From Shouchella clausii (GTDB taxonomy: Bacteria; Bacillota; Bacilli; Bacillales; Bacillaceae_D), in contig NZ_BCXJ01000004.1 in NCBI RefSeq assembly GCF_001598215.1, positions 62,001 through 126,000 on the forward strand: DNA of 64,000 nucleotides. The letters run 5' to 3'. The notes under the pieces are model-generated. The model was given only the letters and a program-made list of their open reading frames with translations. It did no database searches and was not told the origin of the DNA. The stretch's first letter is position 1; the number at the start of each line of letters is the position of its first letter. Of this stretch, positions 1 through 64,000 are shown in pieces. Both the position numbers and the translations under genes were made by a program.

Positions 1-509
1 TTGTTCCACATTGTTTTTTGCATTCCGATATTGGACTTTTTTAAATGCTCCACTTCGTCCACTTCCATCAGCACCGTAAAAGGCGGCATTCCCTCTTTGT
101 AAGCAAATACATATCCACCAATGACTTTTCCGCGTGGGAAACCGACAGAGTGTTGATCAATGACCATGTAATAACGCCCATCCTCTGCCCGCTCTTGATG
201 TATTTTAAATTCATCATTTTCGTGAACTAATTGAACATCATATCCTTGGAACCCATCCGTCTCCTTGGCCTTCCGTATATAAAACTCGACTCCGAATTGG
301 ATTGTTAATTGACTACTACGGACTGTCGGGAAGATTTCTTGGTGAAGCGGATTAGCGCCAGAACTCTGTGCAACCGCCATGAATAAAGAAAACTGTTCTT
401 CGTTACAATCCTTTGCAATAGTGTCTCTAATTGTTTTAACTTTTTGCGGTGTTAGTTCGTCGAACACTGCATCTTTATAGATTGATAGTTGGTTTGCATT
501 ATTTGACAT
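1..509 (-). CDS. RecT/Bet-like phage single-strand annealing protein, partial
   Basis: An open frame of about 169 codons runs off the left edge, so the C-terminal part is missing. The start is the ATG at 507-509, preceded by GGGGG. The N-terminal third holds a stretch beginning FSLFMAVAQSSGANPLHQEI, which resembles the conserved core of the RecT/Bet family (a helix, then G-x-N-P, then the E-I element). The family anneals complementary single strands during phage recombination. The neighbours fit: a Rad50-like ATPase and small early genes are transcribed just upstream in the same direction. Whether it belongs to Bet or RecT proper cannot be settled from a partial sequence. Confidence 0.7.
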   Translation of the reverse strand, partial: MSNNANQLSIYKDAVFDELTPQKVKTIRDTIAKDCNEEQFSLFMAVAQSSGANPLHQEIFPTVRSSQLTIQFGVEFYIRKAKETDGFQGYDVQLVHENDEFKIHQERAEDGRYYMVIDQHSVGFPRGKVIGGYVFAYKEGMPPFTVLMEVDEVEHLKKSNIGMQKTMWN

Positions 510-521
510 GATGATTTCCCC

Positions 522-674
522 CTAAAGTGGTATTTTGTCGTATCGGCCTGTCTCGCGATGAACTAGATGCAATTCATCATTAATGACTTTTGCAACTAGC
601 CATTTATCAGGCGACTTGCCGCAAGCGGACATGGCTTTCTTTTGTTTAAGAGTTGGGCGCTTACCGTTTTTCAT
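522..674 (-). CDS. 50-residue phage protein, DUF6906-like
   Basis: Begins MKNGKRPTLKQKKAMSACGK and continues with a short part containing DKWLVAK and LVHRETGRYDKI. This layout (basic MKNGKRPT start, a W-L-V-K core, an HR-TG end) matches the small phage family I know as DUF6906, of unknown function. The start ATG overlaps the end of the upstream 48-residue gene by 14 bases, so translation is probably coupled, and the gene is followed 12 bases later by the recT-like start. Too short for confident function; basic character could suit nucleic-acid binding, which is only a guess. Confidence 0.7.
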   Translation of the reverse strand: MKNGKRPTLKQKKAMSACGKSPDKWLVAKVINDELHLVHRETGRYDKIPL

Positions 675-807
675 TGGCGACCCTCTCTTTCAACTGCTCA
701 AGATAGCCGCGAAGATAAGGACGAAAAGAGTTGTCCTCATGTATCCGATTAATCATAAATTCAAGCTGCTTTTCCGTCAGCGGAACGTTGATTGTTTGCT
801 GGCTCAT
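661..807 (-). CDS. 48-residue phage early protein, unknown
   Basis: Starts at ATG 805-807 with GGGGTGAT upstream and an ATGA overlap with the preceding small gene. The protein begins MSQQTINVPLTEKQLEFMIN and is mostly charged and probably helical, ending ERVANEKR. No family recognised. The open frame continues upstream of this ATG, but that part overlaps two other genes and lacks phage-like sequence, so the downstream start is preferred. It is one link in a tightly overlapping chain (Rad50-like ATPase, 45-residue gene, this gene, DUF6906-like gene), so it is almost certainly co-translated early cargo. Confidence 0.6.
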   Translation of the reverse strand: MSQQTINVPLTEKQLEFMINRIHEDNSFRPYLRGYLEQLKERVANEKR

Positions 808-941
808 TTCACAATCACCCCGTGTTCTAATAGCTTCTTTTTCAAAAGCATTAGCTCCGTTTCTGCCTTGTCCAATTTGCGTCGTAAGAGCTCTGATAAC
901 TCCCGTATTTCGGCAAGCGATTTTTCTAATTGATCGGTCAT
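804..941 (-). CDS. 45-residue coiled-coil phage protein
   Basis: A short gene found by reading between its neighbours. ATG at 939-941 overlaps the TGA of the Rad50-like ATPase (ATGA), and its own TGA overlaps the ATG of the next gene. The product begins MTDQLEKSLAEIRELSELLR and is a nearly continuous amphipathic heptad pattern, so a coiled coil is very likely over residues 3-40. The function is unknown. Its position directly after the Rad50-like gene suggests it might act with that protein, but this rests on position alone. Confidence 0.62.
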   Translation of the reverse strand: MTDQLEKSLAEIRELSELLRRKLDKAETELMLLKKKLLEHGVIVK

Positions 942-2443
942 TCTGCTTTGACCTCCAATTCTTGGCCAGCCACAACGGTGCTCATGATCAATTGACCTGT
1001 CGGACCTTTAAACGATGTGATTGACTCAGCGTTATCTACAAAGCATGGCGCAATGATTTCGGCCTGCTCGGATAACACTTCACGCAACTCTAGGCCAGCT
1101 CTGATAGACTCCGACAAGGACAACTTGTTAAAGTCTTTACCGTCCATCTGGATGACAAAGGTTGGCTTGATCTCTCCGTTCTTTTGGTTTTCAAAGAGCC
1201 GTACAGATAGCGTTGTGAATAGAGCTTGTACCTTCTCGCCTTGCAGTTCGGCTTCCTTAGCCTTAAACGATTTCACAGCGTCCAGGATAAAGACTGATTC
1301 TTTTAAGCTGACATGTGTTGACTGTTCATGGTCAAACGCTTCTTCAATTCGTTTTTCAATTTTTTTGTAAGCTTCAGCTTTATAAATGAGCTCTTTCAAT
1401 TCATTTAATGAGCTGTATAATTCTTGCCTTTCGTTAGTTAATTCTGCTGAATCAACAGGCTCAATCTGCTCAAGCTCAGCGCGAAGTGCTTTTACTTTCT
1501 CTTGCTGCACTTTAAAAGCTTCACGTTTTCTTGCTAGATCACTTTCACGATTTTCCTTTGCGACCAATACTGTCTTTTCGTCTAAAGACTGGTTGCATGT
1601 AGGACATTTATCGTTTACCTCTTGCTCGTAAAGTTTCATATAATCGGCACGCTGACGTTCTAAATCTTCACGTTCCATTTCAAGCGCTATTTCTTTATTA
1701 CGTCGCTTTTCATTAGTTGCTGTGACTTTTCGTTCTTTAACATTGAACGATTCCAGTTTTTCTAATAGCTCTTTTTCTGACTCTTTAAGTTCATCTAACT
1801 CAAGAGCATGTTCGACTTCATCAAGCTGCTTCTGGAGCGTTCTAGTTGCTGACTGAGCAGCAATATAAGCTTTTTCCTGCTTGGTTTTGTTTTTCTTATG
1901 TTCAGCCTCTATGTCTTCAAGAGGTTTCTTTTTAAGTAAAGGATCTAACGCTTCCGCCTCTGGCTTGGATAGCGCAGCCAACACTTCTTTATTAATTGGA
2001 GCTGGCACATATTGCAGCAGAAGCGCACGCTGTTCGTTCCATTTGAGCGAGAAAAAATACAATGGGTTAAACAGTGACAGAAACATGGTCTTTTCGAAAT
2101 ACTCGGCAACTAGATTGTTAAAATCAGTCGCCTTTTTAGGCGTGTCGTTGATGGCATACTCGGCCTTACCTTTAATTAATGACCTAGTGAGCAAGATGTC
2201 TTTTTCGCCTTCGTTGAATAAAAGTGAAACGCTTGTCTCGTCTGCTTCGTAAGTAACAGGTGACGGATCGACCTTGCTTGAAAAGGCATCCGTGCCGTAT
2301 AATAACCAGCAAGCAGACTCAATAATTGAGCTCTTGCCTTTTGCATTGTCACCGCTGATCTTTGTTACCTCGCCAAAGTTAACGGTTAGACCGCGGTGGC
2401 TTTTGTAGTTTTTGAGCGTTAGCTCTTTGAATGTGATCTGCAA
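938..2443 (-). CDS. Rad50/SbcC-like AAA ATPase with zinc-hook motif
   Basis: A 501-residue ATPase. The start is a TTG at 2441-2443 with AAGGAG 7 bases upstream; the open frame reaches 2536 but that part overlaps the upstream gene. Residues ~30-45 carry a Walker A loop (GDNAKGKS). A long coiled-coil middle holds a CPTC motif (in NDKCPTCNQS), the zinc hook of Rad50/SbcC proteins. Near the C-terminus LSLSESIRAG resembles an ABC signature, followed by a Walker B-like hydrophobic strand ending CFVDNAES. SbcC proteins work with a nuclease (SbcD) on DNA ends; no such nuclease is in the window, though one could lie to the left. Likely role: phage recombination or replication with the RecT-like protein. 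Confidence 0.8.
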   Translation of the reverse strand: MQITFKELTLKNYKSHRGLTVNFGEVTKISGDNAKGKSSIIESACWLLYGTDAFSSKVDPSPVTYEADETSVSLLFNEGEKDILLTRSLIKGKAEYAINDTPKKATDFNNLVAEYFEKTMFLSLFNPLYFFSLKWNEQRALLLQYVPAPINKEVLAALSKPEAEALDPLLKKKPLEDIEAEHKKNKTKQEKAYIAAQSATRTLQKQLDEVEHALELDELKESEKELLEKLESFNVKERKVTATNEKRRNKEIALEMEREDLERQRADYMKLYEQEVNDKCPTCNQSLDEKTVLVAKENRESDLARKREAFKVQQEKVKALRAELEQIEPVDSAELTNERQELYSSLNELKELIYKAEAYKKIEKRIEEAFDHEQSTHVSLKESVFILDAVKSFKAKEAELQGEKVQALFTTLSVRLFENQKNGEIKPTFVIQMDGKDFNKLSLSESIRAGLELREVLSEQAEIIAPCFVDNAESITSFKGPTGQLIMSTVVAGQELEVKAE

Positions 2444-2444
2444 A

Positions 2445-2630
2445 TCAATTCTCCTTTCGATAAATAATGAGTGCGTCGGTCGTCCAATCCATTTCATTTG
2501 CACTAGTCGCAAACTTGATGTTGATGACCTCAACATCTGGATTTGCTTCCAGCCATGAATTTAATTCTGCTTCTACATAAGTACCGCTAAACTGCTTAAC
2601 TGCAATGCTCCCTGCTACGCCTAGTTCCAT
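2445..2630 (-). CDS. 61-residue phage protein, unknown
   Basis: Begins MELGVAGSIAVKQFSGTYVE and ends with TTDALIIYRKEN. The mix of beta-like segments and a central DVEVINIKFA strand suggests a small alpha/beta fold. The stop sits two bases upstream of the TTG start of the Rad50-like gene, whose Shine-Dalgarno lies in the last codons of this gene. The start ATG overlaps the stop of the upstream 104-residue gene by one base. No family recognised; the tight packing makes it a real member of the early operon. Confidence 0.62.
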   Translation of the reverse strand: MELGVAGSIAVKQFSGTYVEAELNSWLEANPDVEVINIKFATSANEMDWTTDALIIYRKEN

Positions 2631-2944
2631 TACTCTCCCTCCCAGCTGATGTGGAGAATAACGGGATTCCGTTCGCCTAACACCTCGTCTCCTACTATCG
2701 CAATATCGAACCCCATATCCGCAAAATGATTGAGATATATCTGCATCGATTTATCATCCACCGGAACGCCATACAGCACGTTTGCATTTTTTGAATGAAA
2801 CTCTTTACGGAACAACTGGACATGTATACTGGTCAACGCGATGCGAGCTGCTTTCTCAATGCAGCGGTCAATCTCCCGCATCACTTTTTCTCGTTGCGCT
2901 GGTAAACTTGCTTTGGACAATGCTCTTGCTTCTTCTGCTAGCAT
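2630..2944 (-). CDS. 104-residue phage early protein, unknown
   Basis: Begins MLAEEARALSKASLPAQREK. The first ~60 residues look helical and basic, the remainder (from YGVPVDDKSMQIYLNHFADM) looks alpha/beta. AAGGAGG lies 7 bases before the ATG. It is transcribed leftward in the early operon between a Cys-rich small protein and a 61-residue protein. No known family recognised. Confidence 0.6.
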   Translation of the reverse strand: MLAEEARALSKASLPAQREKVMREIDRCIEKAARIALTSIHVQLFRKEFHSKNANVLYGVPVDDKSMQIYLNHFADMGFDIAIVGDEVLGERNPVILHISWEGE

Positions 2945-2963
2945 TGTGTATGCCTCCTTGAAT

Positions 2964-3221
2964 TTAAAATACTTCCCTAGTCCCTAGCGCCTGGTGTGTA
3001 CGATAGTAACCGTAAGCAATTGCTAGTTCTTTTACTGACGGCGTGCCAATCTTTACATAACAGCTAGTGCAGCAAAACAGATTGTGCTGAGCGCTATAAG
3101 TGCCGTCTGTTTTTGCAAACTGCTCAGGCGTCATTGCCTCTTGTGATGCGTGATGAACAATTTCCGAAATTTCGCCTGGGGACTGATTACAAAACGGGCA
3201 TTCGAGCTTTTGCTTGTCCAT
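2964..3221 (-). CDS. 85-residue zinc-finger-like phage protein
   Basis: Contains two cysteine pairs, CPFC at residues 8-11 and CCTSC at about 50-54, and a histidine pair between (VHHAS), consistent with one structural zinc site. The C-terminal part is a helix-rich tail (AIAYGYYRTHQALGTREVF). The stop of the preceding gene is immediately adjacent (one base). Phages carry many small zinc-binding proteins of unknown role; a DNA- or RNA-binding function is plausible but not shown. Confidence 0.6.
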   Translation of the reverse strand: MDKQKLECPFCNQSPGEISEIVHHASQEAMTPEQFAKTDGTYSAQHNLFCCTSCYVKIGTPSVKELAIAYGYYRTHQALGTREVF

Positions 3222-3395
3222 TCAACGTCCTTCCCGAGCTAAAAGGCAGCGGCGGTTTAGCTCTGCTTTATATTGGGCCAATCTGACATCTCGGTAAGTG
3301 TAAGCACGTGGGAAATCGTGATGTGGTTTAATACGTCCACGTTCTGCCACTTTTCTTGTGTAGTAGCTTATTCGCTTTTCCAAGTCCATTAACAC
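3222..3395 (-). CDS. 57-residue basic phage protein, unknown
   Basis: The likely start is a GTG at 3393-3395 with GGGAGG placed 8 bases upstream; the frame is open to 3413 but the earlier codons overlap the ribosome-binding site. The protein starts with LMDLEKRISYYTRKVAERGR and is rich in Arg, Lys and Tyr. A probable single helix is followed by an RAYTYRDVRLAQYKAELN segment. No family recognised. It is the gene after the antirepressor in the early operon, 218 bases downstream. Confidence 0.52.
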   Translation of the reverse strand: MLMDLEKRISYYTRKVAERGRIKPHHDFPRAYTYRDVRLAQYKAELNRRCLLAREGR

Positions 3396-3409
3396 TGCTA
3401 TCACCTCCC

Positions 3410-3506
3410 TCAAAAAATTAAGTCAACGAACAGCCAGATCATCATCATTACTAAGACACCCACACCACAGCCGATACTGAAAAGCTCTTTTTCCTCGACT
3501 GTCATT
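3410..3506 (-). pseudogene. possible small membrane protein gene with a one-base frameshift
   Basis: An ATG at 3504-3506 with GGGAG upstream opens MTVEEKELF and then, as read, continues to a quick stop at 3423 (27 codons). If one T is removed from the run of five following the GAG CTT region, the frame instead gives a hydrophobic stretch ending VMMMIWLFVDLIF, a credible membrane segment, with a stop at 3410. This may be a sequencing slip, a decayed gene or chance. Low confidence. Confidence 0.25.
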
Positions 3507-3613
3507 TGGCAACATCTCCCTAAAATCATATTGTGTAGGCATGTTTCAACCTAGGGGAACAACAGTCCGAACACAGCCACGTTCCATAGCGAACAATCAA
3601 CCGAACAGATACT

Positions 3614-4378
3614 CTAGCCCTCCCTCTCAATCAGCGGAAGCAATCCCTTACGATTTTTAAGCGTCTCATAGATAAACAATCTGCCCTTTTGCGTCCAATA
3701 CGTGTGGTAAGCGCTCTTGTTTGAGTCAATCACATGCTCTTTGCTCTGCGTATAGCCTTCCTTCTGATACTTTGCATAAATGAGCCAGCAGTCGCCTTGC
3801 TTATACTGGATGCCTAATTCGTTCAGTAGCTTGTTCATGGACTTGGCCGACATGCCGTAGTCCTTAGCAATTTTGCTAACTGATAGAAGCGACTTGTTTT
3901 GTAAGATCAGATCATAGTAGCTCGCCTTTGGTTGCAACTCGTTTATGATCTGCTCTTTTTGTGCGTTCTCCAACAAAAGACGTTCTTTCTCTTCCTCCGC
4001 TTCTGCCGCCAACCTTAACGCCTCTGCGAATGTCTTGGGGACTACTGCGCTATAGGAGCCAGTTTTGCGGATACTTGGAAGGACTTCACTTGTGATCCAC
4101 TTCCTGAATGCCCTAGCCTCTTTTTTTCTACTGTCCAAAATGACATCATAAAGGCCGTCTTCGTTAACAAATGTCGCTTGTTGTGTTCTCCCTAGCGAAT
4201 CCTGGATGGGGTATGTTGAACATACGTCATCTTCAAGCCGTTGTTTTACAACGCGCGGAGCTAAATCCAGTACACGACAAACGTCTTTAAGCAAGAAATA
4301 AACTTCTTCATGTCGGACAACCATACGCATTTCTGATTGACCGTAGCTAAACACTTTTTGAAGCTGGTTCACTTTCAT
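3614..4378 (-). CDS. phage antirepressor, BRO-N plus KilAC domains
   Basis: A 254-residue protein with two recognisable domains. Residues ~1-110 form a BRO-N domain (features: VYFLLKDVCRVLDL, the DG-LYDVILDS segment, and FRKWITSEVLPSIRKTGSY, the classic BRO-N ending). After a coiled-coil linker (residues ~120-150), residues ~150-254 resemble the KilAC/ANT domain (ASYYDLIL, then SKIAKDYGMSAKSMNKLL, a helix-turn-helix). Proteins of this type counteract the phage repressor during induction. It is the second gene of the leftward early operon, downstream of the Cro-like gene, with an operator-like palindrome (4424-4438) in its leader. Confidence 0.87.
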   Translation of the reverse strand: MKVNQLQKVFSYGQSEMRMVVRHEEVYFLLKDVCRVLDLAPRVVKQRLEDDVCSTYPIQDSLGRTQQATFVNEDGLYDVILDSRKKEARAFRKWITSEVLPSIRKTGSYSAVVPKTFAEALRLAAEAEEEKERLLLENAQKEQIINELQPKASYYDLILQNKSLLSVSKIAKDYGMSAKSMNKLLNELGIQYKQGDCWLIYAKYQKEGYTQSKEHVIDSNKSAYHTYWTQKGRLFIYETLKNRKGLLPLIEREG

Positions 4379-4423
4379 CTATACCTCCTACTTAATCTAA
4401 ATTTATGTTCCTATATCACCTTA

Positions 4424-4438
4424 TTAAATATAATTTAA
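4424..4438. promoter_or_regulatory. 15-bp palindrome, putative repressor/Cro operator
   Basis: TTAAATATAATTTAA, a perfect palindrome apart from its central base. It is the exact reverse complement of the palindrome at 4815-4829 in the divergent repressor/cro region and lies in the leader of the antirepressor gene. Confidence 0.55.
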
Positions 4439-4461
4439 GTTAAAGGAACAATAAATAAACC

Positions 4462-4488
4462 ATAAATAATACTTGCGGTATTATTTAT
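4462..4488. repeat. 11-bp perfect inverted repeat between cro-like and antirepressor genes
   Basis: ATAAATAATAC and GTATTATTTAT separated by five bases (TTGCG). It could be a weak terminator or processing hairpin in the early transcript, or a regulator site; it has no strong T-run on either side. Confidence 0.5.
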
Positions 4489-4514
4489 TATGGTATATAA
4501 TTCATTCTGTTAGG

Positions 4515-4772
4515 TTAAGTTAAATTTAAGCTGTTGTTACATGAAAAAAATTCTGGGTTATTTAAGTCTGGAAATAACTCATCATTAGACACACCAAAGT
4601 AATGCTCTATCCTTTTTAGTAGCTTAGTGCTAGGGATTGATCTACCGTTCTCTAACTCTCTAAGGTGTGTTTCTGTAATGCCAAGATCGTCGGCAACTTT
4701 ACGCTGAGTCCCTCTTTCCTTTCTAAGTTTTTTTAGAAGTTCACGCTGTTGTGACGCTTTGCTGATTGTCAT
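4515..4772 (-). CDS. Cro-like XRE-family regulator
   Basis: An 85-residue helix-turn-helix protein starting at ATG 4770-4772, with GAGGTGAG upstream; an earlier in-frame start at 4814 would run through the operator region and lacks a ribosome site. The HTH covers residues ~10-65: KLRKERGTQRKVADDLGITE then HLRELENGRSIPSTKLLKRI. It is divergent from the larger repressor across ~100 bases holding two palindromes. By position and size it is the lytic-side (Cro-like) regulator and the first gene of the leftward early operon. Confidence 0.82.
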   Translation of the reverse strand: MTISKASQQRELLKKLRKERGTQRKVADDLGITETHLRELENGRSIPSTKLLKRIEHYFGVSNDELFPDLNNPEFFSCNNSLNLT

Positions 4773-4814
4773 GTTCTCACCTCGCTTTAATTTAATGTAT
4801 GAATAGAATATCAC

Positions 4815-4829
4815 TTAAATTATATTTAA
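4815..4829. promoter_or_regulatory. putative repressor/Cro operator O2
   Basis: TTAAATTATATTTAA, a perfect palindrome around a central base, in the 100-bp divergent region between the cro-like gene and the repressor gene. It matches 4424-4438 in reverse complement and 4845-4859 with a few changes. Confidence 0.6.
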
Positions 4830-4844
4830 TCAACTAGTTTTTTA

Positions 4845-4859
4845 TTAAAAATTATTTAA
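4845..4859. promoter_or_regulatory. putative repressor/Cro operator O1
   Basis: TTAAAAATTATTTAA, a one-mismatch version of the half sites TTAAAT/ATTTAA with the same three-base spacer. It abuts the Shine-Dalgarno of the repressor gene, so binding here could control repressor synthesis. Confidence 0.5.
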
Positions 4860-4872
4860 GGAGGCGTTATTT

Positions 4873-5595
4873 GTGGAAGACACTCTAGGGAAGCGTATTA
4901 GAGAAATGCGAGAAAGACGCGGATTGACTCAAGATCAGCTTGCTGCATATTTAAATATGCAGCCCCCTAATATTTCTAATTATGAGAGAGGGAAGAGCGC
5001 TCCGCCAATAAAAAAACTGGAACAGTTAGCAACTATATTAAACACGTCGATTGATTATTTATTAGGGAAAACAGATAATCCGCAGCCTCTTGACGAAGAC
5101 ATGACAAGGGTTGCTATTCTTTTATACCAGTGGCTGGATGAAGCGATCATGGAATTCATAAAAATGTTTAAGGGGGATTATCCTTTTTCAAGAAAATTGA
5201 TTAATGAATTGTATGATGCATTATCAGAGGCCGCAGAACAAACAGGATCAGAGTTGAAAATAAAAATCAAAGCTAATGAACCATTAGATTTTGATTGGTT
5301 AGCAAAAGAAATTGTCGATGGAACAAATAGAGAGTACAAGATCAATTTAGTTGGTAAATTAAAAGTAATAGCGAAGAAGTATCATTTATGGGAAGATCCA
5401 ATGGATTTTGGAATGGTGGCAGAGAGTTCTGTCCAGTATGGTAAAGAGCAGAAGTTTGTTAAGGACTTGGAGTTATCTGATAATGAGTTACTTGAGCAGT
5501 TTACATTAAAATTAGACGGAAAAGAGCTCAGCGAAAAAGAAGCTAGAGGCGTCATTGCTTATCTTCGTTCTTTGCGTCAGGTTGAGTCGGATTGA
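4873..5595 (+). CDS. CI-like phage repressor, XRE family
   Basis: A 240-residue protein starting with GTG at 4873, preceded by AAGGAGG. Residues ~5-68 form an XRE helix-turn-helix (RIREMRERRGLTQDQLAAYL, then NISNYERGKSAPPIKKLEQL and SIDYLLGKTD). The C-terminal ~170 residues are acidic and helical and do not show the Ser-Lys LexA-type peptidase motif, so induction may run through the antirepressor rather than RecA-driven self-cleavage; that is inference. It is divergent from the cro-like gene. Its 3' end is overlapped by an antisense small gene (5552-5671). Confidence 0.82.
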   Translation: MEDTLGKRIREMRERRGLTQDQLAAYLNMQPPNISNYERGKSAPPIKKLEQLATILNTSIDYLLGKTDNPQPLDEDMTRVAILLYQWLDEAIMEFIKMFKGDYPFSRKLINELYDALSEAAEQTGSELKIKIKANEPLDFDWLAKEIVDGTNREYKINLVGKLKVIAKKYHLWEDPMDFGMVAESSVQYGKEQKFVKDLELSDNELLEQFTLKLDGKELSEKEARGVIAYLRSLRQVESD

Positions 5596-5671
5596 CTATC
5601 CCTCTCAAATCATCGACACTTACTCCGAGCATTTGACTAACTACATTCAAATTAACTTCTACCTTTGACAT
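5552..5671 (-). CDS. 39-residue small protein antisense to the repressor 3' end
   Basis: ATG at 5669-5671 has an excellent GGAGG six bases upstream. The product begins MSKVEVNLNVVSQMLGVSVD and ends DAKNEDKQ; the central part (NVVSQMLGVSVDDLRGIV) could be a helix-turn-helix half or a short helical hairpin. Its last 44 bases overlap the end of the repressor gene on the opposite strand. No family recognised. The ribosome site and sensible composition argue for a real gene; an effect on repressor mRNA through convergent overlap is possible. Confidence 0.5.
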   Translation of the reverse strand: MSKVEVNLNVVSQMLGVSVDDLRGIVNPTQPDAKNEDKQ

Positions 5672-6081
5672 CTGTAACCTCCATGAACCGTGACTTTTAA
5701 TTGGATGTTTTATCGCTAATCGTGCCTCTATATAAAGACTGTCCCTCTACCTTTTACAATTCTCGATTTGTTTCTACACAGTAGAGGGGCGGTTACAAAA
5801 TAAAACTTAAGAAGAAACGTATAAAACTCTTGGTGAACTAGATGTTCTCTACGAAGATGGCAGTCAGGAAATGGGTAATGCCAATCTCATAAAAATAGCT
5901 AACTATATTGTTTTTAGACCATCTTTTTGAAAGAAAAGACTTTCGATCGCGTCTAAAAAGGATAGGTTTCTTGTTCCATTATATACGAACACAGGTTCTC
6001 GTTTCAAGTAGTTAATCCTTTCTTAAAGATGCATGTTCCGCTGGAGTTTATACAAACAAAAAAAGCAGCGTAATAGCTGCT
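5672..6081. other. intergenic stretch with gene remnant and hairpins
   Basis: About 410 bases without an intact gene between the small antisense gene and the lipoprotein gene. It contains a widely spaced inverted repeat (5743-5750 with 5781-5788, CCCTCTAC/GTAGAGGG), a 39-codon open remnant without start (5811-5930) and the terminator of the lipoprotein gene. Nothing else was recognised. Confidence 0.5.
5811..5930 (+). pseudogene. remnant of a small gene, no start codon
   Basis: An open frame of 39 codons directly after a stop codon, with no start at its beginning. It reads sensibly as protein (TLGELDVLYEDGSQEMGNAN, then a hydrophobic NYIVFRPSF end) and ends at a TGA. Probably the 3' remains of a deleted phage gene; the family is not recognised. 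Confidence 0.3.
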
Positions 6082-6084
6082 CTA
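6058..6084 (-). terminator. terminator of the lipoprotein gene
   Basis: Hairpin AGCAGC/GCTGCT followed on the minus strand by a run of seven T, overlapping the last codons of the lipoprotein gene. Confidence 0.75.
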
Positions 6085-6621
6085 TTCAAATTCAACGGCT
6101 GTTATCAACGGAATTAGAAACTCTTCACTTTTATTATCTTTTGTAATCTTAACTGTAAAAACAGCAATCTCTTCTATCAGACGACTTTCAGCATCTAAAG
6201 TTTCCACTCGATACTTTAAGTAAACATCCTGCGAAGTCGCTCCATAGTCAATTACTATCCCGTTTTCACTTTCCTCGACAATTTCAAGTCCGTGTTCTTC
6301 TGCGATAGAACGTTTATCTTCTATATACTCCGAGAAGGTAATATCCAAACCGGCGTATTCCACTTCGAAATCATAATCGTCTCTATTAAAGGCTCTTATA
6401 TCTTCCGTAGGATCTGTTGCTCCTACAACTTCTAGTTCCTCATAATCAAAGACTTGAGGTATTTTTTCGCTGACTTCCCTGAAAACCGTGACATCCGTTT
6501 CTCCACCATCAAGAAAGTTTTCAAGTGCTTGTTTAGCTTCCTTTTCAACAGGGCTACCACTGCACGCGGCAAGAACCAAGACCAGCATTAGCGTCACAAT
6601 TGACAATACCCCATAACGCAT
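6082..6621 (-). CDS. secreted lipoprotein, unknown function
   Basis: A 179-residue protein starting at ATG 6619-6621 (TAGGTGAT upstream). Residues 1-20 are a lipoprotein signal peptide with lipobox VLAAC, so the cysteine would be lipidated and the protein anchored outside the membrane. The mature part is acidic and probably beta-rich. It sits alone with its own terminator, between the repressor and the lysis genes. That makes it a likely prophage accessory gene expressed in the lysogen. Some phage lipoproteins block superinfection, but nothing in the sequence proves that here. Confidence 0.7.
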   Translation of the reverse strand: MRYGVLSIVTLMLVLVLAACSGSPVEKEAKQALENFLDGGETDVTVFREVSEKIPQVFDYEELEVVGATDPTEDIRAFNRDDYDFEVEYAGLDITFSEYIEDKRSIAEEHGLEIVEESENGIVIDYGATSQDVYLKYRVETLDAESRLIEEIAVFTVKITKDNKSEEFLIPLITAVEFE

Positions 6622-6707
6622 TTTATCACCTACATAGTAATTTTTATCTATGAACATCATACCTGATTAAACTGGATATTTGTACTAGTTTTTCTATACC
6701 ATTTGTC

Positions 6708-6748
6708 AAAAAAAAAGCCCCACGTCATTAATGAGTAGAGGCATGCGA
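6708..6748 (-). terminator. terminator of the DUF3006/MBL pair
   Basis: An imperfect hairpin (GCCTCTAC with GTGGGGC around an AT-rich loop), followed on the minus strand by nine T, just after the DUF3006 gene. Confidence 0.6.
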
Positions 6749-6751
6749 AAG

Positions 6752-7009
6752 TTATTTTTTAAACTTACTCTTGTTTGTATTTATTCTGGAACGCTTATCT
6801 CTAATTCTTTTTTCCGCAGCAGCTGTTTCATCATTGTCTAGTTTAATGCTTACTACCTTATCTTTATCAATCTCCGCAAGGAGCCAGTCTCCCTCTTTGG
6901 CTCCTGACGGCAATTGACTTTTTTCTATTTCGTATTCAGTGCCTCTGTCTTTGATAGAAATAGTTACTATACCATCTTCAACTCGATCAATAACTGCTTT
7001 GACTATCAT
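6752..7009 (-). CDS. DUF3006 family small protein
   Basis: An 85-residue protein beginning MIVKAVIDRVEDGIVTISIK, with YEIEKSQLPSGAKEGDWLLA in the centre and a basic tail. This is the compact beta-barrel pattern of DUF3006, whose members are regularly found beside ComEC-like secreted metallo-beta-lactamase proteins in Bacilli. That is exactly the arrangement here: the upstream gene ends only four bases before this start. Function unknown; the pair is probably one unit. Confidence 0.8.
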   Translation of the reverse strand: MIVKAVIDRVEDGIVTISIKDRGTEYEIEKSQLPSGAKEGDWLLAEIDKDKVVSIKLDNDETAAAEKRIRDKRSRINTNKSKFKK

Positions 7010-7013
7010 TCTT

Positions 7014-7835
7014 TTACCTCTCCGTCCGAATTGTGTAACCGCTATTTGTTACATTAACCGTGACAGTCCCATTTTCGGCTGTCCCGTACACTTCTGCTCC
7101 TACTGCTTGCACTCTGTCAATTGCTTCCTTATGGGGATGCCCGTAACTATTATTTATACCTGCTGAGTAAATCGCAATATCCGGCCTAACAGCTGACATA
7201 AAAGGTGCGCTACTAGAGGTACGCGAGCCATGATGGCCCATGTGGTAAATATGACTTTGTAAAATAAGTCCTGTACCTAGCATTATGTTTTCAGCAGGAG
7301 TCTCCGCATCTCCTGTAAATAAAAAGCTCGTGTTGTTAGCAATCATCTTAAAACTTAGTGAGTCATTATTTAAATTACCTGTTAATGATGTTGGGTGAAC
7401 AATCAAAAAATCAAGACCTCCGACACTATAAGATTCTCCAGTGGATGGATAGACAACAGGTGTATTTGTTCTAATTAATGCATCCAGTAGCCGCTCATAA
7501 ACCTGCGAATTAGCCTCTGTCTCACTCAGCCAAACTTCATCCGGGTTCATTTCTTCTATTATGATGTCTGAGTAACTAATGTGATCAGCATGGGCGTGAG
7601 TGAGTATAAGCAAATCCAAATCAACTACGTCCCGAGCCTCTAACTGATCTAAAGTTGACCTATTTCGTCCCGTGTCGATCAAAACAGTCGTTTCGCCTGC
7701 CCTCACCAACGTGCTATCGCCTTGACCAACATCTAAAAAGTCTACGATGACTTGAGCGCTAGCACCTACAGGATGTACGCCAAAAAAAATCGTGAAGACC
7801 ACCATGATACCTGCAAGTTTCTTTAACTGATTCAT
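7014..7835 (-). CDS. secreted ComEC-like metallo-beta-lactamase-fold hydrolase
   Basis: A 273-residue protein with a signal peptide (residues 1-28, ending GASAQ). The mature part has the ComEC/Rec2-type MBL core: FLDVGQGDSTLV, then LIDTGRN, then the metal motif THAHADHI (HxHxDH), a later FTGDAE and a GHHGSRTSSS element, ending with SYGHPHKEAI. ComEC hydrolase domains degrade DNA strands outside the cell; free-standing relatives are presumed nucleases or phosphodiesterases. The export signal and the DUF3006 partner suggest an extracellular enzyme carried by the prophage. Substrate not known. Confidence 0.83.
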   Translation of the reverse strand: MNQLKKLAGIMVVFTIFFGVHPVGASAQVIVDFLDVGQGDSTLVRAGETTVLIDTGRNRSTLDQLEARDVVDLDLLILTHAHADHISYSDIIIEEMNPDEVWLSETEANSQVYERLLDALIRTNTPVVYPSTGESYSVGGLDFLIVHPTSLTGNLNNDSLSFKMIANNTSFLFTGDAETPAENIMLGTGLILQSHIYHMGHHGSRTSSSAPFMSAVRPDIAIYSAGINNSYGHPHKEAIDRVQAVGAEVYGTAENGTVTVNVTNSGYTIRTER

Positions 7836-7936
7836 GATTTACTTCCTCCTAACTTTAGTGATTTCAAGTTAAGAGTAATGATTTTTTGTTTAATTACAAT
7901 GATATGCGAGGTTTTCCCAAATTCATTTACTCAAAT

Positions 7937-8230
7937 TTAATAAATAGGACTCACTTTTTTGGCTGTTAAAGGAACTTGAAGCTCATTACATAAAAGCTGA
8001 AGAGTTTTTATATCTTTATGAGGAAGTTGTCGGAAGTGACAAACTTTGTTGCGGATACGGATGCTTTGATTAAGATGCTCAACTATCTGAGGCGAGTGAG
8101 TATAAAAAGGAACTACATAAGCAATGGTTTGTCGGTAGGAATCTTGGATGTGAGGTGGAACGTGGTGTTTGGCAGTAAGGTGGCTGCGGACGGCAAACAA
8201 AAGCGTATAAGCTGTTGCGTTTTTGTGCAT
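7937..8230 (-). CDS. 97-residue orphan with an RNxxxH-like motif
   Basis: ATG at 8228-8230 with a near-perfect AGGAGGTG upstream, which favours this strand over an overlapping plus-strand frame. The protein begins MHKNATAYTLLFAVRSHLTA and contains RIRNKVCHFRQLPHKD near residue 60-75. The R-N-x3-H spacing resembles HEPN ribonuclease motifs of abortive-infection proteins, but the protein is short and the match may be chance. It stands alone among accessory genes. Family not recognised. Confidence 0.55.
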   Translation of the reverse strand: MHKNATAYTLLFAVRSHLTAKHHVPPHIQDSYRQTIAYVVPFYTHSPQIVEHLNQSIRIRNKVCHFRQLPHKDIKTLQLLCNELQVPLTAKKVSPIY

Positions 8231-8263
8231 ATCACACCTCCTACCATATAATTCAACAAACTA

Positions 8264-8298
8264 AAAAAATAACCCTGCCGAAGCAGGGCCTTATTTAA
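8264..8298 (-). terminator. terminator of the GAF/57-residue gene pair
   Basis: Hairpin CCCTGC-TTCG-GCAGGG with a UUCG tetraloop, followed on the minus strand by TTATTTTTTT. Confidence 0.8.
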
Positions 8299-8312
8299 TA
8301 CAGCAATGACTT

Positions 8313-8486
8313 CTAGGCTCTTTGCAACACTTTCTCTTTCTTTTTTACTAGATTTTGTCTTTTTCTGTCACCTTCCCGAGAAGAAAATAACTTTTGTAAG
8401 AATTCATCGGCAGAAAGTCTTCCAGTCTCATATTTTTCCCTGAGAATAACGTCTTTTCTTTTTACCGTATCCTCATAACTCTTCAT
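8313..8486 (-). CDS. 57-residue basic helical protein, partner of the GAF gene
   Basis: ATG at 8484-8486 overlaps the TGA of the GAF gene (ATGA), with AAGGAGG in the last codons of that gene. The product starts MKSYEDTVKRKDVILREKYE, contains GRLSADEFLQKLFSSREGDR and ends in a highly basic tail. No family recognised. The coupled start shows it is made together with the membrane GAF protein. Confidence 0.6.
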   Translation of the reverse strand: MKSYEDTVKRKDVILREKYETGRLSADEFLQKLFSSREGDRKRQNLVKKKEKVLQRA

Positions 8487-9262
8487 ATAGCTGCCTCCTT
8501 CAATAGTCTTTCATTATATTTTAGCTCCATATTTAAGAGAGGTGCTAACACATTTGCAAAATAGCCAATGTAGTCAATATCGTCTCGATCAAAGGAATTC
8601 TTGTTAAGTCCATCTACGTTTAGAACTCCTATTACCTCATTTTGGTAAACAATCGGAACACACACCAGTGAAAAATATTCTTTTGACGCCTTCGGATTTC
8701 TCTCATATGTGGGGTCAGTTGATATATCCATGTTGGAATATATTTCTCCGTGTGTATAACAATACCCTGCTTTTGATTTTCCAACACTTAAAGTTAATTT
8801 ATTTTTACCTTCAACAGAGTACCCAAATCCGTGAAGAATTTTAAGTCCCTCTTCTCTTTCTGTAAAAACGGCAACTCTAAGTGAATTGTTCCTTTGTTTT
8901 GTAAGTAAAGTAGCTAGTCCAGGCAATACAAATTCATAAAGACTTCTAATTTTTTTCTCGAATTCTGCATCGGGTAAACTATCCCCCCACTGGGATAAAG
9001 TTAGCACAGTTTGGTTCATTAACTTGAGAACGTGAGACTTCAATTCGCTATGTTCATTTAATTCATCGAACTGTTCTTTTAATGTTTCCAAAGCTTTGTT
9101 CGGAGTGAATTTAATAACCCGAAATACAGTAACTTCCTGTTCCCCTCTTATCACTTTTAATAATAATACCAAAAACAATAACGCAAAAGCAATTAGACAG
9201 ACTGCCAAAGCCCAAGAGTACTCTTCAAGAATTTTATGTAGTATGCCCTCCAACAGTTCCAA
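8483..9262 (-). CDS. membrane-anchored GAF-domain protein
   Basis: About 260 residues. One transmembrane segment lies at residues ~15-40 (SWALAVCLIAFALLFLVLLL). A helical linker follows, then a GAF domain over the C-terminal ~150 residues, with LVCVPIVYQNEVIGVLNVDG as its characteristic core and an FDRDDIDYIGYFANVLAPLL ending. The cytoplasmic GAF domain could bind a small ligand. The start is uncertain: GTG at 9274 is too close to the GAGG ribosome site; TTG at 9262 is chosen; an ATA lies at the ideal distance. It is co-translated with a 57-residue protein and sits among prophage accessory genes. Output domain absent, so its role is unknown. Confidence 0.7.
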   Translation of the reverse strand: MELLEGILHKILEEYSWALAVCLIAFALLFLVLLLKVIRGEQEVTVFRVIKFTPNKALETLKEQFDELNEHSELKSHVLKLMNQTVLTLSQWGDSLPDAEFEKKIRSLYEFVLPGLATLLTKQRNNSLRVAVFTEREEGLKILHGFGYSVEGKNKLTLSVGKSKAGYCYTHGEIYSNMDISTDPTYERNPKASKEYFSLVCVPIVYQNEVIGVLNVDGLNKNSFDRDDIDYIGYFANVLAPLLNMELKYNERLLKEAAI

Positions 9263-9445
9263 TATTTTAATCACCTCGAAGTATTGATAACCCTTTCATT
9301 ATAATTTAGCTGGAAGCATCTTACAATAATATATTTACAAACATCAAAATAACTTTTTCTACCTTGTAAAGAGGGTCATTCAAATAAAAATAAAAATTTC
9401 TTAAAAAGTTTTTACAACCCTTACGCTAGAAAAATATAACCTAGT

Positions 9446-9474
9446 AAGCCCTGCCAAAAGCAGGGCCATTTTAT
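9446..9474. terminator. hairpin after the endolysin gene
   Basis: GCCCTGC-CAAAA-GCAGGGC hairpin just after the endolysin stop. The T-run is weak on both strands, but the stem is strong and the position fits the end of the late operon. Confidence 0.6.
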
Positions 9475-10440
9475 TTACAGCAGGGCGCGCCAAGTATTTC
9501 TGCCAGCAATTCCATCCACACCTAGCCCTTTGGCTTTTTGGAAAGCTCGTACGGCTTTTTCAGTTTTGTCGCCGAAGATGCCGTCTATCGCACCAACATC
9601 ATAGCCATTAATGTATAACAACGCTTGTAGTAATTTCGTCAAATTACCGCGTGCGCCCGCTCGCACATTGACCAAAGCTGCTTCTGTTTTTGGCCCTAAG
9701 ATACCGTCTACTTGTAAGCCTGCTGCAAATTGTTTATTTAGTTCGGTTTGTAGCACTTTGATCAAGGCTTTCAATGTTTCTGGCCCTAAAATGCCATCCA
9801 CTATGATGCTAAAACCATAACCATTTGCAAACTCTTGGATAACCCGAATGACGGGATCGCCAGATGGCTTTGGCGCCGGTTTCGGATTACTTGTTCCCCC
9901 TTTTAGCTTAAACGCCTTCGCAAAACCCTCGACATGACCGCGAGCGATTTTTTTAAGGAAGGCCGCGTCTTTTAACAGCTTCGCGTCGTGCGTGTTGTCA
10001 ATAAATAGATTTTCCGTCAAAATAGCCGGCATTTTAGTAAGGCGTAGCACGGCGAAATTGGCATCTTTTTTCCCGCGGTCACGTACATCCATTTCGGCCA
10101 AAATAGCCGGGTGCATTACGTTTTGATACGCGACTGATTTTGTTGATCGGCTGTTATGGATAAATGTTTCAAATCCCGTCCCGCCTGCGGCATTAATGTG
10201 GACGGAACAAAAGTAATCAGCGCCCCAATTGTTAGCCATGTTAGCACGATCTACGAATGTTGGGTAAACATCGCTGTCACGGCTCATTTTTACCGATACT
10301 CCCTTATATTCGCTTAGTAGAATATCCCGAATGTGACGGGAAATTGCTAGCACTAAGTCTTTTTCTTTCAAGCCGTTTCCTACTGCACCTGGGTCGGTGC
10401 CGCCATGTCCTGGATCAATAAAAATTTTAACCATAATCAT
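9475..10440 (-). CDS. endolysin: N-acetylmuramoyl-L-alanine amidase with peptidoglycan-binding domains
   Basis: A 321-residue lysin. Residues ~4-175 form an Amidase_3 domain: IDPGHGG (zinc His) at ~8, KEKDLVLAISRHI, the second His in SVHINAAGGTGFETF, and the catalytic Glu region AILTENLFIDN. The remaining ~130 residues carry two peptidoglycan-binding repeats (VDGILGPETLKALI and YDVGAIDGIFGDKTEKAVRA). It cuts the amide between muramic acid and the peptide stem, releasing phage at lysis. The ATG overlaps the holin stop by four bases, the normal holin-endolysin pairing, with AAGGAG in the end of the holin gene. Confidence 0.92.
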   Translation of the reverse strand: MIMVKIFIDPGHGGTDPGAVGNGLKEKDLVLAISRHIRDILLSEYKGVSVKMSRDSDVYPTFVDRANMANNWGADYFCSVHINAAGGTGFETFIHNSRSTKSVAYQNVMHPAILAEMDVRDRGKKDANFAVLRLTKMPAILTENLFIDNTHDAKLLKDAAFLKKIARGHVEGFAKAFKLKGGTSNPKPAPKPSGDPVIRVIQEFANGYGFSIIVDGILGPETLKALIKVLQTELNKQFAAGLQVDGILGPKTEAALVNVRAGARGNLTKLLQALLYINGYDVGAIDGIFGDKTEKAVRAFQKAKGLGVDGIAGRNTWRALL

Positions 10441-10847
10441 TCACTCTCCTTTTTATTTTCAGTGCCTTGATCATTAAAACCGTGAAGTTTATCCAAAATG
10501 ACTTGCGGTACTGGCAAACCGATTTTTCCCACGTTTTCCACGATGGACAACCCCTCATTGGCCATATAAAAAAGCACGGTTGCAGTAGCTACCATGCCGT
10601 TTAAATCCAAAATCCTATCTACAATGTTGGCTACGATGATAATTCCTAAAACTGCGATCTTACGGGCATATCCGTAAAGTGCTGATCGACTTCTGACCTC
10701 TTTAGTTATGATCGCTTTCATAATTCCAGTTGCTATGTCGATAAGCATTAGCACTATTAACAAATCCAAAAATTTAACGGGACCGAATAAGTACAACTTT
10801 GCTACTTCCAATGTATCCAAATTAAAAAATATCGATATGCTTTCCAC
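10437..10847 (-). CDS. phage holin, TcdE/phage_holin_4 family
   Basis: A 136-residue membrane protein. Hydrophobic segments at ~28-45 (LDLLIVLMLIDIATGIMKA), ~65-85 (IAVLGIIIVANIVDRIL) and ~92-108 fit the phage_holin_4 (toxin secretion/lysis holin) layout, including the D-x-x-T-G-I-x-K-A element after the first segment. It forms the lysis lesion that admits the amidase to the wall. It directly precedes the endolysin gene, overlapping by four bases. Confidence 0.9.
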   Translation of the reverse strand: MESISIFFNLDTLEVAKLYLFGPVKFLDLLIVLMLIDIATGIMKAIITKEVRSRSALYGYARKIAVLGIIIVANIVDRILDLNGMVATATVLFYMANEGLSIVENVGKIGLPVPQVILDKLHGFNDQGTENKKESE

Positions 10848-10867
10848 GTCTCCACAACCTTTTCTGC

Positions 10868-10898
10868 AAAATAAAAAGAGAACCAGCCAGCTCTCTTT
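10868..10898 (-). terminator. terminator/attenuator before holin
   Basis: Stem AAAGAGA/TCTCTTT followed on the minus strand by TTATTTTG, between the 66-residue gene and the holin gene. It could reduce read-through into the lysis genes. Confidence 0.6.
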
Positions 10899-10902
10899 GC
10901 AA

Positions 10903-11103
10903 CTACTTCTGCTGTTTCATTAAACTTTCAATTTTTTCATCACGTTTTTGGATTTGTTTATGCAGCTCTTTTATTTCTTCATCTTTTGTCTGAAGGGTCA
11001 CGTCAGCCATGATCAAATTCGTTTCAAGTTCCCCGATTTTCAATGACATAGCTTGTGACACTCGCTGCCCTAGCTCTTGCTGTTTCTCTTGATTCTTCAT
11101 CAT
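10903..11103 (-). CDS. 66-residue coiled-coil phage protein
   Basis: Starts at ATG 11101-11103 with GGAGGCGG upstream and overlaps the end of the tail-tip gene by 80 bases in another frame. The product (begins MMKNQEKQQELGQRVSQAMS) is an almost unbroken heptad pattern, a coiled coil over residues ~20-64. Small coiled-coil proteins often lie between the tail fibre and lysis modules of Bacillus phages. Function unknown. Confidence 0.65.
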   Translation of the reverse strand: MMKNQEKQQELGQRVSQAMSLKIGELETNLIMADVTLQTKDEEIKELHKQIQKRDEKIESLMKQQK

Positions 11104-13495
11104 AAACCGCCTCCTGATCTTCTATTTTTATTTCATCCTCAAGCCTTTCTTGGAAAACCACATCGATGTTAGCAGGACCGAATTGCTGATCCCCGTTTTT
11201 CCAATCATCCTGATACTGCCAAAAAGCTCCAGCTTTATCGTAACGCTCGCCGACTATACGGATGTCAGTCTTTTCCTTACCCTCAACAATAAAAGACCGG
11301 TTCTCTTTTTTTATTCGGGCCCCATTACTAGAAAAGATAGCAAACTTGCCATCAACGACCTGCAAAAATTTCTCGTCAATGTTAATTTCTTTTCCTGGTG
11401 GCACATCAATCATTAGATACTCAACGAGATATTGTGGCGAATCGACTGGTGACATTCCTAGTAACTCCCCAGCAATTTCAATTGAGCCACCCTGCTTGGT
11501 ACCGTCCGCTTTAAAGGCGTGTACCATACGTCCACCCATATAAAACTCTACTTGCCCATTGGACTCATGTTGAAAAATGTAGTTCCCATTGCCCGCCGTC
11601 CATTGCACACCATTTGACACTGGGCTAACGCGTGCTTGCCTCTGTCCAAACCACGTTGAATAAGACGGAAATGTTACGCCGTTAGAGCGGGCGGTCATCA
11701 TCACCGTTACTTGCTCAGCGTTTAGATTATGGACTAGCTCAAATACTGAGTCATTGCGGTTTGTAAAACCTCCATATCCAATTTGGACATTGTTACGGTT
11801 GCTTGTTTGCATCAATTGAATATGCGGCTGATCCGTAACACGCGAGCCGAAAATGCTATTACCCAAATCAGCTCCAATCATTGCAGCATTTGCATACATG
11901 GACAAACGGGATCCCTGTTGCTGCGATCGGACAGCCCCAGCAACAATGGTGTGCCCGCGCTCTTGGCTTGTATCAAACGACTGATAACGGTGCTGCCCCT
12001 GTTGATACGCAATACTAAAATAAGCGTTAGGCTCCATTGTTAGCGTAGCGCCTCTAACGTTTGGGTTGCTTATCGATCTGGACGGATATAATGTGCAAGC
12101 AAGATCGCCGTTTAGCGCGAAAAACTCCAGTCCATGCTGACCAAAGCTTGCGTTTAGATCATTTCCATCAAACGTATACACGTATCCACCAGCAATCATT
12201 ACCGACCGACTACCGCCTTGTGTGATCACTCCTGCCATAATCGATTCTGCGACGACGCCAAAAGCAGTGATAGCATTCCGAAATGTTTGCAACCCATCTG
12301 TGCTTATGCCAATGCCAGCACTATTAAATAAAACAATATGATTGGAGTTAACTTTGCTGATTGCTTTTATGCCATCTTCAAAATTAAGTTCTGTACGAGC
12401 TGACAAAAGAGCATTAGTAGCAATGCGCACAGCATCAGCAAGTCCGCCCATTGGTACTTTATCCTGACCGGCAAGTATGCGGTCTAGTTTTTTAGATGTA
12501 TTAGCAAACCTCGTGACGGTTTCCGTCATTCGTTGGCGTACATTGGATAAGGTTGTTTCAATATCAATAGGTTCCAAGAGAGCGTTAAGCGTTTCGGTTA
12601 CTTCTACAATCCTCGCCTCAGCCACAAAGTTATTCATCGGCTCATAGACAATAAACCCCCAATCCCCAACCTCAGGATAATTGGAGGCATACCCAGCTTG
12701 TCGCAAGTCGGCCAAAGAAACAGTCACACTTAGTTGAGGCTCGTCAATCAGCACGTCCCGTAAATGTTGCTGCATATTAGCCGCAACTGTACGACGTTCG
12801 TCATAGACTGGATCGGCATGTCTAATGCCAAAAATCTTAGCATTAGGAGACGTGTATTTTTCATGAACTGGAAACGTTCCATTCTCACGCTCTTCCCCGC
12901 CAAACCCTTCGATGTGTGTTGAAAAGTTGTCCGTGTCCTCCTGCTTGTCAATCGCTTTTAGATTGACACCCCAGCGAAACTGGAAATCCGTATTTTGCCC
13001 GATGCGTTTTTGGATGGTTACTGTCCGGCTTTGGACGGTAAACTCGGCCCCGTAACGTTCCAAGACCGTTTTAAAAAGAGACAGGCAATTGTCTCGCCCA
13101 AAATTCTCAAATTCTTCTGCGTCAAACGATCCAATCACTTGATAGTGATATGGCGTTGGGCCAAAGACACGCGACAGAGCTGCAACAAATGTCTGCGATC
13201 CCGTGTGCAACTGATACTGATAACAATCAATCATGTCAATAAAAAACCTGTGTACAGCTTCAACCTGTTTGTACGTCTTGTTGCCAAAATCTTTTTCGTT
13301 AACCCGTCTAATGATGTACTCTTCGTTTCTGAAGTGCACAATAGATTCGGGTACAACAAAATCAAAACCAGGATCATCTGGAGACACGGAAAAAGTCAAT
13401 AGCTTGTCGCCATTGACTTTTGTGTTAAACGTTATGTTTCTTATTAATGTAAGAGTTTCATAGTCTCCTTGTATGTTTTTAATAAGTAACGTGAT
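11024..13495 (-). CDS. tail-tip/endopeptidase-tail-like baseplate protein, probable AUC start
   Basis: About 823 residues. The N-terminal ~340 residues resemble the prophage endopeptidase tail (Tal/gp18-like) hub: LLIKNIQGDYETLTLIRNIT, VNGDKLLTFSVSPDD, SIVHFRNEEYIIRRVNEKDF and VEAVHRFFIDMID. The remainder is beta-rich with repeats typical of receptor-binding parts. GGGGAGG lies 8 bases before an ATC at 13493-13495, where the protein ought to begin; the only canonical alternative is a TTG at 13537 with no ribosome site. It follows Dit and the fibre in the late operon, separated from the fibre by the plus-strand polymerase cassette. Confidence 0.82.
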   Translation of the reverse strand: MTLLIKNIQGDYETLTLIRNITFNTKVNGDKLLTFSVSPDDPGFDFVVPESIVHFRNEEYIIRRVNEKDFGNKTYKQVEAVHRFFIDMIDCYQYQLHTGSQTFVAALSRVFGPTPYHYQVIGSFDAEEFENFGRDNCLSLFKTVLERYGAEFTVQSRTVTIQKRIGQNTDFQFRWGVNLKAIDKQEDTDNFSTHIEGFGGEERENGTFPVHEKYTSPNAKIFGIRHADPVYDERRTVAANMQQHLRDVLIDEPQLSVTVSLADLRQAGYASNYPEVGDWGFIVYEPMNNFVAEARIVEVTETLNALLEPIDIETTLSNVRQRMTETVTRFANTSKKLDRILAGQDKVPMGGLADAVRIATNALLSARTELNFEDGIKAISKVNSNHIVLFNSAGIGISTDGLQTFRNAITAFGVVAESIMAGVITQGGSRSVMIAGGYVYTFDGNDLNASFGQHGLEFFALNGDLACTLYPSRSISNPNVRGATLTMEPNAYFSIAYQQGQHRYQSFDTSQERGHTIVAGAVRSQQQGSRLSMYANAAMIGADLGNSIFGSRVTDQPHIQLMQTSNRNNVQIGYGGFTNRNDSVFELVHNLNAEQVTVMMTARSNGVTFPSYSTWFGQRQARVSPVSNGVQWTAGNGNYIFQHESNGQVEFYMGGRMVHAFKADGTKQGGSIEIAGELLGMSPVDSPQYLVEYLMIDVPPGKEINIDEKFLQVVDGKFAIFSSNGARIKKENRSFIVEGKEKTDIRIVGERYDKAGAFWQYQDDWKNGDQQFGPANIDVVFQERLEDEIKIEDQEAVYDEESRETARARAASVTSYVIENRGT

Positions 13496-13586
13496 ATAGA
13501 CCGCCTCCCCTTTGTTACTTTTTCTACTTTTACGCAATTTAATATGTTAAACTTAGAGTTATCTGGCGCAGGAGGTAATTTAACTC

Positions 13587-13736
13587 ATGAATAATATTTT
13601 CTTTATATTAGCCGCACTTGCAGCAGTCATTACATTATTTGTTGACGATAGACTATTTCTACTGTTCGGCGCTTTAGCAGTGATATTTATTGGTTTTGGG
13701 GTTTTCAGCCAGCAAGATAAGGAGCATGCTGAATGA
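13587..13736 (+). CDS. 49-residue membrane protein, first gene of the polymerase cassette
   Basis: ATG at 13587 with GGAGG ten bases upstream. The product begins MNNIFFILAALAAVITLFVD, has two hydrophobic segments with a DDR turn between, and ends QQDKEHAE. The stop overlaps the start of the O-antigen polymerase-like gene (ATGA), so the two are co-translated on the strand opposite to all surrounding tail genes. No family recognised; it may be a helper or stabiliser of the polymerase. Confidence 0.65.
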   Translation: MNNIFFILAALAAVITLFVDDRLFLLFGALAVIFIGFGVFSQQDKEHAE

Positions 13737-15013
13737 ATGTACGCAAACCAAACGACTCATCTAAAACCGTTTTACTGTATTTAATATTTATTGTTACAGT
13801 AATTGGATTTAGCAGAATTGAAATAGCATCTACATTCCTTGTGATTGGGCTCTCATTAATTATGTTGTTCAAAGAAACTAAAAGCATGGATCAATTCCAT
13901 GGGACTACTTCATTTATTTTGCTAGCATCATCTGTTCTTCTTGCGATGTCGATGCTCTCTTACAGCACGACCAATGGGATAAAAACGTCCCTTGTCTTTA
14001 TAATCGCTCTGCTAGCATTTATCTCCACGTCCCGATTGAATTGGAATAAATATAGCGTTGATAAACACTTAAAATTTATTAACCTTTTAGCTCTACTAAG
14101 TATTATTATTGGATACCTTTTTTACTTTAATCCTAGTATTTTAAATCAAATTGGCAACGTTATTTTAAACTCAGAGCATTTAGAATCAACACAGTTCTGG
14201 AACTCAAACATACGAATGACTAGCACTTTTGTGCACCCAAGTATTTTTGGCTCATTCATTTATATAGCGGGTTTGATTTCTCTTTATATGTTGTTTGCGC
14301 AGAAAAGAAAGTTATTCCCCCTTATATCTCTAATGGTAATTATTTCAGCGATTTTTCTGACTAACACTCGTACAGTCATTTTGGCATTCGCAATCGGCGC
14401 CCTTGTCTTTGTGTTTTATCATCTAAGTTTTAAAAAACTAATTCTGATTTTTGCTGCCTCCGGGTTCGTTGGCCTTGTTTACTCCTTGTTATCAAACAAT
14501 TTGTCTAACTATTTTATTTTGGCTGATCGGATTAACACCACAGATTCAATAGATAGCAGACAACTACTATACAATGATGCTTTATCAATGTTTTATGACA
14601 AGCCATTATTCGGACACGGACTAGGTTCATTTCTACATAGACCAAGTGAGTATGTTAGTACATGGGAAGTAACAAATGCGCATAATTTATTTCTACAACT
14701 TTTGGCTGAAATTGGTCTTATAGGTACCGCAATAGTCTTTACAGCAATAATTTTCCTCATCGTAATAGACATTAACCTGATAAAGAAATTAAAAAAGAAA
14801 AGTAATACTTTATTTAGTGTTCAAGTTCTAGCCTTTTCAATAACAATTGCTGTTTTGGCTGACTCAATGGTTCAAAATCCACTTTACTCATGGAGAATCG
14901 TTGTCCTTGTCGGATTTATAAGAGGTATATCTTACTTTATATATAAGCAAAGCAAGGAACCCTCTAAATCTGAATCGTTTTTAGGAAATAATATAAACAG
15001 TGGGTATGTCTAA
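13733..15013 (+). CDS. O-antigen ligase/polymerase-like membrane protein (Wzy_C/WaaL type)
   Basis: A 426-residue integral membrane protein with about ten to twelve hydrophobic segments. A large extracytoplasmic loop at ~250-310 holds the typical features of the O-antigen ligase/polymerase superfamily: SRQLLYNDALSMFYDKPLFG, HGLGSF, then AHNLFLQLLAEIGLIG. Such enzymes link or transfer surface polysaccharide units carried on a lipid. In a Gram-positive host the substrate would be capsule, secondary wall polymer or teichoic acid. The gene sits inside the phage tail module on the opposite strand, is AT-rich, and ends at a bidirectional terminator. It is therefore probable lysogenic-conversion cargo that alters the host surface, possibly the phage receptor. 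Confidence 0.82.
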   Translation: MNVRKPNDSSKTVLLYLIFIVTVIGFSRIEIASTFLVIGLSLIMLFKETKSMDQFHGTTSFILLASSVLLAMSMLSYSTTNGIKTSLVFIIALLAFISTSRLNWNKYSVDKHLKFINLLALLSIIIGYLFYFNPSILNQIGNVILNSEHLESTQFWNSNIRMTSTFVHPSIFGSFIYIAGLISLYMLFAQKRKLFPLISLMVIISAIFLTNTRTVILAFAIGALVFVFYHLSFKKLILIFAASGFVGLVYSLLSNNLSNYFILADRINTTDSIDSRQLLYNDALSMFYDKPLFGHGLGSFLHRPSEYVSTWEVTNAHNLFLQLLAEIGLIGTAIVFTAIIFLIVIDINLIKKLKKKSNTLFSVQVLAFSITIAVLADSMVQNPLYSWRIVVLVGFIRGISYFIYKQSKEPSKSESFLGNNINSGYV

Positions 15014-15036
15014 TTTCGGCTACCCACTGTTTTTTG
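14996..15036. terminator. bidirectional terminator between polymerase cassette and tail fibre
   Basis: AACAGTGGGTA and TACCCACTGTT form an 11-bp stem, followed on the plus strand by TTTTTG. It overlaps the last codons of the polymerase-like gene. Confidence 0.75.
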
Positions 15037-15037
15037 T

Positions 15038-17152
15038 TTACGGACTAACTTTTTTGTATTTGACTTGGATGTCCCCTACATTAACACTGCCGACGTCGCT
15101 GCCTATACGCAAAATAACGTCATTGATACTGCTGCCCTGCCCGATTACCGCGTCGATTGTGTACTGTCGTAAGCTAGTTTCAGTTATTTCCTGCGAATAA
15201 GATGGTGGAGTAACGTTGCTGTAACGGTAGTAAAAGTTAGCAAAACCTTTAGCTCCCGACTTCGCAACCGCGTAAAAGCTAATGGAGACAATTGAGTTTT
15301 CAATTAGACTGTGCGCGTCCAAGAAAATATCTACATATTGCCCTTGGATTGTCTCTGCCGAAGGTTTGCCGGCAATTAATACCGATGTACTTCTACGCCA
15401 TCCAGTGCCGCCAAACACGGTATACTTAAACAAACCGTCGTTGTCAGGCTTGCCTACAAACTCTTTTTCTAGGTTTACAGTTCCATAAACCCAGCTTTCG
15501 TTATCCAACAACCCTATCCCTCTTTTGAAATAGTTTGGATTTGAGTCCGCGGAGAACAAGTGGTTTTGCTTTTTAATACCGCTAAACGTATTTAATCCTA
15601 ATTTAACCGATCCCATCACACGGCCTGAGTGTGTTATGCCGTACTCCATTTGGCCACTTTCCGTGTTAGATATGGCGTTTCCTGTGACCGCGGAGGAACC
15701 GTTGGCAATGTAAATGCCCGTCGAATACACTCCTGTTGCGACCACCCCACAATCGGACACGTTAACTCCCGACACTACCGCGTTATCACAACGATGTGTT
15801 TGTGCCACGCCCGCATATGCGCATTTTTTTATGATACCGCCCACCACGCTGATGCGACGAGGGTAGTCTGCGTCGTCAACGTTATCAGGATCTAATACGC
15901 GATTATGATAATCCGCCCCAAGTACAATACCGCTGTCTCCCGACCCTGAAATATTACTATTGCTTATCACAATGTCGTGACACTCGCTGTTGATATTAAC
16001 AGGTTCCAACGATTTGTAACATTCGTAAGTGACTTGGGCATTTACAGGAACGTTATAATTTAAAAACACTACTTGATACGCCTTGTCACCTAATTCTTCC
16101 ACCCTATATTTTTCCCTGTCCAGTTTTTGATTGTTGATATACAGATTTCCCCGCCCTGGATATATATAGTCTTCAAATTCAAGTGGTAGGTAAGGTTCGC
16201 CACCTGAAGCTATTTCACTTTGCTTTAGCAGAACGTTATTAAACGAATTAGAGCTTATTACCCCATCCCAACTCCATCGTGTTTGGATACCAAAACCCAT
16301 GCACTTATCTAGCACATTACCGGACACCTGAAAGTTGGTGCTTTCTCCTGTAATCACAATTGGAGTGATTTGTTTATGCCCGTCTCCCAATAATTGGTTA
16401 TCTTTTATGACAAGCATCCGCGTCCCATTCGAAAAGACGTGATGCCCAATTTCTCCTTCGAAAACATTATCTGTGACAATGCACTCGTTTCCTCTTACTG
16501 CTAGGGTATAGAGTTGCCCATTCGTCCCCTTGAACTTTAGGCCTGTCACGGTGCATTTGTTGCCGTCAATGTTGATCCGCGCATTTCTACCCGAGCCAAT
16601 TAACGTTCCTCCACCATGTAGCTTTTGTCTATCTTTACTGACGGTTATTGTGCCGGTATATAAAAACGTATAGCCCGCTGGGAAAAATAAATCGCGACCA
16701 GTTTCGGCAGCAGCATTGATCGCGGCAGTAACGTCAGTTTGACCGCTGCCGTCAGCATTATAAGGCGGGGCCATGACGTTTAAGGCTATTTGACCCATTT
16801 GATAAGATAACCGCGTATCCACCTCATTAATTGCTGTCGGATCAATGTCCTGTATCTCCATCCACACACCATTAGTCATACGATAAACTCTGCCAGTATT
16901 GCGCACCATGGCCGTCTGCCCCTCACTGGCGTCAGGGTATGTCGTAGCGAGATCATCAAATGTGTCAACTGGCGGCAGCCAATCGATCTTAGCTCGGTCT
17001 ACTACTTTATCAAACGCTTTATCGGCTACCTCGTCTACCGCGTTATCAAATCTGTTTTGTAGTCCTTTGTATTTCCCCTCGATCTTGTCAAAGTTTTCGT
17101 TTACATCCTTACGTACTCGGTCAAATTGTGTGCCTACATGTTTTAGATTCAA
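15038..17152 (-). CDS. tail fibre with right-handed beta-helix (pectate-lyase-like) domain
   Basis: A 704-residue protein. Residues ~1-60 are a coiled-coil anchor (begins MNLKHVGTQFDRVRKDVNEN). A short LPPVDTFDDLATTYP segment follows, then at ~135 the NADGSGQTDVTAAINAAAE start of the pectate-lyase/right-handed helix fold. Repeats such as TGTITVSKDRQKLHGGG, TVTGLKFKG and IVISNSNISG mark helix rungs up to ~500, with a C-terminal beta-sandwich. Such proteins bind or cut surface polysaccharides. It lies next to the polysaccharide polymerase-like cassette, an interesting pairing of receptor recognition and receptor modification. Confidence 0.83.
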   Translation of the reverse strand: MNLKHVGTQFDRVRKDVNENFDKIEGKYKGLQNRFDNAVDEVADKAFDKVVDRAKIDWLPPVDTFDDLATTYPDASEGQTAMVRNTGRVYRMTNGVWMEIQDIDPTAINEVDTRLSYQMGQIALNVMAPPYNADGSGQTDVTAAINAAAETGRDLFFPAGYTFLYTGTITVSKDRQKLHGGGTLIGSGRNARINIDGNKCTVTGLKFKGTNGQLYTLAVRGNECIVTDNVFEGEIGHHVFSNGTRMLVIKDNQLLGDGHKQITPIVITGESTNFQVSGNVLDKCMGFGIQTRWSWDGVISSNSFNNVLLKQSEIASGGEPYLPLEFEDYIYPGRGNLYINNQKLDREKYRVEELGDKAYQVVFLNYNVPVNAQVTYECYKSLEPVNINSECHDIVISNSNISGSGDSGIVLGADYHNRVLDPDNVDDADYPRRISVVGGIIKKCAYAGVAQTHRCDNAVVSGVNVSDCGVVATGVYSTGIYIANGSSAVTGNAISNTESGQMEYGITHSGRVMGSVKLGLNTFSGIKKQNHLFSADSNPNYFKRGIGLLDNESWVYGTVNLEKEFVGKPDNDGLFKYTVFGGTGWRRSTSVLIAGKPSAETIQGQYVDIFLDAHSLIENSIVSISFYAVAKSGAKGFANFYYRYSNVTPPSYSQEITETSLRQYTIDAVIGQGSSINDVILRIGSDVGSVNVGDIQVKYKKVSP

Positions 17153-17170
17153 TGCTCCACGCTCCTTACT

Positions 17171-17989
17171 TTATATATAAAGAAAACGGAAGTCGAACGC
17201 TGCTTCAATACTCCCGCTACTTCCTTCAATTCGTATTTCATTCCAACCCGTATCCAGAGTAAATGCAGCCAAGTTAGTTTGCGCTAAAATAGTCTGTCCG
17301 TTTTTCAAAGCGCGACATCCACGCTCAAGTCTGATATTGTCCGTCGCCGTAGTGGTGCCTTCGTATCGCCAATCTGCACCTGACGTTAAATTACGAATAC
17401 GCAGTCGGTTAGACGCGCCCCTAAACGTAATTACTGCATCCTGATTGCGTAGATCAACCGTCACATTACCCGCATTGTAAACACGAAAAGATGTTGTATT
17501 AAAACGGTAAATAAGCGGCTCCGTGGGTATACCTTGCCCGAACTGCAATTTTTGGCTATCAAAACGAAATTCGTTCTCTGACGTCCGCACAACCGACTTA
17601 GCGAACGGAGAAAAGGACTGAAAGTCCACCTGAAACCGAGCGGCTGTTGGTGACACATACTCCATGCCAAATTCACCGGAGACGGCCTCCCACATCTTCC
17701 CCGGCTGCCTCATGTCAATAAGTTGCTTTGTCTTAGGAGTAGCCAGCATGGCATAAAATTCATCACGAATTAACTGTAAATCCAAGTGGTCGTAACCTAT
17801 AGCGCCAAATTCTGCTCTTATAGTCCGTTGCCCATAATGAGCGGATGTAAACACAGAACCCGGAAGCCCAGGGATCGGTTCGCTTGTATAATCAGTTGAT
17901 AAGCTTTGGGGGATAAAGCTGAGCAAATAAACATTGAGCTTCCGGTGGTCTAGGATCTGACCGTCTTCTATTATCTTCAACCAATTCAC
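17171..17989 (-). CDS. distal tail protein (Dit family)
   Basis: A 272-residue protein. The N-terminal ~120 residues hold the Dit belt-domain pattern of siphovirus tails (LNVYLLSFIPQSLSTDYTSE, GSVFTSAHYGQRTIRAEFGA, RDEFYAMLATPKTKQLID), the rest is a beta-sandwich. Dit rings connect the tail tube to the tip. The start overlaps the tape-measure stop by four bases and it is followed by the fibre gene, the normal siphovirus order. Confidence 0.85.
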   Translation of the reverse strand: MNWLKIIEDGQILDHRKLNVYLLSFIPQSLSTDYTSEPIPGLPGSVFTSAHYGQRTIRAEFGAIGYDHLDLQLIRDEFYAMLATPKTKQLIDMRQPGKMWEAVSGEFGMEYVSPTAARFQVDFQSFSPFAKSVVRTSENEFRFDSQKLQFGQGIPTEPLIYRFNTTSFRVYNAGNVTVDLRNQDAVITFRGASNRLRIRNLTSGADWRYEGTTTATDNIRLERGCRALKNGQTILAQTNLAAFTLDTGWNEIRIEGSSGSIEAAFDFRFLYI

Positions 17990-20900
17990 ATTCGAACACC
18001 CCCGCTTAATGCATTGCGACGGCTGACACGGCCTTGTCTAATGTCTATAGAAGGAAACGTAACCTCAGCAACTTTCTCCCCATTAATAATGACGGGCGCT
18101 GGCTGCACTACAACTCTCACGGTATCATTGGTCATATTTTGCTGGCCGTTAAGCTGTCTTACAATCCGATCCGCTTCCCCGCTCGGACTCACGCCAGAGG
18201 CATAGGCCGGAATTTTATTCAACGATGAAAGAATTTTCTTTGTCTCGTCATGCGTGAAAACTTGGGTGCCACGCGGAAGGTTAGCAACCCCAAAATCTAG
18301 CATCGCCCACTTATTCCCGTGTCGCGCTAGCTCGTAGCCTTCTTCACCAACCCAAGCGGGACCTCCAGGAGCGAAATCGGTGCCTTCGGCAAAACCAGGG
18401 ATGTTACCCAGCACACTGCGAATACCCGCGCTCAATCCGCTCGCTACGTTTTGCCAAACAGCACTCAGCGTGACGCGTTTGGTTGCAGACTTAGACGCTT
18501 CCTCACTTATCGCTTTCGCCGTGCCGTTGTCATCTACATCGACAGATTTGTCAATGTCTTGGCCAAGCGTTCTGTTCATATCCTCGGCTTTCCCTGTTCC
18601 TTCATCGATTTTGCTGTTTGTACGTCCTTGAGCAGCCGTGTTATTGTCATGAATACCAGACGCTTGGGCAAGGATGTTGTTATTAAAAGCAATTTGCCGT
18701 TCCCGCTTCTTCTCTTCTCCAGTAACGGTTTGCACACCGCCGATCTCTCGATCAATCAAACCTAAAGTAGTTTCATACGCCCCGATCTGATCGTTAATAA
18801 CACCGAGTTGGTCTCTAAGCGTGCCGGTTTGGTCGCCTTCCCTTTTAATTTTGCCTTCTAATTCCGCCTTTTGTTCTTTGAGCTTGTTTAACTGCTCGTT
18901 TGCGACATCTACGCCTTTTTGTCCTTCCTCGTTTATACCAATTGTTTTCAACAAAATTTGTAGATATTCAGCGTCAAGCAGCTCTCCTTTTATTCGGTGT
19001 TCCTCAGCTGCCGCGATGATATTGTTTTGCTCATCTAATTGCTCTTTAAGTGTGTCTCGTAACTCTCCGGCTTTTCCATTTAAAATGGCTTCCAAAATAT
19101 CAGCTTCACGTCGCGCCTCGTTCTGCTGCTCTTGCGTATACAGGTAATTCCCCGAAATGTCTTTAGCCTCGTTTAATCTATCATTTAAAACCATTTGGTC
19201 TTCGTTTTGTAATTCGGTGAGTAAGCCTATACGTTCTAACGTTTCTTCTCGTTCTTTCTCAGCTTGTGCAGCATTTCGAATATGTTCTGTTCGTTCCTCG
19301 GCCCAGTTGCCGCGTTGGAGCTCCGCTTCTGCTTTAGCAACTTCTAAAGTGTTGTCTACTAATTTTTGGAGTTCCTCACCGACACCAGCAACAGCCTCAC
19401 CATGTACAGTGTGGGCTTCAGCTACTTGCGGGGCCTGATCAATGATAGACGCATTGGCATCTAATAGTTCGTCGATCTCTTCATGCGTTAAACCCGTTTT
19501 TTCCACTAATGCGTCATATCGTTTTTCAAGCTCTTCCATGGCCTCAACTTCTGGATTTTTAGCCATTTCATGACGGATTTCTAGCAGTTCCTTTATTTGT
19601 CCCGTGGTTATCTCGGCTTTTCCTCTTAATTCCTCATACTTGGCTACAGACGCTTCCAACTCTGTATGTTGGTCATTCAAGCTTTGCACAAGCTCAAGAT
19701 TGGATTCAGACGCTTCGTCCGCTGTCTTTTTCCAATCCCATATAGCAAGACCCAAGGCACCTACACCCGCGATTGCCAGACCAACAGGGCCAGCGGCACC
19801 AAGACCAAGCATTCCTATACGTCCAAGCAACCCTTTTCCTCCAACATTTCCGAAAGCAGTGGCGACAGTCCCTATGACTTTGACAATGCCACCAAGAGTT
19901 GTCGTTAATCCACCCAGCACAATAGAGGCTGGCCCAACTGCGGCGGCTAAAGCCACAAACTTCAAAATGGTTTGCTGCTGCTGAGTATCCATATCTGCAA
20001 AAGCTCTAGCACCGTCTTCGATAGACTTAATAAGTGGTTCGGCAGCTTCAAGCGCGGCAAACATGGCAGGTATGAGCGCCTCACCCATCGTGATGCCAAT
20101 ATCAAAAAAGCGGTTCTTTAGCATTTGTAATTGTGATTCCGTTGTGGCATACCGTTCTTCAGCCTCATTTGTTAGAGCGATGTTTTCTTCCCACGCATCA
20201 TTAGCCGTGCGTAAAGCGTCGTTAGCCATATCTCGGGCGGACGAAGAACGAAGAATAGTATCACGTAAACGAATTTCAGAGAGTCCAAGTTCATCGATGA
20301 TCTGAAAGGCTGATTCGCCCTCTTCCGACAAGTCACCCAATCCGCCTAGGAATGTGAAGATAGCCGTGGCCGCGTCCTCTTCAAATGCTCTCTTAAATTC
20401 ACTTGTAGACATACCAGCAATACGGGCAAACTCTTCTAGCCGCTTGCCGCCTTGGTCTACATCAGAGGCCATTTCAATCATTAACTTGCTGATAGCGGTA
20501 CCCCCTGCTTCCGCTTTAATGCCGACCGATGTTAAAGCGGTGGCAAATCCTAAAATATCAGCTTCCGACATGTTAATCTGTGTACCAGCACCAGCAATCC
20601 TAAGCGCCATCTCACTGATTTCACCTTCAGTTGCCGCGAAATTGTTACCAAGATCGACTATAGTTGAACCTAATCTATCAAAGTCCGTTTGCGCCATTCC
20701 TGTGATGTTTGCGAGACGAGCAAGAGCCATCGCCGCATCATCACTTGACATGTCTGTTGCCACGCCAAGGTCAATCATTGTCCGTGTAAAAGATAAAATA
20801 TGCTCTTTCTCAATTCCTAGCTGACCGGCTGCTTCACCAACACGCGCAATTTCCGTTGCAGCTGCTGGAATCTCTAAGGCCATATCCCGTATGCCCCTCG

Positions 20901-21495
20901 ATAATCTGGCATACTCCGATTCTGTTGCATCAACGGTCTTTCGGACTCCCGCAAACGCACTTTCATAGTCCGAAGCAGCCTTGATCATACTTATACCACC
21001 AGCAATGATAGGGGCGGTGACACGCATGGTGTAGGATCGACCAAAAGCGGACATATCTCGGCCTACGGTTTGTAACTTGTCTCCCACAGTCGTCAAGTTA
21101 TTCCCCATATTAAGCCATGGATTTTGCGCCCTGGACAACTCGTTGTTGACACCCTCTAAAGACGACTTTGTTCGGTTCATCGCTGCAACAGCGTTGTTGT
21201 ATTGACGACTCAAATCCATAACCGCTTTTTCGTTTCGATTTTTGGCCAATCTAGCCTGATCATAGCGGCTTCGTAAAGCCATAACTTGCCGCTGTTGGAC
21301 TTCAAGGCGTCGGCTCAAAATATCCGATTTTTGTCTAAGACCGTCAATACTACGTCCATACGCCTGTCCAGCACTTCGAGCCACATTCATTTCCGACCGA
21401 ATACCTTTTAAGGTATCTCTAAATCCTTGTAGGCCTCGTGTGGTGCCTTGGTCTAACATTGTCAAACGAGTTCTTAAAGCTCCCACTTCTGTCAT
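17986..21495 (-). CDS. tail tape-measure protein (TP901 family)
   Basis: A 1169-residue protein. Residues ~1-130 are coiled coil; ~150-480 match the TP901 tape-measure core (ASDYESAFAGVRKTVDATES, AAMALARLANITGMAQTDFD, AGGTAISKLMIEMASDV). Two hydrophobic segments follow at ~510-590 (LVALAAAV..., GLGAAGPVGLAIAGVGALGL), then a long coiled coil. At the usual ~1.5 angstrom per residue the length predicts a tail near 170 nm. The gene is between the tail chaperone pair and Dit. Confidence 0.92.
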   Translation of the reverse strand: MTEVGALRTRLTMLDQGTTRGLQGFRDTLKGIRSEMNVARSAGQAYGRSIDGLRQKSDILSRRLEVQQRQVMALRSRYDQARLAKNRNEKAVMDLSRQYNNAVAAMNRTKSSLEGVNNELSRAQNPWLNMGNNLTTVGDKLQTVGRDMSAFGRSYTMRVTAPIIAGGISMIKAASDYESAFAGVRKTVDATESEYARLSRGIRDMALEIPAAATEIARVGEAAGQLGIEKEHILSFTRTMIDLGVATDMSSDDAAMALARLANITGMAQTDFDRLGSTIVDLGNNFAATEGEISEMALRIAGAGTQINMSEADILGFATALTSVGIKAEAGGTAISKLMIEMASDVDQGGKRLEEFARIAGMSTSEFKRAFEEDAATAIFTFLGGLGDLSEEGESAFQIIDELGLSEIRLRDTILRSSSARDMANDALRTANDAWEENIALTNEAEERYATTESQLQMLKNRFFDIGITMGEALIPAMFAALEAAEPLIKSIEDGARAFADMDTQQQQTILKFVALAAAVGPASIVLGGLTTTLGGIVKVIGTVATAFGNVGGKGLLGRIGMLGLGAAGPVGLAIAGVGALGLAIWDWKKTADEASESNLELVQSLNDQHTELEASVAKYEELRGKAEITTGQIKELLEIRHEMAKNPEVEAMEELEKRYDALVEKTGLTHEEIDELLDANASIIDQAPQVAEAHTVHGEAVAGVGEELQKLVDNTLEVAKAEAELQRGNWAEERTEHIRNAAQAEKEREETLERIGLLTELQNEDQMVLNDRLNEAKDISGNYLYTQEQQNEARREADILEAILNGKAGELRDTLKEQLDEQNNIIAAAEEHRIKGELLDAEYLQILLKTIGINEEGQKGVDVANEQLNKLKEQKAELEGKIKREGDQTGTLRDQLGVINDQIGAYETTLGLIDREIGGVQTVTGEEKKRERQIAFNNNILAQASGIHDNNTAAQGRTNSKIDEGTGKAEDMNRTLGQDIDKSVDVDDNGTAKAISEEASKSATKRVTLSAVWQNVASGLSAGIRSVLGNIPGFAEGTDFAPGGPAWVGEEGYELARHGNKWAMLDFGVANLPRGTQVFTHDETKKILSSLNKIPAYASGVSPSGEADRIVRQLNGQQNMTNDTVRVVVQPAPVIINGEKVAEVTFPSIDIRQGRVSRRNALSGGVRM

Positions 21496-21510
21496 ATCTT
21501 CACCGCCCTT

Positions 21511-21720
21511 CTACCAAATCTGTTCTAAGTACACGTCTTGTTCTTGAGTCTGCTCCGGCTCATCGTCAAATTCGAATTCGGATGCCAACTCATAAAAAAA
21601 ATGAACGTCCATCTCATCGATTTGAGATAACGTCCATCCTTGCCCGTTTTTCGGAAACATTAAATTGCGATACAACTTCTTTAGGGATGAATAGGCTTCA
21701 CCCCATGTTACTTCCCCGTT
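21511..21720 (-). CDS. tail assembly chaperone second part (gpT-like), by -1 ribosomal frameshift
   Basis: Directly after the gpG-like stop, the -1 frame is open and protein-like: TWGEAYSSLKKLYRNLMFPK, then DEMDVHFFYELAS and an acidic end. It has no start codon near its beginning, and the only route is a shift from the upstream gene. The two frames overlap at a four-G run (21714-21717, GAA ACG GGG AAG TAA), where a Gly tRNA can slip back one base and still pair. Tail genes G and G-T of siphoviruses are linked this way. The fused product would span 22043 to 21511. Confidence 0.72.
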   Translation of the reverse strand, partial: NGEVTWGEAYSSLKKLYRNLMFPKNGQGWTLSQIDEMDVHFFYELASEFEFDDEPEQTQEQDVYLEQIW

Positions 21721-22043
21721 TCACCATCATTTGCGCCTGCTACAACTTCAGGCTTAATGCCAAATACCGCTTCTTTTAATTTAGCCTGAATGTATTCCAT
21801 GCTTGCGCCCGCATAGAGCTGGTCTAACGTAAACTGCTCTTTGAACACAACATTGGGTAAAATGCTCAAAATTTCATCGTCATCGTCAATAATTTGTTGG
21901 GCCGTCAACAACCCTTCTTCTGCAGCATCTTCCTTTTCAGCCTTCGCCTTCCACTCATAATATTTTCGTTTTGCTAAAGCAGGGACAAAAGGAGCAACAA
22001 ACGTTTGCTGCTCCCCATCGATCCATAATTGAATTTTCATCAT
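21708..22043 (-). CDS. tail assembly chaperone (gpG-like)
   Basis: A 111-residue protein starting MMKIQLWIDGEQQTFVAPFV. It lies between the major tail protein and the tape measure, the fixed position of the gpG/gpGT chaperones. Its acidic centre (EEGLLTAQQIIDDDDEIL) and a helix near the end fit the family. It ends at GGG AAG TAA, the probable frameshift site into the gpT-like extension. Confidence 0.82.
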   Translation of the reverse strand: MMKIQLWIDGEQQTFVAPFVPALAKRKYYEWKAKAEKEDAAEEGLLTAQQIIDDDDEILSILPNVVFKEQFTLDQLYAGASMEYIQAKLKEAVFGIKPEVVAGANDGETGK

Positions 22044-22052
22044 GCCACCCCT

Positions 22053-22628
22053 TTATGCTGCCACGACGAAATCTTTGTCAATAACTTCGTCAAACCACTG
22101 CTTGAAGATTTCTGGATTGATGTCTTCGTCACCATCCCAAACCCTTGTTTTTTCCTCGCCATCATGGAGTCTTGGTAAACCTTCGCCGGACAAGTTTGGG
22201 CTTTGATATGTTGGTGTTTCTGCTTTTGTCTCAGCATTCTCTTCAGCAGGAGCAAGTTTAATACGGTAGACCCAAAAATAGTCATAACCACCCCTTGCAT
22301 TTTCACACCGCCCTCCGATTGCAATGTACGGTGCTTGGTCTGCCGCGTTGTCCGTTATCAACCCGTTTTCATGTATTGTCCTACCTAAAATATCCGCCTG
22401 AACATCTTTATCTAGATAGGCAATGTTAAGCGTAACTGTAATAGGCCCTTTAGCCGAGTCGGAAAACAATACTTTATCGTCCGCGCGTAAATTACCTCGG
22501 TTAATAGTAGGCTGCATGTTAAACGCCATGGCAGGCCCAAGCTTTTTGACTGGCCCGTAAAGCGTTTCTGTGTCGCTTTCAGATCGGATAACGGCGTAAT
22601 GTAAATCTTTCAAACCTTTGATTGCCAT
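22053..22628 (-). CDS. major tail protein
   Basis: A 191-residue protein beginning MAIKGLKDLHYAVIRSESDT. It has the pattern of phi13-type siphovirus tube proteins: ETLYGPVKKLGPAMAFNMQP, ADDKVLFSDSAKGPITVTLN, and YDYFWVYRIKLAPAEENAET in the second half. It polymerises into the tail tube. It lies between the tail terminator and the tail chaperones. Confidence 0.87.
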   Translation of the reverse strand: MAIKGLKDLHYAVIRSESDTETLYGPVKKLGPAMAFNMQPTINRGNLRADDKVLFSDSAKGPITVTLNIAYLDKDVQADILGRTIHENGLITDNAADQAPYIAIGGRCENARGGYDYFWVYRIKLAPAEENAETKAETPTYQSPNLSGEGLPRLHDGEEKTRVWDGDEDINPEIFKQWFDEVIDKDFVVAA

Positions 22629-22631
22629 GTC

Positions 22632-22973
22632 TTATAATTCCTCCCCAATTTTGTTTTCATAGTTTAAACGGATGATCCGCCTAAACATTTTCAAGTCCTC
22701 ATCGTATGTCTCTGACTCAAACATACGACCAAAACCTTTTTCTTTCAAAAGACGTTTAACGTCTTTACAAAGCTGCAAATAGTTCCCTTTGCTGAACACA
22801 TCCATTTGCACGAAATACTTGGTGATAATTTCCCCATCGTCTGCCATCATTCGTGGTGCTTCGTTGTAGATCACAAAAACAATATAGGTATCGGCAGTCA
22901 AATTGTAGCGAGCGAAACTCACAGGCACACCAAGTGGGGACAACGTGTCGATAATTAGCTGATTTAAACTCAT
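22632..22973 (-). CDS. tail terminator/completion protein
   Basis: A 113-residue protein (MSLNQLIIDTLSPLGVPVSF, TYIVFVIYNEAPRMMADDGE, YFVQMDVFSKGNYLQLCKDV). The layout of an N-terminal helix, a beta strand pair around VFVIYNEA and a helix before the C-terminus fits the DUF3168-like/tail-terminator group. It overlaps the HK97 gp10-like gene by four bases and precedes the major tail protein, as expected. Confidence 0.72.
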   Translation of the reverse strand: MSLNQLIIDTLSPLGVPVSFARYNLTADTYIVFVIYNEAPRMMADDGEIITKYFVQMDVFSKGNYLQLCKDVKRLLKEKGFGRMFESETYDEDLKMFRRIIRLNYENKIGEEL

Positions 22974-23380
22974 GATAACTTGTACCCAGTCCGAAACACG
23001 GCCGCATATGCTGCTAGGATCTCCGTACGGCTGTTTTCGAAGATGATGGAGGCAAAGGGCTTAGGAGGGATAAAACGCTTAGCACGGACGTTATAGAAGC
23101 CAAATTCATGCATGTACAAATAAAACCCTGGCTTCTTGGCCCCGCCTCGCGTACCGACAAACAGTTCCCCATTCTTTGGATTTGTTCGATGTAAGGCACT
23201 TTGCGCTTCTCCTGTCCGCCTAACCAACCCGTGTAAATACACACCCGCAACCATTCTTTCTAACAATAGATCGCCTCCGGCAATTAATGCACGATCCATA
23301 AGCTGCGGTGTCAGAGCTTCCATACGCTCAACCTCTGCTATGAGTTCATCTAGACCATCGATACGTAAATCAAGGCGCAT
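22970..23380 (-). CDS. HK97 gp10-family head-tail protein
   Basis: About 136 residues, starting at ATG 23378-23380 with GGAG eight bases upstream. Features: LDLRIDGLDELIAEVERMEA and VAGVYLHGLVRRTGEAQSAL, with KPGFYLYMHEFGFYNV toward the end; these match the gp10/minor tail family that joins head and tail. It overlaps both neighbours by a few bases. Confidence 0.82.
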   Translation of the reverse strand: MRLDLRIDGLDELIAEVERMEALTPQLMDRALIAGGDLLLERMVAGVYLHGLVRRTGEAQSALHRTNPKNGELFVGTRGGAKKPGFYLYMHEFGFYNVRAKRFIPPKPFASIIFENSRTEILAAYAAVFRTGYKLS

Positions 23381-23696
23381 GATCATCACTCCGTTTCATG
23401 CAGATCAATTCGACAAACTCACCTTTTTCATATGTCCGAAGAACGAGATTACGATTTTCGTGATAATAAAGCACTTCCTCGCCTTCGTATTCAACAGATC
23501 GCACCTCGAACATATGCGTGAGTTCATATCCATTTTGCTTTGCCAAGTAAAATTCTTGAGATCGAACACTTTTTTTGTTAGCAAACACTTGACGCGGTTC
23601 GCCTTCAGAGTTGTCGGGGAATCCGTCTTTGTCACGCCCTTTGCCCTGGTGGGCCAGATATACGACATCACTCCACGGCGTCGCCACTATAATCAC
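23370..23696 (-). CDS. head closure/stopper protein
   Basis: A 108-residue protein beginning with MIIVATPWSDVVYLAHQGKG and containing EFYLAKQNGYELTHMFEVRS, EVLYYHENRNLVLRTYEKGE. This fits the phage head-tail joining (SPP1 gp16-like stopper) group in position and size. The start is a GTG at 23696; another GTG three codons on has slightly better spacing. The gene overlaps the connector gene upstream by 29 bases. Confidence 0.7.
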   Translation of the reverse strand: MIIVATPWSDVVYLAHQGKGRDKDGFPDNSEGEPRQVFANKKSVRSQEFYLAKQNGYELTHMFEVRSVEYEGEEVLYYHENRNLVLRTYEKGEFVELICMKRSDDHAP

Positions 23697-23961
23697 CCGC
23701 CAACGTCAAATGCTGTTTAAGCATGTCAAAGGACTGAGCAAACCGGACAGCATCTGGATTGTCCATCCCAAAATGGGCCTTACAATATAAAATAACTGCG
23801 CGTCGAATAAGAGGATCATCTTCTTTTTTGGCTACAAGAGGCGAAACGCCCGACTGAATCAAATCCGACCGGGCGCTTTCAATTAAATCTTGTACTTCAT
23901 CGTCAAAAACATCGCTGGTTAGCCGCAGAGCCTTTTTTACAGGTTCCAGCAGTTCACTCAT
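23668..23961 (-). CDS. head-tail connector (gp6-like)
   Basis: A 97-residue helical protein: MSELLEPVKKALRLTSDVFD, DEVQDLIESARSDLIQSGVS, DPLIRRAVILYCKAHFGMDN. This is the pattern of the HK97 gp6/SPP1 gp15 connector family that docks under the portal. It precedes the stopper, in the usual order. Confidence 0.85.
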   Translation of the reverse strand: MSELLEPVKKALRLTSDVFDDEVQDLIESARSDLIQSGVSPLVAKKEDDPLIRRAVILYCKAHFGMDNPDAVRFAQSFDMLKQHLTLAGDYSGDAVE

Positions 23962-24262
23962 TTTTCAACGCCTCAAAAGCCTCCTGCGCATTCGCTTTTC
24001 CTTTTACCTTCTCACCGTTTGGCAGCTCGTAATAGCCTCCACCAACATGAACAGGCCCATCTTGTTCCTGTTCTTTCTCTTTAACAAGTTTTTCAGGCTC
24101 GTCTTCTTTTGGCGTCAGCTGCTTACTTTCATCTTTCAGAAAACCTTTAGCAATTAAAGAAGCGACACGTTCTTTTGTCCCTTTAAACGTGTCGCCTTTG
24201 CGATAGACTTTTTTATTTTCGTCAAACTTATCCCTAAATGGATAAACGACTTTTGCTTCCAT
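23954..24262 (-). CDS. small head-module protein, unknown
   Basis: About 102 residues starting at ATG 24260-24262 with AAGGAG eight bases upstream. The N-terminal half (MEAKVVYPFRDKFDENKKVY, then KERVASLIAKGFLKDE) has a small beta-helix layout seen in phage head-module proteins. The second half is a charged, Glu/Lys/Gln-rich linker with a final helix (GKANAQEAFEALKNE). It sits between the capsid and connector genes. It might be a head fibre or a decoration protein; no firm match. Confidence 0.6.
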   Translation of the reverse strand: MEAKVVYPFRDKFDENKKVYRKGDTFKGTKERVASLIAKGFLKDESKQLTPKEDEPEKLVKEKEQEQDGPVHVGGGYYELPNGEKVKGKANAQEAFEALKNE

Positions 24263-24296
24263 GTTTATCACTCCTTTGTTTTATGCTTCTAGGTTC

Positions 24297-25526
24297 TTAT
24301 GCTTCTGGAACTTCCGGTTCTTCCGTTACTGAACTCTTTTTAATGAGCATAACGTGTTGCGGATCAGCCAAACGACCGTCAGCAATCAACGTTGCTTTAT
24401 GAATATACTCGTCCGTATCCTCATCAAAATACTTTTTGTAGCGATACTGGAGATTGCTGTTTAGCATGTATTCTTTCAAGTTGGCAAAGAAAGCAACCGT
24501 TTCCCCTTCTTGGGCCCCAGCAAACGTTGGCAAGTAATCCTCCACGACAATCACTTCAACGCCTTTAAACCGATACTGTTGCGCACCGTCCAGACCGTCT
24601 GTTACCCGCGCAACTGGCTGGCCATTTTCGTCAACCATGCCTGCGACATACTCTTCAAAATCCTCATGGTTCATTACTAACACAACACGACCACGGGCTG
24701 ACAACGGGAGTTTCTTAAAGATTTGCGCCCAGCCCTTGTAAGAACTAATTAATCCTTCGTTAGCGTTTACCGTATTTTTCACACGGGAGTCATTAACAAT
24801 GCCCAATGGTTGTTTTTCCCCAGTACCTGAAACGATGGCTGTTTCAAGTGCTACCAACATGGCCTCAAAAATATTATCAACAATAGAGGATTCAAAAATG
24901 TCTAGACTTGTAGTGTCTGCCTCAAGTGTGACCGCCACACGGCATTGCAACTTGTGATAGGCAAACGTAATGTTTCCAGTTGGTTTCTTCTGCTTTGGAG
25001 AAACGCTGCCTTCATCTGTCCAGGTTGCTACCGGTTTGACAGCAGAAGTAGGGATGGACACTCCTCCTTTGATATTAGTGTGCGAGATACGGCTATAAAT
25101 TTGGCCGTAGGTACGCATTTTTTCAATCAAACGGTTAATGATGGTTTGAGGGATGACCGTACCAATATCCCCCGTCATGGTTACATCACGTTTTTCAAGC
25201 ACATCTGATTTTTTTCCGCGTAATACAAAATCCATAAACGCTTGGCGATATTCTGTTGAACCCGTTCCCGCACTGCGCTCTTTGTCCTCGTCTTCTCCTG
25301 AAGAAGCGTTAAATGTCTCGATGCTACGTGTTTTTGCTTTCCCGCTTTCAATTCCCTTCGTTTGTTCCATCAAACGCTGACGAGTCTGCAATTCTTCTAA
25401 TTCCTCGTTTAGCTCACGCACTTCTTCTTCAAGCGCTTTATAATCTAATTCTTTCGAGCGTTTTTCATCAGCCAACATTTCGTTAATTTCTTTCTTACGT
25501 GCTAAAATTTCTTTAATTCGATTCAT
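24297..25526 (-). CDS. major capsid protein, HK97 fold
   Basis: A 409-residue protein. The first ~105 residues are a charged helical delta domain (MNRIKEILARKKEINEMLAD and a long coiled coil), the internal scaffold removed by the protease. The rest carries the HK97-fold pattern: YRQAFMDFVLRGKKSDVLEK, TVIPQTIINRLIEKMRTYGQ, SIPTSAVKPVATWTDEGSVS, GRVVLVMNHEDFEEY, KGVEVIVVEDYLPTFAGAQE. It forms the icosahedral shell. Preceded by the protease and portal genes, the standard order. Confidence 0.93.
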   Translation of the reverse strand: MNRIKEILARKKEINEMLADEKRSKELDYKALEEEVRELNEELEELQTRQRLMEQTKGIESGKAKTRSIETFNASSGEDEDKERSAGTGSTEYRQAFMDFVLRGKKSDVLEKRDVTMTGDIGTVIPQTIINRLIEKMRTYGQIYSRISHTNIKGGVSIPTSAVKPVATWTDEGSVSPKQKKPTGNITFAYHKLQCRVAVTLEADTTSLDIFESSIVDNIFEAMLVALETAIVSGTGEKQPLGIVNDSRVKNTVNANEGLISSYKGWAQIFKKLPLSARGRVVLVMNHEDFEEYVAGMVDENGQPVARVTDGLDGAQQYRFKGVEVIVVEDYLPTFAGAQEGETVAFFANLKEYMLNSNLQYRYKKYFDEDTDEYIHKATLIADGRLADPQHVMLIKKSSVTEEPEVPEA

Positions 25527-25538
25527 CTAAAAAACCTC

Positions 25539-26117
25539 CTACAAATTGTTTAATAAATACAAGCGTGCTCGCATCTCACGAAATTCTTTTTCGTAATCTT
25601 TGATTGGGTCATACCCTCTGGCGCTCACCTCGGAATCGGGATAAGCAGGAAAAGCGACCGCCGAGACTTCCAGCAGCTTTGCCTTTGTTACAGTTCTTAG
25701 CATCAAATCATCGTCTGGCTCTTCGATTTCATGAGACTCCATTCGAAAACCAAAAGAAACGCCGTCTACATCACCGCGTTTGATTGACTTATAGGTATCG
25801 TCACCTAATGTGGTATCTGGCAAATCTAATTCAAAACGTAATCCAATTGAGTCTTCTTCTAGCCGCAAAGTGCTATTTTTTGTACGTCCTAACACTTTGC
25901 TAGTGTCATGTGACCACAAAAAGCGTTGGTCATCTTTCTTGAGCGACTCAGAAAAAGCCCCGCGTTTGAACTGTTCACGAAATTTGCGATAGAAACCTAG
26001 TACCTGAGATTTCTTTTCCCACTTCACGGCATAGCCTGAAATGGTTCTTACCCCAGACTCAGATTCCCTTACATCAATCTCCGTCGTCAGAAGTTCCCTT
26101 TTTTCCGTTTTGTCCAT
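25539..26117 (-). CDS. prohead protease, HK97 gp4/U35 family
   Basis: About 192 residues, starting at ATG 26115-26117 with GGTGGTG upstream. Motifs: REQFKRGAFSESLKKDDQRF and FLWSHDTSKVLGRTKN (catalytic His in WSHD), then DVDGVSFGFRM with the catalytic Ser region. It cleaves the capsid delta domain during maturation. It overlaps the portal stop by 44 bases. Confidence 0.9.
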   Translation of the reverse strand: MDKTEKRELLTTEIDVRESESGVRTISGYAVKWEKKSQVLGFYRKFREQFKRGAFSESLKKDDQRFLWSHDTSKVLGRTKNSTLRLEEDSIGLRFELDLPDTTLGDDTYKSIKRGDVDGVSFGFRMESHEIEEPDDDLMLRTVTKAKLLEVSAVAFPAYPDSEVSARGYDPIKDYEKEFREMRARLYLLNNL

Positions 26118-27318
26118 TCTTATCACCACCTTTCAGAAGGTTGTTTGGACTTTTCGGTTTGCCGACTTCTGCCGTATCCAAACGACGAATCGGCTTGTCT
26201 CCATTTTCGATTGGGCCAAGGTTGAGTATTTTTCTCCACTGGTTAGGCACCATTGCCCCCCGGTCAACCATTTGAACCAAATTCATTTTGGTTGTCATTG
26301 AAGCATATTGAAGCGCACTAGATTCAAAAATGATTTTGTTTCCATGTCCACGTTGTCTACGCGAAAAAAGCTTTCGGCTGTACTCACCTGAAAGCTGCAT
26401 GGCAACGGGCTGGATTACCGATTCATAATAGGCATTCCAATCGTCTTCATTGTATTTACTTGTGACAATCGCTTCATTCGTGTTGAAAAAATGATAAATT
26501 CGCCTAGTCGTTTCACTCATTTGTTTGGAATCAGGTACATATGATTCAGGTTTGACTTGTTCCAAATCATATCGTGGATCAGATGGAACGGCCCCGCCAT
26601 TGCCGTCAATTTTTAAATAACGATTTATAAATTCTTCAACTTGCATGTTCACGTCCTCTTGTTTGAGGACGCTTTTGTATTTCAAAATCCACCGGATAAC
26701 AGCACTGTTTTTAATGGCCGTCATGATTCCTTGATCAATTGTGGTCACCACATCCATTAGTTGAGCTAGAGCAGGCCCTGGATTATCACCAAAAATATTA
26801 TGCTCGTTAAAGTCTTGCCGCAAATGGATGACATCGGCATAAGGTACAACCAGTTGCTTGCCATCATAAAAAGAGAATTTTAAAAACAAATCTCCTTGTG
26901 GGCCCTCAAGTAACTCAACTCCAGAAGCGGGCACAGGGTAAATCTCATACGGTTGAAGTGTGTCAGGGTCACGTTTAATAATCGCAAAAGCATTATTGTT
27001 CAGTTCTAGTTGCGTCGCCATTTTCTCTTGCAACATTTGGCCAGTCATAAGCGGATTCGGTTCTTCCAATAAAAAACGAATGTTGTTATCAGGAAACTCC
27101 TGAAACCCACTCGCATTATCCCGAATATGTTTTCCTATAAGTTTGCCTATTGATCGGGCTTTCGGACGAATGCAGGCACGCACGATATCGCTATGAAATA
27201 GCTTACCATCCCACCGATAAAACCCATCGCCTATATCATTAACAAGTTTAAAACGGGTCGTTGTTGGAGAGTAAGTTTTCATCTTACTCGATTTAAACAT
27301 CCAGTCGAACAGTCCTAT
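26074..27318 (-). CDS. portal protein, HK97 family, probable AUA start
   Basis: About 414 residues. After an N-terminal IGLFDWMFKSSKMKTYSPTT, it holds the portal pattern: YAIIKRDP-like LNNNAFAIIKRDPDTLQPYE, YADVIHLRQDFNEHNIFGDN, PGPALAQLMDVVTTIDQGIM and a C-terminal PNQWRKILNLGPIENGDKPI. HK97 portals usually begin M-G-L-F-D. Here the equivalent codon is ATA at 27316-27318, eight bases after GGGGG of an AAGGGGGTGA ribosome site. The canonical options (TTG 27336, GTG 27327) lack correctly spaced ribosome sites. Confidence 0.88.
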   Translation of the reverse strand: MGLFDWMFKSSKMKTYSPTTTRFKLVNDIGDGFYRWDGKLFHSDIVRACIRPKARSIGKLIGKHIRDNASGFQEFPDNNIRFLLEEPNPLMTGQMLQEKMATQLELNNNAFAIIKRDPDTLQPYEIYPVPASGVELLEGPQGDLFLKFSFYDGKQLVVPYADVIHLRQDFNEHNIFGDNPGPALAQLMDVVTTIDQGIMTAIKNSAVIRWILKYKSVLKQEDVNMQVEEFINRYLKIDGNGGAVPSDPRYDLEQVKPESYVPDSKQMSETTRRIYHFFNTNEAIVTSKYNEDDWNAYYESVIQPVAMQLSGEYSRKLFSRRQRGHGNKIIFESSALQYASMTTKMNLVQMVDRGAMVPNQWRKILNLGPIENGDKPIRRLDTAEVGKPKSPNNLLKGGDKNGQNGKKGTSDDGD

Positions 27319-27332
27319 GTTCCTCACCCCCT

Positions 27333-29030
27333 TCAAATCATATTTTGATAATCCTGCTGTTTCTTCTCAAGAACAACATAAGAGTTAAGCAAAGCGGCCG
27401 TACCGTCAATTCTGCGTCTCCCTTGTTTAATTTTAATTGGTTGAATTTCACCATTTTTATCTACGTCAATGGCTGTGTTCGTTAAACACCATTTTGTAAC
27501 CGGATTGTTATTGTAATTAATTAGCTTCTTTTCAAGATCGGCCCCCATGTTTTGCATCGGTTGTGACAGAGTTTGCTTCCCTTGAGCTACTTCGACCATT
27601 GCTTCTTCCCCAAAATAGCCCTTCATCTCTTCCACCCAATAGGTTGCCGACCAACGGTCGTAACCAATCCACGGGAAATATAGCCCGTGATCATTACGAA
27701 GTTCAAGAAACCACTCGGTTACAAACTTGTGATGTACCTTATTGCCAGGCGTTTTTCTTAGTAACCCCTGTTCATACCATTTATCGTAAGGTACTTTGTC
27801 TTCAGCCATCCGCTTTTCAAACACGTCTTCCGGCAACCAGTACATTGCAAGCGAATAAATTTGCGGATCACCAGCAAGCATGAACGTAGCACAAGCCGCG
27901 GTTAAATCTGTTGTTTGCGATAAATCGGCGCCACCAATTGCATAAGATGGTTTAAGTTGCGTTAGATCAAACTTAGCTTGGTTGTTTAGCTGTTCAAAAG
28001 TCAGCCAAGCTTCTGATGACGTGGCGCGTATATTAAAATCCTTCGTCAGCAGATTTGAAACCAGCGAAGGATTGGCTTTGGCCTTATTGACTTTTGTGCG
28101 CAGACTATCTATTTTTTTAATCGTGCCAAGAGCAGGGTTAGATTTTGGCCACGCCTTTTCGTCTGTCCACTCTTTACGGTCGTCCAACTCATACACAATG
28201 GGCAAAAAAGACTCATCGTGATAGCCATCTGGATCGTCCAACCCATTCAATAGCATTTCTGCTTCGTCATATTTTTGATCGTATAGCGACTCTCTCACGG
28301 TTCCGGCTGTGGTAATCATAAGAATAAGCGGTTGTTCCCGTGCTGACGTACCATCAACGATGACGTCATAAAGATTAACGTTTTTCCAGGCATGAATTTC
28401 ATCAAGTGACGCACCATGTACATTCAGCCCGTCCAAGGTATCTGAATCACTGCCAAGCGGCATAAAGCTGCTATCGTTAAAATCGGCTATCAACTCTTTA
28501 ACGAGTGTTTTTATTCGTTTGAGCAGCACAGGCGATTTCCGTACCATTCGTTTGGACTCAGACCATACAATCTTTGCTTGTTTTTCTTTTGTTGCAACAG
28601 CGTAAACCTCAGCGCCGCCCTCACCATCTGCAACCATTAGATAGAGGCAGATAGCAGCACTAACTGTAGACTTGCCATTTTTACGGGCAACGACCAGTAG
28701 GGCCTCACGATATTTGCGCGTTTGGTCGATTTTATGGACAAAGCCAAATATCGCGGCTATAAAAGCTTTCTGCCACAACTCCAATTCAACAGGCTTTCCT
28801 GCCCATTTACCCTTTGAGTGCTTACAGTAATTTTCAACAAACTCAATGGCGTGGTTCGCACGCTGTGCGCTATATTCGTACTCAGAATCTTGATTGTGGA
28901 TGTCTTCAACCAATTTCCTGTAGATTCTTTTCACTTTCCAACTGACTGTGACCTGTCCACTTTCAATCAGATTGTAATACTCGATGATCGGATTATAAGA
29001 CAAGGGATATTTGATGACTTTTCTACTCAC
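27333..29030 (-). CDS. terminase large subunit
   Basis: A 565-residue protein. ATPase part at ~85-270: ALLVVARKNGKSTVSAAICL (Walker A-type loop, RKNGKS), then LDGLNVHGASLDEIHAWKN (Walker B with DE), and ILMITTAGTV coupling motif. Nuclease part at ~340-560 with AIGGADLSQTTDLTAACATF as first acidic strand and IDVDKNGEIQPIKIKQGRRR late. It cuts and packages the genome into proheads. The GTG start overlaps the TerS stop by eight bases. Confidence 0.93.
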   Translation of the reverse strand: MSRKVIKYPLSYNPIIEYYNLIESGQVTVSWKVKRIYRKLVEDIHNQDSEYEYSAQRANHAIEFVENYCKHSKGKWAGKPVELELWQKAFIAAIFGFVHKIDQTRKYREALLVVARKNGKSTVSAAICLYLMVADGEGGAEVYAVATKEKQAKIVWSESKRMVRKSPVLLKRIKTLVKELIADFNDSSFMPLGSDSDTLDGLNVHGASLDEIHAWKNVNLYDVIVDGTSAREQPLILMITTAGTVRESLYDQKYDEAEMLLNGLDDPDGYHDESFLPIVYELDDRKEWTDEKAWPKSNPALGTIKKIDSLRTKVNKAKANPSLVSNLLTKDFNIRATSSEAWLTFEQLNNQAKFDLTQLKPSYAIGGADLSQTTDLTAACATFMLAGDPQIYSLAMYWLPEDVFEKRMAEDKVPYDKWYEQGLLRKTPGNKVHHKFVTEWFLELRNDHGLYFPWIGYDRWSATYWVEEMKGYFGEEAMVEVAQGKQTLSQPMQNMGADLEKKLINYNNNPVTKWCLTNTAIDVDKNGEIQPIKIKQGRRRIDGTAALLNSYVVLEKKQQDYQNMI

Positions 29031-29403
29031 GGCGTCTCACAAAGTCGTCAAACCCGTCATTATCCTCTGTATTTATATTCCTGGGATCATCTTTTGGCAA
29101 AAGGTTGAACAGCTTGTCATAAGCAGCCGTATACCGCTGAATCATGGCGTTGTAACTCTTCTGTGCCGGATGTTCAATGGTCATCTTCTGACTGCCATTC
29201 ACAAACGTATAGACCGGCCCCTTCTTTTTTACCTCTTTTTCAAGGTTTTCAAGGGTTATTGTCATGAAAGCAACCCTTTCGATCAAACGTAAGGCAACCT
29301 CTTTCTTATCCTCGGACAAATCTTTAAAAATCCCATTAAGTCTTGCTATTTCCGCGGAAATTCTTTCGTTTGCGTCTTGCTCTTTTTTGGTAATTTTCGC
29401 CAC
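29023..29403 (-). CDS. terminase small subunit, P27 family
   Basis: A 126-residue helical protein: SAEIARLNGIFKDLSEDKKE, LRLIERVAFMTITLENLEKE, a GPVYTFVNGSQKMTIEHPAQ loop, and NAMIQRYTAAYDKLFNLLPK. This is the P27 small-terminase pattern. It recognises the packaging site. The start is GTG with GGGGGG about 11 bases upstream. It directly precedes TerL, and a GC-rich inverted repeat candidate cos region lies just upstream. Confidence 0.85.
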   Translation of the reverse strand: MAKITKKEQDANERISAEIARLNGIFKDLSEDKKEVALRLIERVAFMTITLENLEKEVKKKGPVYTFVNGSQKMTIEHPAQKSYNAMIQRYTAAYDKLFNLLPKDDPRNINTEDNDGFDDFVRRRE

Positions 29404-29425
29404 TTACATCGCAACCCCCCCTCAT

Positions 29426-29509
29426 GCAAAAACCCCCTGTATGTTTTTCGAAGGGATGCGCTCGCTTACCAGCCATAGCCATTTCCCTTTCTAAACAGGG
29501 GGGATTTGC
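29426..29509. repeat. 15-bp inverted repeat in HNH-TerS gap, candidate cos/packaging site
   Basis: GCAAAAACCCCCTGT (29426-29440) and ACAGGGGGGATTTGC (29495-29509) are complementary at 13 of 15 positions and flank a 54-base spacer. The gap lies between an HNH nuclease gene and terS, where cos sites sit in HK97-like phages with this gene order. Confidence 0.5.
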
Positions 29510-29533
29510 CATTCAGTTTCCAGTTTCATTTTT

Positions 29534-29863
29534 TCAGCTTTCTTTTTGAATCAAGTTTCCAGATTCATCGAACACGACATCTTCACGCACCGAATCGACG
29601 GACAATTTATGTTCTTTGTTGTGACACGAATGACATAGAAGTTCCAGGTTAGAGACAGACAACGTGATAGATGGATCGTTGACATTGATCTCATCAATAG
29701 GAATCTTGTGATGAACAATGTCGCCAGGCTTCCCGCATCGCTCACATATACCATGCACCATAGTATAGTAGTACCGTCTTAACCGTCTCCATGCTACCGT
29801 ATGGTAGATACTGTCTCCGACTCGTTGTTTAGAAAACCGCCCTTTCTTTTTGGCGCTAGCCAT
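29534..29863 (-). CDS. HNH endonuclease next to the terminase
   Basis: About 109 residues, started at ATG 29863 (a TTG at 29869 is possible). Motifs: ICERCGKPGDIVHHKIPI (zinc Cys pair and the HH of HNH) and SVSNLELLCHSCHNKEH (N and second Cys pair plus His). HNH proteins adjacent to TerS/TerL are required for cos-type packaging and nicking in many Bacillus and Staphylococcus phages. It overlaps the stop of the upstream zinc protein by eight bases. Confidence 0.9.
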   Translation of the reverse strand: MASAKKKGRFSKQRVGDSIYHTVAWRRLRRYYYTMVHGICERCGKPGDIVHHKIPIDEINVNDPSITLSVSNLELLCHSCHNKEHKLSVDSVREDVVFDESGNLIQKES

Positions 29864-30143
29864 TTCCAACCAGTTCTTCTTTCAGTTGTTTCATTCTTTC
29901 GTTGACTTCTTTTTGCATGCGAAGAACATCTTGATTGTCAGCCTGAGTCTTCTTAGGCTTACGCTGTAGGTACTCTATGTGTGACTGTAGTGTCCTTACC
30001 TCATCATCCTTAACATGCATCGTGTAATGGTGTCCGCACTCTGTGCATTCAAAATATGTTTCAACAATGCTGCCTTCACTTTTAATCTCTTGTACCTCGA
30101 CGGTGAATGTCTTTAAGCATCCTTTGTTACATATGGCTCTCAT
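29856..30143 (-). CDS. 95-residue zinc-ribbon phage protein
   Basis: The start ATG has AAGGAGGTACC upstream. N-terminal half: ICNKGC (C-x3-C) and FECTECGHHY (C-x2-C), a zinc ribbon; C-terminal half a coiled coil (LQSHIEYLQRKPKK and DVLRMQKEVNERMKQLKEEL). It is the first gene of the late operon, directly upstream of the HNH gene. Function unknown; common in Bacillus and Listeria prophages at this position. Confidence 0.7.
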   Translation of the reverse strand: MRAICNKGCLKTFTVEVQEIKSEGSIVETYFECTECGHHYTMHVKDDEVRTLQSHIEYLQRKPKKTQADNQDVLRMQKEVNERMKQLKEELVGNG

Positions 30144-30169
30144 TCTTTTGGTACCTCCTTAAACATAAA

Positions 30170-30198
30170 AGCATCCATCTGTTTGTTTGATGGATGCT
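30170..30198 (-). terminator. hairpin terminator/attenuator in late leader
   Basis: AGCATCCATC and GATGGATGCT form a 10-bp perfect stem, followed on the minus strand by TTTT. It lies between the leader and the first late gene, so late transcripts must read through it. Confidence 0.65.
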
Positions 30199-30235
30199 CA
30201 TAACATATTTATAACTTACAAATAAGAAACAATCC

Positions 30236-30255
30236 CTCGCGAATTTATTTGCGAG
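30236..30255. repeat. inverted repeat in late leader
   Basis: CTCGCGAATTTATTTGCGAG, an imperfect palindrome (CTCGC/GCGAG ends). Possible regulator site or hairpin. Confidence 0.4.
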
Positions 30256-30290
30256 TTTCTTTCTTTATTTCTTTTTTCTTTCTTCATACG

Positions 30291-30377
30291 CTTATTGGCG
30301 TACGTTTATGTACGCGTATTGGCGTACGATCAGTGCCAAAAAAGCGTACGTTTAGAGTGTAGGCGTATTGGCGTACG
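30291..30377. repeat. array of CGTACG-containing direct repeats
   Basis: TATTGGCGTACG occurs three times, at 30293-30304, 30317-30328 and 30366-30377 (spaced 24 and 49 bases, near multiples of 24), and a fourth GCGTACG stands at 30344-30350. TGTACGCG occurs at 30309-30316. CGTACG is itself a palindrome. The spacing suggests binding of a protein on one helical face. Confidence 0.65.
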
Positions 30378-30439
30378 ATTGGAAATGATCTACTAATTAT
30401 TATGCGGATCAATGCTCCCATGATTTACATAGAGAACGC

Positions 30440-30469
30440 AAAAGAGCCACCCGTTAGGATAGCTCTTTT
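30440..30469. terminator. bidirectional-looking hairpin upstream of late leader
   Basis: AAAAGAGC and GCTCTTTT form a symmetric stem with a 14-base loop. On either strand the stem ends in four T. It could terminate the gene pair near the integrase (minus strand). Confidence 0.55.
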
Positions 30470-30503
30470 AGGTGTTACAGTAGTAATTCGTTTTGTGTTC
30501 GTA

Positions 30504-30581
30504 CTATGATTTTACTCGCCTGATGTATTCATCCAATTCAGCCTTTGTCATTCCGATGATTTCTTTATGCGCTCTATTCAT
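30504..30581 (-). pseudogene. 25-codon gene remnant or very small gene
   Basis: Starts MNRAHKEIIGMTKAELDEYI and ends RRVKS. The frame upstream of this ATG also reads as protein (GEFNGVTLYSDAV) but has no start, so this may be the 3' end of a longer, truncated phage gene. No ribosome site seen before the ATG. Confidence 0.3.
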
Positions 30582-30636
30582 TGTTACGGCGTCTGAATAT
30601 AGAGTGACTCCATTAAATTCACCATAAGTAAATTAG

Positions 30637-31059
30637 TTATTTGTCCAATGGAGGTTTAAAAATGTTCTTAATATCAACATGCTTCGAGTCTTCTGTTGAA
30701 ACAAAGCTTTTCTTCGACTCCAATCCTTTTTTAGCCAACTTAAGTGCATCCAATTTATCTTCAATTTCTTTAGATCGTTCTTCATACTTATGATTAGCAT
30801 CATTTGATTTTTCTATATAAGGCCGCACAATAGTATTGTGTATCAAATTAGAGAGAGTGACAGGAATCGAGGGATCTGCCGGATCGGGCTCCGCCAACGC
30901 AATCATTAACGCCTTTAATTTAGCTTCCTCTTTCTCCTTAAATAAGCTCTCTCTCTCTTTTTCCAACTGACGGATCTCATCACTTAATTCCTTAATCAAA
31001 CTGTTTTTTATCCTCTGTTGTGCTGTAGTTGGATAGTCTTCAATTTTTGTTTTATCCAT
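30637..31059 (-). CDS. 140-residue coiled-coil protein, second gene of integrase-side pair
   Basis: ATG at 31057-31059 with a GGAGGTGG upstream; a longer frame to 31143 crosses poor sequence and is rejected. The protein begins MDKTKIEDYPTTAQQRIKNS and is coiled coil at ~12-50 and ~95-125, with an acidic proline-rich break (EPDPADPSIPVTLSNL). It ends near the terminator-like hairpin at 30440. It lies 111 bases downstream of the membrane-protein gene on the same strand; together they fill the space between the late leader and the integrase. Function unknown. Confidence 0.6.
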   Translation of the reverse strand: MDKTKIEDYPTTAQQRIKNSLIKELSDEIRQLEKERESLFKEKEEAKLKALMIALAEPDPADPSIPVTLSNLIHNTIVRPYIEKSNDANHKYEERSKEIEDKLDALKLAKKGLESKKSFVSTEDSKHVDIKNIFKPPLDK

Positions 31060-31170
31060 GTAGCCCACCTCCGCCCCCACACTTCGACAGTGAACGTGAA
31101 TTTCCTGCAACCTTTTCCACAGGACTAAAGTATAGTAAAACACCCTCCTACTTGGTGGATGCTTACTTAT

Positions 31171-31908
31171 TTATGATTCTTGATTCATATCTCTTTTCAT
31201 TAAATCTTTAAGCAATGTTATATTTTCCTTAATTCTATCCATCGCTGCTCTTTGTTCCTGATACATTCCCTTATCCCATCTACCATACATTCGTTGCTCT
31301 TGGATAGCTAATATATTATGTACTGCATCAGATATGGCGCTTGCTGACTTAAATGTATCTGATTCGAAAAACAACTCGCTTGACAAAAGTAATTTGTTTG
31401 CTCGTACCCAGTCATTGTATTGAATATGATAATGTGTCGTTCTTCTTAATTCGTCAAGTTCTTTGTTGTATCGCAATGGTTGTTCTTTCTTAATTCTTAA
31501 CAACTCATCTATAACAAAATTAGGAACTTTATCTTTAAAATAAGCTCTTACACTATCAGAATTACTTTCATTCAAATTAAAGGTCTTTTCAGATGGCAAC
31601 GCAATAGGATAGCTCGCCTTAAGCAAGAGACTATAAACTTCTGGGTAAATTTCATGCCTTCTTTTAGAATACAATGAGAAATCATGAATCTTTTTATCAA
31701 ACTCATGATTCACTGCTTGCAATCTCAATTCGTGCGCTCTCGCTTTTTCAGCAGCCAAATTATTTAATTCAGCTTCATGATCTTTAAGTTTTATTGCCAT
31801 TTTTTTATCAATAAATTTTTCTGCCAACTTGCCGCTTGCTTGCCAAAACATTAAACTTGTAGCGCCTAATCCCCCTACAAAAGAGATTAAATTATCCCAA
31901 CCCCACAC
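31171..31908 (-). CDS. membrane-anchored coiled-coil protein next to integrase
   Basis: A 245-residue protein starting at GTG 31906-31908 with GAGGTGA upstream. An N-terminal hydrophobic segment (residues ~7-24, LISFVGGLGATSLMFWQASG) anchors it. A coiled coil follows (~30-75) and then a helical domain with YSKRRHEIYPEVYSLLLKAS and HYHIQYNDWVRANKLLLSSE. The gene is divergent from the integrase. Genes at this place in prophages are often expressed in the lysogen and serve superinfection exclusion or defence. The membrane anchor fits that, but no known family was recognised. Confidence 0.6.
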   Translation of the reverse strand: MWGWDNLISFVGGLGATSLMFWQASGKLAEKFIDKKMAIKLKDHEAELNNLAAEKARAHELRLQAVNHEFDKKIHDFSLYSKRRHEIYPEVYSLLLKASYPIALPSEKTFNLNESNSDSVRAYFKDKVPNFVIDELLRIKKEQPLRYNKELDELRRTTHYHIQYNDWVRANKLLLSSELFFESDTFKSASAISDAVHNILAIQEQRMYGRWDKGMYQEQRAAMDRIKENITLLKDLMKRDMNQES

Positions 31909-32061
31909 TATAAGTCACCTCTCGTTCGAGCTCTTGCGATAATACAATAATAACAGCTTAAAATCGAAACAACACAAACTAATGGCAAATTTTTCTCGAT
32001 TCTTTTTTTAAATAAATCAAAAGAACTGACCTCTTACCTTCCTTTTAGGGCAATGTTTGGA

Positions 32062-32067
32062 TATAAT
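32062..32067 (+). promoter_or_regulatory. -10 element of the integrase promoter
   Basis: TATAAT, 31 bases before the integrase start. A matching -35 is not clear, so the promoter may need an activator or be weak. Confidence 0.45.
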
Positions 32068-32097
32068 ACAACCAATTAGATAAAGGAGGCTTGTACG

Positions 32098-33240
32098 TTG
32101 ACAGTTTTTAAAGACAATAATGCCAAAAAGAATAAGTGGTACTTTGTTATTGAAGTGAGAGAAAACGGCAAAAGAAAACGTATTAAACGAAGAGGTTTTG
32201 CCAGAGAACGTGATGCGCGGATTGCTGAACGAAAATTATTAAATGAGTTAGAACAAGGTTTAGATCTGAATGCTGCGGACGTGACCTACGAAAAATATAT
32301 GAACGATTGGCTGAAAGACAAAAAAGGTAGTGTCAAACCGCAAACTTATACGACTTATCATTCCATAGTAACTAAGCACATATTGCCTGTTCTTGGATCG
32401 TATACCTTGAACAAGATTACTCCAAGACTTATACAAAATCTTTATAACGACATTAAGGACAAGCGTAGCCTAAGTGGGGAGAATTTACAGAAAGTACATA
32501 CCATCATTAAGGGATCCCTTCAAAAGGCAGTTGATTGGGGAATGATTATAAAAAACCCTGCCGCTCTTGTTGAGCGCCCAAAGAGTGAACGAGAAGAAAT
32601 GATGTACTGGACGCATGAGCAGTCTTTGCAATTTCTTGAGGTAGCCAAAAACGACCGATACTACCACGCTTTCCTTTTAGCAATAACAACAGGGATGAGG
32701 CAAGGAGAAATTCTAGCTCTGCGTTGGAAGGACATCAATTTTGAAAGCAAGACAATCCATGTAAGAGGAACGTTAGATCATCAAGGTAAAGGGATCCAAG
32801 CTGCTACAAAAACAAAGGCGGGTATGCGCTCCATAGGAATTGATGGACATACTTTAAAGCAGCTAAAAAAATTAAGAGAACGTACGTTAGAAGAGAAAAT
32901 GAAAAACAGAGACATTTATGAAGACAAAGATATGGTATTCTCTACGGAATTGGGAAACCATGTCCATCCAAGAAATTTACTTCGTTCCTTTTATAGACTA
33001 GTAGAAAAAGCTGGCGTTCCCAAAATACGTTTTCACGACCTTCGTCATACACACGTCGTATTCCTATTAGAAATGCGAGAGAACAATAAAAGGATTGCTG
33101 AGCGTCTTGGTTGGTCAAGCGTCAAGATGTTAGATAGGTACGCGCACATTACAGCCCACATGCAACAGGAAACAGCAGATGCTTTTGGGGACAAGTTCTA
33201 TTCGGCACCAAATGGCACCAAAAATGCTTTAAACAACTAA
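32098..33240 (+). CDS. int: tyrosine-type phage integrase
   Basis: A 380-residue tyrosine recombinase. TTG start at 32098 with AAAGGAGG upstream. The N-terminal ~60 residues form an arm-binding domain (KNKWYFVIEVRENGKRKRIK), ~65-160 the SAM-like core-binding domain, ~170-370 the catalytic domain. Catalytic residues are visible: Arg in TTGMRQGEILAL, the H-x-x-R in HDLRHTHVVF, the later His/Trp region and Tyr in KMLDRYAHI. It points at the tRNA-Val 3' end. Last codons contain repeats also found downstream (see repeat entry). Confidence 0.93.
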   Translation: MTVFKDNNAKKNKWYFVIEVRENGKRKRIKRRGFARERDARIAERKLLNELEQGLDLNAADVTYEKYMNDWLKDKKGSVKPQTYTTYHSIVTKHILPVLGSYTLNKITPRLIQNLYNDIKDKRSLSGENLQKVHTIIKGSLQKAVDWGMIIKNPAALVERPKSEREEMMYWTHEQSLQFLEVAKNDRYYHAFLLAITTGMRQGEILALRWKDINFESKTIHVRGTLDHQGKGIQAATKTKAGMRSIGIDGHTLKQLKKLRERTLEEKMKNRDIYEDKDMVFSTELGNHVHPRNLLRSFYRLVEKAGVPKIRFHDLRHTHVVFLLEMRENNKRIAERLGWSSVKMLDRYAHITAHMQQETADAFGDKFYSAPNGTKNALNN

Positions 33241-33262
33241 AGGGCACCAAATTGGGCACCAA
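33204..33262. repeat. four GGCACCAA direct repeats around the end of int
   Basis: GGCACCAA at 33204, 33214, 33243 and 33255. Two copies are within the last codons of int and two lie after its stop. Their number and spacing (10 and 12 bases in pairs) fit arm-type binding sites of a tyrosine integrase beside the attachment site. Confidence 0.6.
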
Positions 33263-33293
33263 TTTTTAATTTGTGAGGTTACTGGTTCACTGT

Positions 33294-33326
33294 AAAAAAA
33301 GAAAAACCCTTATCACATAAGGGTTT
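33294..33326 (-). terminator. terminator of tRNA-Val
   Basis: AAACCCTTAT and ATAAGGGTTT form a perfect 10-bp stem with a three-base loop, followed on the minus strand by TTCTTTTTTT. It could also stop int transcription from the other side. Confidence 0.85.
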
Positions 33327-33333
33327 CAACAGA

Positions 33334-33406
33334 TGACCCGTACTGGGCTCGAACCAGTGACCTCTACCCTGTCAAGGTAGCGCTCTCCCAACTGAGCTAA
33401 CGGATC
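33334..33406 (-). tRNA. tRNA-Val, anticodon GAC
   Basis: 73 nt, minus strand. Acceptor GATCCGT/ACGGGTC with discriminator A, D-stem GCTC/GAGC, anticodon stem CTACC/GGTAG around loop TTGACAG (anticodon GAC, codon GUC), and T-arm with TTCGAGC. CCA is not encoded. The 3' end faces the integrase and is the probable attB. Confidence 0.93.
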
Positions 33407-33447
33407 CAATCAGTATGTATAAGCAATGCATCTCTTGGACATTTATA

Positions 33448-33476
33448 ACTATAACCGATTTTTTCATAGAAGTCAA
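33448..33476 (-). promoter_or_regulatory. sigma-A promoter of tRNA-Val
   Basis: On the minus strand TTGACT, 17 bases, TATAGT, at the right distance upstream of the tRNA. Confidence 0.8.
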
Positions 33477-33566
33477 CTGTTAAATTACTTGCCGAAGAGC
33501 GTGCAAGTAGGTGACGTTCATGCTAAAATATGAAAAAAAGCATAAAGAGAGAGATGGTGACCACTG

Positions 33567-34109
33567 GTGGACAGTGAAAGTCGTTTTGAAACCCCTCGCT
33601 TGGTTTTGCGTAAACTTTTAGAAGGTGATGCAGAAGCGTTGTTTCCTTATTGGTCTGACGTGCGCGTGACAAGGTATATGAAAATTGACACACTCCGGAC
33701 GATCGATGAAGCGCGTTCGCTGATCCGCACGATTGTTAAAGAAATGGCAGAAGGAAAAGCTTCGCGGTACGTAATCAAACTAAAGGACACGGGTCACATT
33801 ATTGGCACATGCGGGTTTGAAACCTTTCAAACAGAACACCATAGTGCGAAAATTAGCTATGAACTTGGGAAACCTTATTGGGGCAAAGGCTATGCGTCCG
33901 AAGCATTGCGTTGTATTTTAGCGGATGGCTTTCGGACACGCCGTCTACATCGAGTTGAGGCTTATATCGAACCGGATAATGACCGTTCCATTCATGCTTT
34001 ACATAAACTTGGATTCATGCAGGAAGGCAGGTTGCGCGGAGCGTTATATAAAAGCAACCGATACGTTGACCAACTCGTCTTTTCTCTCCTTCGGGAGGAA
34101 ATGGAATAA
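33567..34109 (+). CDS. GNAT acetyltransferase, RimJ/RimL-like
   Basis: A 180-residue GNAT protein. GTG start at 33567; upstream is GGTGA at usual distance. Motifs: ETPRLVLRKLLEGDAEALFP at the start, IGTCGFETFQTEHHSAKISY, the acetyl-CoA loop LGKPYWGKGYASEALRCIL, then HRVEAYIEPDNDRSIHALHK and LGFMQEGRLRGALYKSNRYV. This pattern is typical of ribosomal-protein or small-molecule N-acetyltransferases in Bacilli. First host gene after the prophage and tRNA; ends at a strong terminator. Confidence 0.87.
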   Translation: MDSESRFETPRLVLRKLLEGDAEALFPYWSDVRVTRYMKIDTLRTIDEARSLIRTIVKEMAEGKASRYVIKLKDTGHIIGTCGFETFQTEHHSAKISYELGKPYWGKGYASEALRCILADGFRTRRLHRVEAYIEPDNDRSIHALHKLGFMQEGRLRGALYKSNRYVDQLVFSLLREEME

Positions 34110-34113
34110 AAAA

Positions 34114-34142
34114 AACCGCAGCTTGTCCGCTGCGGTTTTTTC
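34114..34142. terminator. bidirectional terminator between GNAT gene and copZ
   Basis: CCGCAGC and GCTGCGG stem with flanking A and T runs (AAAA before, TTTTTT after), serving the plus-strand GNAT gene and perhaps copZ. Confidence 0.85.
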
Positions 34143-34167
34143 TCGCCTTCGGGAGCGGACGGCCAAC

Positions 34168-34374
34168 CTAATTGACCTCGTACCCCTGGTCTTCGATTTC
34201 TGCCTTGATTTCGTCCTCAGCAATCGCTGTTTCATCGTAAGAAACGGCTACTTCATTTTTGTCGAGAGATACATTGACTTCTTTTACGCCGTTTAGTTCG
34301 CCAACCGCTGTTTGGATCGCTGTTACACAATGGTTGCACGACATTCCTGACACAGAAAGGGTTATTGATGCCAT
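34168..34374 (-). CDS. copZ: copper chaperone CopZ
   Basis: 68 residues from ATG 34372-34374 (GGAGTGAG upstream). One heavy-metal-associated domain: VSGMSCNHCVTAIQTAVGEL with the M-x-C-x-x-C copper site, and VNVSLDKNEVAVSYDET. It receives Cu(I) and hands it to the CopA exporter or CsoR. A CsoR-type operator lies just upstream of its start. copA is not adjacent, unlike in B. subtilis. Confidence 0.92.
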   Translation of the reverse strand: MASITLSVSGMSCNHCVTAIQTAVGELNGVKEVNVSLDKNEVAVSYDETAIAEDEIKAEIEDQGYEVN

Positions 34375-34413
34375 CCTACTCACTCCTTTTCGTTGTTCTA
34401 TTAGCATACCATA

Positions 34414-34430
34414 ATACCCCCGTTAGGTAT
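34414..34430. promoter_or_regulatory. putative CsoR operator before copZ
   Basis: ATACCCCCGTTAGGTAT, close to the known B. subtilis CsoR site (TACC-C/G core-GGTA). It lies between csoR and copZ, where repression of copZ would act. Confidence 0.7.
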
Positions 34431-34455
34431 ATAGGGTACACAAAAAATCAGCTGC

Positions 34456-34764
34456 TTATTTTGAAAAGCGGCTGATGATATCCATTAACTCTGAAATGGC
34501 TTCGTCGCCGTCGCCCTTTTTTATTGCATCTGCCACGCAATGTTTTGAATGGTCTTCAAGCATATGCATGCTTACTTTTTTAAGTGCGGCTTGGATTGCG
34601 GAAAGTTGCACAAGGACATCGACGCAATAGCGGTCTTCTTCAATCATCTTTTGAACGCCGCGCACTTGGCCTTCAATCCGTTTTAAGCGGTTTTGCAATT
34701 TTGCTTTATCTGTTGTATGGCGATGTCTCGTCCGCTCTGTGACTTGCTCTTCCAACCTTTTCAC
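34456..34764 (-). CDS. csoR: CsoR copper-sensing repressor
   Basis: 102 residues. A four-helix CsoR/RcnR-family protein: NRLKRIEGQVRGVQKMIEED, then YCVDVLVQLSAIQAALKKVS and HMLEDHSKHCV. The Cys-His-Cys copper set is present (Cys in RYCVDV; His and Cys in the DHSKHC region). Binding Cu(I) releases the repressor from DNA. It is upstream of copZ in the same direction, with its target site between the two genes. Confidence 0.92.
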   Translation of the reverse strand: MKRLEEQVTERTRHRHTTDKAKLQNRLKRIEGQVRGVQKMIEEDRYCVDVLVQLSAIQAALKKVSMHMLEDHSKHCVADAIKKGDGDEAISELMDIISRFSK

Positions 34765-34816
34765 CTCATACCCGTTTTCTTGTTAGTATACATGCCTTGA
34801 GGGCAGAAGTAAAAAG

Positions 34817-35014
34817 TTATCGATCCGTCTGCTCATCAATTTCAATTGTTTCAATTCGCTTTACCGTATTTGTATTGACATACGTTCCTTGGATATTAAC
34901 CCAACCTGTTTGTTGTTTTGTCCATTCGCTAATTTTCAAATTGGGGTTTTCTTCAAAGCGCCACTCATCCATCGTCCCGTCAATAAAACTGAGCACGACC
35001 TGGTAAGCTGGCAT
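34817..35014 (-). CDS. 65-residue conserved small protein, unknown
   Basis: Starts at ATG 35012-35014 (GGAGTGAT upstream), begins MPAYQVVLSFIDGTMDEWRF and contains KISEWTKQQTGWVNIQGTYV and KRIETIEID. It is beta-rich and acidic. The family is not recognised. It lies between csoR and the HAD gene, on the minus strand. Confidence 0.6.
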   Translation of the reverse strand: MPAYQVVLSFIDGTMDEWRFEENPNLKISEWTKQQTGWVNIQGTYVNTNTVKRIETIEIDEQTDR

Positions 35015-35078
35015 ACGAATCACTCCTTTTATTATCATCTTACCCGCCAGCGGCGGCCATTAATCCCCTGTATCACAT

Positions 35079-35107
35079 TTGACAGTCAAAAATGAGTAAT
35101 GTATTGT
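35079..35107 (+). promoter_or_regulatory. sigma-A promoter of the HAD gene
   Basis: TTGACA, 17 bases, TATTGT, about 34 bases before the probable ATG at 35141. Confidence 0.7.
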
Positions 35108-35140
35108 TTTCATTGACAGAGTGAAGGAGGAATCGATCGG

Positions 35141-35913
35141 ATGGAGAGAGCAACTATTTTTTTGATATTGACGGTACGTTGCTAGACGAAGAGAAGCGAC
35201 TACCGCAATCAACAAAGCAAGCGATAGCTGCTTTAAAAGAAAAAGGACATGAAGTGGCGATTGCCACAGGGCGCGCTCCTTACTTTTTTAAGGAATTGCG
35301 CGAAGAACTAGAGATCGATTCGTATATTTGCTTTAACGGTCAATACGTCGTCTTTAAAGGGGAATTGATTTACGAAAATACGCTTGATATGGACGCATTT
35401 ACAGAGATGGAGCGTTATGCCTCTTCACAGGAGCACCCTCTTGTGTTTATGGGTTCAGAAAAGTTTACCTCTAATCGTGAAGACCACCCCTACGTGGTTA
35501 AAAGCATCAAGACATTGAAAATTGACTTGCCCCAATACAATCCTGATTTATATAACGAGCAACCACTCCACCAAGCGTTGCTCTTTTGTGAGGAAGGCGA
35601 AGAAAAAGACTATCAAACTCGCTTTCCAGCGCTTCGCTTCGTCCGCTGGCATCCACTGTCTGTAGATGTACTGCCTCGCGAAGGCTCAAAAGCAAATGGC
35701 ATTGCCAAATTTATTGAGCGTGCAAACATAGACCTGGCTAATGTTTATGCTTTCGGCGATCAATTAAATGACCTAGAAATGCTTTCATTTGTCGAGCATG
35801 GAGTAGCAATGGGCAATGCGCCTGAAAAAGTAAAAGCGCAAGCCCGCTATGTAACAAAGCCTGTGCACGAAAACGGCATTGATTATGGCTTGAGAATGGT
35901 TGGATTACTCTAA
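35141..35913 (+). pseudogene. Cof-type HAD phosphatase, one-base frameshift at the catalytic motif
   Basis: AAGGAGG precedes ATG 35141, which opens MERATIF and then, as read, reaches a stop within 15 codons. In the +2-shifted frame the sequence continues FFDIDGTLLDEEKRLPQSTK, the HAD nucleophile motif (DxDGTLL), and runs intact to 35913, with ATGRAPYFF, and YAFGDQLNDLEMLSFVEHGVAM (motif IV) near the end. The poly-T run at 35157-35163 has seven T; eight would restore one frame. Downstream of the stop no canonical start precedes the DxD motif, so the gene as read is broken. Phosphatase of Cof/YwpJ type (sugar phosphates) if intact. Confidence 0.8.
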
Positions 35914-35922
35914 ATAGATTAT

Positions 35923-35952
35923 GCCCATTCAAAAGGGAGAATGGGCTTTTTG
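35923..35952 (+). terminator. terminator of the HAD gene
   Basis: GCCCATTC and GAATGGGC stem followed by TTTTTGTTTG. Confidence 0.85.
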
Positions 35953-35981
35953 TTTGCTTTGGTGGCGTCGGTTTGCAAAAT

Positions 35982-36008
35982 AAAAAACACATCGACGATG
36001 TGTTTTTT
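35982..36008. terminator. terminator of tRNA-Arg
   Basis: CACAT and ATGTG stem around CGACG, flanked by A6 and T6 runs, six bases from the tRNA-Arg 3' end; it can work on both strands. Confidence 0.75.
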
Positions 36009-36014
36009 AACAGA

Positions 36015-36087
36015 CGCGCCTAGCAGGATTCGAACCCACAACGCGAGAACCGGAATCTCGTGTGATATCCCATTTCACCATAGGCGC
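36015..36087 (-). tRNA. tRNA-Arg, anticodon CCG
   Basis: 73 nt, minus strand. Acceptor GCGCCTA/TAGGCGC, discriminator G, D-stem GTGA/TCAC, anticodon stem CGAGA/TCTCG around TTCCGGT (anticodon CCG, codon CGG), and TTCGAAT in the T-loop. CCA not encoded. Confidence 0.92.
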
Positions 36088-36113
36088 CTATAAGTATTTT
36101 AACGACATGTATA

Positions 36114-36142
36114 AGTATACTTGATTGAGAGGGAGCTGTCAA
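36114..36142 (-). promoter_or_regulatory. sigma-A promoter of tRNA-Arg
   Basis: On the minus strand TTGACA, 17 bases, TATACT: a near-consensus promoter 27 bases upstream of the tRNA. Confidence 0.85.
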
Positions 36143-36166
36143 CAATCCATTTCTCCCTCTTTTTTA

Positions 36167-36532
36167 TTATGACGACTTGGCCGCTTCTTCTCCTTCGGCG
36201 AACATTTGCTGGAAACGTTCATTAATATCTTCTTCTGTATAGCCTGCTTCGCCTAGTCGTACGCCAAAATTTTTCGCATAGAGCTGCAAGCGCTGGGACA
36301 TTTTGCTGTATTTTTTTGCTTCTGTTCCCTTTGTTTCTTTAGCGCGCCCGTCAGCATTGGAAATAATATTTTCAACGACAAATAGCGCTTTCCACAATGT
36401 TGCCTCGTCCATTCCTTGGTGGATTTTGCTTAATTCATTGATCACTTCTTTGTAGAAGTCTTGGAATTCTTTAAATGAAATTTCCTCATCCATATTTAAA
36501 TATTGTTGGATTCGTTCATACTGTGCTTGCAC
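36167..36532 (-). CDS. 121-residue conserved helical protein, unknown
   Basis: The start is a GTG at 36530-36532 with GGGG eight bases upstream; the frame is open further but lacks a ribosome site. Sequence: QAQYERIQQYLNMDEEISFK, ELSKIHQGMDEATLWKALFV, and a late GVRLGEAGYTEEDINERFQQ. It looks soluble and mostly helical. No family recognised. It ends just before the tRNA-Arg promoter region. Confidence 0.65.
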   Translation of the reverse strand: MQAQYERIQQYLNMDEEISFKEFQDFYKEVINELSKIHQGMDEATLWKALFVVENIISNADGRAKETKGTEAKKYSKMSQRLQLYAKNFGVRLGEAGYTEEDINERFQQMFAEGEEAAKSS

Positions 36533-36633
36533 TAGAAACACCCCTTTACACTTTGCCATTATAGCATATGCACTGCCTGCTTGCCATCTTAAGTTCATAT
36601 TCGCCAAGCGTCATTTGAAGCGTGGCACAACAG

Positions 36634-36668
36634 CAAAAATAGTGGCCTTCCCTAGTAAGGAAAGGCCA
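36634..36668 (-). terminator. terminator of brxB
   Basis: GGCCTTTCC.../...GGAAGGCC stem followed on the minus strand by ACTATTTTTG. Confidence 0.7.
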
Positions 36669-36747
36669 TATGCACGCCATTACAGCGTACTCGCTTATGA
36701 CTTCTGAATAAGCGTTTTTGCTCGATGTCTGACTATGCCAGAACGGC

Positions 36748-37176
36748 TTATTTGCAGTACGTGTCGACCGCCTGTTCTAGCTTCTGCACGACTTCAATTG
36801 GCTCATGTCCTTCAATTTCATGGCGCTCCACCATTGTTTGGATTTGGCCGTCTTTTAGCAATGCAAATGAAGGCGAAGATGGGCCATATCCTGTAAAGAA
36901 CTCACGCGCCCGTGCCGTCGCTTCTTTATCTTGGCCAGCAAATACGGTTACAAAACGATCGGGTTGTGTTTCGTAATTTTTCATATAAGCTGCCGCTGGG
37001 CGAGCAATGCCGCCTGCGCACCCGCATACGGAATTGACCATCACGAGCGTTGTTCCTTTTTGCGATAATACCTCGTCGACTTCTTCAGCGGTTTTTAGCT
37101 CCGTATAGCCAGCGTGAACCATATCATTGCGCGCCTCTTGGACGACGTCATTCATGAAAAAATTAAACTGCTGCAT
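36748..37176 (-). CDS. brxB: bacilliredoxin BrxB (YqiW)
   Basis: 142 residues, start preceded by GGAGG. The signature [19 protein letters not shown] holds the C-G-C bacilliredoxin motif; the N-terminus [20 protein letters not shown] and [20 protein letters not shown] match the BrxA/BrxB family. It removes bacillithiol from proteins after oxidative stress. In B. subtilis yqiW also lies beside bkdB, so gene order supports it. Confidence 0.93.
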
Positions 37177-37299
37177 GTTTCGCCCTCCTTTGTGTTCTGA
37201 CCTTATTGTAAGCTGCTCGCTTTTAAATCACAAGCAATGAGTTTGCGTGATCGCGATTTTGTTGACTCAAGCGAAAGCAGGAACAGAGGCTCTGCTAGA

Positions 37300-38556
37300 T
37301 TAATAAATCGATGTCGAATCCTCGTTCATTTGTTCTAACCGACGTTTCAGCGATGTTAAGAACCGGCCGCAAATGAGGCCGTCTAACACACGGTGGTCCA
37401 GCGACAAGCACAGGTTTACCATATGGCGAATCGCAATGACATCGCCTTCTTCCGTTTCACGCACGACGGGGCGCTTGACAATCGATTCGACTGAAAGGAT
37501 TGCTGCTTGGGGGCTGTTTACAATTGGCTGTGACAAGATTGAACCAAACGAACCTGTATTGTTGATCGTAAACGTCCCTCCCTGCATGTCGGCTCCAGTC
37601 AGTTTTCCTGTGCGTGCTTTTTTCGCCAATTCATCGGCTTTTTTGGCCAACCCTTTTATTGTTAACTCATCGGCCTGATGGATAACAGGAACGTACAAAG
37701 CATCATCCGTTGCCACCGCTAAAGAGAGATTGATGTCTTTTTTGCGGACAATGGTTGTGCCGTTCCATTGGGAATTGATTTCCGGAAATTCTTTTAGCGC
37801 TTCGATGCATGCTTTCATGAAAAAGGGCAAATACGTTAGCGAAATCCCCTCTTGTTCTTTAAATGCAGCCTTTTTCTTATCACGGAGCTTGACAAGATTG
37901 GTCACGTCCACTTCAACCATTGTCCAAGCATGAGGCACTTCCGTTTTACTTCTAACCATGTTTTCAGCAATCGCTTTGCGTACACCTGCGACTGGGATTT
38001 CTTGGTCGTGGGCAGCTATTGCCTGAGAAGGTGTACTGCGAACTGGTTCCTGTTGCTTTGCCTGCGCTGGGGGTTGTTGCGGCTCCGGTTTATGGTTGCC
38101 AGCGACATAGGTTTCAACGTCTTTCCTTGTAATGCGTCCGCCTCTGCCACTTCCGGGAATGGTTGTAAGATCGAGCCCATGTTCTTGCGCCAATCGGACA
38201 ACAGCTGGTGAATAACGGCTTTTTTGGCTAGGTTCCGCTTTTGTTTGCTCTTTTGTAGCGGGATTAGGCTTTTGTTCCGTTTTGATTTCTTCGTTGCTTT
38301 CCTTGGCCTCGCTGCCCCCTTCTTCTACAATGGTGCAAATGTCAGCGCCGACAGCAACCGTTTCATTTTCGTCAACAAGCAACTGTTCAATCGTACCTGT
38401 ATAGGAGGAAGGAATTTCTGCGCTCACTTTATCCGTTAACACTTCAGCGATCGGCTCATACTTTTGGACAGTGTCGCCTGGTCCAACTAGCCACCTGCTG
38501 ATTGTCCCTTCCGTCACGCTTTCGCCTAATTGGGGCATCGTCATTTTTGTCGCCAC
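37300..38556 (-). CDS. bkdB: branched-chain 2-oxoacid dehydrogenase E2 (acyltransferase)
   Basis: 418 residues. Lipoyl domain at ~1-78 with the lipoyl lysine in VLTDKVSAEI; a linker with Glu/Pro/Gln; a subunit-binding domain at ~115-150 (SPAVVRLAQEHGLDLTTIPG, GRGGRITRKDVE); and the catalytic domain ~185-418 ending HRVLDGLICGRFL, the active-site HxxxDG. It transfers branched acyl groups to CoA. Last gene of the bkd cluster; 12 bases after bkdAB. Confidence 0.95.
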   Translation of the reverse strand: MATKMTMPQLGESVTEGTISRWLVGPGDTVQKYEPIAEVLTDKVSAEIPSSYTGTIEQLLVDENETVAVGADICTIVEEGGSEAKESNEEIKTEQKPNPATKEQTKAEPSQKSRYSPAVVRLAQEHGLDLTTIPGSGRGGRITRKDVETYVAGNHKPEPQQPPAQAKQQEPVRSTPSQAIAAHDQEIPVAGVRKAIAENMVRSKTEVPHAWTMVEVDVTNLVKLRDKKKAAFKEQEGISLTYLPFFMKACIEALKEFPEINSQWNGTTIVRKKDINLSLAVATDDALYVPVIHQADELTIKGLAKKADELAKKARTGKLTGADMQGGTFTINNTGSFGSILSQPIVNSPQAAILSVESIVKRPVVRETEEGDVIAIRHMVNLCLSLDHRVLDGLICGRFLTSLKRRLEQMNEDSTSIY

Positions 38557-38568
38557 GGTTCTACCTCC

Positions 38569-39552
38569 TTAAAACTCAGCGAGTTTGCGGATCGCACGCT
38601 CCACTTTATCAGGGTTAATCATAAATTCTTTTTCTAGCGTAGGCGCATAAGGCATGGCTGGGATGTCAGGCCCGGCCAGACGCTCGATTGGCGCATCTAA
38701 ATCAAATAGGCAATGTTCCGCAATAATAGCGGCTACTTCACTAAGGACACTGCCTTCTTTATTGTCTTCTGTAACAAGCAAGACTTTCCCCGTTTTGCTT
38801 GCTGCTTCTTTAATCGCTTCCTGATCAAGAGGATAAACGGTGCGCAAATCGAGAATATGCGTCGAAATCCCTTCTTTCTCTAGTCTCTCGGCTGCTTGCA
38901 AGGCGAAATGGACAGCCAATCCATAGGTAATGACCGTCACATCGTCCCCTTCCCGTTTTACGTCAGCTTTGCCAATTGGCAATGTGTACTCCTCTTCAGG
39001 CACTTCGCCTTTAATTAATCGATACGCCCGTTTATGCTCTAAAAACAATACTGGATCATCGAGTTGAATCGACGCTTTCAACAGGCCTTTGACATCGTAA
39101 GGAGTCGAAGGCATCACCACTTTCAGCCCTGGTGTACTTGAAAACAGCGCTTCAATGCTTTGCGAATGGTAAAGGGCGCCGTGAATGCCGCCACCATAAG
39201 GAGCACGAATTGTCACCGGACATGACCAATCATTGTTGGAGCGGTAACGAATTTTAGCTGCTTCAGAAATAATTTGGTTAAAGGCTGGCATAATAAAATC
39301 AGCAAACTGCATTTCCGCGACTGGACGCATGCCGTACATGGCTGCGCCAATTGCCACACCAGCGATCGCTGATTCCGCAAGGGGCGTGTCAATGACGCGT
39401 TCTTCGCCGAAGCGTTCGTATAACCCTTTCGTCGCCCGGAAAACGCCGCCGCGTTTGCCGACATCTTCCCCAAGGACGAATACCCGTTTATCTTTTTCCA
39501 TTTCCTCTTCAAGCGCTCTTGTAACAGCTTCTATATAGGACATTACGGCCAT
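38569..39552 (-). CDS. bkdAB: branched-chain 2-oxoacid dehydrogenase E1 beta
   Basis: 327 residues: SYIEAVTRALEEEMEKDKRV, FVLGEDVGKRGGVFRATKGL, DTPLAESAIAGVAIGAAMYG, and RAPYGGGIHGALYHSQSIEA. This is the E1-beta fold for thiamine-dependent decarboxylation of branched 2-oxoacids. It overlaps the bkdAA stop (TAATG), indicating translation coupling, and precedes bkdB. Confidence 0.95.
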   Translation of the reverse strand: MAVMSYIEAVTRALEEEMEKDKRVFVLGEDVGKRGGVFRATKGLYERFGEERVIDTPLAESAIAGVAIGAAMYGMRPVAEMQFADFIMPAFNQIISEAAKIRYRSNNDWSCPVTIRAPYGGGIHGALYHSQSIEALFSSTPGLKVVMPSTPYDVKGLLKASIQLDDPVLFLEHKRAYRLIKGEVPEEEYTLPIGKADVKREGDDVTVITYGLAVHFALQAAERLEKEGISTHILDLRTVYPLDQEAIKEAASKTGKVLLVTEDNKEGSVLSEVAAIIAEHCLFDLDAPIERLAGPDIPAMPYAPTLEKEFMINPDKVERAIRKLAEF

Positions 39553-40553
39553 TAGTTTGCCTCCTCGCTATACACATGCAAATAAGCGGTTTCTGGGGCA
39601 GCATAGGCAGCCTTTTCCGCATCATCAGTTGCTTCGTCGACGATTTGTTTTACTTCTTCTTCTAACAATTCCATTGCATGTTCATCGATTGTTCCTGACT
39701 CTAATAAATAGGCTGCATACGTGGCAATCGGGTCTTTTTCTTTTGCTTTTGCTACTTCTTCCCGTGAGCGATAAGCGCGGTCATCATCATCGCTTGAATG
39801 AGGTGTCAAGCGGTAAGAAACGGTTTCAATCAAAGAAGGGCCTTCACCACGCCGTGCCCTGTCCGCTGCTGCTTTTACTGCTTCATATACGGCAAGAGGG
39901 TCGTTGCCGTCCACCGTTACCCCTGGCATCCCGTAGCCTACTGCCCGGTCTGCGACATGCTCGCATGCTAATTGCTTTTCAATTGGGACGCTAATGGCGT
40001 ATTTGTTGTTTTCACACATGAAAATGACGGGAAGCTTGTGGACGCCGGCAAAGTTGGCCCCTTCATGAAAGTCACCTTGGTTAGACGAACCTTCGCCAAA
40101 CGTTGTTAATGTGACGAAATTTTTGCCCTCAAGCCTGCCTGCAAGTGAAATCCCGACCGCATGGGGGACTTGTGTGGTCACTGGAGAAGAACCCGTAACG
40201 ATCCGGTTTTTCTTTTGACCGAAATGCCCTGGCATTTGCCGGCCGCCGGAACTCGGATCTTCCGCTTTCGCAAAGCCTGAAAGCATTAAATCTCTCGCTG
40301 ACATGCCAAATGCCAGCACAACGCCCATGTCTCGGTAGTATGGGAGAACGTAATCAACATCACGGTTTAGGGCAAAGGCTGCGCCGACTTGGGCAGCTTC
40401 TTGGCCTTGGCAGGAAATGACGAATGGAATTTTACCGGCCCTGTTTAAAAGCCACATCCGCTCATCAATTCGTCTTGCAAGCAACATCGTCTTATACATT
40501 TCCACTACTTCAGCATCGCTTAATCCAAGCGTTTCATGTTTTTTGTTCGTCAT
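39552..40553 (-). CDS. bkdAA: branched-chain 2-oxoacid dehydrogenase E1 alpha
   Basis: 333 residues from ATG 40551-40553 (AGGGGATGGG upstream); the frame opens at 40592 but overlaps lpdV. Motifs: SCQGQEAAQVGAAFALNRDV, LTTFGEGSSNQGDFHEGANF (the GDG-like thiamine diphosphate motif), YAISVPIEKQ, and RLTPHSSDDDDRAYRSREEV with the phosphorylation-loop Ser region. Catalyses the first decarboxylation step of Val, Leu, Ile degradation and supplies branched fatty acid starters. Confidence 0.95.
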   Translation of the reverse strand: MTNKKHETLGLSDAEVVEMYKTMLLARRIDERMWLLNRAGKIPFVISCQGQEAAQVGAAFALNRDVDYVLPYYRDMGVVLAFGMSARDLMLSGFAKAEDPSSGGRQMPGHFGQKKNRIVTGSSPVTTQVPHAVGISLAGRLEGKNFVTLTTFGEGSSNQGDFHEGANFAGVHKLPVIFMCENNKYAISVPIEKQLACEHVADRAVGYGMPGVTVDGNDPLAVYEAVKAAADRARRGEGPSLIETVSYRLTPHSSDDDDRAYRSREEVAKAKEKDPIATYAAYLLESGTIDEHAMELLEEEVKQIVDEATDDAEKAAYAAPETAYLHVYSEEAN

Positions 40554-40566
40554 CTTCCCATCCCCT

Positions 40567-41988
40567 CTACTTATGGATTGCATGCCCATCAACTGCGAGT
40601 GCCGCTTCGCCGATCGCTTCTGCTAATGTCGGGTGCGGGTGTATCGTTTCTGCTAGCTCAAAATCAGCTGCATCAAGGAATTTTGCAAGCGCCGCTTCAC
40701 TAATTAAATCTGTTGCGTGCGTGCCAATGATATGGACGCCTAATAAGTCGCTTGTGTCTTTATCGGCAATCACTTTGACAAAACCGCCTGCCTCGCCATG
40801 AATAAGGGCTTTGCCGTTCATCGCAAACGGAAATGTGCCGACTTTCACAGCATGGCCTGCTTCTTTCGCCTGTATTTCTGTCATCCCCACTTGTGCAACT
40901 TCTGGGAAACTGTACACACATGAAGGAACAGCAAGTGGATCAACTGGTTCAGCCTGTTTTCCAATTATATGGGAAACAGCAACAATGCCTTCATGGGCAG
41001 CGACATGGGCAAGCTGCAAACCGCCGACACAGTCGCCAACGGCATAAATGTGTGATTCCTTTGTTTGCCCATATTCATTTACAGCAATGCAGCCATGGGC
41101 CAAGGCGATGTCCGTATTGTCAATGCCAATGTCAGAGACATTGGCGATACGGCCAATGGCGACGAGCATTTTTTCTGCTTCAAGGATATGTTCTTCTTGA
41201 TTTTGGCGCACTGTCGCCTTTATGCCTGAACTCGTCGTGGCCACCGTTTGTTCGTCTAATTGGGCGTTCGTATAAAACACGACTCCTCGCGCTTTCAGCT
41301 GTTTTTCCATTTCCGCCGCTACTGCTTGGTCTGCTGTTGGCAAGATCGTTTCACTTGCTTCAACAACGGTTACGCTGACGCCAAAGTCAACAAGCATCGA
41401 AGCCCATTCAATCCCAATAACACCGCCGCCGACAATCATCATCGACGCAGGCAGCTCTTTTAGCTGCAAAACGTCGTCTGAGCTTAAAATTTGTTTTCCA
41501 TCAAAGGGTGTATGCGCAAGTGGCCTTGGTACCGACCCTGTTGCCAAAATGACATTTTTGCCAATAAGCATTTGATTGTCGCCATCAGCCAAATCAACCG
41601 ATATTGTGCCTGGGTTCGGCGAAAAAATCGATGGTCCGAGCATGCGCCCTCTTCCTTCGTAAACATCGATTTTCCCTTTTGTCATTAACGCCTTTACGCC
41701 TTGAGCCAAACGATCAACAATCTCTTGTTTCCGTTTTTGCGCACCCTCAAAATCAAATGCGACTGGTCCAGTTGCGACGCCAAACACGCTTGCTTCTTTG
41801 GCGGTGCGCAGCACTTCCGCGCTTCTTAGCAAGGCTTTACTTGGAATGCAACCTTTATGCAGGCATGTGCCTCCTAGCAATGCTTGTTCAACGAGCGCTG
41901 TTTTTAACCCTTCTTGGGCGGCGCGAATTGCGCTTACATAGCCGCCAATGCCGCCGCCAACAATGACAAGGTCGTAGTTTTCCGCCAT
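40567..41988 (-). CDS. lpdV: dihydrolipoamide dehydrogenase E3
   Basis: 473 residues. FAD-binding GGGIGGYVSAIRAAQEG, the redox disulphide GGTCLHKGCIPSK, NAD-binding GGGVIGIEWASMLVDFG, FAD-binding YAVGDCVGGLQLAHVAAHEG, and the C-terminal HPHPTLAEAIGEA with the active-site His-Glu. It reoxidises the E2 lipoyl arm. Its position between bcd and bkdAA matches the bkd cluster. Confidence 0.95.
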   Translation of the reverse strand: MAENYDLVIVGGGIGGYVSAIRAAQEGLKTALVEQALLGGTCLHKGCIPSKALLRSAEVLRTAKEASVFGVATGPVAFDFEGAQKRKQEIVDRLAQGVKALMTKGKIDVYEGRGRMLGPSIFSPNPGTISVDLADGDNQMLIGKNVILATGSVPRPLAHTPFDGKQILSSDDVLQLKELPASMMIVGGGVIGIEWASMLVDFGVSVTVVEASETILPTADQAVAAEMEKQLKARGVVFYTNAQLDEQTVATTSSGIKATVRQNQEEHILEAEKMLVAIGRIANVSDIGIDNTDIALAHGCIAVNEYGQTKESHIYAVGDCVGGLQLAHVAAHEGIVAVSHIIGKQAEPVDPLAVPSCVYSFPEVAQVGMTEIQAKEAGHAVKVGTFPFAMNGKALIHGEAGGFVKVIADKDTSDLLGVHIIGTHATDLISEAALAKFLDAADFELAETIHPHPTLAEAIGEAALAVDGHAIHK

Positions 41989-42007
41989 TTAGCCCACCTC
42001 TTCCTGC

Positions 42008-43105
42008 TTACTTTTTCCTCGAAAGGATGTGATGCTCATTTTGCAAAAACGTCCCTCTTGCATAACGGACCCGCTCAATCCGCTGCTCGGCCATACGGTC
42101 AGCTGCTTGAAACGTAGGGATATTTTCCTCCTTGGCAATTTCAAACACACGGGCGACGTTATCATAAATGCCCTCGACTTTTTTAAATGCCCGGTCACGG
42201 TTATAGCCGTTTAACTCATCCGCTACATTGATGACGCCACCAGCATTAATAACGTAATCAGGAGCATATACGATCCCCATTTCTTGCAGGCGAACACCAT
42301 GCTTTTCTTCTTTAAGCTGGTTGTTAGCAGCACCGGCAATGACCGATGCCTTCAACTTGGCAAGAGAATCATCGTTAATCACGCCTCCAAGGGCACATGG
42401 CGCGAAAATATCGCATTTGATGCTGTAAATTTCAGCTGGATCAACGGCGGTAGCGCCAAAATCGGCAACAGCTCTATCCACAGACGGTTTATGAATATCG
42501 GTTACAATCAGCTCAGCTCCGTCTTTATGGAGGTATTTGCAAAGATTGTAAGCAACATTGCCTACCCCTTGGACCGCTATCGTTTTCCCAGCTAAGTCCT
42601 CAGAACCAAACCCTTCTTTCGCCGCGGCTTTCATCCCCACATAAACGCCATAAGCGGTCACTGGAGAAGGATTGCCCGAAGCGCCAAATGCCGGCGAAAT
42701 CCCGGTCACGTAGTCTGTTTCCTGGTGGATGATATCCATATCTTCAACGGTCGTACCCACATCCTCAGCCGTAATATAACGGCCATTAAGTCCTTGGATA
42801 TAACGGCCAAACGCCCGGAACATTTCCTCGTTTTTATCTAGGCGCGAATCGCCAATGATAACGGCCTTTCCTCCGCCCAAATTCAGACCAGCGGCAGCGT
42901 TTTTATACGTCATCCCTCTGGCCAGACGGAGCACATCTTCAATCGCTTCCTCTTCCGTGTCGTAGTTCCACATTCTTGTTCCCCCTAACGCAGGCCCAAG
43001 TGTGGTGTCATGAATCGCAATGATTGCTTTTAATCCTGACGTTTTATCTTGGCACACGACTACTTGTTCGTAGTCGCGCTCTACCATCTTTGCAAATAAT
43101 TCCAT
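42008..43105 (-). CDS. bcd: leucine (branched-chain amino acid) dehydrogenase
   Basis: 365 residues. [16 protein letters not shown] carries the catalytic Lys region of amino-acid dehydrogenases ([16 protein letters not shown]), [20 protein letters not shown] the NAD site. It deaminates Leu, Ile and Val to 2-oxoacids, the substrates of the Bkd complex. It is first in the operon behind the sigma-54 promoter at 43165-43182, so it is BkdR-controlled. The phosphotransbutyrylase and butyrate kinase genes that surround it in B. subtilis are not present here. Confidence 0.95.
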
Positions 43106-43164
43106 GTTGTTGCGCCCCCTTAACTCAAGCTATGGCTCTATTGCCGCTTGTTCCGTAAACAAAC

Positions 43165-43182
43165 ATGCAAAAGATATGCCAA
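43165..43182 (-). promoter_or_regulatory. sigma-54 promoter of the bkd operon
   Basis: On the minus strand TTGGCATATCTTTTGCAT: GG and GC elements are exactly 10 bases apart, as in the -24/-12 consensus. It is about 60 bases upstream of bcd. Only BkdR-type activators can start it. Confidence 0.9.
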
Positions 43183-43186
43183 TCCT

Positions 43187-43206
43187 TTAGGCATAAAAAC
43201 GCCTAA
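43187..43206. repeat. inverted repeat just upstream of the sigma-54 promoter
   Basis: TTAGGC and GCCTAA around an eight-base spacer. It might be a weak bkdR terminator or another regulator site. Confidence 0.5.
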
Positions 43207-43223
43207 CATTGGCTGCTATTTCC

Positions 43224-43258
43224 TGCATGTTTTTGCAGGCGTGCATATTTTTGCAGGC
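43224..43258. promoter_or_regulatory. tandem 17-bp repeats, probable BkdR-binding UAS
   Basis: TGCATGTTTTTGCAGGC (43224-43240) and TGCATATTTTTGCAGGC (43242-43258), one mismatch, 18 bases apart. Each contains a TGCA...TGCA inverted repeat. They lie just after the bkdR stop, about 70-100 bases upstream of the sigma-54 transcription start, where an enhancer-binding activator would bind. Confidence 0.75.
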
Positions 43259-43262
43259 AAAA

Positions 43263-45236
43263 TTATGCGAGGTTGTATTTTTCAAGCTTGTAATAGAGCG
43301 AGCGAATGGAGATCCCAAGTAGTTTCGCCGCTTCTGTCTTTACACCATCTACTTCAGCAAGCGTCCGTTGCAAATGTTCCTTCTCTTTTTCAGCTAAAAA
43401 CGCCTGAAGTTGTTTTGGAGCAGCAGCATCGCTTTTTTCCCTTTTGCCTAACTGGCCAAATTCCTGGGGCAGCGAGACGTCTGTTAATTCTGTCGCGCCG
43501 AGATCCATATAAATCATCGAACGGGCAAGGACGTTTTCTAGTTCGCGAACATTCCCCGGCCAATAATACCCTTCAAAACGGGAGAGGACAAGTTTTGAAA
43601 TCGACTGGATGTTATGGCCATAGTCTAAGTTTAACTTTCTGAGGAGATGATCAATTAGCGCAGGTAAATCACTTAGCCGCTCACGCAAGGGCGGGATGCG
43701 GATTGGCAATTTATTTAGCCGATAATACAAATCTTCTCGGAACCGCTTTTCACGAATCGCACCCTCTAAATCGACATTCGTGGCGGCAATGACGCGGACA
43801 TGGATGGGAATTGGCTTTGTGCCACCAACCCGGACGATTTCCTGTTCTTGTAAGACACGAAGCAGTTTGGCTTGTGTATTAGGAGACATTTCCCCAATTT
43901 CGTCTAAAAAAATGCTGCCATGCTCTGCTTCTTCAAACAACCCTTTCTTCCCAGACTTTAATGCTCCTGAGAAAGCACCTTGTTCATAGCCAAACAGCTC
44001 TGATTCAAGCAGCGTCTCAGTCAATGCTGCACAATTTACGCGGACAAATGGCTGCCCTTTCCGTTCGCTTTCGTTATGTATAGCATGGGCAAACAATTCT
44101 TTCCCTGTACCTGTTTCCCCTAACAGCAAAATGGGAAACGACGTTTTTGCGCCGCGCTTTGCTTGTTCGATCGCAAATGCCATTTCTTTCGAAGTGCCGA
44201 CAATTTCGGAAAAGGAATAGGTCGCCTCCAGTGTTGCCAGCCGTTTTTGTGCATGCTGTAGCTGAGACGAAAGCCGATTCAATTCGGACACATCATGGAT
44301 GACACCGACGCTTCCTTTCAGTTCGCCATCAACAACTACAGGGGCAACATTAACAATGACATCTTTTTTATGGGGCCCTAATTTCAATCGTGCCCCACGG
44401 ACAGGTTTTTTCGTCCGCAACACTTGCATATGGATGCTTTCTCCTTCAGAAATGTCAGCTGTTGCCGGTTGACCGATTATTTGATCGCTGTCAAGCCCAG
44501 TTAGCTTCGTATAAGCAGGATTGACCATTAAGCCTGTCCCGTTCTCATCAACGACTGAAATCGCATCGTTGGATGAATTTATGATTGCTTCGAGCATCGT
44601 TTGAATGCTACGCAAGTCCGTGACTTGTTCGGCCAATTGCGTCGCTTCCGTCACATCTTTAAAAACTGCAATTGCGCCGCTGCACGCGCCGCCAAAAATG
44701 AGTGGGACACGGGTCGTAACAATAACCGTGCCATTATCAAATTCATGCAATTGATTATACTCCGGTTGTTGTGTTTCGATCACCCGCGGCAAGCCGCTCG
44801 AAGGCAATAGTGTTTGAATTGGCTTGCCAATTGCTCTGGCAAGTTCAACACCAGCCATATGTGCTGCGGCTTCATTCATAAATTGAACTTGGGCAAAGCG
44901 ATTGACGACAATCATCCCATCTTGAATCGCATGAATTGCCTTTTTCATCAGCAAGTCGTCTTTAATAGCTTCCAGCACTTTTTTCCACGCCATTTGGAAC
45001 GTCCATCTTTTCAAACAGAATGAATCCCAGCGCGGGTCATCGCTAATAGCTACGTCGGCTGTTTGTATCCCTTCTTGTTCATCAGGGTAACAAGGCAGTT
45101 GATGCTTTTTGGCTAGCGTTTGAATCGGGGCGTCGTTTGATATTACTGCGATTGACGTAAACAATTCTAATTGCAAAAGCACGGCTAGTAACTGTTTTGA
45201 TTCATGGCCAGAGCCTACAAAAATTGCGCTGTTCAC
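43263..45236 (-). CDS. bkdR: sigma-54-dependent activator BkdR
   Basis: 657 residues. N-terminal regulatory part with two PAS-like segments (~110-200 and ~215-320, e.g. QFMNEAAAHMAGVELARAIG). AAA+ activator domain ~330-570: GETGTGKELFAHAIH (Walker A), GAFSGA sigma-54 contact loop, and DEIGEMS (Walker B). C-terminal Fis-type HTH (KTEAAKLLGISIRSLYYKLE). It activates the bkd operon in response to branched-chain amino acids. It is upstream of its target promoter, and the probable UAS lies after its stop. Confidence 0.94.
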   Translation of the reverse strand: MNSAIFVGSGHESKQLLAVLLQLELFTSIAVISNDAPIQTLAKKHQLPCYPDEQEGIQTADVAISDDPRWDSFCLKRWTFQMAWKKVLEAIKDDLLMKKAIHAIQDGMIVVNRFAQVQFMNEAAAHMAGVELARAIGKPIQTLLPSSGLPRVIETQQPEYNQLHEFDNGTVIVTTRVPLIFGGACSGAIAVFKDVTEATQLAEQVTDLRSIQTMLEAIINSSNDAISVVDENGTGLMVNPAYTKLTGLDSDQIIGQPATADISEGESIHMQVLRTKKPVRGARLKLGPHKKDVIVNVAPVVVDGELKGSVGVIHDVSELNRLSSQLQHAQKRLATLEATYSFSEIVGTSKEMAFAIEQAKRGAKTSFPILLLGETGTGKELFAHAIHNESERKGQPFVRVNCAALTETLLESELFGYEQGAFSGALKSGKKGLFEEAEHGSIFLDEIGEMSPNTQAKLLRVLQEQEIVRVGGTKPIPIHVRVIAATNVDLEGAIREKRFREDLYYRLNKLPIRIPPLRERLSDLPALIDHLLRKLNLDYGHNIQSISKLVLSRFEGYYWPGNVRELENVLARSMIYMDLGATELTDVSLPQEFGQLGKREKSDAAAPKQLQAFLAEKEKEHLQRTLAEVDGVKTEAAKLLGISIRSLYYKLEKYNLA

Positions 45237-45404
45237 TCTATCACCCCAAAATTAGGACTTGGTCATATGCGCTGCTATTAGTTCTTTAAGTATCGTACAA
45301 TTGCGCCCAGGATGCAACTAATACATGTACTTTTTTGGCAAACTCCTTTACAATAGAGAAAGAATACTCCAGAAATAAAGCGACTTTTTGAAAGTTGGGA
45401 TATC

Positions 45405-45647
45405 ATGGGTAGAGTGATCGCTTTATGCATATTGCTTATTCCGATTATCGGTGCTGGCTATGGAATCAAGCTAATGCGCGACGCCTTTTTCTTTATTCAA
45501 CAACATCCTTATCCGGCCATTTGGGTTCAGTTTTTAGCAGGATTGCTCTTTTTTGCATTAGGCATGTGGTTTTTGGCCGGTTTCATTTTTCACCGTGATA
45601 AAAAACGAGGAAAAGTCACTCGTTCATTTACACGAAAAAAAGCATAG
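45405..45647 (+). CDS. DUF2627 small membrane protein (YqzF-like)
   Basis: 80 residues, two hydrophobic segments (IALCILLIPIIGAGYGIKLM and WVQFLAGLLFFALGMWFLAG) joined by RDAFFFIQQHPYPAI and with a basic tail. This matches the DUF2627/YqzF family, which also neighbours bkdR in B. subtilis. Function unknown; divergent from bkdR. Confidence 0.82.
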   Translation: MGRVIALCILLIPIIGAGYGIKLMRDAFFFIQQHPYPAIWVQFLAGLLFFALGMWFLAGFIFHRDKKRGKVTRSFTRKKA

Positions 45648-45667
45648 CGGGCCCGTTATGCTTTTTA
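45634..45667. terminator. bidirectional terminator between yqzF-like and membrane-protein genes
   Basis: AGCATAGCGGG and CCCGTTATGCT stem with A-run before and T-run after; it overlaps the end of both convergent genes. Confidence 0.8.
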
Positions 45668-46423
45668 TTCATGCTTGTTTATTCCTAATTCGCCAATCCA
45701 GCGAAGAACGCCTATTCCACTAGGCGATCGCACCAACCGCATATAGGCCAAAAACACGGCCACGCCTAAACAAGCAAATTGCAGCGTCAAAGAATGTGTA
45801 GATATGGCCCAAATCGCCGCCAAGCTCCCGAGCAGTAACGCCCCGCTTGTACCGAAACAAGCTTCACGTTCTCCCTCCAATACAAAAGCAATATAAAACA
45901 CCGTGACAACGTATAATACGTCGGCAAATTGAGGCGTCTCAATGACGAAGAAGACCACAACAAGAAAACAAAAGCTGGCTTTCCATAAAAATAGTGGATA
46001 TTTGTTGATCTTTTGTCCAGTGTAAGGAAGCATCAACAACAAAGCGATCGCGATGAGCCAATGCCAGAAGCTAGCAGTGCTCGTCATCTGCCAAGCGAAC
46101 AACATAGCAGCTAAAACTCCAATGAGAATAAGCGGATCATTCCAAGCGAAAACGTTTCTCGTGACATCGGTGCTCCTGCGCCAATCAAAATAAAAACCAA
46201 TTGCCCAAACAAGCGTGGCGTACGCTAACGGCAAATAAGAAAAAAAGGCAACCGATCCCGCAAATTGGCCGCATAAAGCTGCATAGCTGTATAATATAAA
46301 AGCCCCTAGGCTAAATGGCATTTTCCTTTTGCCACCGTTCTCTGATAATGCCCATCCAGCATCAGTAAAGCCGACATTAAGAGCAATGGAAATGAGCGGC
46401 AGCAATAAAAACAATGTAATCAT
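45665..46423 (-). CDS. 252-residue polytopic membrane protein, unknown
   Basis: About eight hydrophobic segments, e.g. MITLFLLLPLISIALNVGFT, GVLAAMLFAWQMT, FLWKASFCFLVVVFFVIE and LQFACLGVAVFLAYM. It has a cytoplasmic FYFDWRRSTDVTRN loop. No family recognised. It follows a 52-residue basic gene by a four-base overlap, and both lie between yqzF-like and spo0A. This pair is not part of the B. subtilis gene order here as I recall it, so it may be lineage-specific. Confidence 0.62.
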   Translation of the reverse strand: MITLFLLLPLISIALNVGFTDAGWALSENGGKRKMPFSLGAFILYSYAALCGQFAGSVAFFSYLPLAYATLVWAIGFYFDWRRSTDVTRNVFAWNDPLILIGVLAAMLFAWQMTSTASFWHWLIAIALLLMLPYTGQKINKYPLFLWKASFCFLVVVFFVIETPQFADVLYVVTVFYIAFVLEGEREACFGTSGALLLGSLAAIWAISTHSLTLQFACLGVAVFLAYMRLVRSPSGIGVLRWIGELGINKHE

Positions 46424-46578
46424 CTAGGATCGACACGCTTTAACGGACGAACTTCTCCAACACACAACCATTGATTGCCCGATAAAACAGCTGGGCCTGC
46501 CTGTGTCCTGAATAAGTTCTTTCTAGTTGTCCTTCCCGACAAAGGAGGAAAGAACATTTTCCTTCTTGTAAGTGCCAT
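46420..46578 (-). CDS. 52-residue basic protein, unknown
   Basis: ATG at 46576-46578 with AGGTGG upstream; a longer frame would run back through the spo0A terminator. Begins MALTRRKMFFPPLSGRTTRK and is rich in Arg and Lys. The stop overlaps the start of the membrane-protein gene (ATGA). No family recognised. Confidence 0.5.
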   Translation of the reverse strand: MALTRRKMFFPPLSGRTTRKNLFRTQAGPAVLSGNQWLCVGEVRPLKRVDPR

Positions 46579-46623
46579 AGCCACCACCTCTTGTTTAGTA
46601 TGGGCCCATTGTTTCTTTTTACG

Positions 46624-46661
46624 CAAAAAAACCAAGACACTTTGACGTAAGTGCTTGGTTT
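46624..46661 (-). terminator. terminator of spo0A
   Basis: AACCAAG and CTTGGTT outer stem with complementary inner bases, followed on the minus strand by TTTTTTT. Confidence 0.85.
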
Positions 46662-46677
46662 CTTGCCTATTCGAGTT

Positions 46678-47469
46678 TCAGCTGACCTTATGTTCAATCC
46701 GGAGCTTGTCAGCGACCATTGCAATAAATTCAGAGTTGGTTGGTTTTGCTTTTGACTGGCTCACTGTATAGCCAAATAAATTTGAAATGGAGTCAATGTT
46801 TCCTCTGCTCCAGGCGACTTCAATTGCATGGCGAATTGCCCGTTCGACCCGGCTCGCCGTCGTGTTGAATTTCTTTGCGATGTCCGGATAAAGCACTTTT
46901 GTGATCGAGCCGAGAAGTTCAATGTCTTTATAAACCATCGTAATTGCTTCGCGCAAATACATATACCCTTTTATATGCGCTGGGACGCCAATTTCATGAA
47001 TGATACTTGTAATGCTCGCATCCAAGTTGACTTGCCTGTCTTCTGGGCGCGGAGCAGTATGAAAAGCTAAAGAGGATGTTCTTGTACGCTTCGCTTTTTT
47101 GCTGCCGCCTATCTCTCTGATCTTCTCCATTAACGCATCCATATCAAACGGTTTTAATACATAATAGGAAGCGCCAAAATCGACGGCTCTTTTGGTTACA
47201 TCTTCCTGGCCAAAAGCTGTCAACATGATAATTTGTGGCTTTTTCTCTCGTTGACTTAATCGTTCCAGCACAGCAAGCCCATCCAAATGGGGCATAATGA
47301 TGTCAAGCAGTAGCACATCTGGCATTTTTTCTTCTACAACCGTTAAACATTCTTGCCCGTTAAAGGCTGTTCCGATTACTTCCATATCTGGTTGAGCACC
47401 TACATATTCACTCAATAAATGGACTAATTCGCGGTTATCATCTGCAATGCAGACTGTTACGTTGCTCAT
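46678..47469 (-). CDS. spo0A: sporulation master regulator Spo0A
   Basis: 263 residues from ATG 47467-47469 (GGGGG upstream). The frame is open to 47583, but that part covers the promoter region. Receiver domain: [20 protein letters not shown] (acidic pocket DD), [20 protein letters not shown] (phosphorylation Asp), and [12 protein letters not shown] and VLKPFD (Thr and Lys). Effector domain ~150-263 with [20 protein letters not shown], and [20 protein letters not shown] as recognition helix. Phosphorylated by the phosphorelay; starts sporulation. Sigma-H promoter and 0A boxes upstream. Confidence 0.97.
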
Positions 47470-47504
47470 CTCGTTTTCCCCCAATTCCTTTTGGTGTATG
47501 TAAT

Positions 47505-47533
47505 CGATTCGACAAGGATGGCTGCAATCCTTT
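47505..47533 (-). promoter_or_regulatory. sigma-H promoter of spo0A
   Basis: On the minus strand AAAGGATTG, 11 bases, GTCGAATCG, in good agreement with the sigma-H consensus (RnAGGAwww, RnnGAATww). It lies 36 bases upstream of the ATG and includes a 0A box. Confidence 0.75.
47508..47514 (-). promoter_or_regulatory. 0A box in the sigma-H promoter
   Basis: TGTCGAA on the minus strand, overlapping the -10 element. Spo0A~P binding here would tune its own transcription. Confidence 0.7.
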
Positions 47534-47575
47534 AAATAATTTAAAATAGACCGTATTCTCCTAAAATCCCATTTG

Positions 47576-47582
47576 TTCGACA
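47576..47582 (-). promoter_or_regulatory. upstream 0A box
   Basis: A second perfect TGTCGAA on the minus strand, 68 bases upstream of the first. Confidence 0.7.
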
Positions 47583-47644
47583 TAAATTGTCCAGTTCCAT
47601 TGTATCAAAGAATGGCGCACAAAAAATAGGAATAAAAGGATTTT

Positions 47645-47688
47645 ACACGAAAAGAAGCTAAAACGAGTGATTAACTCGCTTTAGCTTC
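47645..47688 (-). terminator. terminator of spoIVB
   Basis: GAAGCTAAAGCGAGT and ACTCGTTTTAGCTTC stem, followed on the minus strand by TTTTCG. It overlaps the last codons of spoIVB. Confidence 0.75.
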
Positions 47689-48954
47689 AAGCAATCCTGT
47701 ATGGATGCCGGCTTCTTCAAGCATCCAACCAATATGGCAGCCATAACCGCTTGTTGGGTCATTGACAAATACATGCGTCACTGCACCAATCAATTTGCCA
47801 TCTTGTATAATCGGGCTACCGCTCATCCCTTGGACGATGCCGCCTGTCTCTTGCAACAATTTTTTATCAGTCACTTTAATGACCATTCCTTTTGTGGCAG
47901 GCCCATTTTGGGCAACGCTGCTGACTATTTCAACGTCAAACTGTTCGACTTCTTCACCTTCGAGAACGGTTAGGATTTTCGCAGGCCCTTCTTTCACTTC
48001 ATCCGCTGTTGTAATCGCCATCGGTTCGTCATACAAGCCATTTTTCATATTCGCTTTTTGGTCCAGTTGCCCAAATACGCCAAAAGAACTGTTTTTGCTA
48101 ATGGAGCCAAGAATGTCTTGGTCTTTCGCAATGCTTGCCAACTTTTCACCAGGTTCCCCATGTAGCCCTTTTGAAATCGATGTTACAGAAGAGCGCATGA
48201 TTTGCCCATCGTGAACAGAAATCGGCTTACGAGTGTCTACATCAGAAATAACATGGCCAAGCGCCCCATATTTCATGCTCTGTGGTTCATAAAAGGTCAT
48301 TGTACCAACACCCGCTGCAGAATCACGAATGTAGAGGCCTAAACGGTACAAATGGTCGCCTTTTGCTCTTTCTGGTTTTAGAACCGTTTTGATTGGTTTT
48401 TCATTGCGAAGTACTTCTATTGTCAGTTCCTTGTTTGCTTCCCCAGCATCTTGAACAAGCTTAGCCACTTCATTCATTGAGTGCATTTTGATGCCGTTGA
48501 TTTTTGTGATCCGGTCGCCAACTTCAATTCCAGCAAATTCCCCAGGTGATTTTTGTCCCTTTGCCGTTTCAATCAAATGGTGGCCAACGACTAAGACGCC
48601 TTCCGTATTCAATTTGACGCCAATCGACTGACCGCCAGGAATGACTTTTATGCTAGGTAAAACAGAAACGTCAATCGCTTTGACTGGCCAAGGACCAGCT
48701 TTAACAAGAACTTCTTCGCTGCCAGGCGATTTGCCATGCAAATAAGTGCGGTTATCTCGTTCCTTAATAACAACATGGCCTTTAGCAGTTGTGTCGGCCA
48801 TTTCAATAACAGCATTGCTTCCTTCAAATATGGTCAGGTCAACAGGCGTATTGACAAATTGTCTTACTTGTGGTGAAAAACCTAGCCCTACCACACATAA
48901 AAAAAGCAAGACGCCAATTACATATCGTACACCCTCTTTTCTCAAACGTTTCAC
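47671..48954 (-). CDS. spoIVB: SpoIVB serine peptidase
   Basis: About 427 residues; GTG at 48954 with GGGAG six bases upstream is preferred over GTG 48972. A membrane segment at ~10-28 ([16 protein letters not shown]) is followed by a PDZ domain ([40 protein letters not shown]) and an S55 peptidase domain: catalytic His in [10 protein letters not shown], Ser in [12 protein letters not shown]. It cleaves SpoIVFA to start sigma-K processing. Between recN and spo0A, as in B. subtilis. Confidence 0.95.
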
Positions 48955-49036
48955 TCCTCGCTCCCAACCCACACCTCCATGCTGGCTGTACTATTAATGT
49001 TGCCTCCTGCGGCCATATTTATAACCGTGCTAAAGA

Positions 49037-49066
49037 GAAAAAAGCCACCCAAAATGGGTAGCTTTT
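49037..49066 (-). terminator. terminator of recN
   Basis: AAAAGCTACCC and GGGTGGCTTTT stem followed on the minus strand by TT; the T-run directly follows recN's stop. Confidence 0.75.
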
Positions 49067-50764
49067 CTACATTTTTTTTGTTTGTGCAAGCGCGAGCAAT
49101 TCTTCGGCATTTTTCCTGGTCAAATCTGTCACTTCGACGCCAGAAAGCATCCGTGCCAGTTCGTCCACTTTTTCGTTTTCATCTAAAACCTTGACGCTCG
49201 TGAACACACGGTCATCTGTTTCAGTTTTGGAGATATACAAATGGTGGTCAGCTAATGCCGCCACTTGTGGTAAATGAGAAATACAGAGTACTTGTGAGCC
49301 TGCTGATATTCGTTGGATTTTTTCACCTATCGCCTGGGCGACTCTGCCGCTCACGCCTGTATCAACTTCATCAAAGATGACTGAGGTGATTCCTTCTTTT
49401 GCAGAGAAAACGGACTTTAGCGCAAGCATGATCCGCGACAATTCCCCGCCAGAAGCGACTTTCGCAAGGGGTTTCAACGGTTCTCCGGGATTAGCTGAAA
49501 TCATAAATTCGATTCTGTCTTGGCCTAACCGTTTTAAACTCGAGAGATCTCCTTTATTTGAATAAGGCTCGATTGCTACTTGAAACTGCGCTTTTTCCAT
49601 ATACAGGTCCTGCAACTGTATCTCAATTGCTTCCATCAATTCCGCCGCTGCCGCCTTGCGCAAATCAGTCAAAGCTTCCGCTTCAAGAAGCAAGTCTTCT
49701 ACAAGGGCGTCGTGTTTTTCTGTTAAAGTCGCTAACCGGTCATCCTTATGTTCAATCGCTTCCAGCTCTTCTTCTATTGTGGCTGCATATTCCAATATCG
49801 CTTCAACTGAGTCACCATATTTGCGTTTCAACTTGTCGATTTCAGCAAGCCTCGTTTCAATAAACGCGAGCGTTTCCGGGTCAAAATCAATCGCCTCAAT
49901 CGCTTCCCGAATCGCATAGGTCCCTTCTTCAAGCATATAGTAGCTCGAAGACATTTGTTCATATAAAGGGGCTAATTCCTCGTCAATGGAGGCAGCGGTC
50001 TCTAAGTGGGAAAGCATGCCGCTAATGTAATCAAGGCCTCGTTCTTCACTGTACATATGTTCATAACTACGGGTCAAAGCCTCATAAAGCTTCTCACTAT
50101 TGGCCAGTTTATGCCGTTTTGCCAGTAACTGTTCGTCTTCCCCTGGCGTTAGCTTCGCTTGTTCGATTTCTTGTAGTTGATAAGCATACAAATCGGCTTT
50201 TCTCGCCATTTCTTGCGAATTTTGGTTTAAATTGTTGATTCGGTCCGTTATTTTTTGGACTTCATTAAACAACCCTGTATATTCAGCACGCGTTTTTTTT
50301 AAGGCCTCGCCGCCGAAACTATCTAATAGTTCCACATGTTCTTCTATGCGCATTAATGACTGGTGCTCATGCTGGCCGTGCATGTCAATTAATGTCTGCC
50401 CAACTTCCCGCAACATGCCAATCGTTGTCAACTTGCCATTTATCCGGCAAATACTTTTTCCAGCATCTGTAATATCACGCCGGAGAATGAGCATGCCTTC
50501 TTCGCATTCAACACCGACTGGCTCGAGTTTTTTTAGGGCAGGATGGCCCTCGCCAATCGCAAACAAGCCTTCAATTTCTGCTCGTTTTTCGCCAAAACGG
50601 ACAAACTCGGCTGACCCTCTCCCGCCTAACAATAATGCGATTGCATCGATGATAATGGACTTGCCTGCGCCCGTTTCCCCAGTCAACACGGTCAACCCTT
50701 TTTCAAAAGGGACTGTTAAAGAGCGGATAATGGCAAAATTTTTTATCGACAGTTCCATTAACAT
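49067..50764 (-). CDS. recN: DNA repair protein RecN
   Basis: 565 residues. Walker A in VLTGETGAGKSIIIDAIALL, coiled-coil middle, and signature/Walker B near the end: VASGGELSRIMLALKSVFSA, then VIFDEVDTGVSGRVAQAI. SMC-like ATPase that gathers broken DNA ends. It lies between argR and spoIVB, as in Bacillus. Confidence 0.96.
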   Translation of the reverse strand: MLMELSIKNFAIIRSLTVPFEKGLTVLTGETGAGKSIIIDAIALLLGGRGSAEFVRFGEKRAEIEGLFAIGEGHPALKKLEPVGVECEEGMLILRRDITDAGKSICRINGKLTTIGMLREVGQTLIDMHGQHEHQSLMRIEEHVELLDSFGGEALKKTRAEYTGLFNEVQKITDRINNLNQNSQEMARKADLYAYQLQEIEQAKLTPGEDEQLLAKRHKLANSEKLYEALTRSYEHMYSEERGLDYISGMLSHLETAASIDEELAPLYEQMSSSYYMLEEGTYAIREAIEAIDFDPETLAFIETRLAEIDKLKRKYGDSVEAILEYAATIEEELEAIEHKDDRLATLTEKHDALVEDLLLEAEALTDLRKAAAAELMEAIEIQLQDLYMEKAQFQVAIEPYSNKGDLSSLKRLGQDRIEFMISANPGEPLKPLAKVASGGELSRIMLALKSVFSAKEGITSVIFDEVDTGVSGRVAQAIGEKIQRISAGSQVLCISHLPQVAALADHHLYISKTETDDRVFTSVKVLDENEKVDELARMLSGVEVTDLTRKNAEELLALAQTKKM

Positions 50765-50780
50765 CCTCTCGCCACCTTCC

Positions 50781-51230
50781 TCAAAGCATATTCAAGAACC
50801 GTTCTGTTACAACTTGTCCATCTAGCTCGGTACGGCAAATAATTAAAATCGTGTCGTCTCCGCAAATCGTCCCCATCAATTCTTTCCAATCAAGGTTATC
50901 AATCAGAACAGCGATGGCGTTCGCATTACCTGGCATCGCCTTCATGACGACAAGATTGCCTGTTCGATCAATACTAATAAAACTGTCGGTTAATATCCGC
51001 TTCAGCTTTTGCTGTGGGTTAAATTTTTGGTCTGCAGGCAGGCTATATTTGTAGCGCCCGTCTTGCAACGGCACTTTTACTAAATGAAGCTCTTTGATAT
51101 CACGAGAAACCGTTGCTTGCGTGACGTTGTAGCCATCGCTTTTTAGCCGATCCACTAAATCGTCCTGTGTTTCAATTTCATAATTGGTAATAATTTCCCG
51201 TATTTTAATATGGCGTTGCCCCTTATTCAT
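50781..51230 (-). CDS. argR: arginine repressor ArgR/AhrC
   Basis: 149 residues. N-terminal winged helix: [41 protein letters not shown]-terminal hexamer domain with the arginine-binding [14 protein letters not shown]. It represses arginine synthesis and activates catabolism. 16 bases upstream of recN. Confidence 0.95.
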
Positions 51231-51244
51231 GCCATCACCTTACC

Positions 51245-51258
51245 TCAAATTAAATTCA
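51245..51258. promoter_or_regulatory. possible ARG box before argR
   Basis: TGAATTTAATTTGA on the minus strand, an imperfect match to the TGAAT-ATTCA ARG box, right before the argR start. Suggestive only. Confidence 0.3.
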
Positions 51259-51337
51259 ATTTTTGCAACGAACAACGTCTTTTTTATATTATCTACGGTT
51301 TGCCCGCTTTCGGCAAGATTGATACACTGCCTGCCTA

Positions 51338-51372
51338 CAAAAAAAGAAGGCCGCATGCCCGCTGCCTTCTTC
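51338..51372 (-). terminator. terminator of tlyA
   Basis: AAGAAGGCAGCGGGC/GCGGCCTTCTT-type stem followed on the minus strand by TTTTTTTG. Confidence 0.8.
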
Positions 51373-51444
51373 CAAGATATCCAGCAATGGCGGCCGGTTG
51401 GCAAGCTTGCCCGTTTTGCTGCCTGCTTGGCTTTCCTTTGTTTT

Positions 51445-52257
51445 TTAATGGTTTTTTAAACGTTGGGATGATTCGACAACTTGGCGAATGACGTCTTCTT
51501 GTATATGCATGCGCCCACCGCCTTTTTGCAAATGGATTAAAAATTCAATATTGCCTTCACCGCCAGTAATCGGCGAATAGCTTAAATCGACAACATCAAA
51601 TCCAATCGAACAGCTAAAAGCGGCAATGCTTTCAATCACTTGTTCATGAATAGCCGGGTCGCGAACAATCCCTTTTTTTCCAACTTGGTCCTTTCCTGCC
51701 TCAAACTGCGGCTTAATAAGCGCGCATACATCACCACCCGTAGCGAGGATCGCAAAAAGTGGTGGCAACATTAAGCGCAAAGAAATAAAGGACACATCGA
51801 TTGTCGCAAACTGGGGAATGCCATTGGCAAAATCACCAGGTACAGCGTGGCGGAAATTCATCCTTTCCATCACCGTCACACGTTCATCCTGGCGAATTTT
51901 CCAAGCAAGCTGGTTATAGCCAACATCAACGGCATACATATGCTTCGCCCCATGCTGCAAGGCGCAGTCGGTAAAGCCGCCAGTGGACGCGCCAATGTCA
52001 AGGCCAATTTTCCCAGCAATCGGAAAATCGAACGTCTGCAACGCTTTTTCCAGCTTTAACCCGCCTCGGCTCACGTAAGGCATTTGTTCTCCTTTAATAC
52101 GCAACGGCAAATCAACGGCTACTTTCATGCCGGGCTTGTCAAGCCTCTCAGAGTCACTATAGACAAGCCCGGCCATGATCGTTCGTTTTGCTTTTTCCCT
52201 TGTCTCACACAGTCCCCTCTCAACGAGGAGAACATCAAGGCGTTCTTTTACTGCCAT
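51445..52257 (-). CDS. tlyA: TlyA-family rRNA 2'-O-methyltransferase/haemolysin-like (YqxC)
   Basis: 270 residues; ATG at 52257 is preferred over an upstream frame overlapping dxs. An S4 RNA-binding domain at ~5-65 (RLDVLLVERGLCETREKAKR) precedes a Rossmann methyltransferase domain: GLDIGASTGGFTDCALQHGA (SAM loop) and FATIDVSFISLRLMLPPLFA. TlyA methylates ribosomal RNA cytidines; the Bacillus homologue is usually annotated YqxC. The last gene of the dxs-tlyA run, ahead of argR. Confidence 0.9.
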   Translation of the reverse strand: MAVKERLDVLLVERGLCETREKAKRTIMAGLVYSDSERLDKPGMKVAVDLPLRIKGEQMPYVSRGGLKLEKALQTFDFPIAGKIGLDIGASTGGFTDCALQHGAKHMYAVDVGYNQLAWKIRQDERVTVMERMNFRHAVPGDFANGIPQFATIDVSFISLRLMLPPLFAILATGGDVCALIKPQFEAGKDQVGKKGIVRDPAIHEQVIESIAAFSCSIGFDVVDLSYSPITGGEGNIEFLIHLQKGGGRMHIQEDVIRQVVESSQRLKNH

Positions 52258-52261
52258 CCGC

Positions 52262-54148
52262 TTAGGCCCTCTTCCGCTTCTGCGGCAACATGCTGATAAG
52301 CGTGTCGGCAATCCGTTCTGGCGTTAAGCCAACTTCTTGATAGAGCTCGTTTACGCTCCCATGCTCAACAAAATAATCAGGAATGCCCATACGCTTCAAT
52401 TCCACGTGCATGCCTTTTTCATTGTAAAACTCAAGGACAGCACTGCCAAACCCGCCTTGAAGGACAGATTCCTCAATGGTCAGCAGCGGCAACTCCTCTT
52501 CAGCAAGCGCTTCAAGCAATTCCTCGTCAAGCGGTTTAACCGAGTTCGCATTAATGAGACGAATGCTATAGCCAGCTTGTTTCAATTGCGCCAGCGCTTT
52601 TTCTGCCACTGGAATCATCGTGCCGAAAGTGAGAATAGCCGCATCTGTGCCTTCCTGGAGTACATTCCATTTGCCAATTGGTAGCCTTGAAAGGGCGGCG
52701 TCCATTTTCACGCCTGTGCCATTCCCCCGGGGATAGCGGATCGCAATTGGGCCGTCGTCGTAGCAAATGCCTGTATAGAGCATATGCTGGAACTCGTTTT
52801 CATCTTTTGGGTTTAAAATCGTTATATTTGGCAACGACCGTAAAAACGCAATATCGAATACACCTTGGTGCGTTTCCCCGTCAGCGCCAACAAGGCCAGC
52901 GCGGTCAATCGCAATAAGCACGTTTAAGTTTTGCCGGCATATATCATGGACGACTTGGTCATATCCACGTTGCAAAAAGGTTGAGTACACAGCATAAACA
53001 GGCTTCATTCCTTGTGTCGCAAGGCCAGCTGACATCGTGGCTGCATGTTGCTCAGCAATGCCGACATCAAACATGCGATCAGGAAACTCCTCAGCAAACA
53101 AGTCGAGCTTTGAGCCTCCTGGCATGGCTGGTGTAATCGCTACAACCCGATCATCTTCGCGAGCAATTCGCTTTAACGTGTTTGCAAAAACGCTTGGGTA
53201 GCTTGGCGGTCCCGGTTTTTTCACCATTTCACCGCTCTCAATCTTGTACGGCCCTGTCCCGTGCCAAGCTCCTGTCGCATCTTCTTCTGCTGGTTTATAG
53301 CCTTTGCCTTTTTTCGTCAGGACGTGTACCAATACTGGTCCTGATGTTTTTTTCGCATAGCTTAGCTGATGTTTTAAGTCGTCTAAATCATGCCCGTCTA
53401 CAGGTCCTAAATAAGTGAATCCCATTTCCTCAAAAAACATGCCAGATACCATTAAGTACTTTAAGCTGTCCTTTAATCGTTCTGCTGTATCTGCAAGTTT
53501 CCCACCAAAGGCTGGGATTTTGCGGATAATCGTTTCAACGTCCTCTTTTGCTTTTTGGTATTTCCCAGCCGTACGTAAGCGGCCAAGAATGCTGTGCAAA
53601 GCGCCGACATTGGGTGCAATTGACATTTCATTGTCATTCAAGACGACAATTAAATGTTTCTGTTCATGACCAATATGGTTCAATGCTTCCAAGGCCATGC
53701 CCCCTGTAAGCGCACCATCGCCTATAATCGCCACAATGTTTTCATTGGTCCCTTTTAAATCCCTGGCTGTTGCCATTCCCATTGCCCCTGACAAAGAAGT
53801 GGAGCTATGTCCCGTCTCCCAGACATCATGCTCACTCTCCGTACGCTTTGGAAATCCGCATAAACCTTTGTATTGACGGAGTGTGTCGAATTGAGGTGCG
53901 CGCCCAGTCAATATTTTATGCACATATGCTTGGTGGCCCACGTCCCATAGCAATTTATCTTTCGGGCTGTCAAAGAGCTGGTGGAGCACAAGTGTCAACT
54001 CGACCACTCCTAAGTTCGGGCCAATATGGCCGCCTGTCGCCGAAAGCTTTTCGATCAAAAAACGACGTATGTCCGCGGCAAGCTCTTCCAATTGTTTATT
54101 CGAATAGTTCTTTAAAAAGCTCGGGTCTTGGATTTCTTCAAGGTTCAT
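52262..54148 (-). CDS. dxs: 1-deoxy-D-xylulose-5-phosphate synthase
   Basis: About 628 residues from ATG 54146-54148 (GGGGG upstream). Motifs: [54 protein letters not shown] with later NDNEMSI (thiamine diphosphate), and [10 protein letters not shown]. The C-terminal transketolase half has [20 protein letters not shown] and [18 protein letters not shown]. It makes DXP from pyruvate and glyceraldehyde 3-phosphate at the start of the MEP isoprenoid pathway. Own promoter with an extended -10, after the ispA terminator. Confidence 0.96.
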
Positions 54149-54233
54149 CGCTGAAACCCCCATTTTCTGTTCTGCTTCTCTCCTGCAAATCAATCGCTGT
54201 TACCGGAGAATTAGTCTTGTCTTTGTTTAGGCA

Positions 54234-54242
54234 ATTATAACA
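54234..54242 (-). promoter_or_regulatory. extended -10 promoter element for dxs
   Basis: TGTTATAAT on the minus strand (TG-N-TATAAT), 86 bases before dxs. No clear -35. Confidence 0.55.
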
Positions 54243-54286
54243 AAAAGATGGACGGAAAGAACAGCAATAACCTACCGTCGCTGTTC

Positions 54287-54317
54287 ATAAAAAAAACCAA
54301 CCGGCTCCAGGTTGGTT
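54287..54317 (-). terminator. terminator after ispA
   Basis: AACCAACC and GGTTGGTT stem followed on the minus strand by T8. Confidence 0.85.
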
Positions 54318-54354
54318 CAGACTGCAGACAAACGCTCCCATACGTCTTCGTTTG
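54316..54354. repeat. dispersed intergenic repeat, copy 1
   Basis: 39 bases, 36 identical to 57441-57479. Contains complementary ends (AGACAAACG/CGTTTGTCT) able to form a hairpin in the ispA transcript, immediately before its terminator. Confidence 0.75.
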
Positions 54355-54441
54355 TCTCGTTTTATAGGCCGTTCTTTCCCCATCTTCCCTCCGGTTTTAT
54401 CTCTTCGCCTGACAAACCGTTTGATCTAGTCTGTTTGGTGT

Positions 54442-55329
54442 TTAATGGTCACGCGTAACGATGTAATTCGCCAAGTCCTCGAGCAACGTCCCTCGCAATT
54501 GAAGCTCATCGAGCACTTGTAAAGCCCGGTCATAATGAGTGTTTAGCATCTTTTTCGCTCCATCAAGGCCAAGAAGTCCTGGATAGGTGCTTTTATTATT
54601 GACAGCGTCGCTACCGACAGGCTTTCCGATTGCGATTGAATCGCCTTCTACATCAAGAATGTCGTCCTTGATTTGGAATAATAGCCCAATCTCCTGTCCG
54701 AATTCGCTCAGTTTGCTCCGTTCCTCGTTTGACACCCCGGCAATAAGGGCTCCTGCCTCGATTGAAAAAGCCAACAATTCGCCCGTTTTGCGCTTATGAA
54801 CGTTGGCAAGCTGTTCCACTGTAAGCTGTTTTCCTTCCGCAAACATGTCAGCAAGCTGACCGCCTACCATGCCGGAGGCGCCAGCAGCTTTGGAGAGGGC
54901 GGTAATGATCGCTACTTTTGTTTCTGCCGAAAGAGGGGCGTCAGCATTAGCAATCAAGGCAAAACTTTGTGTCAACAGGGCATCGCCAGCGAGAATCGCT
55001 GTTGCTTCACCGAATACTTTATGATTCGTTGGTTGACCCCGGCGCAAGTCATCGTCATCCATCGCTGGCAAATCGTCGTGAACGAGAGAATACGTGTGGA
55101 CCATTTCAATTGCGCACGCTGCATCAAGGCCGTGTAAAATCGGTTGGTCATATGCCTCCAACACAGCCAACAACAACACGGGGCGTACCCGTTTGCCGCC
55201 TGCTTCGAGTGAGTAAAGCATTGCTTCCTTTAAGCGGTGTTCAGCCTCTAACTCCCGCACGTATTCAGGCAACTTTTTGTCCACAAGCTGCCTAGCCTCT
55301 TCTAAAAACGTATGAAACCATGCACTCAC
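54442..55329 (-). CDS. ispA: farnesyl diphosphate synthase
   Basis: 295 residues. First Asp-rich motif [20 protein letters not shown] and second [31 protein letters not shown] substrate region. It condenses IPP with DMAPP and GPP to farnesyl diphosphate. Start overlaps the xseB stop by four bases; together xseA-xseB-ispA form one unit. Confidence 0.95.
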
Positions 55330-55565
55330 TCGTTTGCCTCCTCTTCTAAATTCGCTTCAACCAATTCCCCGTCTTCATGCATAATTTGGTCAAGCTGTTT
55401 CTCCACTTTCAGTAATTTTTCATGACAGCTTTGCGATAAGTCCATTCCTTCCTTAAACATGTCAATTGCTTGTTCGAGAGGGACATTGCCTTCCTCTAGT
55501 TTTTCCACGAGCCATTCCAACTGCCTCATGGCCTCCTCAAACGGCAAATCCTTTGTTTCAGCCAT
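55326..55565 (-). CDS. xseB: exonuclease VII small subunit
   Basis: 79 residues from ATG 55563-55565 with GGAGG eight bases upstream. [40 protein letters not shown] and [13 protein letters not shown] are the XseB pattern. It binds XseA in the single-strand exonuclease. Overlaps xseA by eight bases. Confidence 0.95.
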
Positions 55566-56934
55566 TTGATTCACCTCCACTTTTTATTTCTCGTTTCCCC
55601 ACTACATGGCATTGTACGTTTCCGTCTGCCAGTTTCACTACGATATCATCATCTATGTCCACGTCTTTTGCCGTTTTTACTAACGCATCGTCTTTATAAA
55701 CGAGCGAATAGCCCCTGTCCATTACTGCTAGCGGGCTTAAGAGCTGAAGTTGTTGGATTAGGGCAGACAGGCTTTGCCGCTTCCTTTGCGTTTCTGCCGC
55801 CATAGCTCGAACGAGACGTTCATGGTTTTGCCGTCGTTCTTTTTGTAATTGACTAATCCGGGTAGCTGGATGCTGACGGAGAATGGCTTGGTGCATATGT
55901 TTAAACGCCAGTGTCTTTTGCTCGAATTTTATTTGCATAGCCCGGTTCAACCGTTCCATTAGCCCGTCAAGTTGCTGTTCCTTTTGGTGGACGAGCTGGA
56001 CAGGGTAACGAAACGCATAGGAGCGTTTCAACCGCTCTAGCTCTGTCCGTCTTGTTTTCACTTGCTCTAAAAGCGAACGCTCTAGCCGCTTTTTCAAATG
56101 GCCGATATGCTCCATTAGTTCACGGGCATCGGGCACAGCAAATTCTGCCGCCGCCGTAGGAGTCGGAGCCCGTCTGTCGGCTGCAAAATCGCTGATCGTA
56201 AAGTCTGTTTCATGGCCAACGGCCGAAATGACAGGAACAGCGGACTCTGCAATCGCCCGTGCTACCACTTCTTCGTTGAAAGCCCATAACTCTTCAATCG
56301 AGCCGCCGCCCCTTGCGACAATGACGACATCAAAAATATTGGCCATGCTTGCCTGTTCCAGCGCGCGGCTAATGGAAAGCGGTGCTCCTTCTCCTTGGAC
56401 GAGTACAGGAAAAAGCGTTACGCGTATTTGCGGATAGCGCCGTTTTAATGTCGTCATCATATCACGGATCACAGCACCTGTTGGCGACGTAATAATCCCA
56501 ATATGTGTTGGAAAACGGGGAATCGGACGCTTACGTTCCTCGGCAAATAGCCCTTCCGCCTCAAGCGCTTTCTTTAAGCGCTCATACTCGGCAAACAAAC
56601 TGCCAATGCCGTCAGGCTGCATTTCTTTTGCGTAAAATTGGTACTGCCCATATGGCTCGTACACATTAATTTCGCCGCGAATGAGCACATTCATGCCATT
56701 CTCAGGCTTAAAGCGGAGGAAGCGGTTATAGCCAGCAAACATGACAGCTTGCATCCTCGATCCTTCATCCTTGATTGTAAAATACATATGGCCCCGCGTA
56801 TGCTGTTTAAAATTGGAAAGTTCGCCGCGGATCCATATTTCAGGCAAATGGGGATCGTCTTCTAACAATTGCTTAATATAACGTGTCGCTTCGCTTACTG
56901 TCCAAGCTTCAGCGACACCAGCATTTCCAGCCAT
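55558..56934 (-). CDS. xseA: exonuclease VII large subunit
   Basis: 458 residues. N-terminal OB fold: [36 protein letters not shown]. Catalytic domain: [55 protein letters not shown]; then coiled coil and C-terminal [18 protein letters not shown]. Degrades single-stranded DNA. Directly after nusB (17 bases); folD, which sits between them in B. subtilis, is missing. Confidence 0.96.
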
Positions 56935-56951
56935 CCCACAAGCCTCCTAAT

Positions 56952-57353
56952 TTATTTGTTTTTCATTGCCGTGTCATATGAATTCGACAATACCCCATTG
57001 ATAAAACGACCTGCATCAGTTCCGCCAAATGCTTTCGCAAGCTCGATTGATTCATTCAACGTTACATTTACAGGGATATCGTCTAAATACAGCATTTCAT
57101 ACAGCCCCATGCGTGCGATTGCCCGGTCCACGTGGCCCAGTCGGTCAAGCGTGTACCCTTTTAAATTTTCGCTTAAATACCCGTCAATTTCAGCTTGGTG
57201 TTCAAGCGTTCCATAGACAAGCGTTTTGTAAAATTCGCTCGGTTCTTCTTCATCATTTAGCGTATTTTCGATCGCTTTGTCCACGCTGATATCAATTAAA
57301 GTCAGCTGGTAGAGCGTTTGCACAGCTCGCAGCCTTGCTATACGTCGGTTCAT
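56952..57353 (-). CDS. nusB: transcription antitermination factor NusB
   Basis: 133 residues: RRIARLRAVQTLYQLTLIDI, DGYLSENLKGYTLDRLGHVD, RAIARMGLYEMLYLDDIPVN and INGVLSNSYD. All-helical RNA-binding protein acting with NusE on rRNA operon transcripts. Own leader after the yqhY terminator. Confidence 0.95.
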   Translation of the reverse strand: MNRRIARLRAVQTLYQLTLIDISVDKAIENTLNDEEEPSEFYKTLVYGTLEHQAEIDGYLSENLKGYTLDRLGHVDRAIARMGLYEMLYLDDIPVNVTLNESIELAKAFGGTDAGRFINGVLSNSYDTAMKNK

Positions 57354-57416
57354 AATTAACTCCTTTAAGATTTGTCTTGTTTAGTATAGCGCAAATCAGC
57401 GGCGACGTAAAAACAG

Positions 57417-57442
57417 AAAAAACCGGCAGTAGCCGGTTTTTT
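57417..57442. terminator. terminator between yqhY and nusB
   Basis: AAAAAACCGGC and GCCGGTTTTTT form a strong symmetric stem. Confidence 0.85.
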
Positions 57443-57479
57443 CAGACTGTAGACAAACGCTCACATACGTCATCGTTTG
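57441..57479. repeat. dispersed intergenic repeat, copy 2
   Basis: 39 bases with three differences from 54316-54354. Like copy 1, it is directly beside a terminator at the end of a minus-strand transcript (yqhY). Confidence 0.75.
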
Positions 57480-57539
57480 ATAAGCGTTTTCTCTCAGCCT
57501 GATCAGGTTTTCGAATCCAGACAGTTTCTTTTAAAACGC

Positions 57540-57950
57540 TTATTCGTAGTCGCTATCCACTGAGTTTTGTGCTTCTGGGGACTCGAAGTAAACGCCAACG
57601 ACATGGACATTGATTTCATTTAAGCGAATAGCCGTCATCGTTTCCAGCGCTTGTTGAATATTAAGCTGGATTAATTTGGCCACTTCCGGCACAGCCGCGC
57701 CATAGGAAATAATAATGGAAACGTCGACAATAATGCCTTCTTCCGTTAGTTCAACTTTAACGCCTTTTCCGTGGTTCTTCCTCCCGAGGCGTTCAGCTAC
57801 ATCAGCAGCAAAGTTGCCTCTTAGTGCAGCCACACCTTCCACTTCCTGTGTCGCGATTCCGGCAATTACTTCAATGACTTCTGGAGAGATTTCAACTTTC
57901 CCAAGCCCGCCTTTTTGCTCGTCAAGTTCTAACAGTTGGTGGTCTTCCAT
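57540..57950 (-). CDS. yqhY: Asp23/Gls24 family protein YqhY
   Basis: 136 residues: LGKVEISPEVIEVIAGIATQ, EVEGVAALRGNFAADVAERL, GKGVKVELTEEGIIVDVSII and INVHVVGVYFE. Asp23-family proteins next to accBC are linked to control of acetyl-CoA carboxylase in Bacillus. It follows accC by 18 bases and ends at a terminator. Confidence 0.93.
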   Translation of the reverse strand: MEDHQLLELDEQKGGLGKVEISPEVIEVIAGIATQEVEGVAALRGNFAADVAERLGRKNHGKGVKVELTEEGIIVDVSIIISYGAAVPEVAKLIQLNIQQALETMTAIRLNEINVHVVGVYFESPEAQNSVDSDYE

Positions 57951-57968
57951 GTTTAAACGCCCCTTTGC

Positions 57969-59327
57969 TTATTTTTTTACTGGCATCACATCATGTTCTT
58001 CAACAAACTTCGTATTAAAATCGCCAGAAACAAACACATCATGGTTTAAAAGCTGGAGGTGGAACGGAATCGTTGTATCAACGCCGCTAATTTCAAATTC
58101 AGACAACGCCCGTCTCATCCGGGCAATCGCCTCCTCCCGTGTAGCGCCATGCACAATCACTTTAGCGATCATCGAGTCATAAAACGGCGAGATGACGCAG
58201 CCTGGATAAGCAGCTGAATCGACACGGACGCCAAGCCCACCAGGAGCAAGATAGTCAACGATTTTTCCTGCAGAGGGCATAAAGTTCTTTTCTGGATTTT
58301 CAGCGTTAATGCGGCATTCGATTGACCACCCGCTAAACGTGACATCTTCTTGCGTTAACGACAGCTTTTCATTGTCTGCGATGCGGATTTGTTCTTTAAT
58401 CAAATCAACACCAGTGACCATCTCCGTCACAGGGTGCTCAACTTGGATGCGCGTATTCATTTCCATGAAATAGAAATCGCCAGTATTGTGGTCATAAATA
58501 AATTCAACTGTACCAGCTCCAGAGTAATGAACGGCTCTCGCTGCTTCTACCGCCGCACGCCCCATTTCTTGACGCTTTTCCTCTGTAATAGCAGGAGAAG
58601 GGCTTTCTTCAAGCAATTTTTGCAAACGGCGCTGAATCGAACAATCTCGCTCGCCTAAATGGATGACATTGCCGTGGTTATCGGCCAGCACTTGGATTTC
58701 AACATGCCTGAAATCCTCAATATACTTTTCTAAATAAACGCCAGGATTGCCAAACGCCGTCTCCGCTTCTTGCTGTGTCACTTTAATACCCGATTCTAAT
58801 TCTTTCTCATTGCGGGCGACACGGATCCCTTTACCGCCACCGCCGGCCGTTGCTTTAATAATAACAGGGTATCCAATATCGCGGGCAATATGTTTTGCAT
58901 CTTCAATTGTTTCTACAATTCCGTTTGAACCAGGAACGATTGGTACACCGGCTTTCGCCATTGTTTCCCTGGCAACATCTTTCGTCCCCATCCGGCTTAT
59001 TGCTGTCGGGCTTGGGCCAATAAAGGTAATGTTACAGTCCGCGCAAATTTCCGCGAAGTCGGCGTTTTCTGCTAGAAAGCCATAACCAGGATGAATCGCG
59101 TCCGTTTCCGTTAATGTCGCCACGCTCATTAAGTTTGTGAAATTCAAGTAGCTTTTGGCAGACTCCGTTGGCCCAATGCAAAATGCTTGGTCTGCAAGTT
59201 GGACGTGTAATGAATCGGCATCTGCTTCAGAATAAACGGCCACTGTTTCAATGCCGAGCTCCTTACACGCACGAATGACTCGAACGGCAATTTCGCCGCG
59301 GTTGGCTATTAAAATTCGTTTGATCAT
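57969..59327 (-). CDS. accC: acetyl-CoA carboxylase, biotin carboxylase subunit
   Basis: 452 residues. [20 protein letters not shown] start, ATP-grasp loop [60 protein letters not shown] (active site) and [16 protein letters not shown]. It carboxylates biotin on AccB using ATP and bicarbonate. 11 bases after accB. Confidence 0.96.
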
Positions 59328-59338
59328 CGTTATCGCCC

Positions 59339-59830
59339 CTACTTATTCCGTTCAACAACCATCAACGGCTGTCCGTACTCAACAAGTTCACCGTTTTCTG
59401 CCACAATCTCAACAATTTTCCCTTTTGTATCAGCTACAATCGGGTTCATTAGTTTCATTGCTTCAACAATGCAGACAACCGTGTCTTCCTCAACGCTATC
59501 GCCTGTGCGCACATACGGATCGGCATCAGGCGATGGCGCTGCATAAAACGTCCCTACCATCGGCGACGTAACCGTAAACAAATCGCGGCCATCAGCATTA
59601 GCCTCTGGCTCCTTGCTTTCAACTTTTTCCTCCGGTTGCGCCGCTGGTGCTGGCGCGGCAGCAGGCGCTTTTTGTACAGCGACTGTCGGCTGCTCTAACG
59701 GCACTGCGACCTGGCCATTGTTTTTCTTTAATACAAGTTTGCCATTTTCTTGTTCCAGTTCAAGTTCCTCAAGAGAAGAGGAATCAAGTGCTTCTATTAG
59801 ACTTTTAATTTCTTCAACGTTAAACATCAT
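59339..59830 (-). CDS. accB: acetyl-CoA carboxylase biotin carrier protein
   Basis: 163 residues from ATG 59828-59830 (AAGGAG seven bases upstream). Linker rich in Ala/Pro at ~55-80; C-terminal biotinyl domain with the classic EAMKLMNPI (biotinyl Lys) and GQPLMVVE. It carries carboxybiotin to the carboxyltransferase. Leads accB-accC-yqhY. Confidence 0.96.
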
Positions 59831-59978
59831 GTAACAGCTCCTTTTCAATTGCTTCGTCTAGTGGTCATACCACTTCAGCGCCACCCGTCCCATAGATCAT
59901 GTACTAACGTTCGGGGTTGGCGAGGAAAAATCCTTTATTATGTAATAAAATTGCAGGCGTAAGAGGGAGTGCTCCCCC

Positions 59979-60323
59979 TTACTCTTGTTCTTCTGTCGTC
60001 TGTGCGTCTTTTTTATATTGCCGAAACACAGGAAATTCCGAGAGGTTGTCCGGTATTTTGCCATTTTCCAGCAAAATGATTTTAACAATATTTTTATTGC
60101 GTGCCATATGGTATTTTTCCCCATATTCATTTTCCTGGGTATAACGCTTTAAGTTTTCATAGTCTTCCTCTTGGATCGACACGCTTACACGGTCGCCATC
60201 TTCATCTTCGATTTCCTCAGAAAAGCCAACTTCAAATTCGACGATTTGAATATGGTCATTTTTTATATTGCGTGTCTGCTCGAGGACAGCTTTCGCTCCC
60301 TCCGTTAAATCAGACCATTCCAT
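59979..60323 (-). CDS. 114-residue conserved-looking protein, unknown
   Basis: ATG 60321-60323 with GGAGAG upstream. Begins MEWSDLTEGAKAVLEQTRNI, continues with an acidic part IEDEDGDRVSVSIQEED and LKRYTQENEYGEKYHMARNK. Soluble, acidic, alpha/beta. No family recognised. It lies between spoIIIAH and accB; a hairpin after it separates it from accB. Confidence 0.62.
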   Translation of the reverse strand: MEWSDLTEGAKAVLEQTRNIKNDHIQIVEFEVGFSEEIEDEDGDRVSVSIQEEDYENLKRYTQENEYGEKYHMARNKNIVKIILLENGKIPDNLSEFPVFRQYKKDAQTTEEQE

Positions 60324-60390
60324 CTGCAATCTCTCCTTACTTCATTATACATTGCTGTATTATACCATGTGTAGAAGAGGAATGCATGCC

Positions 60391-60432
60391 GCAAAAAAAG
60401 CGGCTTGAGCGAAGGCTGCATCAAGCCGCTTA
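60391..60432 (-). terminator. terminator of the spoIIIA operon
   Basis: AAGCGGCTTGA and TCAAGCCGCTT stem followed on the minus strand by T7, just after spoIIIAH. Confidence 0.85.
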
Positions 60433-60442
60433 AAAACCGGTA

Positions 60443-60997
60443 TTATTCTGCTATTTGGTCCAAGTGGACAGAAATGTCTGCTGTTGTTTGCAAATGCTCT
60501 TTGGCAAGCTGCATAATTGAGTTGGCTTCTGCTTTTGAAAGACTTTCAGCTTGGACCATGATTTGTACGCTGTCTGCTTCAGACATGACGAGCGCATCGT
60601 TATACCCCTCTGCACGCAAGAGCGATTCGAGCATTTGCTCGTTGTCCCCTACGGCAAGAATTTCAATCGATTTGTCGTTCGCAGCTACTGCGTCCTCAGC
60701 TGAGCTATCTTCAGCAGACGCTTCGCGCGTATACTGTTCTGCTTCTTTATGGCGCGCTTCATTCAATTTCATACGCGCCTCCGTGTAATTGTCGTTACCA
60801 GAGAGGCTTGCGATCATCTCATCATCAACCGTTCCGTCTTCATTCACTTCGACTTCCACCCCTGCTTCTTCTGAAGCAATTGGGTCTGTGCCTTCATCCC
60901 CAGCGTTTTGATTACCTGGATAGGCATAGTACACGCCAAGAACCAACATTAAACTTAACATTGTCAATAGCCAAACCGTTTGCTTTTTAAGAACCAT
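60443..60997 (-). CDS. spoIIIAH: stage III sporulation protein AH
   Basis: 184 residues from ATG 60995-60997 (GGAGG upstream). One N-terminal membrane segment (QTVWLLTMLSLMLVLGVYYA), acidic linker, then an extracellular/intermembrane YscJ-like ring domain: ILAVGDNEQMLESLLRAEGY, DALVMSEADSVQIMVQAESL. It pairs with SpoIIQ to form the mother-cell/forespore channel. Last gene of the spoIIIA operon. Confidence 0.94.
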   Translation of the reverse strand: MVLKKQTVWLLTMLSLMLVLGVYYAYPGNQNAGDEGTDPIASEEAGVEVEVNEDGTVDDEMIASLSGNDNYTEARMKLNEARHKEAEQYTREASAEDSSAEDAVAANDKSIEILAVGDNEQMLESLLRAEGYNDALVMSEADSVQIMVQAESLSKAEANSIMQLAKEHLQTTADISVHLDQIAE

Positions 60998-60999
60998 TT

Positions 61000-61662
61000 T
61001 TATTCCTCCTTCATTTTCTTTGGCATAACAGAAACGCGATGGGGCGCTACATCTAACACACGGCTCACCGCTTCTACCACCCAAGCCTTTACTTGTACAT
61101 TTTCGACTCCTTCCGCAACAACAAGCACGCCGGCTACCGCTGGTTTTTCTTTTGAGCTGACAAGCGGCTCTTCTTGATCGCCGTTGCGGGTAATCACGAC
61201 ATTTTCTTCTTCCTGAGTATCTTCTACTTTTCTGCTGCCGCCTTCACGGTCTGTCTCATTTGTCTCTTGACGCCCGCGTTTTACATTTTTCTCATAGACC
61301 TGCTTTTCACTTTCCGCGAGATTGACAACGATTGAGACATTATTGACACCGACTATCTCTTGCAGCGCCTCACGCAATTGATTTTCATAGCGCATTTCAT
61401 AGTCAGCCATTGAATTTTCTTCGACTTTTCGACCAAACACAGGAGCTGTGTCCTCCCCGCCGTCTTCATTCGAGTCTGCCTCATTTGTAGCTGGCATCGC
61501 GTCATCATTGTCCGGTTGCAAAAATTGACTCAAAAGCATCAGCACTACACCGAGACAGCCTAGCAGTAAGATGTATTTGGGCGAAAAGCTGCGTTTTTTT
61601 TTATCTGGCTGTTTTGGCAGCCATTTTTTAAACCAATCGTCAGCTTTTTCTTTGTCATTCAT
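61000..61662 (-). CDS. spoIIIAG: stage III sporulation protein AG
   Basis: 220 residues. Membrane segment at ~27-47 (KYILLLGCLGVVLMLLSQFL); ring domain with MADYEMRYENQLREALQEIV, GVNNVSIVVNLAESEKQVYE, and later AVAGVLVVAEGVENVQVKAW. It forms a large ring in the channel. Two bases before spoIIIAH and overlapping spoIIIAF. Confidence 0.93.
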   Translation of the reverse strand: MNDKEKADDWFKKWLPKQPDKKKRSFSPKYILLLGCLGVVLMLLSQFLQPDNDDAMPATNEADSNEDGGEDTAPVFGRKVEENSMADYEMRYENQLREALQEIVGVNNVSIVVNLAESEKQVYEKNVKRGRQETNETDREGGSRKVEDTQEEENVVITRNGDQEEPLVSSKEKPAVAGVLVVAEGVENVQVKAWVVEAVSRVLDVAPHRVSVMPKKMKEE

Positions 61663-62282
61663 TCACCCACCCCTCCTTCTCTTACCAATGTGATTGCGGA
61701 CTCTGGAACACCCCATTCGTCGGCCAAAAACAGAGCAAGCTCGTCATTGTTTTCAACCGGCTTTTGCTGGTTAGGCTCGTCGGTTGTGTCGATTTCGATG
61801 GAAACAGGTTCGATTGGCTTCCCTGCACTTAAGCTGGATTCTGCTTTTTCCGACGAACCTACATGGACTTCAATCGCCACTCCAGGTTCCTCTGCTGTCT
61901 CCGCCACGGCGATGTGCGTAATGGACATTTGATGACGACTCGCCAACTCTTCCTCAACTTGGTCTTTTAGTTGGACAGCCACTTGTTCAGATGTATATGC
62001 ATCAAAGAACTGATCTATCTCTTTTTTTTGTGAATTTATTTTTTCCTCAATGTCAATGGCTTGTTCTTGTTGAGATGCCTGCTCTACCAGGCTGGAGAGC
62101 CATTTTTCAGGGTCTTGGTGAAACAGGGAAAGCACAGGTTGGAGCATCATGACAAGCAGCATCAAACTAACAACCAGTTTGACATAGTTTTTTAACGCTG
62201 TATTTGGCAAAAGCAACTCAAGGACGACCGCGAGCAAAATCAACAGCACAATTGACGTTACCCACCCATTAATAAATTCGAT
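61659..62282 (-). CDS. spoIIIAF: stage III sporulation protein AF, AUC start codon likely
   Basis: 207 residues from ATC 62280-62282, matching the usual family size (~206) and N-terminus: IEFINGWVTSIVLLILLAVV continues as a membrane segment, followed by a second one (YVKLVVSLMLLVMMLQPVLS) and a soluble domain. GGAGG lies eight bases before the ATC. In this frame no ATG, GTG or TTG exists between the upstream stop and the GTG at 62249, which is inside the first membrane segment and would cut it. Anchors the channel ring. Confidence 0.9.
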   Translation of the reverse strand: MEFINGWVTSIVLLILLAVVLELLLPNTALKNYVKLVVSLMLLVMMLQPVLSLFHQDPEKWLSSLVEQASQQEQAIDIEEKINSQKKEIDQFFDAYTSEQVAVQLKDQVEEELASRHQMSITHIAVAETAEEPGVAIEVHVGSSEKAESSLSAGKPIEPVSIEIDTTDEPNQQKPVENNDELALFLADEWGVPESAITLVREGGVGE

Positions 62283-62295
62283 TTTGCACGCCTCC

Positions 62296-63489
62296 TCACC
62301 TCATCAAAAAAGCGATGTTGCTGGCCGCAACCATTAATGTGATTGCTAAAAAAAACATGAAGCCGACGAGTGCAAGCGCCGCAAACACATATAGGACTGC
62401 TTTGCCGATGATTCCTAAACAATCAATGATCGCCCCGTCGCCAAGTGGCTGGAGAACAGCAGCCGAAACCTGAAAAATAAACGCAATCGACAACACTTTA
62501 ATCGCAGGAAATGCGCATATGGCCAAGAGAATGACAAGCCCACTCATCCCTATCGTATTTTTTAAAAGCAATGAAGCGCTCGCAACGGTATCCGTTGCAT
62601 CTGTAAACATTCGCCCTACTACTGGAACAAAATTGCTCGCAATAAACTTTGCGGTCCGCAACGTTAATCCGTCGACAGCGGCAGTCGTCGTTCCTTGGAC
62701 TGAAACGACCCCTAGGAAAACAGTCATACAAATGCCAAGCAGCCCAACTGCTCCAGTTCGGAATAAATTCGCTAGTCGTGTCACTTTATAATGGTCACTG
62801 AATGTACTGACTATGCCAAGTACAGCCGAAATGAACAAAAGCGGCAAAACGACAGCATTGACAAGCAATCCACTCGTATGGACTAAAAAAATAATAATTG
62901 GATGAAACAATGCTGAAGTCGATGCGCCGCCAATGGAAGCCATCATTGCCAACAACAGCGGCAGCAACGCAATCGTAAAGTGAACCATCGAATTGATCGC
63001 TTCTGTCGCATATGTAATGGCTGTATGAAAACCATTCATTGCAATCATCGCTAATACTAACAACGTGACCGCATAAGCTGTTTTGCTTACTGTCTGGTGT
63101 TCGAACGCGGTTTGAAACGATTGAAGGATATAAGAAAAAATCGTCAACAACAGCAGCATTCCCATTAATTTCCCATTAACGATCAATTCGTGGAACAAGT
63201 ATTTCACGAGGCCGACGCCCCACTCCTTTAAATCAAACTGCTTGTCTCCTTTTAAAAAATCGGTTAAATTCCCCTTTTGGCTTTCAGGAAGATAGCCCCC
63301 ATATTCTTCTGAGACAGACTCCCAGTAGTCTTGGATTTCATCAAGCTTTAATAAGTTTAACTGCTCGCTTACGAGCTCTTCGGCTGGCGGTTGGACGTTA
63401 TCTTCTTCTGCAAGCGCGCTCTCGCTTTGAACGCAAAAGCACCAAATGATGCAGAAAAGCAAGGAAACGGCGATTTTTTTGCTTCCCAT
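62296..63489 (-). CDS. spoIIIAE: stage III sporulation protein AE
   Basis: 397 residues. A signal-like N-terminus (KKIAVSLLFCIIWCFCVQSE) followed by a soluble part, then about seven membrane segments from ~105 on (GMLLLLTIFSYILQSFQTAF, and ITYATEAINSMVHFTIALLP). A polytopic export-channel-like component of the feeding tube. GGAGG upstream. Confidence 0.94.
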   Translation of the reverse strand: MGSKKIAVSLLFCIIWCFCVQSESALAEEDNVQPPAEELVSEQLNLLKLDEIQDYWESVSEEYGGYLPESQKGNLTDFLKGDKQFDLKEWGVGLVKYLFHELIVNGKLMGMLLLLTIFSYILQSFQTAFEHQTVSKTAYAVTLLVLAMIAMNGFHTAITYATEAINSMVHFTIALLPLLLAMMASIGGASTSALFHPIIIFLVHTSGLLVNAVVLPLLFISAVLGIVSTFSDHYKVTRLANLFRTGAVGLLGICMTVFLGVVSVQGTTTAAVDGLTLRTAKFIASNFVPVVGRMFTDATDTVASASLLLKNTIGMSGLVILLAICAFPAIKVLSIAFIFQVSAAVLQPLGDGAIIDCLGIIGKAVLYVFAALALVGFMFFLAITLMVAASNIAFLMR

Positions 63490-63503
63490 TACGCTTGTCC
63501 TCC

Positions 63504-63899
63504 TTATCCCGACATGGGCAAAAGCGACAAAATCATTTCAATGACAGCCTTGATGATAGGGATTGCCAGCACAAGAATGAAAATTTTTCCTGCCAGTTCA
63601 ATTTTTGAAGCGATTGAGCTTTGACCGGCATCCTTGGCAATTTGCGCGCCAAATTCCGTAATATAAGCAATGCCAATGATTTTTAAAATCGTTTGCAAAT
63701 AAACCATGTGGATGTTTGCACTTTCGGCAAGCTGGCTGATCATCTCAATCATGACGGCAATTTCGTCAATCAAAAATAGAAAAATAAAGGCGCCAACGAA
63801 CATTGTCAGCAAAAAAGCAAATGCCGGTTTCTGCTCTTTTACGACAAGTGCTAGAAATGTTGCAATCAGCCCTAATCCAACTAGTTGGACGATTTCAAT
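63504..63899 (-). CDS. spoIIIAD: stage III sporulation protein AD, AUU start codon likely
   Basis: 131 residues from ATT 63897-63899. The protein begins IEIVQLVGLGLIATFLALVV, matching the conserved N-terminus of the family, and continues with membrane segments through AFLLTMFVGAFIFLFLIDEI. AAGGAGG lies nine bases before the ATT. In this frame no ATG/GTG/TTG stands between the upstream stop and ATG 63812 (at M30), which would remove one membrane helix. Family length of about 130 supports the longer form. Confidence 0.9.
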   Translation of the reverse strand: MEIVQLVGLGLIATFLALVVKEQKPAFAFLLTMFVGAFIFLFLIDEIAVMIEMISQLAESANIHMVYLQTILKIIGIAYITEFGAQIAKDAGQSSIASKIELAGKIFILVLAIPIIKAVIEMILSLLPMSG

Positions 63900-63917
63900 C
63901 GCAGCTCACCTCCTTGG

Positions 63918-64000
63918 CTACGCCTGGAACAAAAACACGCTGCGGATTTTCTGGAACAAGTCGTCAATGATTGTGGCAACCATATATAAAACAACGACAA
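63918..64000 (-). CDS. spoIIIAC: stage III sporulation protein AC, C-terminal part
   Basis: A frame entering from the right edge ends at TAG 63918-63920 with VVLYMVATIIDDLFQKIRSV and VFLFQA. Position before spoIIIAD and the hydrophobic helix then D-D-L-F ending fit the short SpoIIIAC protein. The start is outside the window. Confidence 0.85.
   Translation of the reverse strand, partial: VVVLYMVATIIDDLFQKIRSVFLFQA

Follow-up and report, generated by a model that had tools for sequence, protein, structure and literature searches.

The window analysed here is a stretch of 64,000 nucleotides from a Shouchella clausii genome of 4,657,378 bases in 14 contigs. It contains a prophage in which two genes lie between the tail genes and on the strand opposite to them, one for a small membrane peptide of 49 aa and the other for a polytopic membrane protein of 426 aa that belongs to the Wzy_C family. 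The genome encodes an endospore germination permease (TIGR00912, above cut-off), which indicates that the host is an endospore-forming member of the Bacillota. The features of the prophage and of the two-gene cassette are as follows, with positions given in the window.

3614–4378: KilAC antirepressor
4873–5595: cI-like repressor
10437–10847: holin, by profile match
11024–13537, minus strand: Tal, tail endopeptidase, the other border of the cargo slot (Prophage_tail, 144 bits)
13570–13575, plus strand: ribosome site AGGAGG of the peptide gene, from sequence
13587–13736, plus strand: gene for the 49-aa membrane peptide with two transmembrane segments, from the open reading frame and its translation
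13719–13724, plus strand: ribosome site AAGGAG of wzy, from sequence
13733–13736, plus strand: ATGA stop/start overlap of the peptide gene and wzy, from sequence
13733–15013, plus strand: wzy, 426-aa polytopic membrane protein of the Wzy_C family (PF04932)
14995–15035, plus strand: intrinsic terminator (hairpin and T6) at the junction of wzy and the fibre gene, by folding
15038–17152, minus strand: beta-helix tail fibre, tail-to-tail with wzy (NosD, 24.8 bits)
17171–17989, minus strand: Dit, distal tail protein, by profile matches
17986–21495, minus strand: tape measure, by profile matches
32098–33240: integrase, beside tRNA-Val
33334–33406: tRNA-Val, beside the integrase

An earlier note on this DNA had described a two-gene unit of a small membrane protein and a polymerase/ligase-like protein that ran against the neighbouring tail genes, directly beside a beta-helix fibre, with ribosome sites and a terminator of its own. 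These points of anatomy are all borne out. Both open reading frames are present, each is preceded by its own ribosome site, and the two overlap by ATGA. The gene map places them antisense to the neighbouring tail genes, and the adjoining gene is identified as the fibre by its NosD match (cut-off 23.6 bits) and a beta-helix, pectate-lyase-like signature. Residues 55–183 of this fibre match PDB 7chu (E 6.8e-13), a structure that covers residues 205–723 of the fibre of Geobacillus virus E2 (GVE2). The predicted structure of the fibre itself (pLDDT 34.6) is too poor for use. The terminator has its stem arms at 14995–15006 and 15021–15032 and its T6 run at 15030–15035, the loop region contains the wzy stop codon (15011–15013), and the region from 14986 to 15045 folds with an energy of -21.9 kcal/mol. 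This hairpin is not listed by a pattern scan with a loop limit of 8.

The cassette differs in composition from its surroundings. The GC content is 33.6% in wzy and 36.7% in the peptide gene versus 44.3% in Tal and 44.7% in the fibre gene, and the four tail genes Dit, tape measure, Tal and fibre together span 44–47% where the cassette genes span 34–37%. None of 640 wzy-sized windows across positions 1–33240 is as AT-rich as wzy. No clear cassette promoter is evident, with 11 promoter-like sites found between 12500 and 16500 versus 10.9 expected and a best match of 9/12 in an inspection by hand of 13400–13580. In the same-species genome G011 there is no match to the 426-aa polymerase and none to the fibre. 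A misread tail or holin gene is ruled out by the clear Wzy_C domain of the 426-aa protein, and chromosomal DNA at the edge of the prophage is ruled out because tail genes flank the cassette on one side while Tal, holin and amidase flank it on the opposite side.

The Wzy_C protein and the 49-aa peptide

Wzy_C (PF04932) is the sole Pfam family above cut-off in the 426-aa protein (E 1.7e-21, 77 bits, cut-off 31.7). PglL-type O-oligosaccharyltransferases have a PglL_A or Wzy_C_2 domain beside Wzy_C, and neither of these is among the Pfam matches of the 426-aa protein at E up to 1. Eleven transmembrane segments are predicted. A structural model was predicted from 35 aligned Wzy-like sequences (pLDDT 71.5, pTM 0.71), and its top fold match is the cryo-EM structure of WaaL, 7tpg (E 5.5e-6, TM-score 0.57/0.60), followed by FtsW (E 1.9e-3); the predictions are those of a polytopic protein with a WaaL/SEDS fold. 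By single sequence the best solved relative, and the sole match, is the oligosaccharyltransferase 9rmk (E 1.9e-9), and a profile from the 35-sequence alignment matches both 9rmk and WaaL 7tpg.

Two sequence patterns, GN1 (RX(11-24)GXG) and GN2 (HNX9GX(2-4)G), are linked to type-B Wzy polymerases, which are mostly beta-forming, in the available part of one source (PMC12502699). The 426-aa protein carries GN1 (R276...GHG296) and GN2 (HN317...G331). Residues R276, G294, G296 and G328 are invariant across the 35 aligned sequences, and H317, N318 and G331 are nearly so. When eight phage proteins were scanned by pattern (the cassette protein and those of GVE2, YPHTV-1, phiRS7, MinS1, A403, L126 and L164), GN1 was present in all eight and GN2 in three, namely cassette wzy, YPHTV-1 and phiRS7. 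Outside this count, the epsilon15 polymerase has both motifs and D3 Wzy-beta has neither. The rule is thus an imperfect one, as GN2 is present in only 3/8 and the D3 enzyme itself fails both patterns. The 426-aa protein is a candidate alternative polysaccharide polymerase. Searches of genome contig and viral contig collections with it confirmed no relative, nor did a search of the genome contig collection with Tal; six plasmid records match the polymerase distantly and in part.

The 49-aa peptide has hydrophobic segments at residues 4–18 and 23–37. Its alignment with gp22 of epsilon15 scores 46, which is reached by 1/2000 plain shuffles, by 155/5000 shuffles that preserve the transmembrane segments, and by none of 57 other mechanically collected open reading frames with two transmembrane segments. 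The similarity is suggestive, not proof, and a claim of homology to gp22 was dropped because it fails the stricter, transmembrane-preserving null. With Iap of D3 there is no similarity (the score is reached by 661/2000 shuffles), tblastn of the peptide in phages gives no match at E up to 10, and a weak match to a PHROG holin family (E 0.063) is not significant. No convincing peptide with two transmembrane segments is encoded in the 500 nt upstream of the polymerase gene in any of eight other carriers (six slot carriers, A403 and MinS1). The peptide is a candidate inhibitor or partner of a host polymerase. Hydrophobic open reading frames of 33–57 aa do occur upstream in phiRS7 and L182, and were judged to be due to chance.

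The fibre-Tal gap in other phages

The earlier note had proposed that similar cassettes be sought beside tail fibres, and that search was productive. The gap between fibre and Tal is a recurrent cargo slot and the cassette is not unique: with this prophage included, seven carriers have a Wzy_C gene in the gap, one of the other six weakly, and Anoxybacillus phage A403 and Microcystis phage MinS1 present variants of the arrangement. The slot gene is antisense to the tail genes in this prophage, in GVE2 and in Staphylococcus phage phiRS7, and is on the tail-gene strand in 4/7 (YPHTV-1, L126, L164 and L182). The argument that the gene is antisense and hence expressed in the lysogen is therefore not a general one.

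A phage collection was searched with three polymerase queries, which reached 16 different records. Ten of these are unannotated, and the other six represent four phages, of which two have duplicate records. One unannotated record that was opened (MT836906) has open reading frames that read as a polysaccharide cluster, and no phage gene was recognised in it. All four annotated complete phages reached by polymerase similarity have Wzy_C beside a fibre or a gene in the place of the fibre, a count in which GVE2 and YPHTV-1 were two of the three queries themselves after the first search and in which MinS1 (E 0.03) and phiRS7 (E 0.005) are matched weakly by the third. In GVE2 the gene is antisense between the 'pectin lyase' fibre and Tal, and in phiRS7 it is antisense between the annotated tail fibre and Tal. 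In YPHTV-1, where the fibre is assigned by position only, Wzy_C shares the strand of the tail genes; it has an annotated zinc carboxypeptidase gene on one side and, on the other, an acyltransferase-3 gene, after which comes Tal. MinS1 has an antisense, unannotated Wzy_C gene beside a gene judged by eye to be fibre-like, with no Tal recognised there; the Wzy_C protein scores 36.3 bits, and 31.3 when trimmed, versus the cut-off of 31.7. In A403 a gene annotated as holin encodes a holin domain followed by Wzy_C, between Tal and the fibre. There are also relatives without cargo, among them PK5.1 with a gap of 78 nt.

The slot was also approached through the fibre. The N-terminal fibre motif FRNDLNANF reached 17 contigs, which represent 11 phages when grouped by shared proteins. 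Wzy_C is in the slot of 3/11 (GVE2, L158 = L126, and L164). The motif was picked when GVE2 and L126 were already known, which leaves L164 as the one independent case. The L164 polymerase is weak, at 21.1 bits, below cut-off, and a separate Pfam search gave no match at E up to 0.1. Three more of the 11 have other, possibly sugar-related cargo (an antisense DUF6270 gene in L159, GDSL in L152 = L125, and hexapeptide in L154 = L165), two have open reading frames of no assigned family (L151 and L160/L163), and in three the slot is empty or has an open reading frame of less than 80 aa (L153, the L157 group and L162).

Genome sequences add one carrier. Among 159 genomes of the order, locus L182 of genome G116 has a fibre assigned by position, an antisense 255-aa gene, Wzy_C and then Tal. 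The Tal matches listed for these 159 genomes number 57 (E up to 1e-8) and come from 41 of them; at least two, from the present genome and G116, have a listed Wzy_C match within 2 kb when paired by eye. With at least two of 57 paired, a claim that Wzy_C is enriched near Tal was dropped. Across the 41 genomes of the family, Tal is paired with Wzy_C only in the present genome. Chromosomal Wzy_C genes are common, in 24/41 family genomes and at least 122/159 order genomes, so donors are plentiful. A motif scan for Wzy_C in IMG/VR gave 59 stretches, and in 56 of them the motif falls within an open reading frame of 100 residues or more. Several of these duplicate one another, and their neighbours are not assignable, so the set was excluded from the evidence on position.

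How are the slot polymerases related? The four that were compared (GVE2, YPHTV-1, phiRS7 and MinS1) have 14–27% identity to the 426-aa protein, a range more suggestive of recruitment on several occasions than of descent. Orthology with the GVE2 polymerase was rejected at 25% identity, and divergence of this degree shows no vertically kept function.

Known systems and host polysaccharide loci

The anatomy of the cassette is closer to the seroconversion cassette of the Salmonella phage epsilon15 than to that of D3. In epsilon15 (NC_004775) a hairpin lies after the tailspike gene; antisense gp21 and gp22 come next, and beyond them the genes for a membrane protein, holin and endolysin. The gp21 product is annotated as 'O-antigen ligase family protein' in NC_004775 and as 'serotype conversion: beta-polymerase' in AY150271, and gp22 as 'serotype conversion: alpha polymerase inhibitor' with 'two transmembrane domains'. 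Both cassettes thus have a peptide with two transmembrane segments, then a Wzy_C polymerase, antisense to the late genes and tail-to-tail with the tailspike or fibre gene, with a hairpin between; gp21 aligns with the 426-aa protein at 27% over 189 aa. The two differ in that epsilon15 has a Gram-negative host and an O-antigen substrate, gp22 and gp21 are spaced by 12 nt whereas the cassette genes overlap, the annotated hairpin belongs to the strand of the tailspike gene whereas the T-run of the cassette is on the wzy strand, the genes beyond gp22 are those for a small membrane protein, holin and endolysin whereas Tal is beyond the cassette peptide, and gp22 is of 66 aa versus 49 aa.

D3 (NC_002484) has a small membrane peptide gene and wzy antisense, and the adjoining gene is annotated as similar to tail fibre. 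It differs from the cassette by the acetylase gene (oac) between iap and wzy-beta, by an Iap of 31 aa that lacks similarity to the 49-aa peptide, and by a Wzy-beta without the GN motifs by pattern where the cassette protein has both. Antisense placement beside a tailspike or fibre gene, as in epsilon15 and D3, is found in the cassette as well. According to the parts of the literature available, the D3-derived unit turns alpha into beta O-antigen (PMC4815439, PMC12004945), Iap mimics a Wzz transmembrane segment and competes for Wzy (PMC12004945), and a description of the D3 beta-polymerase also notes the Wzy_C domain of epsilon15 (PMC4815439).

A further parallel is provided by the Acinetobacter baumannii prophage genes wzy1Ph and wzy2Ph, for which the available part of the report (PMC13228068) describes a changed capsule linkage and a host Wzy that appears suppressed. 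These genes (wzy2Ph being Wzy_C) are in prophages with a tailspike depolymerase, and wzy1Ph is close to the depolymerase gene. The system differs in that the polymer is a Gram-negative capsule, and in that part of the report no inhibitor gene is identified (PMC13228068). Among Gram-positive siphophages, GVE2 ORF19 and phiRS7 Orf18 share the position antisense in the fibre-Tal gap, with 20–23% identity to the 426-aa protein over the full alignment; they are known here from database annotations, and differ from the cassette in having no convincing small peptide gene upstream. In Staphylococcus aureus, too, a prophage gene modifies a polymer of the Gram-positive wall, but its product, TarP, is a wall-teichoic-acid glycosyltransferase according to the part of the source available (PMC9650247), whereas the cassette protein is a candidate repeat-unit polymerase. 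Prophage-predicted regions of Curtobacterium hold wall-polysaccharide genes, with no polymerase beside a fibre in the available part of that report (PMC9862828). A literature search for prophage Wzy in Gram-positives gave no case among the matches listed, the nearest being the work on Acinetobacter, and the term 'O-antigen' was absent from the literature checked on thermophilic Bacillus-group phages.

If the phage protein is a polymerase, is there a pathway in the host for it to act upon? The genome encodes one of the Wzx/Wzy type. A rhamnose-polysaccharide locus at about 460,666–472,335 of contig C1 has galU, an initial sugar-phosphate transferase, a polymerase, rmlA, rmlB and a flippase, along with rmlC-, rmlD-, ugd- and glycosyltransferase-like genes that were judged from sequence starts alone. 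The 431-aa polymerase of this locus belongs to TIGR04370, 'oligosaccharide repeat unit polymerase' (130 bits, cut-off 40), lacks both GN1 and GN2, and aligns with the 426-aa phage protein at best with E 0.26, so the phage and host enzymes are distinct. It was found in 1/13 genomes of the genus, its own, at E up to 1e-5, and would thus be strain-variable, like a variable surface polymer. A second cluster, at about 1,076–1,083 kb of the same contig, encodes a flippase as well as a membrane protein of 483 aa that has no Pfam or NCBIfam match but carries a GN1-like motif, and because of this motif the choice between the two polymers as the target is a guess. The prophage wzy is the only Wzy_C match above cut-off in the genome.

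Proposed function and its rivals

The best reading of the cassette, and one that we consider rather likely to be correct, is lysogenic conversion, in which an alternative polymerase would alter the polysaccharide that the fibre reads. In the lysogen, where the cassette would be expressed, the Wzy_C protein would join undecaprenyl-linked repeat units from the host Wzx/Wzy locus by a linkage unlike that made by the host polymerase. The peptide, as in epsilon15 and D3, would probably disturb the host polymerase, such that the new form of the polymer wins. The beta-helix fibre encoded alongside would then neither recognise nor cut the altered polysaccharide, and related phages, as well as the progeny of the prophage itself, would not adsorb to the lysogen. 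With wzy adjoining the fibre gene, the reader and the changer of the receptor would be inherited together. The strongest points for this reading are the match to epsilon15, the recurrent slot and the host Wzx/Wzy locus. It is weakened by the carriers whose polymerase gene runs with the tail genes, by the missing promoter and by 9rmk as the best solved sequence relative. The receptor-altering conversion put forward in the earlier note keeps its place as the preferred reading and gains support from the epsilon15 layout, the slot and the host locus; the cassette shows no convincing promoter of its own. The suggestion of a new kind of conversion is not supported: the cassette resembles a Gram-positive version of one already known, and wzy genes in prophages have been published for Acinetobacter (PMC13228068).

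Could the polymerase act instead in the lytic cycle, by altering newly made surface polymer and so sparing progeny from loss on debris and infected cells? The tail-strand genes of YPHTV-1, L126, L164 and L182 would be transcribed together with the late genes, as such a role would have it, but in this prophage, GVE2 and phiRS7 late transcription would oppose wzy, and here a terminator closes the cassette transcript, and we regard a lytic role as unlikely. Or, is the protein a ligase or oligosaccharyltransferase that moves a finished glycan to a wall polymer or a protein? The Wzy_C domain is common to polymerases, WaaL and O-oligosaccharyltransferases, WaaL is the top fold match of the model, and 9rmk is the top sequence match among solved structures. 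However, the Pfam matches above cut-off are to Wzy_C alone with no PglL-type domain, both type-B Wzy motifs are present, and the protein aligns with gp21, the annotated beta-polymerase of epsilon15. Gram-positive bacteria such as the Bacillota also lack lipid A, and a lipid A core acceptor would be missing in this host. A transfer function of this sort seems to us quite unlikely.

A passenger, that is, an AT-rich gene that lodged among the tail genes where an insertion is tolerated and that now plays no part in adsorption, would explain the composition of wzy, the lack of a close relative in the scans made, the pairing of Wzy_C and Tal in this genome alone among those of the family, and would have drawn on the common chromosomal donors of the order. 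Against this, the reading frames are intact and are accompanied by ribosome sites, an overlap and a terminator, and the repeated presence of Wzy_C, acyltransferase, GDSL, DUF6270 and hexapeptide genes in the slot is, by impression, unlike random cargo; we hold a passenger to be improbable. That the peptide is the active part, in superinfection exclusion or as a holin-like protein, with the polymerase incidental, could draw on the weak PHROG holin match, but this is not significant, the ATGA overlap ties the peptide gene to the polymerase gene, and the prophage has a proper holin at 10437–10847. This last alternative is very improbable indeed.

To return to lysogenic conversion by the alternative polymerase, the gene pair beside the fibre that grips the host probably re-links the sugar chains of the cell surface, as in epsilon15. 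A broader proposal is more doubtful and is offered as a tentative possibility: the fibre-Tal gap of Gram-positive temperate phages may be a dedicated slot for rewriting the polysaccharide that the fibre reads, filled by independently recruited polymerases, and here the peptide and polymerase may switch a rhamnose-containing wall polysaccharide from alpha to beta. Serotype conversion by phage polymerases is classic Gram-negative biology, and a Gram-positive prophage now shows the same anatomy. If the reading is true, this would be Gram-positive seroconversion of the epsilon15 type, the reading and rewriting of receptors would evolve as a linked unit across both kinds of envelope, and a typing scheme based solely on the chromosomal polysaccharide locus would overlook some of the surface variation of Gram-positive bacteria. 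It would also give a genomic rule by which receptor-changing genes are sought between fibre and Tal, and the same rule would help to predict the surface polymer that a prophage fibre reads.

Polymerase-family genes among virion genes of other phages

Genes of the Wzy_C polymerase/ligase family (PF04932), or like them, lie or appear to lie among or beside structural genes in three further sequences:

Anoxybacillus phage A403, 2766-4466, gene annotated as a holin, encoding a 566-aa protein
Microcystis phage MinS1, a cyanophage, 5437-6924, antisense, Wzy_C open reading frame without annotation, adjoining a fibre-like gene
IMG/VR contig L078, 11904-13295, antisense, Wzy-like gene whose flanking genes resemble virion protein genes by eye

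In the A403 protein, a holin domain (PF05105) precedes a Wzy_C domain that scores 44.6 bits. In this phage Tal (the tail endopeptidase) and the holin-Wzy_C gene are on one strand, and the fibre and Dit (the distal tail protein) are on the opposite one. The L078 gene is possibly another case of a polymerase among virion genes.

Other cargo between the tail fibre and Tal genes

The space between the fibre and Tal genes can also hold other genes:

Contig L159, reached by a fibre N-terminal motif, 4581-5462, antisense, DUF6270 gene inside the gap, neighbouring a beta-helix fibre
Contig L182, 8110-8877, antisense, 255-aa gene between the fibre and a same-strand Wzy_C gene

The L182 slot thus carries two cargo genes, and the N-terminus of the 255-aa product is signal-like.

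Lysis region, Tal start and integrase region of the window

Two genes were noted around the window's lysis genes:

7014-7835, protein with a metallo-beta-lactamase fold, close to the lysis genes
8483-9274, GAF-domain protein, adjoining the endolysin gene

The former matches phrog_7043, named as a tail protein, in PHROG (E 4.9e-47).

Within 13480-13540, a standard start codon is missing from the window Tal at the point where its relatives begin. The closest in frame is a TTG at 13537, where a clear ribosome site is absent.

The integrase region (31939-33421) is 69% identical to positions 15831-17315 of L131, a region of genome G014, and the match extends to a tRNA-Val gene. This match belongs to a decayed-looking prophage of a different genus; the two prophages perhaps have an insertion site in common.
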